NCBI GenBank assembly: GCA_019096065.1
Contig: JAGUCH010000001.1
Location: forward strand, 5,208,001 to 5,272,000
Length of the DNA stretch: 64,000 nucleotides
Direction: 5' to 3'
Source: Paracyclopina nana
Taxonomy: Eukaryota; Arthropoda; Copepoda; Cyclopoida; Cyclopettidae
The notes below the pieces were generated by a model, which searched no databases, was not told the DNA's origin, and saw only the letters and a list, made by a program, of their open reading frames with translations. A program made the translations under genes and the position numbers. This document shows positions 1 through 64,000 of the stretch, one piece after another (positions within the stretch are counted from its first letter, which is position 1; each line of letters opens with the position of its first letter).

Positions 1-3000
1 TAGGCCACGATGAACCACACAAAAGACATCCAATTTTGACTCGAGGTTGGGTCAAGGAGGGAAAAAACCAGAGCAGCAAAGATGCATCGGCTTGTACACA
101 AAGCAGATAATTTTTTAAAATCATTCCTGAGGCTAATTTACCTCAAGGGAAAACTTCCCGTCAACACGGGGCGTTTCGGCAAACCACTATTTTACTATTT
201 TAGCTTTCTAAAAATCTGTCTAGCCGCGAAAGAAAGGATTTTAATGTGCTTTGGCTACCTACTGTCTGCGGCGAATGAAAAAGTTCCATTTATACCAGTA
301 CACTGGTAAGCTAACAACCCTTCCTATATCCATTAATAACACTAGCTTAAAAATGGCCAGACATGTTATTGCTAGTAAATCCCGCGGGAAGAGCCCGTAA
401 TTCTGAGTCAAGCACATCTGCAAGTGATGTCGCACAAAACCGCTCGGTTTCCTAAAGCCTCGAGAGTAACTGCAGCTTGCTTTGGGATTTGACATGTAAG
501 AAGTACCCTACAATCACAAGAAGGCTGCTGGCAGACCGAAAAATATCTTGTCGGGACAAAAAATGTGGAGATTTCTCCAACTTATCTGGCACTGGCTCCC
601 AATTTTAGCGTAGAATTGGCGATAAGAAAAAAAGACCCGCTTTTCTCTCGGGGCGGCCATGGAAAATTGCCACAGCCTACCATCGAGTGCCTGCTTTTTT
701 GCACAGACACACGGCAATTACATTCTTTGAAGTGAGAGTAAGAGATCTCGATTACTAAATGCTCACGACTTGAAATCATAAAGAGCATCTGAAGTGCTTG
801 CATTCGAAACTATAGCATGACCTCCTCCTTCCCGTTTCGCTCTGCCGTGTTGAGATTGATGGCCTGATCTCTCTGATATCATCTGCAAATCTACTGATGC
901 GCTGCTCAATACTCTGCCAAGTTTTGTATTACAAGTCATTAATTCTTCAGGAGGCTCTTGTACAAAAAGTGTAATCACCAGAATATTGAATCGCTTACCT
1001 TGGTGATACAAAAAAAGTTTCCCATGCAGCAGCATTTTTTGCAGGATCCAGCGACAGTTAGCCATTCAAATTTCGTGCAGAATATCTTTTAAAGCAGCAC
1101 GATGGTGGCCGGGATCAGAAAGTGCATCGAACCAGCTTCTTTTGTGTCAAATCGGACCCTTTTCAAGTTCCCATGGACAAGTTGTGCAAACTCACCCTCT
1201 TCGCTTTTTTTGAATTTAAAGGTCATTCATGAATAAAAATCGGCCTTTACCGCTAAGGATGATAGATTTCCGAGTTCTTCTGATGATTGGGGGGAAGGAA
1301 ATGAATACCAGTAGCTTTGCAGCGCGGCTGCTCAATAACTGGGCGAGAAAAATCGCTTTTTGCACACTTGGGTGTGGGCTGGCTGGATTTGTTGGGATAA
1401 CAAATAGACCTCTTAAAAGTCAATTTGTATTCTAATGCCAGCATGGAGATTTGTTCCACGAGGGAATACCACTTGACTTTGTGTAATACCATAAAATGTC
1501 AAGCAATAAACTTTTTTCTGATGATGGTTTCTTTTTTCCCCTTATCTAGCAGCGCATCTTTTTTAATAGCCATTGTCAAATTGAAAATGAAAACGGTTTG
1601 TTCAAGCTGCTGCAAGAAGAATTACGCGCGCGTGGCTTTATTGATCAAGATATATGATTCACTTGACGTCACTCCATTAATATTTCTCATTAAGTGGAAA
1701 AAGGTCTTTTTAAACACGTCTACTTACTCTTTGACCAGAAAAAGGCGAGTGTGCGAGTGTATCTAATGGAAGAGCCAGAGGGGGATTCAATTTACAATTA
1801 TGCATAGTCTTGGATGCGCAATTATGATGCCTGACTGACACTCAGATTTTTGGGTGCAATTTTTGCAACCTGTTCATTAGGCAGGTCAGCAAATTATAAT
1901 GAGCACGATAGAAAGCTGCGATAAAAAATCTCCTTCTCATCACCCATCGAGCCATAAATTTGAGCTCCGAAAATATGATGCTATCAGATGTGCGAGCACA
2001 CGACGATATTTGGACAATGGCGTCGTAAAAACATGAGCATTTTTGACGTGGATCAGGTGCAAAAGTCAATTTCAGGGCCTTGGGGCGGAAATCACGTGCT
2101 AAAAACTGATGGAAAAGCAGCTGGCCACTCATCCCAAAACCAAATTGGAGTGCAACTAACGTTGTGGCCTTCGCGCTCAGCTGGTAATTATAAAGCGAGT
2201 AACCTTCGTCACCCAACTGTAAATGGGGCGAGAAACTTCAACGTGAACAAGAAGATGCGTCCAATCGAGTAATTTGGAGCAGAACATTCAAGGACCTTTG
2301 AGCCAACATCTAGGCCATCATCATTAAGAGTCTTAAAAAGTGCCACAGGAGGAGAAAAGTCAAGCTCTTGACAGATTCCATTTACTATGCCAAAGCTGCT
2401 CCTGCTGCTGACCCCGAGCAAAAATCCATTATGATTCGAGAAGATTTCTTCATTCGAGAGACAATTTGCGTAGGGTGTGTGATAAATTGTGGCCCATATG
2501 TGCGTACAAATGGGCACACATCATCATAAGCCCGCAATTGGGAATACACCCGCTCGAGCAAATACTTTTTCACACAATTGAGTCGGAATGGTTCTCATTC
2601 TTTCAAACAAAAGCTTTAGACAACCCAACGACCGAAATAATTTGTCAAAACGCTGACCAATTGAGCCATTCCGTGCCTTGACTAGTCGTGAAGAGAACGT
2701 TGTTTTCACTATGATTTTTACGCAAGCATGCACACCCAATCTCAACATAAAAAATGATTCAGCAGGCAAGATGCGAGCTTTGTGAATGTAAATCACGCTT
2801 CTTCAGAAAGGATTTTTAGAAATCGATACATACAGCATGCGAAGTTACAGTTCACGAAAATGGAAAAAAACTGAACTTACTTTTTTAAGAAGGTGGCAGC
2901 CGCTATTGGAATGAAATCTGGTCGATGTGCGGGGAACGTTGCCCTGGTGGTGTCTATGGCCACTAACAATTAGAAGGAAATGCCACTGTTGAGGGGAATT

Positions 3001-6000
3001 AACTCGCACATGTAGTGTCCTGTTCACATGCTCCGAGTGAGTTTTGGGTTGCGTACTGAGTAAGGACTAGAACTAAACTGCATCCATCCGAGAAACTAAG
3101 GACAGCGAGCTGGCGTACGGACCCCCGGCCGTGAACCCTCGTGCAGTATTTCTCCATGATCCATCCCTTGAGCAGAAAGTGTGCCAGGAATTCGCCTATG
3201 CGGCCTCACCGGCGCAAGTCGCACCTACAAACTTGCTTCTGCTTGCTTGCGTACGACGCGCATCTTTCACCAGCAGCCTAATGCGGTTGCTCAGTCGCTA
3301 AGCCTAATTATTGAAAACAAACAGCTCCCGCGTCCATTTCGGCAATTCTACCCAAAGAAAGGGAAACCCAATTGAGCCCAGTTCTAAAGCTTCATTTATC
3401 AATCAGCCATGAAATGCACATGCTGGCATCAGGTATTTTTTTCATAACTTCATTTTTGAGCGTGAGAACTGGTTTATGTCCTGTTCATCTGAACCTCAAC
3501 CTCCTTGAGAAACTGAACAAAAATACCTTTTAAAATCTTTGAACGATAATTTCAAATGAGTCCTGAGGTAAAAGAAAACATAAGACTAAAGTCAACAAGC
3601 AAATTCATCCTTTTAAAATTAGAGTACTGAATTCTTGACATATGTTAAGCTTTCAAAAACTTACTTTTTGCCAGCAAATGTAGAGAAAGACGTCTACAAC
3701 TGTCCGAATTTACCAATAAAAAAAGCAATGTTAAATAGGTAGCTAGGTAGCCAGTAACTGCTTTACAATTTTCCATACATTATTAAGGTATTCTTTATGC
3801 AAGCGCATTATTCTATTGCTAGGCTCTAAAAGAAGGCCATTCAAAAAATTATCTGCTAGAGTGTTTATAGCTAGTTAAAATTCAAATGAGGGTAGCAAGC
3901 AAAAAGTAATAGAGGGCCCTCTTGGAGGAAAAGAATGGCTAAGGACAAGGACTAAAAATATTAGCAAAATCAATGACGCCGTTTGTTAATGAATCTTTTC
4001 TACATTGTTATTATGACCGCCATATGCTCATGCCGTTTTGGAATTGGATTTTCCTATAAGTGATCGAAGTAGCTGAAGACAATCAAAAACACAGCGATAA
4101 AGTCGAAGATTAGCCTAAATGTCTTTGAGGTCTGGCTCAGGCCAGTTTCCAGATAAACGATGCTAATCAGCTTACTGGAAATATCGATTTACAACAAATC
4201 TTTTGTTTCCCGTGACATGATCAAGTAGTAGTCACGGTCAGCAGATTGACAAAATCGCCCAATCACGGAATTGGCCGAGTGACAGCTCAATTGGCCTTGA
4301 TTGCGAAATGCTTGACCATCCTCCGGCCCAAAGATGAAAGTCGACGGGTTGGCAAATGGCCTGTAAGGAGAAGAAGACGGAGAAATTACCATCTTCTTGA
4401 CCTGCCGTCCGTCTAAAATTCATCCGCCTCCTTTTTTACGACATGGCGCAACTCATCTCCACTTACGCTTTTTTCAGCCTCATCGCACAAAAAGTGCAGC
4501 TTGCCAGCGAGTAATTTCACCACCGCGCCACTGTTAAAAGGCCTGGGCGTGGATGAATCGAAGTGACGAACAAATTTGACCTCAAACAGGCTTTACATGA
4601 AGAGGGCCTCTGGTTTTGGGTGAGGAATGCAAAGAGACGGCTCAAAATAAATTGCCTTTTTATATGCAAAAAAGGGGTGTCAAAATCTTGTATCACGATG
4701 GCGAGCTTGTTAAACATCATTGTTTTCATCACCTGGCTTGTCAACTCTTTTTTATGAAGCATCACAAGTACAAGATCCTAGATCACAGCAAGTGAAGTTT
4801 GATGGTTTCTCTTTTTTCCACTTCAAGTATGCATTGCATACTGTGCTATCCCCAAAATGGCAAGCGGAATTCGCGTTGGTTTTTCTGCTGTTATGCTAAA
4901 ATATGTAAATTGAGGGGTAAACAGGGCTGCAAACAGAAATCTACACAGCTGCTCCCTTTGAAACAGTGATTTGAACGACCTATTAATTTTGCTCGGACAA
5001 AAAAGTGCAGCGAGAGGAGAAAAGTTCACTTATATGGCGATTAGGAGAGCGCAATTTCGTTTATGCTAATCTCAATTGCAAGATATCATGCTATGAAAAA
5101 GTTGACATATGCAAACAGAATGCAAACTTGGAAAATTACTTTTACTACAGATTAATATGGTGGTTGCATGCTTGCTTGCAGCCTCGTGGTATAGAAAAAG
5201 ATTCGGTTAGAATGCGGACAATCCATTTGAATTTTGATGACTGATTTCAATGGAGGGAGGTAACCAAATGCACATGGAAAAGGGCCAGTCATTCTTTAGA
5301 TCAGAGAGGGCAATTTTTCTAGTTAGTTGAGTACCATCAATAAACTCTCAAATTCATGATGGTCGTACAACTTGCACACATGTGCTCTCAAAAGACTCCC
5401 TTTTGGATATGTTTGAAGCCTCTGCGCAAATGACGAGTGGGCATTTCCAACCAAATCCCACATTTTTGAGGCATTTTTTCCACGGCTATCCGTAGTTGAG
5501 CGAAAATTATTCATTAGCAATTGCTCGTGAAAGTTCAAAGAGATGCATGACGAATACGAATGTGAGCATTCCTTTAAATGCCCTTTCACTGCATGCGGTC
5601 ATTATTTGGCCAATTTTGCGCCTCCAAGTGAACCTCTCTATTCTTCTTTCCTCCAAAGAAGGTAGAAAAAGATCTTTTGATATGTTGATACGGCCAATAG
5701 ATTGACAATCTGTCTTCCGCCCGTAAAAATGCTACTTTCACCCAAACGATGCTAGGTTAGGCCGTGTTTGGATGAGATGCAAAATGTGGCGTACTAAGGA
5801 TGACCCATGAAGAAGCATGACAAAGCCGAATTTTTTCCCAACGAGAAATCCATGAATATGACAGAGAAAACACTGAGCCGCCTCAAAGCGACTGCTATTC
5901 GGCAAGGGCTAGCTGCTTGCATCAAGCGAGCCTCAAAGTCTCTTTTGATCATTGCACTGAAATCAACGAGTCATTAGGAAGCATTGCAAAGCATTTTTCA

Positions 6001-6579
6001 CTAGAAGAAAGCTAGTTGCATAATGTCAGTTCTAAAAAATCAATTACAGCAAGTTTGGGCACTAAAGGGTTTTTTTCCCGAGAAGAGAATGTGGGTACTA
6101 TGCCAAATGTCATTGGCAGCGTACGGCGGGCTTCGTTAAAAATTCAACCGCCGGGTGCTAAAAAAATTTAAGCTAGCACGTGTATTTTCATACTCTAGGG
6201 CCGTATCAAGCGGCCGCGGGTCAAGAAAAACCTGAAATGAAAGTTGATGTTTCCAGGTGAAAAGAGACACTCTTTTTTTTCCTTTGAGATCTTTGCGTAA
6301 ACATCCACGTGCATTCTTTCAATGAGAGTTTGTGTCATGCAAGCAGATGCTAGCCAGTGATCCCATAGGGCCCATCTAAAAAATTCCACGATTCTCAGCT
6401 TGACATGTTAACGGAGTAGACGCAGCGGTCAGTTCCAGTTTGGCTTGTTAGAGCTAATGGGTAATTGAGCTTTATGGATGATGCAAAAAGAAAAGATCCA
6501 AAAGTAAGATAGGGTTAACAGAAATGGCAGCAAGGCCACCCAGCGTGCTCTCTCTCTCTCTCTGCCTGCTCATCATCAT
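1..6579. other. gene-free stretch, left part of window
   Basis: I see no gene here. Open frames are short (about 100 codons or less), lie on both strands without splice-compatible neighbours, and resemble no family I know. Composition is AT-rich with frequent A and T runs. A short (CT)n tract lies at about 6548-6563, just before the transposon-like element that follows. Distal regulatory DNA or unannotatable non-coding exons cannot be excluded by reading. Confidence 0.6.
6548..6563. repeat. (CT)n dinucleotide repeat
   Basis: About eight CT units in a row, immediately left of the inverted-repeat element starting at 6580. A simple microsatellite; no function inferred. Confidence 0.85.
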
Positions 6580-8020
6580 TACCCAACCAGAAATTCGGTT
6601 TCACAATATCAAATCAATTCAGTCACAAAATGCACTGTAGCTATGTTTAGTCGGTATTGAAGAACACAAATCAGATACAAATTTGAAGAACTCAGCATGA
6701 TTTTTGTATTCTACAAACTTGTAGGGCATTAGTTATAACTAATCATCTTCAAAATTGGGTTACTCAAAGTTGAATCCCATTCATGAATCTCAATTCTAAT
6801 ATAAATTTGTGATGTATAGACTTGTTACCAAATTAGGTTATAATAAACCTTCATCAAGATTATATTCTACAAATTTATGCCTGGGTTGTTGGACTCATTT
6901 TTTTGCTGATTCTATTCCACAAACTTGTGGCTGATTTGAGAGATACAATACTTTCACAACTATGTATGACATAAATTTGTGCTGCCATTAAAAAAAAACA
7001 TTTTTAGCTGCCAAACTTCCACAAAGTTGAAACTTGATTGTGTTCCTCAATTTGACTCGAATTCATTTGCAAAAGAAGCAATGTTGATTATTTTCAATTA
7101 GAAGTTGAGTTCCACAAAATTCACTATCTCATGGATTTCAGCCTCAAATTGCCCGATTTGAGTGTCTCTTAAATAAGTAATAAAAGCCCTGCTTAACCTT
7201 TAGGAAAAATCAAAGAATAAACATTCTAGCTTAGCAAATTATTAAGAGATGGCTCTGCTATCAAACCTATTTTATTTAAAAGTAATTATACTTAAAACTT
7301 TGCTATGCATTGAGTGTATCAAAAAAGTTGCTAATAGCTTTCAGTCCAAACCAAGTTAGTATTGAGGTAAAAATAATTTTATTTTCAATATTATTATGGA
7401 AATATGAAATATTTAAAACAAATCAAGATGACAGTAAGTAAGAGAAGTTTGTAGACTAAAATATTATTTCTCACAAAAGTCCCTCTTAAGAAGGACACTA
7501 GCACATCATGTCTGATGTGAGAAAGACTTGCAAAGCCAGCCATCTATTGGCCAAAAGTCTAAATATATATGAATGATGCTCTCATTCCTAGCACCTTTTT
7601 CCTAATAGGTAATGCCAAAATTGGGGGAAATTCAAGTCTTTAACGGAGCTTAGTTGAGAACCTATTGTGACTCAATAGAAATAAGCAGCTGTTCCAAAAA
7701 TTAAAATATCATGGAATTTGTTGACAAATTGAGGACAATTTTTATCATATTTTGTACCAAAAATGAAGATCATTGGAAGTCTATTTTGAGCCAAATTTGT
7801 GAGGACAATTTAGTCTTACATTGAACTTGATTTGTGCCACTTTTGAAGCATCACCGCATAGACTCGCGACTGTTAAGGTTGAGCTTGCTAAGCTGAGTTC
7901 CACAAGAAAATGTGGTGCGTCACGGATTTCTGACACAAATCGGGAATATTGGGACACTTTTGAGTAACTCAAATTCACTCTTATTTAATCACAATTTTTT
8001 CAAAAATTTCTGGTTGGGTA
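6580..8020. mobile_element. non-autonomous DNA transposon candidate with 14-bp TIRs and TA flanks
   Basis: CCCAACCAGAAATT at 6582-6595 is matched by its exact reverse complement at 8005-8018. Each copy is flanked on the outside by TA, the target duplication typical of Tc1/mariner-type elements. The 1.44-kb interior is uniformly AT-rich and carries imperfect internal repeats of a word like ATTCTACAAACTTGTAGG (about 6710, 6865 and 6925). No transposase-like frame is visible; the longest minus-strand frame inside (7781-7978, 65 codons) is not recognisable. Inferred to be a non-autonomous element. The match is short, so chance similarity is possible but unlikely given exactness plus the TA flanks. 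Confidence 0.55.
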
Positions 8021-11000
8021 TGGTGCTTGTTTTCCCCGGCTAACATGCTTGACCTGAACTCTGCGCGCAAAATCGAGACAAAAATCCACAAAAGAGCTAA
8101 GTATGTCTTCCTGCCTAGCTTGACCATCTTGGGAATGATGATAGCCATCATCTGCTATTTTTCTCTGGAAAACTATTGCGGCCTGTCATCATGAATTTCT
8201 CCTCGGCCGGTGCTGCTGAGCAGTAAGCTATTTATACACACTTGCATCTTTTTTAAGCCCCAATGAAATTTATGCGGAACATTTTTATGGCTACCTCGCT
8301 CGCTAAGTGTTCCTTATAAGGCGTCAGTGCGATTCGGGCATGCAAAGTCCGGCTAAGATTCAGGCTAATCATCGAGAACCTACTTTTTCACCACATCAGA
8401 CAGCTACTGAACCCCCAAATTACACATTTCAGCACTTTTCTTCTTCGCGTGCTCTCCATTATTTTGAGGCGACAAATAAGGCCATTTTCACTTTGTTGTA
8501 GAAGCATGGTGAATTTTTATGATGTGCATTTACGTTCACGCAACGTCAAAATCATAATGAATTCCAATTTTTGCACTGCTGCTCCTCCTCGAGTTAAAAC
8601 TTGAGTATCAGCTTGATTGCAACATAAGCAGGATTTTTTCCCCTACAACTTAAAACTGGCCGTCTGCCATATAACTTTTACATGGGCACAATGCATAAGG
8701 ATGCAATGTACAGTAGGTAGCTGGCTACTTTCATCTGGCTGAGGCTGCTGATCATGTGAATCTTTTTGACTCGTTCAACAATGGGCATGAGCTTTTTCTC
8801 TCCAGATTGAAAAGAGATAGAATATCTGATGGAATTGCTTTGTGATGAGGCATTGAAGACGTTCATCGAACAATTTGAGTAAGAGCCAGAAAATTAATTT
8901 TGAATAGACCGGGAATGGCTGGTGACAAAAAAATGAAACAAATAAGTTTCGCAAACAGAGGTGTTCCCTCTATTCCGCGTTGAATTGAGTCACGAAGGGT
9001 TTCCTCACAGCCGCCGCCCAAAATTAATCAGATGATAAAGAATGTTTGGCTTACCGCAATAATTTCTCCAAGCGATATCCATTCTCAACTCGTCTTTGGA
9101 ATTTGGATGATGAATTTCTGATGATTGGCGAATGTCATCGAAAATCCAGTGTAATTTCGAGTTAAGACACGTTGGCCGAGTTTCCAGTCGAAACTTGAAA
9201 AATCTCGTCATTTTGCACGCTTGCTCTCTTCATCAGCTGACAATTTGTTTACTTTTAAAAGACTAAAGAGGCAACTGAAGTGTTGCGCGTCATAAGTTGG
9301 AATTTTTGTTTTGTTGATGGCTTTTTTTGGTATTGTTTGGCGTTTTACGCGCTCGCTTAAGTAGTACAACTAAAAAACAACATTTTCTTGAGCTGAAACG
9401 CTCAACTAGTTTTGTTTTGTCAACAAAAAAGACGAGCAGACCTTGGAGCAATCGATTTCAAGTTTCAACATGAATTATCGGTGTCAGCGTAGGAGAAAAT
9501 TGCTGGCCTTTTTCGACGGTTGCAGAGCAGCCATTTCGGGGAAACGAAGGTATGAGCAATGATTTTTGTTTTTTAAAAGATTCGGAGTGAATCGATGATT
9601 GTTTCCTTTTTTCCGCTTTTGCTTGCATGTTTGCAAAATAAAATGCATTTTGATGACTTAGAAGAGCATTCGTAGGTCACAGCAATGCAATACCTTCCTA
9701 AGGTTTCTCTCGTCCGATAGATAATTTATGGTAGATGATTTTAGCCAAGTGCAATTGTGTATTCCCAACTCGTGTGGCTTCACCCAAGAATGCCTCATTG
9801 TCACTCGATCGATAAATCGGACACGATGTATATTGTGGTAGTTTTAAGGTCAAAAGGGAAAACAGCCACTTGCGTAGAAGGCTTTTGCGACATCGAAGTT
9901 TGCCCACCACCCATTACTGTTATCACTACCAATGATACACGAATTATTGTTATTATTGAGTAATGCGAGGAGAGGAAAATAATTTCTCCCCTTATTTACA
10001 ACTATTATTACTTTCAAAGTGCTCTCAATGATTAAGGCTGGCATTTTGGCAAACTGACTTTTCCGTGGAAAAACAAGGTCAAGCATTGCCCATCTTCGCT
10101 GGTTGCGAAATGATAAAAATGTATTTGGAGCATGTGGTCCGGAATGGGCTCAGTGGGATACGAGCAATAAAAATCATGTCATCTCATCATCACAATTTCT
10201 TCATCCAACATTTCGTGAGGAGTGGGGCAAAAAGTTATGCGGCTTTTTCTTTGCTGCCCACCTTGCCAAAATACCAAAAAAAATCATCAAGACATGAGGG
10301 CCTACTTCAACGCCATCTCTTAGTAGCTCATCCTTGAGATGCGTCTTGGTGAACCAGGCTAATTAATGACTGTGATGAGCAAAAAATAGCCAGCGCTAAT
10401 GATGGCTAATGTTGGGCAATGCTTGGAAGACGAGACTGGCTTAATACGAAGAATCTTGAAAAGTGAATATTTTCAGAGAAAAGATGGGGTGAAAGCTGGG
10501 CGCGCGGCATTTATGGACTTTATTGATGTACTTAAAGTCGAAATGAGCCGGTGCTGAGGAACTATTTGACCTCACGTCGCGAGCTCATCTTCCAAAGAAT
10601 AGGGCTCAATATATTTCCCAAATGATGATGACCCGTTCTTTTTTTCATTCCACTTGATATCAGGGGGATGATTAATGAGCCTTGTTATTGCCCGTTTCAA
10701 GGCTACCCCGGGAAATTAGCAGCAATATCAATCAACAGAATTTGAGACGAAGAAGAAGTCTGGTGGCATTTCTTCCTCAAACCTGAACCGACAAAAGCCA
10801 GATTGATCACATTTGGAAAAATTTAACGGTGTCGGTGCCCATTATGCATGTGGAAGCAGCTACTTTATCAAGATGGATGCGATGATATTTCGGAGCCAAA
10901 AAAATGCTCGCCAATGCGCAAGCAATGGTGTAATTGCGCAAGTTCAACCATTTCTTATAATCATGGCTGCGAGATGGGCGACCACGAATGGATCCTCCTT

Positions 11001-14000
11001 CGTGTCGCATTAATGCAAAATTTGCCCATTTCACCCCGTGGCCATTTGCATAATTCCCTCCTCGAATCTGGCAGAGGCTGCTGCTTGTATGAAAGGGGGG
11101 TTGCGCAGCTGATTTGTAAAAATACCCCGTATCCACCACTATGCCAGCGATGATAACAGTGGCCAGAGCCTGGCTAATTGAATAAGTGACATTTCACTAC
11201 TCATGGGCTAGGCGATGATGCACTTCGACTAGTTTCGCAATGGTCAATTAGCGTATCGCCAACATCGTATCTCGTGCCCTGGGTTGGGTCTTTCTGGGCT
11301 GCAGGAGAAATTACCTGGATTTTGACAAAATTGCGTGACACTTTTCATCGCTGAGCTGCCTCTGCTGCTGGTTCATTGAGAAGCCATAATTTTTAAACCG
11401 ACGACGACATTAATCACGCCTTTTATGCACTTAGACATCATGCGCATAATGCTGCTTGAAAGCTCCATACATGATTAACTTCTCATTTTTGTCTGCCTCC
11501 TGCAATTTAAGACCATTTTATATGGGATGACAGCTTTAGAGCCACCAAACAGCTTGAGAGCTGGCTGAACTGGTTTCATAAAGAGTCAGATGAAAGTTGA
11601 CTGCTACCTAGTACACTAGCTGCATGCACCTCCAACACGAGGGGACATATGCAAGTTTTTATCTGATTTTGTTGGGGTGAGTTTAAGCCATTTAGTCATT
11701 GAAGACAATTTTGCCTGAATAATTGCTCTGCACTCCACTAGCCTGATGAGAGACAAAAGAAAGTCTAGACCTTCCTTTTCTGTGATCAGCGGCTAAGTCC
11801 TAATCAATATGCATACAGGGCCTAATGTGAAGCCCTACAACAACAGAGCATGACTTTGAGAAAAAATTCCGCTTGTTGTGCCACGTGGTGGTACTGAAGC
11901 ATGCCAAATGCTGCCGCCGGTGAATCAATTGACATTCACGACCACCGCCGCCGGACCGAGGCCCGAACAAATCTTAATCAGCTAAAGTCATCTCAATTCC
12001 CAAGTTTCTCCCCCCACGATCCGTAGCCTGTCATTTTACTAGTACTACTAAAATATGCAGCTTCCAGTTCGCGGGTTTTGCTACTCTATTTGACAAGCCT
12101 GAAATAGCTGTCGCAGCTGCTGGACCTTTTAGCATTCATGGATCTGCGATAGCCTGGTTTTTAGAAAAGTTTTCTGAGCCTACCCAAACTTTTCTTCATT
12201 CGCACCATTTAGCAATATTCCTACGCATGCCTTGCTAGGAAATCGCCCCAAAACTGCGACTCCGCTTGCCTGACCATTACGATATATGGTAAAAAAGCTC
12301 TCATACTGATGTAATGCGAGTTTTTGCCCAATGAACCGCTAAAGTAGAGATGGCGTGAAATCCACGAGCAAAAAATCACCGAGATGCTCCTTTGGCATGG
12401 AGATACGATAATTGTCTACGCCTGCAACGACCACCATCATTAGAATCCCATTATGCCCTAGTGTGATGATGTCAAGGCTGGAGTGATTTTCTTTTTTGTC
12501 ATCACACATCCCATGAGAAACTGTCGTTGATTAGATTGTGGATTTCCGGAGGTGCCCCATACTTTATGGTGCTGTTTTGCAATCGGCTCCTATCAAAGTT
12601 TGGCTTATTGCAAAGAACATTTCTCAGCTCACTTTATGCATTACAAGATGCCTTCATTCATTACTTCTCCTCTCTTCTTGTGCACACACAAAATACATGA
12701 TGACAAAGAAAAAAATTTGCGAGTCTTGGCTTCTGAACTTTCTTTTGAAATTAGCCGCGGCCATGCACAGCTCCAGCCATTTGCATTTCACTGCCATTAA
12801 TCAAAGAGTGACCGACTGACCCAAAATTGGAGGTATCTACTTTTTACAACACCTGGATGGATTCCTTTGGAATGTTCTCTCAAATTGGTGCAAGGTCACT
12901 GGAAAAATGCTGTCTGGCAAAGATAGGTGTGAGAACATTTTATCAGGCTAGGATATCTCGCTAACTATATAATATGGTCAAAAAGTGATTCTGAGCCGCA
13001 CCCATTAAAAAATGGTAGGAATTCCCCCTACGTACATTGAGTAATTCTTATAACTTTTGCTCTTGTGAAAATGGGTGGAGGATGAGACTGCAATTTGGCG
13101 AGAGAGAAAAACTAAGCGTTCGGACACGTCTGGAATCCCCATTTGAAAAAAGCAAAATGGAGACATCAAAAATAGAAAAGGAAGGACGTGCATGACATTT
13201 ACATCTATGCAGTAGTCGACTTTGTCGTCCTGGGCTCTTCATGTCTGACAATATCCTCAAAAATTGCTCAATGTGCCCAAGTCTTTAAAAAAAGGCACTG
13301 CTGGTGCTGAAAAATCCACAATTTCCCCTGCTCAACCTCGGTGCCCCCTGCAATTTGACCCCTTTTCTGCTTCGTCCGCAGATGATGCAGATCCGATCAA
13401 ATTCTTGGCACACACACTCATGGCACAGGTACCAACGAAGATGGATCCGGAAAAACAAGCGCATATTTAGGCCACTTCTGCCTCACGCACGTTTGCAGAT
13501 TCGTCTTATGCAAGGCATAAGAAAAAAGGGTCCCTCCTTTGGCTATCGTAAGTGCTGTAAAATTGCCTCGAGTTCAAGTACTGGGGCTGGAAAAAAGTAA
13601 AGCACAGATGGGACGAGCACATTATGCATGACCCCATCCTCTATGGGCTATGGTCGCCGTCGTCGGCTGTGGAATCCTGAAGGACGTTTACTGCTGGGTG
13701 AAAGTTTGGGTCGCGATGCGCGTGAACTTTTCTATACCCGGCTGAAGCATTATAAAGAATGCCCCCCCAAAGCAAAGTACTGGAGTGTGTGAGTGGATGG
13801 GTTACATTCCTCAGACGAAAATCTTCTCGTTAGAATGCATCAACAAATAGTGGGATTATTGCACAAGCTCTCTTTAGCCTTTTAGCTGGAACCTTCAGCT
13901 TCACCAAAAAAAACCAGTCAAAGGCATATGTTTTTAATTACTTTTCGGGGGAAAAGAGGGGGAAAGGTTCGCTTACCGAAATTAGATCGCAAGGTTGCCA

Positions 14001-17000
14001 TCAGATTTTCTATTATGAGTAAGGTACCACCGATCCTGCCTGGTGATTCTTGACATTTATGGCTCGAATGACTCTCAAACTGAAGCAGCCATTGCGCGCG
14101 CATCGATGATATTTGAGCCAGGCTTTCATGGAGTCGGAAAACAAAACGTTTAGCAGCCGGACACTAATGGTGGCCATCTCCCCCAAAACCAGCAAATAAT
14201 AAGTGTACCTACATACTACTACTCTCTCTCTCCAAGCAGAAATCTAGCATTGATAGTAATGCGCGCGTCTATCAATGCGTGACGCTGTTCAAAGCGACAA
14301 GGCAGCAAATTGAGATCATTTATATTGCAAAGAGACGCAAAGGAATGCTCACAAGCTCAATCGAGAGAGATATCTCTCAGGCTGGTCGTCGAATATGAAT
14401 TGTCCACGCGATTAATATTCATCACTGTCCACCTGTTAATAATGAAAGATGACAGGCAAAATTCCAGCGGGGAGAAACTAGGTGATCGAATCTGTAGTTG
14501 GCCACATAGTATCATTATACTAAGAGAGCCAATTTGTGTGTGCTGGCTCATCTGTCGGTAAACCACCCATTTTCTGAGCAGCATAAAAAGTGCTTTGTCA
14601 CGATCAGACCTCGACACGAAATCATGATAGAAATTCTGGTGTCAAAAAAGGGCTCTGAACGGCTAATTACCTGCATTGGTGTTTTTTCAAAAGGTAAGAC
14701 GAGCACGGTTTTTCCGGTCATAAAAGTGATCACGAGGAGCTAGGGGGCCATTTCTTGTGCAGAGTTTATGATGAGCCTTTTTGAAAAGCTTGCTTGTTAT
14801 GGACCACCCTGGACCCTGGTGGTGTGGCACTAAACCCACCAAAAGGTCACAAAAGGTGAGGTTGTGCTCACGTGGCCCAATGTTGAGAGAGGAAAACCAT
14901 TTCCAGTAGGGATGACACATCCAGAGGCAGCAGACAAATCTATATGATAATGGTTTCCCAGCCAGAAGACATTGCTATTCCACAAAGAGGGAGGACATCA
15001 TTGCCTAAGCTCTTAGGTGATTGTTTTCCTCTCTGATGGACTGGGCAAGTTCCTGCACTCCTTCATGGCATTTCAGCTGGTCCAATTTTAAGATCTTTTT
15101 CCAACGAAAAGTAGTAGTAGTATCCTTTTCCACCTGGCCTGTAAGCTTCTTCATGCACATCTAATGGCCAGCCCAATTTGTCACGGGTTTGCGACAGAAA
15201 CGAGGAGGAAGCAGCTTTAGGTGGACCAAGAATGACTCAAGGATACCAAACTACCCAGTTAGGGTCCACGTTGTTCATGCCAAGAGAGAGATCCGATCTG
15301 AGCTTTAATTAGGAGTTGCGTCATATACTTGTACGTAGAAACTCTATTTGAATTCTGAAAGAGGTCATTTTTCGCCAAAAGTACACTTTTTCGTTCTATT
15401 TATCTGAGTTTATTCATGTACTTAATCACGTTGATCGCTAGGTAATTTTTGGAGTTGTGCAATATCGGTTTTGAGAAAATGCCTTCATTGCTGCTCATGT
15501 ATCACCTCATTGGTCACGGGGGGCCAATTAAAAGCCAGCTAAGGTCTTCTGACGTGAATTCCTGCGTGTTTTGGGCATTAACCGTGGCCAATTGATGTCC
15601 GCTCCATGAGCAAATAGCGCCTCAAAATTCCCCCCTCGAAAACTCGAAGCGAGTGACGAAGAAGCCAAAGGTTAAGAATACGCAAGTAAGGCTCGTTCGG
15701 TCAAAAGGTTGAACAATCGGTGCTTTCATTCATTGATGTCGTGATGATATTAAGGTCATAAGTACATAAGTACACAGGCTGATTGTGAGTCAATGTAAGA
15801 TGAGAAAAATGATGCAATTCTTGCATTACACCTGGCTTTTGTCGTCATCTCACACTACATCGCTAGAAGAAGAGGAGTCCGTGGATCTGCAAGCTCACGA
15901 TTCTTCCCGCTTTTAAACGTTCTGCTCTTTTGCAATGCCCACCAATACGGAGAGGCTATAAAAATTTGGCCAATTTTGATAAGAAGTAGTCGCCAATTTC
16001 TCTCTCCTTCATGGTAGTGCCAAGTTTTTCTCATTCCACTGCGGCATTGTAGCTTCTGTGTGCCCAGACTTCTTTTAAGAGCCTTCTTTTGTTTTCCATT
16101 TGCAAGTTTCAGCCTTAATCTGTGAAAAAAGTTTCGCTTCAAGGTAGGATGTAGCGTGTCTTCAAAGAAAATAAATTGGATTTGTGGACTAAGAGAGCAG
16201 CTTTCAGTGCCATACTGCTCTTTATATGATTAACAGAAGCGTTGGGAAGAACTTTGTGTTTTGTGGTAGTTTCATAAGTTAATTTTGTTAGCCAAAAGCG
16301 TTGGCATCAGTGGTGAGCAGAGAAGTTTTTCAAAGCCTGCTGTCAGAAAGCAATAATGACCAACGATTCTGTTTATGGCCATCTTTCGGGCAGCTAACGA
16401 GCTATAAGCCATGAAATGAGTTCTTTGCAGGGAAGATTTCGAGAACTGCATAATGAGGCTTTATTATGGTAATGACAATTTCTTCAACTAAGCTCTATGT
16501 TGTTACATATGGCTCCTTCGTTCACACTATAGATGTGGCTGCTAATGAAGTAGAAATTGGATCCCCATATATTGCCTCCTTCGAAGCTTTAACCTTTGCT
16601 AATGATTTGCTTATCTATGCATCAGGGCTCTAGATGAAGCCATGGCATTTTAATAAAAGGCCAAGAAGCAATCTAAATCCAAGAAAGTTCGCGCACGGGG
16701 CCCATGCCACGTTTTTCATCGTCGGTAGCAATCTACTTTGCATAACTGCTTTTTGCAGCATGAGGCCCCCACTTCTTTTCTCAAGTGAGTGGGTGACTTT
16801 GCGATACTTGATTCTCGCAGCCGTTATTATATGGACTCTACAATGGAATACGTGACCACTACCTTGGGTGCGAGGAAAATTGCACCACATGAAAAAAGCC
16901 ACTACTACCACACTCTATTGGAATGTCCATATCTAATAGATTTAAAACTGGATCCAAAACGACGCACCGCAGATTCCGCGCTCACAAAAGATTGCTCCAG

Positions 17001-17262
17001 GAAACCAAGTTATTGAAAACTTGGGCCGCCACTGCTGCATTGGAGGAGTGTGTCAATTAGACATCAAAAGGAAAGGAAATGCAGTAAAAGATGGTCTGAC
17101 AAGTAAGCGTACAACGAACTATTCCTGTGCATTACAACAGAAATCGGAGTGAATGATGCGAGTTACTTGATTGAAGAGCTTGCATTCGTTACCTCGGCCT
17201 GCTTTAAACTATCGACAGCCGATAATCTTCTCATCAAAACACATAATTGCTCCTCTATAAGT
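8021..17262. other. gene-free stretch, possible isolated coding fragment near its right end
   Basis: No gene recognised. Frames are short and unsupported by splice context or family resemblance. Small CT-rich tracts occur (for example near 14,221). The one segment that reads somewhat like protein is 16,472-16,633, listed separately. Confidence 0.55.
16472..16633 (+). other. possible short coding fragment, 53 codons, unrecognised
   Basis: An ATG-initiated frame ends in TAG after 53 residues. The translation (starting MTISSTKLYVVTYGSFVHTI) has the alternating hydrophobic and polar pattern of beta-rich protein, unlike the lysine/phenylalanine-rich noise of surrounding frames. I see no upstream or downstream frame with matching splice signals. 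It could be one exon, a relic of a pseudogene or chance. No function is proposed. Confidence 0.2.
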
Positions 17263-17278
17263 AAAAAAAAAAAAAAAA
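17263..17278 (-). terminator. RNA polymerase III terminator of tRNA-Pro
   Basis: A run of 16 A on the plus strand is a T run on the tRNA strand, beginning seven bases beyond the 3' end of the tRNA. Runs of four or more T terminate RNA polymerase III. Confidence 0.85.
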
Positions 17279-17284
17279 TGAGGT

Positions 17285-17356
17285 GGGCTCGTCCGGGATT
17301 TGAACCCGGGACCTCTCGCACCCTAAGCGAGAATCATACCCCTAGACCAACGAGCC
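17285..17356 (-). tRNA. tRNA-Pro (anticodon AGG)
   Basis: A complete 72-nt cloverleaf on the minus strand. The acceptor stem GGCTCGT pairs fully with ACGAGCC, followed by discriminator C. The D arm reads TGGTCTAGGGGTATGATTC, the anticodon stem CTCGC pairs with GCGAG, and the loop TTAGGGT gives anticodon AGG. The T arm CCGGGTTCAAATCCCGG pairs perfectly and contains box B. No intron. The T run downstream completes a standard Pol III unit. It is isolated, with no other intact tRNA in the window, and appears functional. Confidence 0.97.
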
Positions 17357-20300
17357 AAAGTTATGAAATTATTATGGAATTCTGTATTAATTGTCCCACT
17401 GTCATTAGGCTGACCTTCGCCCCAACCACGCACGCACCCGCCATGAAAAACTTTCAATATTATGCATGAATTTTTCAAAAGGCCGTGCAAGAGAGAATCA
17501 TTAATCTGTCGAAGCTTGCGGTGCTTGATTAGTCTCCAGGATCCTCCATAGGATATTCTGACCCCTATTTAGGATAATCATTGGCTTTAACAGAAGATTG
17601 AGTCATAATAGTGCTGCTCTGAAGAGCCCATCGAGTCACGAAACGGGCGGGGGAACCCGTATAGGCATTTGCTGGTGCAAATTACAGTGCAGCCTGGCTT
17701 TGCGGAGGAGGCCCACGCATACTACATTCTATTCACAGATGACAGCCCAAGATAGACCCATTTTGCCCAAATCAGTCAAAATATGACCAACTTTTACTCA
17801 TTGAATAGATAAGATATGGACCGGTCCACTTAGCGAGTCATGAGCTCCTTTTTGACAATAGAAACCTTGATTACTACAATAATGAAGAGTAATTTTGCAC
17901 CACCGAGGCACGACTTCAGTGCGCGTGCTACTTTAGAGCTGAGCCAAAATCAAGCAGAAAAACTATGAAAGGAGTTATATCTAGCTGATTTAGTATGATG
18001 ACATTAGCTTGTTTTGTAAATTGTTTACATACATAAATAGATATACCATTGCTCGGGAACCAGCGATTTCATTTCTTGCCCTTCTTGAATTAGCTGTTAT
18101 GACTGCAGATGTCTTAGCCACAAAGGAAAAAGATGACGCAAATGACCCAAGAAAGCAAAATGGAAGTCGTTTGTAGCACAAACACTGAGGTCATTAGTTC
18201 AGCCTCATCCACCAGGAGTTCATCCTGATCATGACCCTCAGATTTATCATACAGTTCTTGTTTCCAGTGGGAGCAAGTTTTTAGAGTGGTGTCAGGTCAA
18301 GCTGTGGCGACACATGTTATGCGGCCACTTTTTTTGTGCCAACTCATCCTACTCTGCGGATTTGTGGAGAAAAATCTGCTGTCACCGACGACAATATTTG
18401 TCTTTTTACGCAACTTATCTGATTTACGCGAGTTGCGCGCGCGACGTTCGCGGTGGGGGTATTTACTATAAAAAAGAGCGTAAAAGTCCACGGCTTAACT
18501 TTTCCCATCCTTTTGTGCAAACTTCGCGAACTGGCTGAAAAATGGTGCGGTCCTTCCGAGGAAGGAAGGCGCGTGAAAAAACTTTCAATGTGTCGATTGA
18601 AAATATTTTGAGGTGCACCACGCGCTTTGCTGCATTTTTTCGAATAGGTCAAGATGAAAAGTTGCGCAGATTTGATTAACTCTCTCCGTCTCTCTTATTT
18701 GGTGGCCAAGACGAATGGGGATTTGCTTTTATAGCACTCGCGAGGACTTTAAGGCATCAGCAGCCATAAATCTCGAGATTTATCAATGACAGCATCATAT
18801 TACACAAAGCCTTTCTGTGCTTGTCCCTAGAAAATATTGCATCAATTGAATGCACGCAAATTCTGGAGAAAAAGCTAGCTTTTTTCCACCAGCCAGCGTT
18901 GATTAGCATCGGTCATTTTCAGGGGAAACGGCCGCTTACGCTTGCTCAAATAATTTTGCATCATTAGCGATCGGGTGTGCATATGCGCATTATAAAAAAT
19001 TCCTTTTCGAATTTGCAAATAATGGATGTGCGAGTAGTGACACTTAACTTTGAGTGAAAGTTGGATTATCTGTCCACGAAGTTTTGCTCAATAAATCAGG
19101 ATTATCTCTATCTTCCTCTAAAGTGAGGTTAAGATGTTTGAAAGATCCTTAAGTAGGTATATTTGAAACTGGCAAAAGGTGGCGCCATTAGACGGCACAT
19201 AACAGCACGCGAGCTCCCTCTATTTTTCTGTTTAGCACTAACCTAGATCCGGAATCGCATATGCAGTCGAGTAGAATATCTCGCGGTCCCTAATGACCAT
19301 AATTACATCGAAGCACGTTTTTACTTACAATGCCTGGAAGCCTTAAATGTGGCACGTGTAAATCAGGCCTGGGAAAAAGTAGGCTGAGGCCACTGTTGTA
19401 GACCTTGTGGGATTTTCTCCCACCGATCATAGCAGAACTGCCCGGGCCTGCTACTGAAGAGGCCGCGCCAAGAGTTTTGCTTTTGCCGTAATAGGATTTG
19501 TGACTTGTATTTAAGCATTTCATGGCTGCGCGAAGGCTTCAGTGCTCCCAAAAACATCTTGCGCTTCCATAGAACTGGTAAGCTGAGCATTTCTTTCCCT
19601 CCTTTTTTCAACTTGCAAAGAGGGGCTCGTTCAGGCTGCAATGTTAGCCGTTTAATTTGCTTCTTGTGAGCCGAGTCGTTGGCATTCCACTTGTGCAATT
19701 TATTGGGGGGGAGTCGCAACAATTAAAAATAGTTGAAGCAGCTCGACAACGAAAAAAAGGGGCCTGAAGTAGTGTAGTAGTTTGGTGCCATATAGAACAG
19801 TGTAATTTTCGTGAAAGCCGGTAAGCGCAACTCCGACGGAGAACAGCGAAGAGAAAGCCTCATCGAGGTCGTTCACATATTTTGAGGCCGCCGCCTGAGT
19901 CAGCATCACCAGGAAAAAGCTTTACGCGATAAGCATCGCCATCATCAGTATGTGCTCAAGAGTCAACAGTTCCGGTTTAATTCACAGGCTTGATTAGGCA
20001 GCGATGAAAGCTAAAAACAATGCCCTTCGGAGGTCGCCAAGGTAGGCTACTGCATGGTATTGCCTTTTACGGCTAATTAATTCAGTAAATCATCAATTCG
20101 GGACTTTCTCTACACTGCTCGCCTTCTCACATTATTGGCATGACAAATGCCTGAGGAAGTACCTCAAGAAATGGTATACTCTCAAGGAAAGTTTCTAATA
20201 CCTATATACCAACAGCATTGTCCACTTACTGATGCAATGGAGGCTACATGCTTCGCGTGATCGACCAAAACTTTTGATACTTGAGCCATGCTACAATGAT

Positions 20301-21665
20301 CCATTTGAGCCCGACGATGCGATGCTGCAAATAGCCGCTGGCACATCTTTTATTGCAACGTGAAATGTCGAAAATGGCCATTGCCAGATTCTTTGCAAGT
20401 TAGCTGCAATAAACGAGGGTGCAGAATTTTTAGCAAGGTAAGCTAGCTTTCAATGCCAAGTGCTAACTTCTGCTTTAATTACCATTACTAATTTATAACT
20501 TGCCCATTAGTCAAGAAGTTTACCGCAAATAGTGTAGGTTGTGGTGAACCCTTTCAAAGAAGTTTCCTAACTAGGACAGTCCTTAAGAAACTACTTGAAT
20601 TAAAAAAGTCCGCGTTGTGAAGGTGTCAGCATCAGCTACAATTATTAACTGCAGCACTTCCCCAGAGTGATTATTTTTACAATCAATCACGAAGATAGAT
20701 TCATGACAGGAGTTTGAAAGGCTTTCTCAATGTGGATTGCTACGATGAGCAATTCTGCATAAGATTCTGTCAAACGAAGCCTGAAAAGGGGAAGAGACGA
20801 AGCAGATATCAAGGGCTGCTGCTATGGGTGGAATTCAGAGCACTTACAATTTTGTAGGACTTTCTAAATGCTACTACCAGTGCTGGAAGGATGACAATTT
20901 CTTTCCATTCTCCTTCACAGTAATCATTCTCAAAAGGCAAAGAGGAATTTAATCTCGGATTAGAAGCTCTTTTCTTTGGTCAGAATTGCTACGTTATAGT
21001 AAGAGATCACATTTACCAGGAATACTTTAGCCAACTTTGCCCTCGAGATACAGCAATACAAAGCTTAGATTTTCTTCTCATTGCTGCTGTTACATGTTTT
21101 GTCTTTAGTTTTGTGCAAGCAAGAACGGTAGTGATGATCGTATTTTCCCCTAAGTTTGTTTGCACTTTCTTTGGCGAGGCCTACTACAGCTTGGCCAGTG
21201 AGTAGACAAACGTGGCAGATCTAAACATTTCTCTTTGCTCTGATATCTTTTCGAATAAAGCTATTTTTTCGTTACCCAAACGCATGAGTCCGAAACTCAT
21301 GAGCCAGCACTTATTCTGTCCACAAAGCTTTAACTGCCAGTCAGCAAACAATAGCGTGATTTTTGAGGTTTTTTCTACTTATTGAGGACACCATCAAAAT
21401 GGTGAAGCATGTTGGTGTACTATTGCCTAAATTAGTTATGAACTTGACGATGTTATTTCGAGTTATGCCTCTTAGGACGCAGCTGGTGTATGTTCTAGCC
21501 CTACTAGGCTTCTTTGGCCATTTGGCCTCAAGTAAGTGAAAGTGTCCTTATGGGGTTATGCTTTGGAGACAAATTACAGTTGCCAAAGCCCATAACGATT
21601 TTGTTTGTGGCTGGCCATAGGATATAGTACGACCTTGGTGACTTGATTTTCGGCTCAATGCTATA
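17357..21665. other. gene-free stretch with one dispersed repeat arm
   Basis: No gene recognised. The only structured feature is the 39-nt repeat at 18,006-18,044. A CpG-rich patch near 18,430-18,460 followed by TATAAAAAAG is promoter-like, but I find no exon to attach to it. Confidence 0.55.
18006..18044. repeat. solo copy of the arm of the 21.7-kb fold-back element
   Basis: This 39-nt segment (beginning AGCTTGTTTTGTAAATTGTT) is an inverted copy, with about two mismatches, of 21,666-21,704, which is the outer part of the left arm of the hairpin element. It suggests a dispersed family with more than one insertion in this region. Confidence 0.6.
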
Positions 21666-21859
21666 ATATCTATTTATATATGTAAACAATTTATAAAACA
21701 AGCTAATAAAACAGCTGAGCAAATTTTGTAAAGTAAAAATCGAGTGGCAACTTTGCGGGCTCGAGCTTGCGAGAGCCAAGTAATGCTACGAGATTTTTAC
21801 TTTACAAAATGAGCTCAGCTGTTTTGTAAGCATGTTTTGTAATTTGTTTACATATATAT
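21666..21859. mobile_element. fold-back (hairpin) repeat element
   Basis: Left arm (about 21,676-21,744) and right arm (about 21,789-21,859) are reverse complements over roughly 70 nt with only scattered differences. Both carry GTAAACAA, AAAACAGCTGAGC and TTTTGTAAAGTAAAAAT. The arms enclose a loop of about 45 nt. No coding capacity. The structure is that of a fold-back MITE. Its outer edge recurs at 18,006-18,044. Confidence 0.65.
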
Positions 21860-21861
21860 AC

Positions 21862-22444
21862 GATTTTATATGATGGAAAGTAATTTTCAAATGTTAATGA
21901 AGTTACCAGACCAGGCAATCTTGACTTAGCATTTGATCCATTACTTTGAGGGCTTGGGTTGAGAGGCCTTCAGTAGTGCAAGAGTAGCTGAAAGTGTTAA
22001 TGAATCACTTAAAAAGTGTGCATTTTGAATTTGGCACTTTTTGAAGCTAAAAGATGCGTTAGATCAAGTTTTGTCTGGTATCTTTGATAGAGACTACTCC
22101 TCTGCTGAACTTAGCTCAGCTTAGATGAAGAATAAAAAGTAATTCTAACAACAATTTTTTCTATCTGTATTGGTAGCTCAGTCAGTAGAGCGTCGGATTT
22201 CTAATCTAGATGATCAGGGTTCAAATCCCCATGCATTTTTTCTCCTTTTTTCTGCAATGGGATTTACTTCTTGGACAATATGTGGTCAAACAGAGTAGCA
22301 ACACACCTTATAAAATACTTTATAATGTGTGTCACTTGATAAAGTATAACGTCAGAGCCTTTATATATGTGTAGTTATATGAACTGAGACGAATTGGAAA
22401 ACTGAATTATACATGCGAAAATTACTTTCCATCATATAAAAATC
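21862..22444. mobile_element. 583-bp element with 27-28-bp terminal inverted repeats enclosing a tRNA-like sequence
   Basis: GATTTTATATGATGGAAAGT plus seven more bases at 21,862-21,888 recurs as its reverse complement at 22,417-22,444, differing only by one extra T. Between the repeats lies a degenerate tRNA-Arg-like sequence with Pol III boxes (22,167-22,238). No protein-coding frame. The left end abuts the fold-back element, so the two may be one composite or a nested insertion. No clear target duplication is visible. Confidence 0.55.
22167..22238 (+). pseudogene. tRNA-Arg(TCT)-like pseudogene or SINE head
   Basis: The D arm is intact (GCTC pairs with GAGC, within TAGCTCAGTCAGTAGAGC). The anticodon loop TTTCTAA gives TCT, and box B GGTTCAAATCC is good. 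However, the anticodon stem has a C-A clash, the T stem has two mismatches and the acceptor stem barely pairs. T-rich sequence follows, suitable as a Pol III terminator. It is therefore a decayed tRNA gene or a tRNA-derived SINE promoter rather than a working tRNA. Confidence 0.6.
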
Positions 22445-24300
22445 TTTTTTGGTGGTAAGTTTTCCTGTTTTTGCTGTAGCTTCGAAGCCAAAACTTCTCA
22501 ATAGGCTGCTTCTGTGATGATGAAACACCACCATCGACACAAAGAAAGCCTCTTCATGATTGGATCCTCGTCAAAGGGTATTAGTTGGAGGTGGCCGTGA
22601 AACTCGAAATGATCACGTTCTCTGACTGATCCTTAGGAAAAGATACAGTTAACTACTTAGGTAGACAAGAGGTTCAGCTCTGTGCACGTATTTCCGAAAA
22701 ATAACTTCAATGGAATGCAGCGGTGCCAGTCAGCTAAGACAGAATAATGCACGCGGAAAATTGAACTGGTTATTTCATCTTATATTATGCTGTTGATGTA
22801 AGGCTCAAGGAATCATGCTACATAAGGCTTAAAGATACCAATACACAGTATATGCTACATATTTATGTATATGGTGAACTAGAGCCTCGTGGGACGGATT
22901 TTGCCTCTTTCCTCATTTCTTTCTTAGATAAATAATCCGCATATCCGACACACATTTCTCTATCTTAATGTGGTTTAGCTTATGAATTAATGATTAATTA
23001 GAGCTGCCTCAGTAATGTTTACTCTACACTCGCTTGATTAGGCTACTGCTGTTGCTGGTAATGACGTGCTTTCACCTTCATAATTTCAGTTCTACTAATG
23101 TGACTTTTGAATTAAGTTTATGCCCTCATAGACTTCATCAGAAGCCGCCATTTGCATTTGTTCAATGGATAATTGACCGTATGAAGGCCAATATCTCAAG
23201 CAAAGAGTGCTGGCATTAGTTATAATTTGTTAGCGGTTGTGGAAATAATGGAACACGACAGCGAAAGCAACTGCTTTAATATTGCTGGAACTTCGTCTCT
23301 TCCAAAATCATGGAATGTGAATGAAAAATTCATCATGTATAGGATTATAGAGAACTAAGCAGCATATATTGAAACAGAAATTACCGTTATCGTTAGTAAT
23401 GAGCTCACAGTCCTTCGATAATTAAAAAAGAGGAAATTCAATCGCATCTAATAACTTGCCTATACTTGTGGCTGGTAACCCATTAATCTGATTAGATTTT
23501 GGAAAGCTAACTCGTCTCAATTGATCATCATCATCGTTGTCCAAAAAATGCTGAGGGCAACTTAGCCATTAAGCTGAGAGAGAGAACGCCAATCTTTCTT
23601 GGGGATAAAAAGGATTCTCATTTTCATCATTTTTTAAAGTGCTCTGAATTACCTCCTACAGCTCTTTAGGAAATAACTGACAATCCACGAAAAGAGATTT
23701 TTTCTCGTCGTAGAGAAGCCACTATCTTTCTTGTCGAATTTTGGCGAAATCGATGGCATCGACATTTTTTCTGGCATCATTGCAAAGTGTATGACAAGTA
23801 CGTCAATAAAACTGAAGATTGAAGAGATGCACACACGCCGAAGACAAAAACCTTTTAGCCATCGTCCTTTTTTGGAGCTGTAGGTTATTGAGGTTGTCAC
23901 ATAAAATTGTCGATTGCTATACTAAAAAGTGAGCATGGCACAATTTTATTGCAGCGCTTCATTTGCAAGCAAAAAAAGCAGCTTTCTCTCCACTGTAGCT
24001 TCTCAATGTCGGACGGATTTAGGGGGACTTTTTGCGGAGGTATTAGCGTGGCATTTACGGCAAGATTTGTGGCGGGACATTGAAGAAAGAAACCTCGAAG
24101 CAGCAACCTTTGTTATGTAGATTGCCTTTCAGGGTCCAAATTAAGTGGTCGGCCATCAATTAAATCGACTCGCAAGTAGACAAACACTCATCAAATTAAT
24201 GTGGCATGGCTTTTAATGCTGCAACTGATGTATTATGCACACACTTGTCATAATTTTCATTCGGATGAAAGCATCTAGTTTCTGCCTTCTTTTTTTCAGG
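22445..24300. other. gene-free stretch upstream of the trp coding region
   Basis: No recognisable protein-coding exon. The trp promoter and at least one non-coding first exon must lie in or beyond this stretch, because a splice acceptor (TTTTTTTCAG) ends at about 24,300. I cannot locate them from sequence alone. Confidence 0.5.
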
Positions 24301-24395
24301 CAATCAACTAGGCGGACTTTTCCAAGTCCAGTTCTGAGCGCATCGGGACCTACTCGCGCTAACCCCGAACAGCATTTGGGACAGCTGCAACTCTG
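24301..24395 (+). other. trp 5' untranslated part of first coding exon
   Basis: A pyrimidine-rich tract ending in CAG at about 24,299-24,300 precedes 95 nt without a start codon that wins over the trp ATG at 24,396. This looks like an acceptor for an upstream non-coding exon. Inferred from the splice signal only. Confidence 0.45.
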
Positions 24396-27300
24396 ATGGC
24401 GGATTCGTCGATCTACGGCAGCACTCGCGAACTCATGGCGACAACCGATTCCCTTGAAAAGGCCAGCGGAGGCAACAGCCTCAGACGAAGAGGCATACTC
24501 AGTCGACAGAGATCCTCACTGTCATTCGACATGGGTGCTAAGAGAATAGACCAGGTAGGATACCCGACAATTAGCAATTTTCCCACTAAAAATCCCTATA
24601 TCGGAGCTAAAAAGTGTCCTTGCGCTCATACATTTCCCCAGATGGGTCTTGTTCCCACCTATTGAGCCAGAATGTACCTAGAATGGCAAAGTTCTCCCAA
24701 ATCCTCATTACTTATACTCACTGCTGAGGAAAGCTTTAGGGTTCCTCTGCTGCAGAAAGAAACATGAGCGTACCATTGAAGCAACTCACTCAAATGTAGA
24801 TGCTACGCAAGTTTTCATGCCTCATTCATGTGTTAGTCTTTTAACGGAGTCTAGGATTCTTTTTGCATCAAAGTTTATCTCTTTGGATTACCATCTTGAA
24901 GTTTTAACGACATTAAAGTTTCCCCTTTTTGTGAATCAAAGTGGAATTTGAAATAGGACATTGCAGCAGAGGAAAAAAATTTAGGCAACATCTTTTTTTT
25001 GGGCAATGTATCTTGCATCTACAATTGAAGATGCTAGAGGGAGTTTGAGTAGCAGGACATTATTGGACCAATCAAAACCTGGTGCAAAGTTGCGAGGACC
25101 AATCAAAAGCCGGATATTTGTTTACGTTTTTTTTTTAGCTTTTAATGATACTTTAGTGATAGTGTCCAATTGGGGTGACTGAGTGATATGCATATGGAGT
25201 GGCAACCGATCAACGCTTTGCTAACTACAAAAATAAACTTTATTGCACGACTCTTTTCACTTATCGCCATTTTCTTACCAAAACGATCCGTTTTGTGTCT
25301 AGCGACTTTCTCTTTGTACACCGTTAACTTTTGTATAAAACAAAATTCTTTGTTAGCATCCATCTGAGTTGTGATGCGCTGCGGCATGACAAAGACAAAA
25401 AACGATTCATATGGACAGACCAAAGACGCTAGATGAAGTAAGAGCGGCATGACATTTTCTTGGTGCAAAAGTACAAGCGGCCAAAAAAACCGAGCTTTTC
25501 AATAGGTTCATCAATAAACCCATTGTTTTGTCGGCTTAAAATGTTGCTTCATAATCTTCTTCGCGGAAAATATCTCACAAGATGAAGCAGAGATTTTGTT
25601 CTGACACATATTATGCTTAACACGAGCTTAAAAAAACTGTCTCGTTTCGCAAGACCAAAAAAACCTCAACAAAATTCTTACTTCTGATTGGCCATTGCAA
25701 ATTTGCACCTCATTTTGATTGGTCCAATAATGTCATGCCGCTCTTACATCATCCTTTTTCCAGCCCTTTAAATACTGAAATAGAGCATGAATTGATGAGA
25801 ATATTTGGATAAATTGCTGGCACTGTGTACTTGGTGAAAGTAAATTTCTCCATGCTTTTTCTAAAGACTGGTCAGCCAAATCGACAGGGAAAAAGTTGAG
25901 CTAGTAGAAGGGGCGTTGCAAAAACGCATTAATTTTTTCAAAATTAAAAGCCTTCATCAAAATGAAATCTTTTCAAAGGCAGATGAGAACTCGAATTTTT
26001 TGAAGTTTTTCCCTTTTTCTTATCGCCCCTTTGCCCTGACAGACATAAAAGAACAATGTTATCCCAAGTTGTCTTTACCAGTCCTAAGCTTTTGACTTTA
26101 TTGCCTAATTTGTTACAAACCAAGAAAGAAACTAGGTGACTTTGTGCCTTCAAAAATTGGAAGCTTTGTAATCTTTTGCTATATCAGCTTTGCATTTACT
26201 TTAGAATTGTCACAAGACAGATAGCTCCTATTGGGCCTTAAAAGTATTGACCCGTTTCATTACATCTTCCACTCATTTCCCTGTACTACAGACGGATTAA
26301 CGCGTGCCCGCAAGACTCAGACGGTGTTGACCAGTCTTTAAGAAAAGAAATGGAGAGGTTTAGGTGAAAGCGTGCAGCTAGCTGAGTCGGGCTAGCGAAA
26401 TAGTCGACATTTTTCAAAATGCCTGTTTTGGTATCAAAAAAATTAACCGGTCTTGTCAGGTGCTCACACCGGAGGAGAAACGATTCCTTCTGTTCGTGGA
26501 AAGGGGTGATTGTGCGTCGGCAGCAAAGACCATCAAAACCTACAAATGCAAGCCTTCTTTGTTTGACATCAACTGTGCGGACCCCCTGGGAAGGTCAGCT
26601 CTGTCCATTGCCATCATCAATGAAAACCCAGAAATGATGGAGCTGCTTTTGGAGGAAGGAATCCAAGTGAAAGACGCCCTACTTCTGGCCATCGCAGAGG
26701 AATATGTTGAAGGCGTTGAGCTGCTGCTTCAGGTAGGTGCACAACCGATAAAACTAATGACCTGGCAAATAAAATGGAAACTTCACTCTTTGCAATGCTG
26801 ATGGCTCAATTTTTTAAAGATGACGAAAGGCCTCGATTGTGCAAAAATCATAATATTTTTTAGAACGACAGTAATTCAGCCACTTATAGCTGACCATCAG
26901 GTTTATAGCTTTTTTTGATGTGCTGCTATAAGTTGCACAAACTTGCAATCCATTTACAAATAACTTCGGCCCTCTCAGAGATGGCAAAGGTAGTGGAAGC
27001 ATCTGGGTTTTATTGAAGTCATATTTCCGTATTTTCTGAGCAGCACGAGGAACGGACACACGAGGTTGGCCAGCCTTACTCCTGGGAGGCAATAGACACC
27101 GTGGCTGCCAATTACACTCCAGACATCACCCCGCTCATTTTGGCTGCTCACAAAAACAATTATGAAATCCTCAAGATTTTGCTTGATCGAGGCGCATCTC
27201 TACCCACTCCTCATGACCTCAAGTGTAGTTGCGAGGCCTGCATTACGGCTAGTCAAGAAGACTCATTGAGGTTTTCACTCTCAAGGATCAATGCCTACAG

Positions 27301-30300
27301 GGCACTCGCGTCGCCCTCTCTGATAGCTCTCACCAGGTGAGTACACAGCTTGATGATCTCGTTTGCCTCTTCAAGAATACTTGACCATATCTCGCCGAAG
27401 TGCATACCTGAGAGCTGTAGGTTTTTGCTTTCAGCTCCGATCCAATTCTGACAGCATTTCAACTGTCTGACGAGCTGAAAAAGCTCAAGCAGATGGAGTC
27501 CCAATTCTGTGCCGAGTTTTCCGAGCTGCGAGCTCAGGTGCAAGCCTTTGCCACCTCTCTACTCGACCATGCAAGAACTTCTTACGAGCTGGAAATCATG
27601 CTCAACTATGACCTCTCTGGCGAGATCTGGGATCCGGGCGAAACGCAGACTCTGGAGCGACTTAAATTGGCACTGAAGTGCAAGCAAAAAGCCTTTGTTG
27701 CTCATCCGAACGTCCAACAGCTCCTGGCAACTATTTGGTACGAAGGTCTTCCCGGCTGGAGGCGGATGAACATGCTCAGTCAGGTACGCTTCAGATGACA
27801 TTTCATCAACCGAAAAATGGTGTCCCGCCTCTTCATGTGCATTACTACATGTACTATGCATGAAGAGCCTTGCGCTGTGGTAGCATCGTAAGTTTGCCAT
27901 ATGGTGGCATCCGCGCTCGCCATTAATATGATGTAGCAGCTACGTAATTATTCACGGGCCATAAAATGCAATAATGGGACTACTTTCTATTTGCAGGCCC
28001 TGGAACTTGTTCGGCTGGGCCTCATGTTCCCCATCTACTGCGTGGCCTACATGATCGCGCCATCTACCTCGAGTGGGGTCTTTATGAAGAACCCTTTTGT
28101 CAAGTTCATTTGTCATTCCGCCAGCTTCTTGTGCTTTCTAATGCTTCTTGCATGTGCTTCCCAACGTGTGGAAAGAATAACAATGCAGGTAATCATGGCT
28201 TTGCCAGATGTTTATTTTTACAGTTTCAAAATGAACGTCCACTGCTAGAAGCTCCTTTGATCATCTGCTCTACTGTAATTAAAGCTTTCACCGCTTGAGA
28301 CGTTTCTTTTAAACCCCCATCTCTCTGAAATGGCTAGCATAAAAGGTTACTCTGAATGCATTTTCTCTTGCTGCCTACATTATAAAAGTGGAGTCCTCGA
28401 TGAAAGTGCTACTTTTTTTGAGTGCATATACGTGCTCCATTTTCTTCTTTGGCAGTATTGCTTTGGCTAAGCATTCGTTTTTTCATACTCTTTGTATGTA
28501 AGGCAGTATCCTTCCTGTATCAGCACCGCGCTTCACTCATCGCGTCAGGAGCTGATAAACGTTGCCAAAGACTCCGATTCTTAATAACCCCGGATGTTTC
28601 TCTATAGTTCATTGGTGAAACTTTCGACATTGACTTTTTGACTGAACTGGTTGACGAGTGGCACGAAAAGGAGAGAGGATCATTTCCCACACCAATAGAA
28701 TGCATCATCATATTATGGGTTTTATCAATTATGTGGAAAGAAGTGAAGGAGGTGTACGAGGTCGGCCTCAAGGAATACATGAGTGACATGTGGAACTTGG
28801 CTGACATTTTCACCAACATTTGCTTCATCGGCTGGATCGTCCTAAGAATCACTGCGTGGGTTGTCGTTAAGCGAGAAGAGGCAGCCGGAATCAATCCCTA
28901 TTATCCGAGAGAAGAGTGGCACGCCTACGATCCATTTTTGATATCTGAGGGCCTTTTTGGAGCTGGCATGATTTCCTGCTACTTAAAGCTGGTCCACATT
29001 TTCTCAATCAATCCTCACTTAGGACCACTTCAGGTACATTTCGTATTTCTTCGGCGGCGCATACGCTCATTACTCTTGGTTTTCCAGATTTCCTTGGGGA
29101 GAATGGCCATTGACATCCTCAAGTTCTTGGTACTCTATCTACTGGTACTCTTTGCCTTTGGTTGTGGAATGAACCAGCTGCTTTGGTACTACGCTGATTT
29201 GGAGTATGACAAGTGCTACTCGTTGCCAGGCGGGGTTCCTAACATCAAGGGGGAGGTACACCATGCTGCAAAGGTGCTGTGATTTAAGCAAAAACTCTTC
29301 GATCAACTTTTGCATGACTTTTTACTGCTCTCTCTCTCACTTTCTCTCCGATTCATATTCTCTTGTCCAAAAGCATTGGTAATGCGAATTTTTCATGATA
29401 TGCTGCTTTGATATCTAATTTGCAAACTATTGCTACGTCTGATCAGCTTGAGTCCGATTTGTTTAAGTTGCAACACCTCAACATAAAGTATGTAGATGAT
29501 GAAAAGTGTATGGACCTTCATTCACCAGTCAAATGCATCATTTTTGACGAATGCACTTTTCTCGTTACTTCAGTAATTTTGAGAAAAAGAGTTCCTTTCT
29601 GCTATTGCTAATTAAAGCTTTCACTTTTGTTATTTTTTGAAAAAGCCCTTTATGGATCATGCTGGATTTCATTTTCTTGCAATGTTACGTATCATCATGT
29701 ACTGCAAAGAGGCTTTAAAGACGAGACAGCAAGGTGGTGTATGTACTCATCATGTCTCTTACTCAAAATGCAATTAACTGGTGAATGTGTAGCATTGCTT
29801 GGCTTTAGCTGCGTACACCTCTAGCCAATTCCTAAATTAACTGGAAACTTTTGTCCACCTATCCAGAGTAATGCTTGCATCGTCTGGAGACGTTTCGCCA
29901 ATTTGTTTGAGACTTCTCAGTCTTTGTTCTGGGCTTCCTTTGGCCTTGTTTCTCTCACCGACTTTGAACTGACTGGCATCAAGGAATTCACTCGATTCTG
30001 GGCCTTGCTCATGTTCGGCTGCTACAGCGTGTGCAACATTATTGTGCTCCTGAATATGCTCATTGCCATGATGTCCAATTCATTTCAAGTAAGTATAACT
30101 TAGGTAGTTCATGCTTTATCTGTCTCGTTGATGACACACAATTTTCCAGATTATATCGGAAAAGTCTGACACCGAATGGAAGTTTGCCAGGACCAAGTTG
30201 TGGATTTCGTATTTTGAAACAGGATCAACTGTCCCTCCACCTTTCAACATAATTCCAACTCCCAAGTCTCTATTCAGAATGTTGGGCTGCTCCAAGAAGC

Positions 30301-32558
30301 CAGAGCCTGACAAGAATAAGGAGAGAGAAGTGGCTGAAAAGCGCTATAGAGATGTGATGAAATGCATTATTCGAAGATACGTCACAGCTGAGCAAAAGAA
30401 GACCGAGGAGTTCTCCATCACTGAAGATGACGTTTCTGAGATCCGACAAGACATCAACAAGTTTAGGTATTTATACAATAAAGAACATACCGCATAAAGA
30501 AGAGAGGCAACTTTTTCCCTCTCTCTTCTTTTAGGTACGAGTTGATTGACATTTTGAGAAACAACAACTTCAACACGCCACCTGTTAAAATTTCTGACGT
30601 CTACGTGTCCAATAAACGAGCTAAACAGACTCAGAGGAGAATTCTGAAGGGATTCAACATCAATACCGTTGACACTGCGATCAAGGAGGCATTTGCTCAG
30701 GAAGATGCAAAAAATAAGGATTTCTTTAAAGTTGTGGCCAGAGCCATCACCAATAAAGATAAGAGTAAGTCTTTAAGATCCAACTTCCTAATTAGGTTAT
30801 GGGTAAAACAAATTACTTCGATGATGGAAACGATCATAAAATTATTCGGACCAGTTTACTACTCATGAAAATATGAAGGCATTTTTCTCCATTTTAAAAC
30901 CCATTTAAATTCCAGAAGTGAGTTGCTTTTAGTTTACTTTTAACTGGAGCCAATGCAATTATGTCATATGAGAAGGCCATATTGAACTTTTTCGAGTCGA
31001 GTGGTATTTTTTTATGTGGTAGAAAATGTCAAACTTGAGATGGCTAAAAAAGTAAACTTAGGAATGTTTAATTTGGTCATTCTCTAAATTGCGAGTCGTA
31101 AGTGCTTATTAGAAACGCAATCTCTCTAGGCTAGCTGTCACTTTGCTTAAAAAAAGTAAACGAAGTTTTTGCTCCAGCAGTGATCGCGAATCCACAAAAC
31201 TCAGACCACACTACAGTAGCAACATGTATGAGCCTCAATAATCGAAGTTGAGACACTTAGGTGCAAAAACTGATGAGCACGATTTCTTTAATCTACCCTG
31301 TAGAAAAATCATTTTTACCATCATTACGAGATACAGAAATAAGCTGCCATGGCAACCGAGCCTTGCAGTCAAAGTTGCTGATTAGCATAGGGAGCAAGAT
31401 CTAATTAGGCTAACTTTGTTTTCAGACAAGGCCAGAATATCCAAGACTCACTCTGAATCAGCAATGTCGATCAACGGAGGCGATCCAATCGGCTCAACAA
31501 AAACCTTCCAAGAAAGACGTATGGCGAGTTTCCGTCGATCAATTCTCGCCCGAGGCGGAAGTGAGGAAGAGCTGAACACTCTCACAGCCAACGAGCTGGT
31601 CAACTACAACCCTCTTTTGATCAACTACACGCCAACCACCCGGTTGGCCTACGCCAAATTCAAATCTTTCACCATCCGCGGCCAAAACGCCTTCGTGCAG
31701 AGGCAGGCATCCATCAATGAGGATAATGGGTCCATCGCAACTTTTGAGGAGGAATCCGAGACTTCGACCTCTGCCAAAAAGTCGGCCCAAAAACTGCACG
31801 CCTTGCTGCAAAAGACTACTTCTTTGGCCAGCATCTCCATCCAAGAGGAGAAGGAGTCACCAGTAAAAAATAATGTTCCGGAAAAATCAGATGGGGACCA
31901 AACGGGCTCTGCTAATAAGAAGCTGATTGAATTTTCCCCTGACCAGTCGCGAGTTGAGCCAGTGGCTGAAATATCCGCTGCAGCTGTCATCGAGGCTCCT
32001 CCGCAACAAAAGCAATCTCCAACCCCATCCAGAGCCTCCCAACGATCGAATGGAAGCAACAAAAAGAGGAGCAACAAAGGCAGCCCCGCCCCCACTCCCC
32101 CCAAGACACCCAAATCAGACATTCAAAAAGCCACGCCTCCCAGAACACCCAAATCCGAGGTGCATCAAGCCACGCCCCCAAAGACACCAAAGTCTGAGCT
32201 GCATTCGCAAGCGTTGTCCACCAGTCCGAAAATCTTTCCGCAGCAAAGCCAGCTTCTTGGTGGTGAAGATAGAGCTGTGATTGGCATCCAGAGTCCCTTG
32301 GCAAGCCCTGTCAATCAACCTCCGAGCCCGCTGCCCCCTCGTGATATTCCGACCACCAAGGCGTCTTTCGTCACCAATAACAGCCTCAATAAGAAGGAAG
32401 ATGAGGAGCCTAAGCAGGAGAAGCCACAAGAAGAGGCAAAGGTGGCTGACGATGATGATGATGATGGAGACGACTTTCTTTTCACGCCCTCTCGGCGACA
32501 GGCCCCGGATGCGGGCAAATCTGTGATCACGGGCCAAGTGAGAACTGGCTGGCTTTGA
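24396..32558 (+). CDS. trp: TRP family cation channel (canonical arthropod TRP, TRPC class)
   Basis: Light- or PLC-activated cation channel of the plasma membrane; in flies the rhabdomere channel of phototransduction. Coding exons: 24396-24554, 26460-26732, 27044-27336, 27435-27783, 27997-28188, 28608-29033, 29088-29255, 29867-30088, 30150-30466, 30535-30764, 31426-32558. All phases agree, giving 1253 aa (fly TRP is about 1275). Ankyrin repeats span residues 60-250, with motifs [20 protein letters not shown] and [13 protein letters not shown]. Six membrane segments follow; S5-pore-S6 contains [18 protein letters not shown] and [17 protein letters not shown]. The TRP box EWKFAR is at about residue 703. 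The C-tail holds three TPP(K/R)TPKS repeats near residue 1100 and ends [11 protein letters not shown], like the INAD-binding end of fly TRP. This favours TRP over TRPgamma or TRPL. The exon 7 donor is the least certain junction (29,256 chosen). Confidence 0.95.
25051..25742. mobile_element. inverted-repeat element in trp intron 1
   Basis: About 58 nt at 25,051-25,108 recurs inverted at 25,683-25,742. Both share ACATTATTGGACCAATCAAA, then GGTGCAAA-TTGC and CCAATCA. A further inner copy of the end motif (AGAGCGGCATGACATT) occurs near 25,441. No transposase is recognisable; the longest internal frame (25142-25468, minus) has no family resemblance. Likely a non-autonomous DNA transposon inserted in the 1.9-kb first coding intron. 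Confidence 0.6.
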
Positions 32559-32752
32559 ACAGCATGCTCTATTTTTTCTTCTCTCTTACGTATAGCCATA
32601 TGATATATTGGTTTCTGAACGGATCTGTGATACCCCCTTCATCATTGCAACGCTCCATTATACATTCGTCGCGAACAATATTGCACCCTCCACTCCTCCC
32701 TTTCTTTCATGCCAAAGCCTAACAACGAAAATTCAGCGTTCTTCATTGAAAA

Positions 32753-32758
32753 AATAAA
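32753..32758 (+). promoter_or_regulatory. poly(A) signal AATAAA, candidate for trp
   Basis: AATAAA 195 nt after the trp stop; a second copy lies at 32,811-32,816. The second is only about 30 nt short of the STEAP stop on the other strand, so the two 3' ends are nearly or actually overlapping. Confidence 0.6.
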
Positions 32759-32844
32759 AGTGTTCTAAATTCTGTGACATGAAGCAACAATTTGAAACAA
32801 TCATGATGAAAATAAAGCAACGCGTGGCTCGTTTCTTCTTTGAA

Positions 32845-35800
32845 TTATGCTGGGTGCTGGTGCGCCTCTCGCACAAACGCAAGGTTGGCCCGTCCGTGCG
32901 ACTGACCCAGGTCATCAGCTGCCACGTTGACCCGTGCGTCGGCGCGCGTGACCGGCTTGCGGGAGCGCTCCCATCCACCGCGGATGCTCGTGAGGTAGCA
33001 GTCGACGCACGGCAAAACCAGCGGTAGCTTCAGTAGCATCGTCAATCCAGGGACGTAGAGGACATACTGAAAAGAGACGAAAATGTTACTCTGACCTTAG
33101 CCCGTTCAATACCAGCCTTCCACGCACAAACTCGCCCGCCTACTTCGTCTCCCTCCTTTTCCCAATCATCCTACTCGCGACCCAAGCTATGGCAGCCAAG
33201 GTAAGTGTTACTTTCGGTAAAACGTATCGTTCCGGAGCAATCTTTTATTCTAATTAGGCTTTGAAGCGGCTCTTCGTGAACCTCGTGTTGCTCCTCATCG
33301 TGTCCTTGCCATTTCTGTACTACTCATTTTTGGGCGTCCCCCCGAAGAATGGGTTTTATTGCAATGACGAGACGATCGGCCATCCGTACAAGCCGTCCAC
33401 CGTCCCGTCGCACACGGCCATGATCCTGGGGCTGTCGGTGCCCTTTGTCATCATTAGCGCCGTCGAGGGGCTGCTGCTCCCCTACTTGCGCAAAAGTAAC
33501 AATTCTCGTTTAGCGTAGCCGGTTTGAACCGGATTCACCGTTCGCCAATTGTATAGGTGGGCTACGCAACGTGGAGCGGTCCGCATGGGTGACCATGATT
33601 CTGGGCTACTCCTTCGGGGCCGCGGCGAGCCACAGCTTGGTAACCATCGCGAAATTCACTGTGGGCAGACTCAGGCCTCATTTTTTCGACGTCTGCAGAC
33701 CGAACTATGAGGCCTTGGATTGTGGCACGGACACGCACCCCAAGTTCATCACCGACTACGAATGCAAGGGCAACCTGGGCTTCTTCCGCGGCGGCATGGA
33801 CCACGCCATCCACGAGGCTCACGTCAGCTTCGTGTCCGGACATTCGAGCTTCATGTTCCAGGCCGCCACCTTTCTCGCCCTCTACTTGCAGGCCAGAGTG
33901 TCCAATTACAACTTTCGACTGGGACTGCTCTTAGGTGAATCTACTACTGGCTTTGCAATCTTTAGCCTCGCAACTTATGTTATATTTTTTACGTTGCAGT
34001 TCCCACCATCCAACTGGCCGCATTCGCGTTGGCCTTCTGGGTCGCCCTAACTAGAGTCAAGGATCACATGCATCATCCTGGTGATGTGATAGCTGGAGCA
34101 CTCATTGGAACTGTTGTGCAGGTAATTGATCGCAACTTTTTTGCCCAAGCCCCATTGTTGTATGGCCCTTTTCTCCGCATAGTTGTTCAATGTTGTGGCC
34201 TTCATGAGATTATTTGCGAAGAAATCAACTGCCGAAGAGCAGGAGCAAGTTGAGGAGGAGGAAAAGGCCATGGCTGGAACTGCCAAGTCCCACTACACGC
34301 CATTGCTGGCTTCCACTCCTTGAACTTGGTATGTTACCTGAAACGTTGGCGGGACGGAGCAACTTGGGGCATGAATGTAGGGCCATCCGTAGAACATGTC
34401 ATGAGCGCAGGCAAAAATCAGACAAATCCATCCCAACTTGGATTGAATAAACGCAAATTCTTTCCACGTCAGTGTGTTTGTCACCGATGGCAGCGACGTT
34501 ATGCCCAAGAGCACCGCCAAAGCATATGAAAATACTCCTGAAATTGTAACAAGTTTGACTTTGAAATACATCCGCACTATCACGACAAAACAGCAGTCGA
34601 AGGTACGATCTTTTATTTCTTTAATTAAGTGGCTACTAGCTATGAATTACCGTCTAAATTCCGCATCTGATTTACTTTTTTCAAAAATGCATGCGCGCCT
34701 TAGAATAATGTGGTCAAATGTCGAGATAAGAAATTGCCATGACGAATTGTTGGCTTAAAGGTAACAACCAATCGATTTGTCAGTTTGCGCCAACTGAGTT
34801 TGCATTGAAAAGCAAATTTTCATGCTAAATAAGAATTATATGGCATTCAAAGCAAGATTCATGAAGCTAGCTTTAATTGGGCATATTTCAAACAAAGGCT
34901 TAAAAGCCATGAAATCTTGATAAGAAACTACTATTGTATAGCATTTGAGGACGAAAATGATATTTAATCTCCCTTTGACGTTTGCCTACGTCCCTAAGCG
35001 AGAGTACAGTGGCAATTTGCAACTATTTTCGCGGGTTTTCTAGTCAGTTGTCAACCCTGAAGGGGCTATAGCAGAGTTTGGAGCAAGAGATAAATTCCTA
35101 ATTGTTGGACGTGGTACACGAGCCGCTGTCATGGTCGCAAAATCGCACCACGTGCAGCCAAGGTTAAATGAGGATCTGTCCACGCCGTCACACAAAAAGC
35201 GTCGTCGTTTTGACGTCAATTGAAAATGCAATCATGACTGTTGATCAATTATTACCTGCCGCCAAGAAACACTCGCCCCGCCAGTGCATAGGCTCCGACC
35301 CGTAGATCTTGACCTTTTGATCATTGACCACCTCGGATGCAGTCCAATTGAACTTTTGGTTCACGTTCGCGATGATTTCGACCGGGTCACCATAGGCCAA
35401 TGGGTATTGGGTCGGTGACATGACAGCCACGGACATACAGAACTATAAACGCGAGAGCCAATTTAATTTCTTAATTGGTATTTGATTAATAGCTGCTGCA
35501 CTCACGTGTACGGATGCGGAAAATAGCATCAGCAGACCCAACTGTTTGCGCATTTTGAGCCATTTATCCAGCCAGTTGGGAAAACGCGAGTACTTGGTAC
35601 CGCGGAATATCTGAAAGTATGCTGCAATAACTCCAGGCAAGTAGCAGAGGGCCAGCATGTTCAATGCGTGTCCAGCTAGAGCAGAGTTGACGGTGGTGAT
35701 GGGAATCGTCTCAAAGCGACCCCAATGCCAGCCTTTCCACGAGTCCCAGCTGAGAGTCCAGCAAATTTGGTACCTGAAACAGCATTCCATTAAAAATAGT

Positions 35801-37303
35801 TGACATTATAAAAATGCCAGGACATGTATCGATACATGCACCGGTTGCAAAAGAAGGCATTTATGAAAGCCTGCCACAACCGCAGGGTGAACATTAAAAA
35901 TGTATCCCCTCATTGTTGCTGGCTACCATACTGGTTGTTCTACTCACTTGCTGAATGCTAGCAGGAATAATACGACAAACAAAACTGTTGAAATGATGAA
36001 TGGTATCTTCCACTTGGGAAACCTTTGAACAGGAATATCTTCAATCTCCCGGGCATTTCTGAGAGATCCACGGTCCACCGGAGTAAACCCTAGAGACCTG
36101 ATCAATTGGTGAACTTCTTCTTTGGCGGCGTGGACGTCTCCAGCATAAAACACCTCCTTGCTACCCTGAATTCCGCCAGTCTCAAGAGCATACGCTGAGA
36201 GGACGTTGAACGCTTTCACGACAGCCGATCGAGGTAGCAAGGACTGCAAAAATTCTGCCTGAGATTCTCCTTTACGATACAGGCTGTTTCGGTTGCTGAC
36301 ATCGATCACAACTTTGCCCTCCAATAAATGTAAAGGTTGGCTTTCGTAGAAAGCCTTGGGGACTGCCAAAACGACGATGTTGCTGGTGCTGAGCTTCACG
36401 GCCTCCTCTGTGCTCATTAGCTTTGCTCCGACTTGATTCACCAGTGCCCTTAAACGAATAATTTGATTGACGTAAATGTGCATTCTATGCGGTTTTCATG
36501 TTTCTCGCAAAAATCGCAACGGATGGTTGATTGAGATGGAAAGTCCTTTTTACTCTATGTCTCCAAATTAAGTGCTTGCAACAAGTGTTCTTCTATCGCG
36601 ACGATGTCACAAAACAACTTTCGGAAAAAAATAAACACAATGCGCTTTCAGCACATGTTTTGCAGCAATAGTTCTTTTTTTTTGGTGAGGCCTATCAGAC
36701 GTAGAAGCTTGACAAAGGACCCAAATGACTCATGCTACAGCCAAGAATAGTCATGCTGGAAATAATATATTTTCGCTTTCAGAAGTGTAGCTATTAGGTA
36801 TAAGGTATCGATCTAAATTCATGAGGAAGAAGAACAACGAAATTTTACGAATATACATAGCTATTTCCAGTCATAAAAATGGCCACACGCGATATGAGCT
36901 CGCGTATTGGGCCATTATCGAACAAGGTTGCTTTTCATTAGCGGCACAACTACTTGCATGGCATGAATTTAAATCATACATGGGTGCCCCTTGGGAAAGC
37001 GGCGTTGCCAAGCAACAAGTCTAGACTGGGCTAATTTATCATTGCTTACTCGTTTCTGCCAGGATCTCGAGATCCTATGTTGACCGTGTACCCGCTTTGT
37101 ACAAGCCTCAGAGCCAGAGCTCTTCCAAAGTCTCCACTGCCTATGATGGCAATGCTCTCTGAGGATGTGGTGGCCTCTGAGGTGGAGGATACTGAGCTCA
37201 GGGTGTCAGCTCCGCTATCGAGGCCCGAGCTCTTGGACTCAAAGTGAGTCAGCGAAATGGCGGTGCTGCTTTGGTTCTTCTTCTTCATACTTGACGACCA
37301 CAT
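32845..37303 (-). CDS. STEAP-family metalloreductase
   Basis: Six-transmembrane ferric/cupric reductase that passes electrons from NADPH through FAD and one haem across endosomal or plasma membranes. Exons in transcript order: 37303-37050, 36448-35948, 35773-35506, 35442-35256, 34537-34338, 33066-32845. All phases agree, giving 543 aa. The N-terminus is a serine-rich leader, then a Rossmann fold with IAIIGSGDFG (51-60). The oxidoreductase part contains VVKAFNVLSAYALETGG. The membrane part contains FRGTKYSRFPNWLDKWLKMR and SLPSVTNTLTWKEFAFIQS. His341 (end of exon 3, SASVH) and His449 (FACAHDMFYGW) match the two haem ligands of the family. The last exon supplies the final membrane segment and RGGWERS, matching the vertebrate C-terminus. 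An upstream Met at about 37,366 is possible; I chose 37,303 because a CAG acceptor lies just before it. A complete phosphatase gene sits in the last intron. Confidence 0.92.
33189..34323 (+). CDS. phospholipid phosphatase (PAP2/LPP, Wunen-like), nested in STEAP intron
   Basis: Integral membrane lipid phosphatase of the type 2 phosphatidic acid phosphatase family, which dephosphorylates lipid phosphates such as lysophosphatidate and sphingosine-1-phosphate on the outer face. Exons: 33189-33200, 33258-33495, 33557-33934, 34000-34121, 34183-34323; 296 aa, the usual family length. The three catalytic motifs are present: K-x6-RP as KFTVGRLRP (116-124), SGH at 177-179 (in FVSGHSS), and SRxxDxxHHxxDV as TRVKDHMHHPGDV (227-239). 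The start is MAAK in a four-codon first exon with a GTAAGT donor. The whole gene lies within the last STEAP intron (33,067-34,337) on the opposite strand. Introns are only about 57-66 nt. A GPI or ectodomain extension is absent. Confidence 0.93.
34446..34451 (+). promoter_or_regulatory. poly(A) signal of the nested phosphatase gene
   Basis: AATAAA 123 nt after the phosphatase stop. It lies inside STEAP exon 5 (34,338-34,537) on the opposite strand. If used, the phosphatase 3' UTR is antisense to STEAP coding sequence. Confidence 0.6.
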
Positions 37304-40085
37304 TTCCAACTGCACCTTACGAAAAAAGAAGCACTTGTCAAGTATAGGTGTTTCGTAAGTGTACACTCCTGCCGAAAAGAGGGTGCGCTTGTTCTGCGCT
37401 ACGCTATGCGCAGCGCGAGCTCTAATGGAGCCCCTGCCTTATACCTGCATGGATTTCACTAAAAAACCGTGGCTAGGCCTGGAATCGATCCCGACCCGAA
37501 AACTCGCTTCGGGCTTTTTCAACATCTCCCAGTTTTTTCTAGACTCAACGCCTTTACGCAACAGTCAGGTTTTACATGATGCCAACAATTTGACATTTAA
37601 AAGCCATTTCATTGCTGTGATGTAATGGAAACTCCAGTTGGGCAGTCAAGTGAGGCATACTTTTTTTACCGGTTATGTAAACCCAGTCAGCTGGATGCTA
37701 CGGAGTACAGCTGCTACATGGCAGAAGCTTGATAAGATCACATTTTTATAGTGATCTGCTACTTGAAGAGTGTCAATTGGAGCCATTCAACTAGAAAAAC
37801 AGTCATTTATGGCTCGTTGCGCGAAAACAACACGATTTATAAAAAAGACACGCAACGTGAGGATTCCTAATTATCCGTCCTTACGTGCAAAAATTGTCGA
37901 ATTTTCTAAGTTCTGCGAAGTAATAAAAAATTTCTATATCGGTCTATCTCGAAAGTTGGGGGGTTCATCGTGAATCCTAACCGTAAGAAGTGGTGGCCAT
38001 TCCCACTCTCGCGCGAACTGTATATAAAGAAATGGAGGAGGTCACCGTTTGAGGATGGGCGCGTGAAATTGATTGAACATAAACAGTAATCACATAGATA
38101 AGCGAATTCCTACCAAACTTGTCACAATGCGTCGCGCTTACCTATTATAAATGATCAAAATAATGATGCTGAATATGGACTGATGATGCAGTGCCTTGCA
38201 TAGGCCAATCACTCGCTTCTTTAACGAAGGACTTGATTCTGCCTACTGAACATCCAACTGCATGTGCGCACATTATTGCGACCAAGCGCGTTTTATTTTG
38301 CTCAGTGCTCGATCTCGGCCAAGGCAACGTTTAAACACGCTTTGTCACTTTCGACAAATATAAATGCCAATTTATCATTTACATCGTTAAAATGATGTCA
38401 AAAGAGTATCTTTGATTGGCGGATCAATAAAACGCATAATTAACAGAAGAATTCCGCTTAATTCTTCATAGTGTTTCCGGCCTCAAATAACGAGCCTACA
38501 GATCAAACGCACCTTAAAGTCAATGTCATTTTAAAAGATAGGTTATGCCTGAAAGGCCTATATGGTGGTTAGTTTCATTAGCTTTTTGCTTCAAGCTTCT
38601 CGAACAAAGTTTCCAAAGAAGTACTGTAGTTACTACATGCTTCGGCAACGCTGGCTTTTTATCGTGCAGGTATTTTTCGGCAGTTGACGCTTGCCTGCTG
38701 GTTGCAGTCCACCAATTTTGCCTGTTACATAACGTGTACAGGTTATGAAACCTCCGATTTTACGATCTCTCTGAGGAACTTTTTTCTTCATCTCGTCGCA
38801 CCGTGATGCCTTAGCTCCGCTTTTAAAACATATTTATGAGCCAAAAAGCTCAATTCATTTTTCAAGAAAGATGTCAAGCTATGTTGTGTCACACACGTCA
38901 GTACATGAGATTTAGGGACTGGCTGAATACATCGTATATAGCATGAATAATCTTCCATTGAGATTTTCATCATTTTCAGCTAAACAATTGAATGAGAAAT
39001 AATGTTCCCTTTTTCTGTTATGACATTTTAAAGCTCTGTGGTTTTGTGGGTCATGTTTTTTTTCATGCGCCCAACCCAAATTTTGAGCTCTAAACTGTTC
39101 TGCTTAATGTCATAGCACCATATGCATAACTGATATGTGTGTAAACAAGAGCACATTGGCAAACTCATAGTTCTTCCATTCTATTTAACTCTTCTTCAAA
39201 TTTAAAAAATGAAAATAATAGATTTGGTTACCTCGCATGTAATTTATTCGGGATTGTAGGCACATCATAAATGGGCTCGTCTGAAGATTGTATGCGCAAA
39301 AGAACAGCAAATTCAGGAGTTCCTCAAAAATTAGATATCCTCCATATTTCTTACCATAAAAAGGGACCTTGAGGCTTTGATTTCATCAACCTCGTCAGAA
39401 TAACCATAAGCTTTGCTATTCTATTCACGCAAATTTTTTCTTTGTTCGCTCAAGACAAATTGCCCAAAATGTACATGGCCATTTTATGTAACTTTTGCCA
39501 TTTTATAAAGCATGCAAAATGTACCTTTACTAGTTCCGCAAAAATACCTTATTCACATTTTTTTCAATGAAAACACTTGAATATTCTTTTTGAAGGTAGT
39601 AGCTAACTAAAGTTATCATAGTATAGCTAAGAAATTTCGTTTCACTATAAGTCTTCGTGCGTAGCGTGTGAGGTTGCGTTGTCCACGCTAGATTCTTGCG
39701 CTAATAAAGCCGCACACGATTTTTGATGGCAATCTCTGTAAATCAGCTCAAACACAAAGAGGCATTGAAAAAGATGTCTTTGAAAAGGAAAAAGTGAAAA
39801 CTCTTATCCATCACATCTTGTTGGCTGTGCAATAATGTTTCAGTTGAAAAGCTGATTTCAGAGCGAGTACACCGATACATGACAATCATTGCTTTAACTC
39901 GCAGAACCTATCAAGTCAACAATAAAAGTACGAGTAATACAGCAAAGAAAGCGAAGCAAGGAATAAAAGTAAGGCTTTTACAATTCACTTTCTCCATTCA
40001 AGAATTTCTTTGAAGAGTGAACAATTACACTGAAGCTGTATTTAATTTACAAAAAGCAATATCTTACACCGTACAAGTATTTCAG
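37304..40085. other. intergenic region between STEAP and the spaetzle-like gene
   Basis: The two genes are divergent, so both promoters should lie here. No additional coding exon is recognised. TATATAAAG at about 38,020 on the plus strand is a TATA-like candidate. A pyrimidine tract plus CAG directly before 40,086 suggests that the spaetzle-like transcript has an upstream non-coding exon in this stretch. Confidence 0.5.
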
Positions 40086-42064
40086 ATGGCCCTGGGTATC
40101 TCCCTTTTTGCGGCCACGCTTATATTTTTGGCCACAGCAACAGTTGCGATTCGCGAGGACGAGAAAACATCTCAGGTTCAAACGAGAATTGGTGCAGAAA
40201 ATGGAACCTCTTCGTCTCTTTCCTCCGCGAGTAATGAGATGACAGATTCTAGGAATCCATTTGAGGTCATAACCACGAAGCCTCTAAAAAGGCTTCGAGG
40301 AAGAAGAGTTAAATTGAGGCAAGTTAAGATTAGTTAAACAAGAGAGAGGAGTAGGCTTTCATTTTCGAATTTCAGGCACTTCATTGAAAAGGCTGAGGAG
40401 GATAATGAGTTTTCAGGGTCACGTTACTCGGAGCGAAAATGGTCTGTGCCCTCAGATGGATGGATCGCAGTTCCAAATCCTACTTTAAGGATTGCCTCCG
40501 AGGTATATTGTGGTAATTTATTGCTCCATCTCATGAAAAATCCTGCCATCTACGCTCGCATACAACAAATGTACTAAGTAATTTCAGCCCCTTTTTAGCT
40601 GTCTTTCTGTATTTCACCTTTCGCGCACGGTTGTAGTCTTATGTTGTCGTAGCTAGATTATTTTCTCTTAAATTAATTTATGCTCCATAAAGTCTGGCAG
40701 GGTCTCACGAACTGGGCAGAAAGCGGAAGCCTTAACGATGCCATCTGTAGCGCAAGTCAAGCAATTGCCGCTACCACCTCTCAACAATTTGTTGGAGCAG
40801 TTTCTACTTCGCACTTACAGCGACCAAGAAGTGAAGAGTTTGGCATATCTGGAGATGAGCAGTGACGTCGTGGTATGATCCCATTGTTTGGCCAGCTATT
40901 TATGCATATGGTACGTACTTATGTGGTCTCTCGTCGAGTTATTGCAGAATCCCACGAGGACATGGAGGCCAGCTGAGGAGGCATCAATATCGTCATCAGC
41001 AAGGGCTGAGCATGATGATGTTGATTGGTGGTCATCGTCCAACATTGTTGACGAAGAGATTAGATTTTGCTCTTCCGAGGAGATGTTTGCGCCAACGTGC
41101 TTTAATGAAAACAGAAGATCAGGTTTCTTTGGATGCGTGGACGACGAGCGATATCCTTATCGAGATATTTATAAAGCATTAATGAGGTATATAGCCGGCT
41201 TATTACGCAGCCACTCCACTTTCTTTGATGATTTTCTTCAATAGAGACGATCTGATTTCTCAAAAGCTGGCTAAGGAAGACACTTACCCAACTGATGCTG
41301 GGTGAGTCTTGTCGCTTTGTTCTTGAATATGATGGATGTAATGATGATTGTGATCACGTTGTTTAATTACACGCACAATATCAGTGTTCATGTGTGCGAA
41401 GAAAACGATCAAAATCCGTTGGTTGCATTATTATTTCCGTTATACATGAGTGCAAATCGTCAACTTCCCCCTTTTCTGTTTTAGCTCATCAATGTCAGCA
41501 GGTAGTGGTGGTATATTTGACAACGACCAAGTGGATTATCCTGGATTCGTTTGCCCGTCCAACGTGGAGCTGGCCAGGCCTCGAAGACTTCTTAATGTTG
41601 AACGTCAATGGAGAGTTATCGTCAACGATGGAAGAAATTTCCAGCAAACTGTCCGTCTGGAAACTTGCTCCAAGGTACGAGTATCTCTTTCACATTCCTT
41701 GGCATATGGGCAAAAACGATCTTTGCATGAGCACGACCTCGTTGCCTCGAGGAAGTTGAGAATTAACCACCCAAAACAGAAGTTGCATAGAATTAATTCT
41801 GGGAACGGAAAAAATGTCGCAATTGGTGTCTTGCATGCGTCAAAATTAGCCAAAGGTAGCGACGCCAAATCAATGATCCCTGAGAATTCATTTCAGGCCT
41901 TGGCTCCCTGCAGATTGATGGCACCTTGCTTCGGCTCAATTTGCGTGCAAAAATATGCCTACCATCGGCTGTTGTCCTACGATCCTTGCCAACCGGAAAA
42001 AGGGCTGTTCATCGACATCTACCGTTTGCCAATTGCCTGCTCTTGTGCCATTCACCAAAAGTGA
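40086..42064 (+). CDS. Spaetzle-family secreted cystine-knot ligand (Spz3/Spz4-like)
   Basis: Secreted pro-protein whose C-terminal cystine knot activates Toll-type receptors in immunity, patterning or neurotrophic signalling. Exons: 40086-40318, 40376-40502, 40720-40872, 40948-41186, 41245-41301, 41485-41674, 41897-42064; 388 aa. The N-terminus is a signal peptide (MALGISLFAATLIFLA...). The knot runs from about residue 290 to the end: YPGFVCPS, ARPRRLLN, QWRVIVN, VRLETC, PCRLMAPCFGSICVQKYAYH, LLSYDPC and ACSC, eight cysteines. A basic RLRGRR stretch near residue 72 is a possible furin site, but none lies just before the knot. Intron 1 uses a GC donor (AG|GCAAGT). The subtype is from recalled resemblance and is uncertain; the family is secure. 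It is convergent with the cuticular protein gene, stops 237 bp apart. Confidence 0.9.
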
Positions 42065-42300
42065 TTGGAGCCAAATTTTTCGCTAGCCTGCATACGAAGT
42101 GAATCCAGCATTATAGTGCTCGGCCGCATAACGACATTGACCATCAAAATGAGAAAAGTTTTACTATTGCATGCATTCTTATCCACTCTTCCGTTAAAAT
42201 GCGTAACTCAGGCGATAAATGGAAATACTACAAAGTAAGGGCCCGAGAAGTGCGGGCTGATTTATTCAAAATCTTTCAGGCTACTGCAAGAAATGGAAAG
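42065..42300. other. short intergenic region between two convergent genes
   Basis: About 236 bp separate the spaetzle-like stop from the cuticular-protein stop; it must hold both 3' UTRs. A minus-strand AATAAA is at 42,261-42,266. No canonical plus-strand AATAAA is visible before it. Confidence 0.6.
42261..42266 (-). promoter_or_regulatory. poly(A) signal of the cuticular protein gene
   Basis: TTTATT on the plus strand reads AATAAA on the gene strand, about 35 nt after the stop codon at 42,301-42,303. Confidence 0.7.
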
Positions 42301-45128
42301 CTATATTTCATAGGCAATATCGGGATGAAAGCCTGTGCTATCTGCATAATATCGCACAACTTGAACTCTACCGTCTGGCAAGGCCACCTTATACTGGCCT
42401 TCGGTGCGTCCTCCGTTCGATGCCTCTCTGTGCCCATAATTTTGGCCGTCTGCGGCCACCTATGTGAACAAGAGGCAAATCAGCTACCGAGATTATGGCC
42501 TCTTATGTAAATGTTTGCATTACCTTGTATTCGTAGTTGTAGCCAGGATCTACCAAGGCAGAATTAGCATGAAACTCTGGAATATCGTCTAGGCTTTTCT
42601 TTGGAAGTACAGGTTTAACTACTGAAAAAAAGTTTCATCATTTATAGCGGAGCTCATAATGCTTCAAAAGTTTAGCCGTCGCGCCTGCACTCAAGTTTAG
42701 CAGCATTTTTCGGATGTTCTCTCACCAAGCTTTGAGGAAAAGAAAAATTGTTGCGTCTACGTCTCACTCATTGCATTAAGGCTCCTCTTGGAGAGAAACG
42801 GCTCTTTTTGTTGGGCTTTTAACGGATGCTCTTTGAAACGTATGAATGCTAATTAAGGCACATGCTACAATATGATAAATGGAAAGCAGCTCTGCGTCAT
42901 CAAGGCCGCTGCAGAAGCAACAGCAAGAGAAGAGCCTGACACAACTTTTAGGCCTGCTTCTACGGAACTTCATTTACAGTAAGGACCTGTGCTAGTATTT
43001 TCAGTAGGCTACTCCATATAATAGCACAACTGCAGACGAAGGTGGAAGTACATGGTACATTCTACCAAGAATAGCATTAACACCGACGTGAGGATTTGAA
43101 GCGGCTACTCACATTGAGAATTCTCATTTGCTTCTTTTTTCCCATCTTCAGGCTGGGGCACGTTGCTCACAGGTTTCGTGATTTTTCGAGCCCTGAAAGG
43201 CATGAGAGAGAACTCGTATAAAGCTCACATCCTTACGAGCTACTAATTTCTACTCACTTTCTGTCGTTGTGAACGTCGAATTTGGTAGCGAATTTTCGAC
43301 CCCTCACAAATTCAGAAAACTCCAAGGCATCAGGCACAATTTTTGGCTGGTCGGCATCATCTTCAAATATAGCCGATTCCCTTCCATCTTTGGGTACTTT
43401 GGCTTGTTGAGGAAAGATTTTGGGTTTCTCTTGAAACTTGAGTGTTTGATTATCTTCAGCGATTTTAGTTGCTTGATCATTGCCTAAGGCTATTTTGGGT
43501 TTCCCACCAACACTGATTGTAGTTCTGACGGATTCCTTGGTAGAGATTGCCTCCATCTCAACCTGAGAATCATCTTTTGAGGCTGTCTCGTTGCTGCTTT
43601 GATGAGTTTCTGCCTCCTGCGAGGCTGCCTTGTTTGAGGTTGAGGCTGCAGCGGTCGTCTTGATCTGGTTGGCTTTAACATGACTGGTATTCCGAGTCGA
43701 GTGGGGCCTCAACTTGGCACTAAAAGTATCTGAAAAAATAGTGGGTTTTTTGTCTTAGTAATAAAGCTTAATTTTACAGGACCAACAAAATAATGTTGTC
43801 ACGAGCTATAAATCCAAGCTTATTTTTACCTTGGTTGTGGCCTTCCTTGTCAAACAGGTCATTAGTCAGTGGTACATACGCGATGTCTGGAGGTGGCAAA
43901 ATCGTCTTGGGATCGGATGGGAATTTTGCATGGATTTCGTCTTTGTGGTAGATGTCAAAACTCGGCAGTGGCGGCGGCGGCCCCGCCGAGATGAAAGGAG
44001 GCCTCACGAAATGAGGACCTTGATGGAATGGCCTTGGAGACTGGTAAGGAGGCAGCGTATGCACCAAAGAGCTTTTTGCTGGCAAGGAATTCACAACTCT
44101 TGACTCTATAGCCAATGGCGAATAGGCATAAACTTTAGCCGAGGGTTTGTCAGATGCCACAGAAGTTTCTTCTCCTGCAGCAGCTTCTGCCTGACTTATG
44201 AGACGGTACTTGAAATGCAATGCCACATCTTTTTTGTCGTCATCATCATCTTTTTCGTCGGACTTGATCAAAGCTGCTGAGCCACCGGCTATGGAGGTGA
44301 AGAAATTCAATAAGCTTTGTGGTGGAAGAACACAAAAAGAATGATTGCAAAACTACTTTACTGACCCCGGCAGAGAACATAACCTTGTTTTCTTTGAATG
44401 CAGAACGCAAGCAGTGGTTATATGTAATGCCGACTTTTTTAGCATCTCGCTCGTATACCACTTAAAATCATGAAAAAAATACTTTTCTCTTCATTTCTCC
44501 ACTAAAGAAGAGAAGCCGAATAAAAAAAAAACTTTTAATCTGCTAATGGGTGACCGAACCACTTACTGCTCTTGTTTTCTTGAGGAATGGCTTCAATTTG
44601 GCTATTGCCGCTAGAAGGTCTGGGGAAAAGTCGAGAGTCGGGCTCAGCGTAAGTTGGATAAGCTGCTCTTGAGGGCAAAACATCCAATTCTTGAGGATGT
44701 TCTTCGGGCTGGTGGTGATAGGAAGCCGATCCAGGCAATAATCTGTACCTAAAGGTCAAAGTGGGCAGGGTGACAACTTCAATTGGATGCGTTAGCTTTG
44801 CACTCTTGTTTTTTTCAGTGGCATTGCCATCATCAGAGTCCAGGAATCTTAACTTGGACTTGTAAATCGGGCCCACCGAAGTGCTACTCGCATCATCCAA
44901 CCTCTCGGTAACGGCAATTTGGCCGGTTGTGGTTTCATATGACAAGTTTTCTACAGTTGTATCCTCAACGAGGTCAGGCTCTTCGTCGATATCTTGACAG
45001 TTGACACCATTGAGCCAGATAGAAGTCAAAAGCAACAAAATGAAGTAAATTGATTCCAAAGGATAACGAGGCCCTGCTCGTCTTTTTGCCAAGGTTAATA
45101 ATGGCATCATCGCCATGCTAACAAGCAT
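42301..45128 (-). CDS. large secreted cuticular protein with C-terminal RR chitin-binding domain
   Basis: Extracellular chitin-binding structural protein of cuticle or a related matrix. Exons in transcript order: 45128-44567, 44288-43830, 43729-43258, 43192-43113, 42621-42524, 42459-42301. Phases agree, giving 609 aa. A signal sequence (FILLLLTSIWLNGVNC) ends near residue 45. The middle 450 residues are low-complexity, rich in E, K, S, T and P, with a proline-rich patch (PPFISAGPPPPLPSF) and a DDDDDKKD run. Only the last 65 residues form the Rebers-Riddiford domain: YNYEYKV, GQNYGHREASNGG, TEGQYKVALPDGRVQVVRYY and GFHPDIAYE. This resembles the pro-resilin-like RR class. Most RR proteins are much shorter, and the RR domain is usually not terminal after so long a disordered part. 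The first Met of several (45,128) is a guess; later ATGs within 20 nt are possible. Confidence 0.88.
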
Positions 45129-47158
45129 GTAGGGCCTTTACCATATCCCTAATCAGCTTTTTTTATTTAGCCTTATTACCAGAACGGTGGCCTCACAACA
45201 ACTAGCACTATCTGTCAATTGCCTAGTGTTCGTCGATGCCTTCTGACGCGTCGTTTCGGGTGCGTAAAGCGTCCTATTGGCGCGCAATTTAGCGTTACTT
45301 CTCGAGCAGACTTTTTCAGCAATTTCAGCGCTAGCAAAATCACAACTATTGTTTCCACAATGAATACATTCATATATGTATACTTTTGGGGAGCATACTC
45401 AGCTAGGTGTTGCATGTGGTGGATTAACTTTTTCTTGGCAGCCAAAAAAGTTAGCTGGAAAATCCATCTTGATCTTGGAGCAGCAACTGTGGCATGCCGT
45501 CATCAAAATTGATCTAATTTACTCGGATAATAGGACAGACTCGCGCGTACTGTTCCCTCTCGGTCATTGGCAAAATTCTTGTCTAATGAAGCACTGGCAA
45601 AATATTACGCGCTACGACCACGTTTCTAGCATGAAGACCAGAAATTCTCAGCCACAAAAAGTTGTTTGTCAAGGCCAAAAGAAGAACAATCTGGTTGGGA
45701 TATTGTTGTACATATCAGCAATAAACAGACACACCATAATCCCAGAGTTATTCGGGGTGTCTTCGGTTCCGCATGTGGGCTTTTGTCATTGCTTGAAAGA
45801 ACTGCCAACTAGGAGCATAATACACGCCTATCTTTACTTTTCGTGCAGCAATATTGAGAAAATTGCTACTCCATACGTACAATCTAACTAGTGCGACATT
45901 CTTCCTGCCATCTACCAAAGAGATGCCATATGGTGGCTTTATAGCTGAGCTACCTTGAAAATCCGTCCATTGCCATTGCTGGCTATGAGATGATTGTGAG
46001 GTTAATTTGTTAAGTTTTACCGTGGCGAAGCTATTTGCTTATGCGGAAACTAGAGTAAATAATGTAAATCTGGCACTGAAGTATCGGTGGCAAACACAAA
46101 AGCTGACAGCATGCATTCAGGTTCCAATTACAGTGCAACAGAATGGAATGAACGCTGTGCACTTTATTGCTACCTTACACACAAAAGCAATGACAAATGA
46201 TATCATTAACGCTCAGGTTGTGCATTTTACCAGGCAAAAGCAACGACATCCATGCGTTCAGGTGCAAAATCTCTCCAAGTGAAGCTATGTTGAGCTTCAA
46301 TTTGATAGCTCAACCAACTATAAACACACTTATCCGATTCCACCATTGAAAGATAAGAGGATTGTCAAAACATGTATTTTTTGAGCTTGATATAAGAAAA
46401 AGTGCTATGAAATATTCAACCTTTCTCAATCAGCAAAAGCCTACAATCATCATTTCCGATAATGCATCCCAAATCGATCAGCGCGTCGATATATCTCAAC
46501 TACTGAGTAGGCAGCGAGCGGTAGCATGGCTTTTTTTTCAGGGCATTGCATAAGGTTGCCCATTACTTGTCCTTTAATGAGCAAGATCGGTGTTGGGAGC
46601 ATAATCTAGAGCGCACATTCGACGTCTATGGGTAGCAGTAAGTCACGGAAGCTTAAGGTAAGGCTTGTAGGAGACCACAACCAGCTAGGCCTCCTCCAGG
46701 AAGCCTTTCTCATTCTCCTCCTCGAGCACAGGAGACGTGACGCACACAATGGCGTGCGCTCAAGTAACAAAACAGCCTCTTATGGCCTTGGAAAGAAGGC
46801 CACAGACGCTGTTGCATGACTGATGTCTTCACACATAGAAATGCTGATTAAACCGCATAAATGATTGATCAACCTCAAATGGGCTTCATTATAGCCATTT
46901 ACAGAGCATTATTTACCGAAGGGCTTGGCCAACAGTCAAAATGTAGAGAAAATGAGCTCGAATCGAAAACAAAAACAATTAAGTACTTACCCAACGTTTT
47001 CGATTATTACTATTAGCTGAGCGTGCTGAGCAGTACATAAGCAAGAAGCTCATAATTTTTGCTATTTCAGCCAAGACTCAAGCTGAGAAAATGCATAATG
47101 CGCATTATCCTATTGTAGATGAATAATGATCATTATTACCTCTGATTGACACAAAAAG
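45129..47158. other. intergenic region, cuticular protein promoter side to recombinase 3' side
   Basis: No gene recognised. A plus-strand frame of 171 codons (45376-45891) is open but has no family resemblance or splice support. The cuticular gene promoter should lie just right of 45,128. Confidence 0.5.
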
Positions 47159-47164
47159 TTTATT
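47159..47164 (-). promoter_or_regulatory. poly(A) signal overlapping the recombinase stop codon
   Basis: The gene-strand sequence CCAAATAAAC contains AATAAA, and its TAA is the stop codon itself (47,160-47,162). If used, the 3' UTR is only some 15-30 nt. Confidence 0.5.
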
Positions 47165-48825
47165 TGGCTTTCTTGAATATCATTTCAGCAAGATTCAATC
47201 GACTTTGCATTCCTTGAAAGTAAATTTCCTGATTTTGAGCAGCAAGTTGCTGTTCTCTGCGAAGTAGTGCCTCAATTGATGACTCATTTGTTCTTAAACT
47301 TGGTTCCTCATGATCTTGGCTTAAGATTAGCATTTTGTGGCCTTTTTCTTCCTTATCAATTTCCTCCTTTGTCGTACCTGCATCAGGAGGATCCTCATTG
47401 ACAAAGTTATCCTCATGCTTCTCATCTGGATCATTTGTGGCAATGATCTCATCAGCTTCATCTTGGACAAACTGTTTCTCAGAGGCATCACTTGTAATTG
47501 TAGCTGATGGCATTGGCTTTTTGGCATTAGGAGGATCCATATCAATGAACTCTTCACAATCCAAAGAAGCAGAACCAGCCATCTCATTGGTAGTGGCCAT
47601 GCTCACAAGTTCAGCCCCTCCATTAACAATAGCACGAGCCATTTCCATTTGCCTTTTAAGTGTAGGCTTAGGATCATAATGAGCAAGAGTTTCAAGAGAC
47701 TTGTGGCCTGAAATGCTTGATATTTCCCTGTCTTCAGCTCCAGATCTCTTGAGCAGGCGAATTGAAGTGGGCCTGACTTGAGCATTTATGATCCTTGGTA
47801 TACCTATGGCATTGGAGAGCTCTGGCAGGGCTTTCCCCACTTGAGAAGGCCCAATTTTCGTCTTTTCATACCAAACATTTGGATTGGCAAAGAGGTTGAA
47901 ATGTTGAGATTTCCTTTTTGGCCTCGTGAAAATCAAGGCAGACTCTGGAGGAAGCTTTTCCAGATATCTTTGAATGAAGTCACCAGGATTAAATCCCATG
48001 GCATTCTCCTCAAACAAGACTATGCCTCCAGTTTCCAGGTCTTCATCATCATCCCTATGGTTTTTGGAGTACTCTCCAATAACCTTTTTAAAGTACTTCT
48101 TTCCAGAGTTTGGATCTTCTTGGAGCTGAATATGGCTCTTGGTGAGCTGGTCAATACCTTCTCTTCCTCTCCTTGCAAACTATATAGATAAAAGTAATTG
48201 AGTTTTCAGTCGTTTATTAAATGTTCCATTCATTTACCTGGCTAAGAATGACGAAAATCACTCCATATTGGACAAGATAGTGATATTGTGACCTCATATT
48301 TTGAGGCAGAGCTGACAATTTTGCCTCGAATTCGATATCACTCTCATCCATTACCATGAGATCAGAGAGAATGCTCAAGAACTCATAAATCCTCTCTAGA
48401 GATGTAGCTGGGATTTCAGGCCTATGACTTGTGTCAGACTTGCCTAGCTTTTTCAAACTTACAAAGTAAGTCTTCATGAAGGCGCAAAACTTGGAAAAAG
48501 TGCCACAATTTCCAATGTCCAGCTCCCCCTCAGACTTTTGAAGCAACAGCATCTTGATGTGACTCTTATGAAGCTCCACTGTGTTCTTTTTTGGGACTTC
48601 TTTTGTTGCCTTAACTCTCATGGAATGAAAATACTTGATCAACAGGGACTCAAGCTCATCTTTCTTCTTTATAAGAGCCTCCAGGGTTGAAAATCCGCTT
48701 TCGTGAGCAAATTTGGCAAAACATTTTTCCACGGTAGCCTTACTTCTTAAGGTCGAGGAGCAGCGCCCACTTGTTAGCACCATTTCGTCAATTTCTTCCT
48801 CATCAACTTCAACGTGAAAAGGCAT
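47160..48825 (-). CDS. Crypton/KIAA1958-like tyrosine recombinase domain protein
   Basis: A protein with the tyrosine-recombinase fold of Crypton transposons and their domesticated animal relatives (DUF3504/KIAA1958 group). Exons: 48825-48238 and 48179-47160, phase 0, 535 aa; the 58-nt intron is GT-AG. The N-terminal 200 residues look like the helical core-binding region. The catalytic part starts at exon 2: FARRGREG (arginine motif, about 197-204), then QVRPTSIR (Arg332), SGHKS (His355) and AHYDP (nucleophile Tyr364, nine residues after the His). The usual HxxR histidine is replaced by Ala329 (NAQVR). An acidic C-terminal tail of about 150 residues ends in a helical segment. The frame is intact, with no stops. 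It could be a mobile Crypton copy or a domesticated gene. Start chosen at MPFHVEVDEEE; an in-frame upstream extension to 48,957 lacks that character. Confidence 0.8.
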
Positions 48826-49049
48826 CTTCTTAGAATTTTTGAATGCAAAAAAAGTGAAACGTGGAAGGCAGCTGTAGCAGAGCAGTAGGAGCACAAGTTG
48901 AGCTGAGAATACGCGATGAGAGCTATGCACATAATTGCTGACACAAAAGCAGAGCAAGAAATTTAAGGCAACATTCTTGCAGAAATTAGACTAGACACCC
49001 CATCAAAATGAACTTAAGTGAGAATGATGAAATATAGGGGGCAGCTAAT
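48826..49049. other. upstream region of the recombinase gene
   Basis: About 220 bp between the recombinase ATG and the palindrome at 49,050. The reading frame continues upstream without a stop to 48,957, so the true 5' end is uncertain. No promoter motif recognised. Confidence 0.4.
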
Positions 49050-49210
49050 AGTAATAGGATTATACACCTCTAGGCTGTCGGATAACACTCATTATTTTTT
49101 AGTGTCTCGTGACAATCACTCGTTCGCTCCGCTCACTCGTGATCTGTCACTTGACACTAAAAAATAATTCGTGTTATCCTCCAGCCTAGAGGTGTATAAT
49201 CCTATATTAC
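49050..49210. mobile_element. near-perfect palindromic (fold-back) element
   Basis: Left arm about 49,050-49,114 and right arm about 49,145-49,210 are reverse complements. Shared words are ATTATACACCTCTAGGCTG, GGATAACAC and ATTATTTTTTAGTGTC. Mismatches are few. The short centre (ATCACTCGTTCGCTCC...ACTCGTGAT) is itself partly self-complementary. No coding capacity; MITE-like hairpin. Confidence 0.7.
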
Positions 49211-49692
49211 ACCCCGGAAACCACAGCACTTCAAAAAACTTGGCTTTGGAAGCCCAAATCTGATAATGAAACTCACTAGTATATGCCTTTAGTTTCTTGA
49301 TTTTGTTCACTAGTCACTGACTCACAGCCCACAGGCTCACTGAAACGCTATTACGCTAAACTGAGAACTTTGAGCAGAGTTATCAACGGATTTTTTGGCT
49401 GCCACTTTTACGACCACAATAATTCAGACCATTTCAATTACGGCCACTTTTCCGACCACCTTCCCAAAAACTGCCGAAACTTGGAATTTTTGCCCTAATT
49501 TTGGCAAAAAGTGCCTACTTTTTGATAGTTTCAGTCGTTTTCAATCAACGACCACTTTTCCGACCACCAATTTTATTTCCGACCAAATCTAGCAAAAAAG
49601 GACAACTTTGGTTGTTTTCCACCATAAGTCTGATTTTGAGAGGCTTGTGGGAAGATTTTTACTTCAGAAAAATTAACCTAATGAATAATAGT

Positions 49693-49881
49693 TCCCTACC
49701 TCCTCAGCAAAAGTTAGACCCCAAGAAAAATCCCTGAGAGGTCGGGAAAAATTTGAGAACCGAGCAACTATTTTTCATCCGAGCGCAGCGAGGAAATGAA
49801 AAATGTGCGAGGTTCTCAAATTTTTCCCGGCCGATCAGGGATTTTTCGCGGGGTCTAACTTTTGCTGAGGGTGGTAGGGAT
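49693..49881. mobile_element. second palindromic element
   Basis: Arms of about 80-85 nt at 49,693-49,778 and 49,800-49,881 are reverse complements. Shared words are CTCAGCAAAAGTTAGACCCC, GAAAAATCCCTGA, CGGGAAAAATTTGAGAAC and TTTTTCAT. The centre is CCGAGCGCAGCGAGGA. A different family from the palindrome at 49,050, by sequence. Confidence 0.7.
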
Positions 49882-49885
49882 TCAT

Positions 49886-50925
49886 TTTTCTCTAACAGTA
49901 ACCGAAAATCCCAGGTTTGTTGAAATTCCAAGACAAGCTCGACCTACTATTTCGATCCATCATACTTTGATCCCAGTAGCGGATCTCAGCTGAGTCTCTG
50001 ACAACAAGTTGACGCCATTACTGATTACGCTGCAAGTGCAGTGTTACAAAACTTTAACTGCAAATTGAGGCTGCTCAAGACCAAGACAGCAATTTGAGGC
50101 TCCCACACCCGGCAGCGTCCCCAGCACCCAGCAGCGTCTACCCCACCCGGCTGCGTCTCCCCCACCCTGGAGCGTCTCCCCAACCTGGCACCGTCTCGCA
50201 CCCGGCAGCGTCTCCACACCCGGCAGCGTCTCCACACCCGGCAGCATCTCCCGATCTCCCGCACCCGGCAGCGTCTCCACACCCGGCAGCGTCTCCCGCA
50301 CCCAGCAGCGGTTTTTTTACTTCAACTTGAGGCTGCTCAAGACCAAGACGGCAATTTGAGGCTCCCGAACCCGGCAGCGTCCCCCGCACCCAGAAGCGTC
50401 TCCCCCACCCGGCAGCGTCTCCCCCACCTGGCAGCGTCTCTCGCGCCTGGCAGGATCTCCACACCTGGCAGCGTTTCCACTACCGGCAGCATCTCCCGAT
50501 CTCCCGCACCCAGCAGCGTCTCCCCACCTGGCAGCGTCTACCGCACCCGGCAGCGTCTCCCCACCCGGCAGCGTCTCCCCGCACACAGCAGCGTCTTTAC
50601 TGCAAATATTGAGGCTGCTCAAGACCAAGACGGCAATTTGAAGCTCCCGCACCCGGAAGCGTCTTCCGCCCCTAGCAGCGTTTCCCGCATCTGGCAGCAT
50701 CTCCCGCACACGGCAGCAACTCCATCACATAGTGGCTACTCAAGGCTACAAATTGTGTGGGAAAAAAATTCGCCAGGTGATTTTTTTTCCCGGGAAAAAA
50801 ATTCCCCTGGTTAATTCTTTTCCCAATGTATTTGTTTACATTTTGTCTTGGTAGAGAAATAAACTGAGAACTATTTGGAAATTGAAACCTAACCAGGGAT
50901 TTTCGGTTACCGGTAGAGAAAATTT
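49886..50925. repeat. inverted-repeat pair bracketing the minisatellite
   Basis: About 35 nt at 49,884-49,918 (TTTTTCTCTAACAGTAACCG, then AAAATCCCAGG) is repeated in inverse orientation at about 50,888-50,922 (CCAGGGATTTTCGGTTACCG, then GTAGAGAAAAT). The pair encloses the whole GC-rich minisatellite, suggesting that the array lies inside, or was captured by, a larger repeat unit. Confidence 0.5.
50065..50720. repeat. GC-rich 18-bp minisatellite in three higher-order blocks
   Basis: The basic unit is close to ACACCCGGCAGCGTCTCC, with many one- to three-base variants. Three blocks each begin with a unique header (TTGAGGCTGCTCAAGACCAA followed by GACGGCAATTTGAGGCTCCC) at about 50,065, 50,327 and 50,609, so the super-unit is about 260-280 bp. 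Because the unit is a multiple of three, several frames stay open on both strands and give periodic HPAASP-type translations; I do not take these as genes. Confidence 0.85.
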
Positions 50926-51919
50926 GATCCAACTTCTGGATTTTTATCGATGAAATAATGATTTTCATTAAGTTTCGGAAGCAATAGCTGCATAATCAAG
51001 TTTGGTTTAGGAACTCACTATTTAAAGATTTGCAAGTATTCAAAAGGTTTCGTGCTTCTTAAAAAATAACTAAAAATAGCATAAATTCGGTTGAGTCATA
51101 AATGGCCACCACTTTGGCTATATATGAATAACCACATCTTGTCACCTTGATCTCCACTCTGCAGCTGTTCGTCTGCGCCATCCCCGACCGGCAAGTAAAC
51201 AAACTCAGCAGCTGAGATAGCTGATATTACGCGTAGTACACTGACGGCTGAGAGGCGAACGGAGTCTAGAAAACTCAGGCCTAAGTGTGGCATTCAACCA
51301 ATGTTAAATATTTAAGGAAAGTTAAACTTTTGGGGCTATTTCTAGAATGTGCATAAGCTTTATGATTACTACTCCAAGAGGTCTCGGTCTGTCGGCCTAA
51401 TTCAGCTATAGCATGAAAAATGTCTCCGTTTTCAAATTTCGGGCTTCTCCTCGGTATTTCTCTAACAAGCAATGAGTCCTGACACCGATTTGTGCACTAA
51501 CAAGATATTGCAAGTTCGACCAAATGAAAATGGCGAATTGCTCGTATTTAGAGGGAACGGCAACGATTAGCCTTAACCTTGGTGCTGCTTCGCTCGGCCT
51601 TGCTTTGTTGCCTTCGTCGTCGTTTATAGCAAGTCTGATGTGTCTACCGACGGAGAGGAGCTCAGTAGCGGCCTTCTTCGAGGTGAATCTCCGCCGCGTG
51701 GCCCTTTTCGCTCGAACTTGAACGAGGTCAGATCGAGGCCCTCTCAAGCTAAGCAAGGCCGCCGCCGAGGAGCTGGAAGGCGCTTCTTCCCAGTGCAGCA
51801 ATTTCAAGGAGAAACTTAGTTGCAAGCACCTGTTGATGATGGACTGGTGACCGAGGCGGTCATTTATTCACTATTTGTAGCTCCCTAGCCTTACCAAGGC
51901 CAGTAGAATAGATCTCCAA
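50926..51919. other. region upstream of RasGRF start codon
   Basis: Contains the likely RasGRF promoter and 5' UTR. From about 51,560 the sequence becomes more GC-rich and CpG-containing up to the ATG. A minus-strand frame of 139 codons (51406-51825) runs through it but is not recognisable and is probably a composition effect. Confidence 0.45.
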
Positions 51920-54900
51920 ATGGTGAGTGTCGCACATCTATACGTATTCATTTGACCGATGGTGTTTTTTCAGATGTCCGGCATCATGCTCAGCCCCAAA
52001 GTGCAGCGCATGCAGCGCTCCATCCGCATCAACGACGGCCAGCTTCTGGGCCTGGCCGAAAAGGCCAGATACGACTCGAGGCTGGCAGGGTTCTTGTACA
52101 AGAGGTGCGCGGACAACAACAAGTGGTTGCTGCGGTGGTTCAGACTCTACCAGGTACTTGCCGCTACGCTGCAGTTAAGGGAAAGCCACTTGTATGGTTG
52201 CAAATTTCAGAACTTGATGTTCTACTACGACAGCGAGCAGTCTGTCAAGCCGATCGGTGTCATTTTCCTCGAGGGTTGCTACTGCGAGCGGGTGCTTAAC
52301 CCTTCCACTGGAACCACTTCTGGCTCGTCCTCCGCTATGACCGGCAACAAGACCGACCATAATCGATTGGCAGAGAAGATGGTAGTAGCTCTAATGCTCT
52401 CACCAATAGCCATCATCATGATGTCGAAATTATTCCCTTTTTGATTTTAGTATTGCTTTGCCATCATGTATCGCCGCGAGAATCAAAGACAGTATGAGCT
52501 GCGAGCTGACACAGCCTCCGAGTGCAAGGCGTGGATTGACGGTATCAAAATGGCCAGCTTCAACAAACTTCATCTCCAAATGGAGGAGTTGGAGCAAAAG
52601 CATCTGCACCTTCTGCAGGTCGTGGAGAGTGAGAAGACCGCTAAGTGGCAGTATACCCAGCATTGCGAGGAACTGACGGAGGAGATCAAGAAGCTACGGA
52701 CCGAGGTAAAGCCATTTCAGCTTGATTACCAAATTGCTCATAAATTCAGCTGAGAGAAACCGTAAACTCTGCTGTAAAGAGAGAGAGAGAGAGAGAGAGC
52801 GGCAGAAATGACTGTAGAAAGCTCGCACTAATGTAGTAGTAGCCTCTGCTATATTTTCGCAGCGAACTACTTTTTAGCATCCAAAATAGCGGCAGCATGC
52901 ATCAACTTGAGCGATGGTGTCAAGGAAAGCAGGCACCAAAGTTAAAACTGACGATGAGCTTCGAGCGAACCGAGAAAGTCTGGTTTGACTGGCACCATCA
53001 ACTTGTTGCATCACAGCTAACTTTTCTACTCCACAGTAGGCATACGAAACAAGTGCGAGCCTGTAGCCTTGCGCATTTCAACACCTCAACACCCAAGTTT
53101 TCAAAATTCAATACCTTTTAGATTCACTACTTCGCGAGTCTTGCAGCTGCTTCAGGGTTCCTTGCTCTTTTACCATAACGGATATTGCATTTAGAATTCT
53201 ATTATGCCAGCCCTTCTTCCCACAGTCGCGAATGCTGCTCGAAAGGAGCAAACTACTACGTATTTCCCCTCACTCATCGATGATGCTCAATATTCGTACG
53301 CAGCTTTTTTAACAAGCACAATGATAGACAATTTGGGTAGCTGTCTAATTGAGTATATTTTACCATGCAGCTGTTTGCCCTGAAAAAGGAATGGCGACTT
53401 TTGCCTCAAGTGTCAAAATCTACCACCAGTAGTCAAGAGTGTGACAAAAGCGAAGAAGACGAGGATCCTGACATTGCCAAGATTAAAAAGGTTCAAAGTT
53501 TCTTCAGAGGCTGGCTTTGCCGACGTCGTTGGAAGCAAATCGTCGAGGAATACATTCGCTCACCTCATGCAGAAAGCATGCGAAAACGAAACTGGTGAGC
53601 ATACACAAAAATGCGGTACGAGGTCCGTTTGTTAGAGGGAGTGGGGGAAATCACAATTTGCCTACTCTCGAACTTTTTTCATCGCGAAAGCTATTCCACC
53701 TGCAAGGAGATTCGGTTTCTAATTTATGAGAGCATAATTTATGCGTGCTTCACATTCGTAGCCTAATATCATAGATGGTGTAGAATCGCAAGCTGCGTGT
53801 TTTTCTCTTGGTTTCAATTAGTCATTGATTGTTGTTCATCATCCATTTACTAGCTTGGTGTTTCGAATGGTTGAGGCCGAGGAGGAATATGTGGAGCAGC
53901 TGGAAATCCTGATCTCCTGCTTCCTTCGACCATTCAAGATGGCCGCCTCAAGCAAGAATCCCCCTTGCACTCACGAAGACATCAACTCCATCTTCCTCAA
54001 CAGCGAGACTGTGCTATTCTTGCACCAGATCTTTCTCAAGGGCTTGACTGCTCGCATGGAGTCCTGGCCCACCCTGGTTTTGGGTACGTCTCTAGGTGGG
54101 GACCAATTTTTTAAAAGCGGTGGTGCACGGCGGGACGGAGGGTCATGAGGGTCAACGGCTGATAACTTGATGTGGCTGTGCCTTACATTACGAATGTCGA
54201 TGTTGATTTTTGTGACAAAACTGGCCTTGACCTTCGCCGTCGTCCTAGTCGTTTTGCCCATCGTGATCAAGTTCTAGGCCTGCTGATGGTTATCGTATAG
54301 AATATCAACACCTTTTTGGCTGCTGCCGCCACTACTTATGCCGTAGACTGCATTGAGTGGAGTCTGCTTTCGTGTAGTTTTTTGTGCACAGGGGGTTGCG
54401 ATCATGCTTCTTTATGATTATCTGAGTTTCATGGTTTTTGCTATGACAGGCCTACTCTATGCTGATCGCTGCTGCCTCTTCACTTAAGCTAAAAGGGTGA
54501 GGGACACCTGTAATTCCTAACGGTGCTCTAATTTTTGGTACTGTAGAGCTGTTTGTTAATTGAGCTGTTTAGGGCTCGCAACTAAGATTTTTGCTTTTTT
54601 GTCTTTGCTGTTTTGAAGTCGTGCTCTGTCGAATATGATATGAGCGATGCACTTACAAATCAGAAAATCCGCTACATTAATTTTTCAACCTTGAAAGCTT
54701 TTTGCGTAAGTTTTACGTTATGTATTAGGAACGTGCTTTATTGTTTACTACTTGAGTACGTTTAGTCGGCAAGCACAAAGAGTTTCAATGTAGTAGTTTG
54801 TGTAACATATTGTATTAAAGAGCGACAATTTGGAACACGCACAATTAGCTTGGTAGGTAAAAGCATTTAATGTAGATGTCAAAGAGGAAGTGAGATGTAT

Positions 54901-57900
54901 AATTATTCCAACTTTCGGCCCTTTCAAACTTGGCGTGCCTAAGACATGACATAAAAACTTTCCATTTTACAGGAGTAATCTTTCCTTTTAGCCAATTTTT
55001 CTGTACACTTAGACAGAATGCGCTTTCATAAAAGGCTTTTTTCTTCTCACGCAAAAATTGCTGTTTTGTTCTGAATTATCTTAAAAATGCAATGAAACGG
55101 ACCATGGAACACGCGCCATAAAAAGTTCTACCACACCACTTTCGGGTTGCCACCATGCTCACTGCTTTTATGAAAGACAGTTCCAATTTTAGCTGCCGCG
55201 CAGATTCTTTCGAAAAAAGATGAAAGAACCATATTTGTCTATGCCTTGGTATAGCTTTGCTGTTTTTCTTCTTTCACTTAAACAAAAAAGAAAGCTCTCA
55301 TTCAAAAGTTGCATGGTCGCGACGTTAATTAACGATTAGCTCGCTACCTGGAGCTTATTCGCCCATTCTTCTCGTTAACTTGCTCTCCTAAATTACTTTG
55401 TTATTACAAAAGCCAATCTTCACCTAATCTCACCTCTCGTAAAAAATATACCTAATTTTTGAACTGCACTCATGAGCATTATTTTTGCTTGCTCATGCTC
55501 ACTTAGTTAGTTTTTCTATTGTAGCTTCTTAATGCTTTTAAAATGGCTAGAATATCATGAAGTACTAACCATGCTCTCACCATCTGTTGAAACCAGGTGA
55601 CCTTTTTGACATGCTGCTTCCCATGTTGAGTATCTACCAGGAGTATGTGAGGAACCACCACTACTGTCTGCAGGTTGGTATTTGGCGAAAGCGCGACTTA
55701 CGCTCTTGGCATGCCTATTATATGCTCAATTATCGTAGGTGTTGACAGAATGCAAGCAAAGCCCCATGTTTGGATCTCTTCTGAACCGTTTGGAAAAGAA
55801 ACCTGCTTGTAAGGGAAGGTCTCTGGAGACTTTCTTGACGTATCCAATGCATCAGGTATTTAATTGTTAAGCTGTCTCTCTCGCTCGCTTGTTTGTTTGT
55901 GCTCATTAATTACTTCCAGATCCCTCGTTACATCATAACTCTGCATGAACTTCTCGCTCACACTCCGCCTGATCACGTGGAGAAAAAGTCCCTCGAACAT
56001 GCCAGGAAGCAGCTCGAGGACCTTTCCAGGCAAATGCACGATGAGGTAAATGACTTACAATATCGTTGTTCTTCTGGACTATCATTGCTGCAATGACTAA
56101 TTTTCAGGTGAGCGAGACGGAAAATATTCGGAAAAACTTGGCAATCGAGCGTATGATAGTGGAGGGCTGCGATATCTTGCTCGATGTCAACCAGATGTTT
56201 GTCAGACAAGGTACTTTGGTGCAAATCCTCCCCGCAGGTCACAGGAGCGGAGCCCGAGGTCGTCTGACAATCGGCCGTGAAAAGGAGCGAGAGGCTGTCC
56301 GACAATGCTTTCTTTTCTCCAACCATCTGATCATCACTTCGAGGACTCAAGGGGGAAAGCTTCACCTGGTTGAAAATGTCGGGAAAATTCCCCTTGCTGA
56401 TATCACCCTAATTGAAGATCCTAACGAGGAGGAGCGAACCGAGGAGCCTGGTAAGTAAGAGCGTTTCATAACGCTGATGTTATAACGTACTAACGTCAGA
56501 AAAATAGTGTTTCTCTTTGACGTGAGCCATACGTGCTGTTGCTTTATCGTGGGTGTAAAACTCTTTTGACTAAGCTAATTAGGCCTCTTTTGCTTCTTAT
56601 TCAATAAGTGGCTATCCTAATGATGACAGCCATCACCTTTCTAGCCTACTAGATGAGGCTTGCATGAAGAATGTACGCAGGTTTGCTTCCATTTTGGAAG
56701 TAAGGCATATTTTTACAATGGAGCTATGTTGAGAATTTGGGCTTAATGTGATCAAAGACTTCTATTGGTTCTACATTTTTTCGCCAAGTTGCTCCAACTT
56801 TTCTCGCAAGGACCTCCAAGGATCATTCTGAGCAGAGCTTTATATTAGCTAGTACAAAAGTTGAAGGCGCTGCCAGAGACAAGCAAATAAAAGATACTTT
56901 TTGGCCTTTGATGAAACTACTAAGCACGAAACTTGCAGAATCTCCCTGCTCGAGCCACAGTGGCTCCTTGAGTGACATGAGCACGGAAAGCAATGGAAGC
57001 TTCTCAAAGGCCGAGCACCGATCCCTGGACTTCAAGCTGATTGTTGACGATGTAAAAACTGGTCAGCAGGTATAGGCTAATTGAACTTAAATCCAGAAGT
57101 ACCAGCATTAATTTCTATTCCTCTTAGATCTCAATTCACTTGGTCACGCCTACTCGCCAGGAGAAAGCAGCTTGGATCACGGATATCTCACAAGTGAGGA
57201 AGTAACATTTTGTGTTTTCCTCGAAAAATAGTCTTTTTTCTCCTTGTATGTTTAGTGCATGGACAATGTTCACTTTAATGGGCTCTTCTACAATACAATG
57301 CCCAACGCAAACTCGTCTACGTTGCCTCAGTGCGTCAAGAGCGATCCAAACCTCTTCAAGGACGATGTTGACATAAGATTCTCCAAAACATTCAACACTT
57401 GCAAGGTAAGCCTGTTAATCTCAGGAAATTGGCTGGTGACGATAGTCCTGCTACGCAGTAGGCGCGCTAAATTACGTATCACAAGGTTATAAATACTTTT
57501 TTAATTAAGGGCTGGCGATGATAATTGGCTTAGCAGAGCTACTTTAGTGATAGCGCTTTTTCTCCCGGTATACTATTTGTGCTTTTAGATACCGCAAATT
57601 CGCTATGCCACGCCTGAGAGGCTGTTGCAACGGTTGACCGATTTGCGGTTCCTAAACATCGACTTCCTCAATACGTTTCTGCTGACGTATCGAGTCTTCA
57701 CGGATGGCATTACCGTCCTTGAGGCCCTCAAGAGTGTGTTTTTCCAACCAGAGCCCACAGACTCGCCCACCAGCTCCAACGGGTAAGATTCCAAATACTC
57801 CAGCTCAAGGAGGCACTCGTTGACAACATCGAGGGGATTTTCCAGGTCTTTGGAAAATCTGCACCGCGAGGACGGCGACAATGGCTTACAGGCAGCTTCT

Positions 57901-60900
57901 GTGGCTGCCACTCATAACGTCAATGAAACCTTAGCTGCAACACTCGAAGGCAAACGACGAATCAGCACCTGCTCAGGATACAGCACCGCAACAGGTTCAT
58001 ATGCCAGTCGCGCGCGTTATACCTATCGTTAGATCTTGTAGAGCCCCCATTTCCCCTCCAAATTCATTGAAGCTTTCTAAACAGAATTGTTTTGAGCAAA
58101 GCTTTTTTGGATTATGTTGGCTGTTTTTCGTGCATCTCGCCTTCACTTTGTGCTCACAATTTTTTTTCAGACAATGGAGTTTGTTTAGGATACGATCGAG
58201 CTCGAATTGGATGTGTAAGTCCTCGGCGAATTAGCGGTGCTTCATCCATTTCAGGTTACTATTCTGATGACCGGGATGGAGGAGGCCGCTCATCCTTCAG
58301 CCAAGTAGGGTTTGATATCAGCTTTTCTAGTCGGTTTTCTAGCTCCCAGTATTTCAGGACTCGTCCTCCTCATTTTTGGGTGCTCATAAAAGCCAGCACT
58401 GGAGATACAGCTTCAGAAAATGTGAGTGTTTTTTTGCCTTTTCCCAGAAGGTTGACGTCATTTTGTCTCCTTTATGTTCAAAGTAGCTCTGAGATGAAAA
58501 GCTTTTAGCCTTTTGCTAATTCAATATATACTAGCCTAAAAACCTGCAGCCTGTCATAGATGAAGCAGGCTTATCATCTTGCTGTTCAGTTAAATGCTTT
58601 CGCCCTTTATTAAATAAAGCCAAATTGCCAAACACTGAAAAATAGCCTTTCTTGATAGGCCATATAAGTTTGTGAGTATATGATCAACTAGCGTCGGCGT
58701 TGAATTTCTGCACTCGAGGAAGGCGAGCTTATCGCAGGTTGTTTTAGTACTTTCATTGATGTAGTTGAATTTACTTTATTATGATTGTGTGAGTGGCTCG
58801 GCCAACGGTCCTCGCAAATTGTATTCTTTATCAATGGACGTAGATCTTCCTGGCTATTTTTTTGCGTCTGCTTGCAATTACGTTTTTGTAGACGAAGAGG
58901 AGCAAAGAGAGTCTGCCAATCAGCAGCACCATCACAGTCTATTTGTTGCGGAAACATCATCTTCCTCTACAAGGCACCACGCCAGGAGCTCAATTACATC
59001 TTTACAAGCTCCCATGGGATCATCGGCGCAAGGAAGATCAGGCTCGCACGACTCAGGCGGATCAAGGTAGTTTTAGCCATTTCTTTTGAGGTGTTTTCAA
59101 TCTATTTTGATTCACCTCCTAGATCCGGCTCCATTGTTTCTTCCTCTGCCATGTGGAGGAAAGAGTCTGTGACGATTCCAGAGAAGGCCGAAGATGTGGA
59201 CGAGGATGAGGACGAAAGCATCCTACCCCGTGAGCCAGTAACAGCTACGACTTTAAGCGAGCCTCGCGTTGAGTTGCAGCCAGTTCCTACCAGAGTGTCC
59301 TCCGAGGTGAAAACGGCTGAAAAAGACCTGCTAGCATCCGAAGTTTCCACCAGGCAGCAGGCTTCGCGGAGACTGTCAGCTTCGGGCAACAGAGTGACCT
59401 CGATGGCTGCTAAGGTTATGCGAAGGGCATCATCGGGAGGAGATGCCGCCTCAGTCGATGAAAATTTTCTGACCGTTCCCCAAACTGTGACAGCTTCGTC
59501 GAGTGCCGAAACTTTAACTGGTACATTGCTTCGAAATTCCCTATAGTTTTGCCTCTAGCTGCTTCTCTCTACGCAGATAATACTCTGACCGGACCACCAA
59601 CTCCTACGAGCATAAGCGTAACTTTAATTCCCAGCTCTCCTTCGACCTCTGTAGCTCCATCGGACCTTGGGGGCCCTGCTGCATCCGTTACCTACACGAA
59701 CGAAGGCCGGTCAACCATGTCGATTGGCATGGCCTTGACCATGACTCCTGTGACTGCAAGGAAGAAGTCGGCTGAGGGGAGGGACTTGCTGAAAGCTATG
59801 CATAAGCCTCCGAGTATTGACGAACCGTCAAACGTGAGTTGATTGCTGAGCCTACAGTATTTGCTTTATTGCTACTCAAATCATCCCCATGCTGGAAATC
59901 CCTTTAAACCGCGACTGCTTTCTTCCTCTAGTCAGCCATTAAGTCAAGTTCAGCGGCTTCGAGTGGTGGCAAAAAGGCTTCCATTGGTCAATTACCGGTC
60001 TCTTCGTCGTGTGTCGCCAAAGGCCGAAATCGTAGTACCTCAACCTTTTCGACAGCCTCGTCGGCCTCGGCGTGCTTTGCTTTTCACCACTTAAATCCCG
60101 ACCCTGAAACTGGCGGAGATGGGAGCGACCTTCCCATGGCTTGTCAGCAGGCCTCCAAATCCCAGCCCTGCTCGCATCATCCGTCGTTTTCGGGCCCCTC
60201 ATCATCAGGATCCAGGTACTGTCAACCCAATTAAAGTACCACTTGAATCAGTAAGCTTTATCTGGAATTTATTATTGCAGGAACATTTTTAGCGGATTGT
60301 CATTCAAAGACCTGGCTGCAGGAATGAAAAGCCCTACGGTATGACGATATTATTGGAAAGCTTCTATCAAAATGACTTTTTTGGTTTCATATTTCTTTAC
60401 TCCAGAGAGAGATGAAAAAGCGGAAAGGCTTCTTTCAAAGGCCCTCGGCCAACTCGGAAGAGGTTCAAGCCTCAAGTGGAGGTTCTCCGTTGACCAGCCC
60501 TCAACATAAAGTGGGTGTTGTTATCACTTCCTCTCGACAGGCACATCGCAGGTACAAAGGCCAATCTAATTAAATTCTCTGCAAACGCTTTGCTTGCGAG
60601 GAGTCGAGTGACGCGGTAGTTAGAAACATCTTGGGGGGAGATTTCTAATTTCACTAATGCAGCCATCTTCTTCGTGAAAACCAAGCTTCTGTTCGTAATA
60701 ACTTCAAAAACGCCTCCGCGTCCAAATGAAAATACTATCTCGATTATTTCCAGAAAAGCAGCCTTCCGAGAGGCTGTGTTATATTTTGTTTTAATGTGTT
60801 TTCTTGTGCTACTACTACTCTTGCATGCGAACTGGAAAATTTTGCTCCCTTGGAATTTTTATTACCCAGCTCTGTACCTCTTCTGACTACTACTTTTCTT

Positions 60901-62329
60901 TCACATCATCATCATATTCTTCCTACATGATTGTAAAAGTAACTACAGAAAACACATGTCTTCTCCTGCGTGAATGATCGAGTCGATTTCGTTCGTGGGG
61001 AGTGTTTTTCAACTTTAACTCACTACTTCGCAGCAACAAAAAGAAAGATGGCCACGAAAACCACTGCAAGCCTAAGGCGGAGAAAAAAGCCCATCAAGAT
61101 TCCAAATTTCCCGCCACAGACGGAGTCAGTCTTGAATATTTTTTGTCCGAATTGTCAGACGATGATAATGCATCATGGTAAGGAAAAGTTGAGCAAAACT
61201 CTTTTCTTCACTACTCTTCTTCTTGCTGGGACCATCAAATTTGCAAAAAGCTCATATAGTAGCTAACATTGTTCTTCTGTGTACTATACAGTTTTCCTGC
61301 CAGAAGGTGAGTTGGAAAATAATCAGAGCCGAAGATCCCAATTAAAAGTTTGGAAACGAGACTCCATAAACTTGCTAAGCCAATGAGGGGATATATGAGA
61401 CTATCTCACTAACATTTTCCCTCTACCACTAGTACTGTACTCTATCTATTACATGCAAGAAATCCCCTGAGCTACAGCGACTCATTTTTTCACATCTGTC
61501 TTTCCGGATGATAAATTGTACATTGTATGTACTATAGCAGGGCGTGTACCGCCTCTTGTCATCATATCTGCACACTTCAAGCATGCCTTTTCTGCACAGG
61601 AATTTGCATGCGCATGCCATTTACGACAGCGACACAGTGACAACCGAATTTACGAGGCTTTGCCCAGGGAACCTTTTTCCGTTGCAGCACCACGTCGTTC
61701 ATAACTTAACATCTTTTTATTATAACTGCTGCTTCTAATCATTCTTCATGCATTCACTTTACTCTTTTCTTATGCCACTTTAACTATATAAACTTAGGAC
61801 GTCTCTCTATAAATAATCATGCATCTCTTGTATCATACATTAATAGGCTATGATCTATTCGCCACCCGATGGTTGCTGTAACGCTTTTGTAATTTCTAGG
61901 TCTAGCTCTGCTTCGGCTGCTGTGGCTTTCGCAGTGGCCACAGCCGGATCTGGAAATCCTCCGGACCATGGGCCGCCGAACCGTAGGGGTGAAAACTTTC
62001 GAGATGCGGCTAAACGCAAATGCTCCATCACCAGCAATGTATCTACCTTACGAGTTCTTAGCGTGCTTCGACATTGGGTCACCAAACACTCGCAGGTTCG
62101 TATATCCTCCTTACCTTCTACCAGCATGATCAAAATAACTTTTTACTAGGACTTTGAGTCGAATCCAAGGCTGAAGAATTTGACCATCGAGTTTTTAGAG
62201 GACATAATTTGCACTCCGACCCTATTGCCTTCTGAACACCGAGCGTCGTCGCAGCTTCTGAGGATGCTGACGAAGGATGAACCATCCAGAATCAAGATTA
62301 ACTTGGACGAGCTACTCACTCCCATTCAA
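51920..62329 (+). CDS. RasGRF-type guanine nucleotide exchange factor, CDC25 domain not present in window
   Basis: Calcium/calmodulin-responsive Ras/Rac exchange factor. Exons: 51920-51922, 51974-52153, 52211-52381, 52451-52705, 53371-53594, 53854-54083, 55597-55673, 55739-55855, 55920-56045, 56108-56450, 56939-57069, 57128-57193, 57256-57405, 57589-57782, 57846-57994, 58171-58421, 58765-59066, 59123-59520, 59577-59833, 59932-60215, 60281-60338, 60406-60551, 61034-61177, 61292-61306, 61900-62095, 62150-62329. Phases agree, 1549 aa so far. Domains: PH1 (1-140), coiled coil, IQ ([16 protein letters not shown], about 240-258), DH (280-465, with [20 protein letters not shown] and [14 protein letters not shown]), PH2 (470-650), REM ([20 protein letters not shown], about 715), a long serine-rich linker, then [11 protein letters not shown] to LDELLTPIQ. 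The Ras-catalytic CDC25 domain should follow the final GTAAGA donor but is absent. Exon 17 start is the weakest call. Confidence 0.9.
52779..52799. repeat. (GA)n dinucleotide repeat
   Basis: About ten GA units in the RasGRF intron between exons 4 and 5. A simple microsatellite. Confidence 0.9.
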
Positions 62330-62359
62330 GTAAGATTTATGGCTGGCTTTAGCCGACTT

Positions 62360-63283
62360 TCATTGCGGTGGGTTTTCACTCCGTGGGGATATTTTAGTAC
62401 CAATCGCATCTTTGGAATTTTCCACAGCCTTGACAATGCGCTGGGGAAATCTTCCATCCACGATCCAAATATTAGCGTCGTGTCTTTGGCACATTCTTGA
62501 GGCAGCTTCTAGCTTTAATTTAATGCCTCCAGTGACGTCTATATTCTCGTCATGATGCAGTCCTGGCAAAAGGTCACCTGGGTGCCACTTGGGAATTAAC
62601 TCGGTTCCGGACTCCCATGGAGGAAGCGTCATTAAACCTGCAGCACCGGTCATAGCAAAGATCATGTGGACTCTCTGAAAAGGGGCCTAAATTAAGCTTA
62701 GCGTAAATAATTGTTTTCAAGCGAGTTGAGTTGCCTTTTGTGGATCAGCCTCTAATACCAGCCTAGTAGCGATGTCGTCTCCGCTTAAGATGCCAAACAT
62801 CTTCTCCCCTTCGACTTTGACCACGTCTCCATGGAGGATGGGTAGGCATCCAGTCTCCACGGTTTGAAAGACATGCTCCAGACTTCCCTTGAAGTTGCTG
62901 CCTGTGTTCGTCGCCCAATTGTGAGGGTGCAACGATACGCAATGTAGACCTGCGTTTTCCAGACTATGTTGTACTATCGTACTAAGAGTTTGCATGTCTT
63001 GCTGAACCGCCTCGACAGCCTCTTCTTGGCCCTTTAGTCCGATTGAGTGTGGTTGTGGCTCATTACTCTCATGCACCTTGCCTAGATGGAGCTTCCATTC
63101 CTTTGCCTTTAAGTGACCAAAACTACCGGCTCCGTGAACTACTATAACTTGGCATCGTTTCAACTCGACCAACTCTTTGACAGCTTTACTGATTGCGTCA
63201 ATCCTTGGCAAATCAGCTTGACACATTTGTGATTTGAGTGTTATTAGGCCCCCTCCATATTTGATGACGACCAGATCGGACAT
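62360..63283 (-). CDS. isopentenyl phosphate kinase
   Basis: Amino-acid-kinase-fold enzyme that phosphorylates isopentenyl phosphate to isopentenyl diphosphate with ATP, the last step of the alternative mevalonate route or a salvage step. Exons 63283-62735 and 62674-62360, 287 aa, the normal family length. Motifs: VIKYGGGLIT (6-15, phosphate-binding lysine), VVHGAGSFGH (48-57, with the family's catalytic His57), PILHGDVV (148-155), FGILSGDDIATRL (163-175), then after the intron FAMTGAAGLMTLPP and IDVTGGIKLKLEAA. The 60-nt intron begins with GC (AAAG|GCAACT) and ends TTTTCAG, phase 0; reading through instead would stop after five codons. The stop lies only 30 bp from the last RasGRF exon on the other strand. 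The ATG is 232 bp from the start of the next plus-strand gene, suggesting a shared promoter. Confidence 0.92.
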
Positions 63284-63515
63284 CTTTTAACCTGGGGGAG
63301 AATGTAGTGGAACTTGTTTGAGCTACGACTGTGCACTAGCAGGCTTCAGCGCATCTACTCTTCCTGCTTTGTTCTCTTTTGGCTAGGGCAGACCTTCTTC
63401 GCAGTAGTTGCGCTACTGTGCTCAATTCGGAGCCAGTCTTTTACTGCTTTCCCCCTGCTAGCAACAAGGAAGGTGAATTCAGCTGATTTTAGACATAAGT
63501 ACACATAAAGTCACC

Positions 63516-64000
63516 ATGCCTGGAGGTTTCTTTGACCGGGCCTTGAAGGGGAGCAGCAATGACAGCAATCCTGGTGCTGCCCCGGACCCATCACACAAGT
63601 CCTGGCTGTCCGTTCTGTCAAACCAACCTCGGAGGCCATCTGTGGGCTTTTCTAACAATCTGTCCGGAGAAGCAGCTCCCATGGATGAGGACTCGAACGG
63701 TAGCGATGATACTAGTGGATACAAGTCCGGAATCGTCATACCCAAGACCTTCTTTAGCTATGAAACGTCAGACACTCCTTCTCCAGGAGAGGATTCGGTA
63801 TTTGGCATGGGTAACATGGCCATCAAAGCTGCCGTGGACAATAACAGCCCCGGGGCCTACTTGAAGGTCACGGAGCAAGGAGTCGTCCAGTTGGACCATG
63901 TTGCGTCCTCGGAGATCGCTCAGTTTGAAGCAAGAAGCTCGCAGATCGTTCGGCCGAATGGCTTATCCGACATTGTGACGACCGCCATATCAATTGGTGA
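63516..64000 (+). CDS. 5' part of an unrecognised gene, running off the window
   Basis: An ATG in good context (CACCATG) opens 161 codons without a stop or convincing splice donor to the end of the window. The protein begins MPGGFFDRALKGSSNDSNPG. The first 90 residues are polar and rich in S, N, D, G and P, suggesting an unstructured N-terminus. Later residues (AYLKVTEQGVVQLDHVASSE, QFEARSSQIV) look folded. No signal peptide or membrane segment. I do not recognise the family. It does not resemble a RasGEF catalytic domain, so it is not the missing end of RasGRF. It is head-to-head with the isopentenyl phosphate kinase gene. Confidence 0.7.
   Translation, partial: MPGGFFDRALKGSSNDSNPGAAPDPSHKSWLSVLSNQPRRPSVGFSNNLSGEAAPMDEDSNGSDDTSGYKSGIVIPKTFFSYETSDTPSPGEDSVFGMGNMAIKAAVDNNSPGAYLKVTEQGVVQLDHVASSEIAQFEARSSQIVRPNGLSDIVTTAISIG

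Follow-up and report, generated by a model that had tools for sequence, protein, structure and literature searches.

A RasGRF gene visible up to a splice donor ahead of its expected CDC25 domain, and an adjoining isopentenyl phosphate kinase gene in the reverse orientation

Genes and features at the locus

The window, that is, the whole stretch of DNA analysed (64 kb), is animal-type DNA with many short introns, and towards its right-hand end lie a RasGRF gene model, a complete kinase gene that runs the other way and the beginning of another, predicted plus-strand gene. The features considered here are listed below, with positions counted from the first base of the window.

51974-62329, plus strand: RasGRF gene model, 25 exons, 1,483 stop-free codons; predicted from exon joining, phase check and Pfam
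57589-57782, plus strand: exon with the first REM part; positions 1-62 of the RasGEF_N profile, residues 693-752 (Pfam); control tblastn match at 57,595-57,750
61900-62095, plus strand: exon in which the second part of REM starts; RasGEF_N profile positions 67-99, E 1.2e-5, 25.8 bits
62150-62329, plus strand: last visible RasGRF exon, ending LDELLTPIQ; 180 nt, phase 0 on entry and exit
62330-62335, plus strand: splice donor GTAAGA (CAA|GTAAGA), matrix score 7.23
62360-62674, minus strand: isopentenyl phosphate kinase (IPK) exon 2, with the TGA at 62,362-62,360
62675-62734, minus strand: predicted IPK intron, 60 nt, GC donor and AG acceptor
62735-63283, minus strand: IPK exon 1, with the ATG at 63,283
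63284-63515, no strand: gap of 232 bp between the divergent IPK and plus-strand start codons
63516-63998, plus strand: start of a predicted coding gene, from its open reading frame, codon score and shuffles

Several other features were recorded in the remainder of the window. Pieces of a TRP-channel gene lie on the plus strand at 26382-29279, with ankyrin repeats, TRP_2 and Ion_trans; the piece at 28.6-29.0 kb (143 aa) has a TRP-gamma chain as its best match, with 125 bits as against 81 for TRPC5, and, TRP-gamma being an insect name, this match points to a probable protostome. On the minus strand, 34296-37438 contains F420_oxidored together with weak, sub-cut-off Ferric_reduct fragments, an order which we take to be that of a STEAP-like metalloreductase, and a PAP2 phosphatase fragment (4.7e-13) is found at 33514-34047 on the plus strand. 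A long open reading frame at 47163-48179 on the minus strand weakly resembles tyrosine recombinases, with a sub-cut-off match to Phage_integrase (E 0.0076), and is perhaps a Crypton-like element. The stretches 49054-49205, 49693-49880 and 21662-21870 each match their own reverse complement with 79-84% identity and are fold-back-like. A GC-rich minisatellite of period 19 (CTCCCCACCCGGCAGCGT and variants) occupies 50100-50729, ending roughly 1.2 kb ahead of the RasGRF gene model, and a tRNA-Pro (AGG) is encoded on the minus strand at 17285-17356.

The RasGRF gene model and its domains

The RasGRF model was built manually, with splice sites and the reading frame as guides, and in this predicted model all 25 exons can be joined without a stop codon or a break of phase. 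The first codon was picked by frame and homology, and an extra short 5' exon upstream of it is possible. The 24 introns are short, with a median length of 66 bp, and the longest measures 1,513 bp.

The domain order PH-IQ-DH-PH of the RasGRF family is present in the model. Pfam finds PH in two stretches (4.1e-22), RhoGEF, the DH domain, at 1.4e-38 and a PH of the SOS1/NGEF type (SOS1_NGEF_PH) at 1e-6, and IQ is found at 0.0067, with 16.6 bits and thus under the cut-off of 20.3. Furthermore, both pieces of REM (RasGEF_N), a domain split by an insertion, are present. The second part was obtained by scanning the last two exons alone, with its 25.8 bits set against a cut-off of 28.3 bits, and the RasGEF_N profile has a length of 106 positions. 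Compared by tblastn with approximate human RasGRF fragments, the REM fragments are 67% identical over 52 columns in one case and 40% (39.8%) identical over 88 columns in the other, the latter match running from 62,051 to 62,314 across a 54-nt intron (E 1.1e-17). A truncated form keeping only PH-IQ-DH-PH, which had been proposed when the DNA was first read as one of three options, beside two genes nested in an intron and a chimeric assembly, does not agree with these results, as both REM parts belong to the Ras-GEF half of the protein. In viral contigs, the PH2/REM pattern matched four stretches, none of which encoded a relative.

With regard to the 3' end of the model, the sequence-only reading had described a phase-0 exon ending LDELLTPIQ and followed by GTAAGA, and both are seen at 62,150-62,335. 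To score this donor, a matrix was derived from the 24 donors that precede it in the RasGRF model, with leave-one-out scores for these. It outscores 12 of the 24, and 66 of the 2,991 GT sites on the plus strand of the whole window score as high or higher, so that it is of middle strength and ordinary for this gene. That CDC25 would follow directly after this exon was right in that it is expected close by; the exon stops about a dozen residues short of it, the 2ije match starting at query residue 22, with the exon end placed by the human RasGRF letters ahead of CDC25. The gene is apparently intact up to its last visible exon, and 1,671 bases of the window remain 3' of the donor, up to the end at 64,000.

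The isopentenyl phosphate kinase gene

The stop codon of an opposite-strand kinase gene had been noted thirty bases further on, and the TGA indeed lies exactly 30 bases past the end of the RasGRF exon. The predicted gene is complete, with two exons encoding 287 residues, and its frame runs into a stop codon when left unspliced. From its sequence, this minus-strand gene is assigned to the isopentenyl phosphate kinases. The whole protein matches AA_kinase along the entire Pfam profile (6.7e-23) and scores 143.8 bits against the isopentenyl phosphate kinase equivalog NF040647 of NCBIfam, which has a cut-off of 120 bits. Six of its eight PDB matches are named IPK, the other two being a gamma-glutamyl kinase related protein and FomA, which comes last (4.5e-5). 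The motifs VIKYGGG, TLK, HGAGSFGH, LPILHGD and DVTGGIKLK are present at positions 6, 15, 50, 147 and 229, respectively. The active-site histidine and 11 highly conserved residues, as listed in the available part of PMC3857490, are present in the protein, with its residues matched to the M. jannaschii numbering by eye.

In a scan of prokaryotic contigs, IPK relatives were encoded in 6 of the 14 matched stretches, all of them in archaeal records and with 39-42% identity, and in viral contigs the IPK pattern matched one stretch, which encoded no relative. A prokaryotic contaminant as the source of the gene was ruled out, because the gene requires its intron and sits in spliced eukaryotic surroundings.

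Poly(A)-like signals on the IPK strand were searched for between 61,000 and 62,360. The nearest, a CATAAA variant, is at 62,341, and AATAAA occurs once, at 61,721, which is why antisense overlap of the two transcripts, IPK and RasGRF, is probable whatever RasGRF does next.

The plus-strand open reading frame

A new plus-strand gene had also been read as starting at 63,516, and an ATG is found there, with a frame that stays open to 63,998. When 63,330-64,000 was shuffled 2,000 times with its base composition kept, an open reading frame of at least 174 codons in any frame arose in 8 of the shuffles, and the codon score of the plus-strand frame, trained on RasGRF, is 0.283, the best of the six frames. 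The product has no match in Pfam, NCBIfam or PDB, and its pattern matched four stretches in viral contigs, with no relative encoded in any of them. The 232-bp gap that separates its start codon from that of IPK could possibly be a shared promoter. Joining 62,329 to an acceptor-like sequence at 63,493, closely ahead of the plus-strand ATG, was tried as a splice and rejected: frame 0 stops after one codon.

Search for the CDC25 domain

The sequence-only reading had placed other genes where CDC25 is expected. This applies to the first 1.67 kb past the exon; the farther stretch falls outside the window. Six-frame Pfam searches of 62,330-64,000 with E up to 1 yielded no RasGEF match, the results being the kinase and two matches below the cut-off, DUF2499 and Hex_IIIa. 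Across the whole 64 kb, tblastn with the CDC25 sequences of 2ije and 1bkd as queries gave a best E of 0.12, and a two-sequence CDC25 profile run against all open frames of at least 15 residues gave a best E of 1. By the same tblastn, three RasGRF fragments serving as positive controls were matched at 1.1e-17, 9e-20 and 1.2e-34. It is very unlikely that CDC25 is concealed inside the 64 kb, because the three RasGRF controls matched and the CDC25 queries did not.

Among the matches listed in the literature, as partly available and mostly from outside the subscription journals, there was no report of a loss of CDC25 in RasGRF, and none of the matches listed, likewise available in part, dealt with RasGRF in arthropods, Daphnia or tardigrades.

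Where the catalytic domain is likely to lie

The reading we favour is that the CDC25 exons lie beyond 64,000 and that IPK, perhaps with the next gene too, sits inside one RasGRF intron; on balance, we consider this probable. CDC25 is most likely past the window edge because the last exon ends 1.7 kb from it and IPK adjoins that exon. A position of the CDC25 exons beyond 64,000 is further favoured by the conserved REM, the ordinary donor and the unbroken frame. The gene would then be an ordinary animal RasGRF, probably of a protostome, that is visible only up to the intron ahead of its CDC25 exons. That intron would begin at 62,330, would be more than 1,671 bases long and would enclose the opposite-strand IPK gene and at least the start of the plus-strand gene; the CDC25 exons would be found to the right of 64,000, and the transcript would be spliced across the nested genes. 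The product would be a normal dual exchange factor, with DH acting on Rac/Rho and REM-CDC25 on Ras, and would be controlled by calcium/calmodulin via IQ, these domain functions being known from the vertebrate family. If the nesting is true, the locus holds a routine RasGRF orthologue with intronic genes.

The conservation of REM suggests that CDC25 is still translated together with it, since we know of no use of REM alone. According to the available part of PMC12227644, REM and CDC25 together make up the RAS-GEF domain, and a RASGRF1 construct with CDC25 and without REM did not raise RAS-GTP. The same partly available source states that earlier studies had found the CDC25 of RASGRF1 sufficient without REM, and the tie between the two domains is therefore not absolute.

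No AATAAA occurs on the plus strand of 62,330-64,000, an absence that is weak evidence given an estimated chance expectation of about 0.8 in 1.67 kb; the poly(A)-like variants in this stretch are an ATTAAA at 62,631 and a CATAAA at 63,504. Reading through past the donor gives a low codon score of -0.097 over about 57 codons, as compared with 0.283 for the plus-strand open reading frame and 0.088 for IPK. Against the nesting, an intron that takes in a whole gene and part of a second one would be exceptional for this RasGRF, because the other 24 introns have the short lengths given above. Intronic genes are common: about 6% of Drosophila genes are of this kind, as stated in the available part of PMC3786989.

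An alternative, which appears unlikely, is that RasGRF has lost CDC25 and ends within a few hundred bases of the last visible exon, either with a short last exon that lies antisense to IPK or by reading on past the donor, so that the protein would consist of PH-IQ-DH-PH-REM and act on Rac/Rho only. The failure to match CDC25 in the 64 kb is what a loss would produce, and no more than 30 bases separate the exon from the convergent stop of IPK, such small gaps between neighbouring genes being a property of compact genomes. A candidate last exon can also be drawn: the acceptor at 62,398 scores 5.1, within the range of the RasGRF acceptors (0.7-11.8), and would give a 68-bp intron and a last exon of 11 codons before a stop, with the ATTAAA at 62,631 farther along the same strand. 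However, ten acceptor-like sites in this stretch reach the threshold of 4.1, so that an acceptor at a typical distance is unsurprising, and both the lack of an AATAAA on the plus strand and the low codon score of the read-through speak against an end here. Moreover, REM is kept on either side of a long insertion, which in a gene devoid of CDC25 would need to be a recent survival. The fuller scenario, in which RasGRF shed CDC25, retained REM for another role as a Rac/Rho-only exchange factor and had its 3' end taken by the antisense IPK gene, seems rather doubtful. Were CDC25 truly gone, this would show that REM can persist when its catalytic partner is lost, and that evolution can part the Ras from the Rac/Rho exchange activity of RasGRF.

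It is also improbable that the sequence to the right of about 62,330 is foreign to RasGRF, be it through misassembly or through an intronic genomic break that moved CDC25 elsewhere. The 3-mer distance of 62,330-64,000 from the window mean is 0.197 as against a median of 0.141, exceeding that of 103 out of 125 equally long segments, and to this extent the segment stands apart; however, the value does not leave the spread seen across the window, and genes are densely packed in the segment. Under RasGRF codon usage, IPK and the plus-strand open reading frame both have positive codon scores, each highest in its own frame, no part of 60,000-64,000 recurs elsewhere in the window by blastn (E up to 1e-3), and the sequence is free of Ns, all of which argues against a misjoin and is at the same time compatible with one inside a single genome.

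Finally, a RasGRF joined to CDC25 by trans-splicing, or fused in frame to the plus-strand open reading frame, is highly improbable: acceptor-like sites before 63,945 (score 8.1, like the better RasGRF acceptors, and in frame with both) and at 63,915 (in frame, score 5.0) would allow a fusion, but both lie inside a frame that has an ATG of its own at 63,516, nothing past them in the peptide resembles CDC25, trans-splicing and fusion are rare in conserved genes, and the single tRNA that is the only RNA family over threshold in the window says little on trans-splicing.

Comparison with known systems

In the vertebrate proteins RasGRF1 and RasGRF2, REM is split by an insertion, and the model described here has the same arrangement, with a long insertion. 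The two REM halves are about 640 residues apart in the model, which is more than in human RasGRF. The order PH1-IQ-DH-PH2-REM is likewise shared with vertebrate RasGRF1 and RasGRF2, whose order is given in the available part of PMC12227644. In contrast to these proteins, the CDC25 domain is outside the view, the window ending 1,671 bases past the last exon.

Should the nesting be true, the arrangement would resemble that of Drosophila 2mit, which lies in an intron of timeless2 on the strand opposite to its host gene (PMC3786989, available in part), with the difference that only the near side of the host intron is visible here.

With regard to the IPK gene, its likeness to the IPKs of Archaea, plants and some animals consists of the match along the whole profile, the equivalog score, the names of the PDB matches and the archaeal loci. 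The occurrence of IPK in animals is patchy, as the lobster has the enzyme and insects, nematodes and sponges do not, according to the available part of Dellas et al. (PMC3857490). A sponge as the source of the DNA was considered and discarded on account of this reported absence and of the TRP-gamma match at 28.6-29.0 kb. The gene described here differs in being a spliced animal gene with a predicted 60-nt GC-AG intron, and it would bring one more animal into the scattered record of this alternative mevalonate-pathway enzyme.
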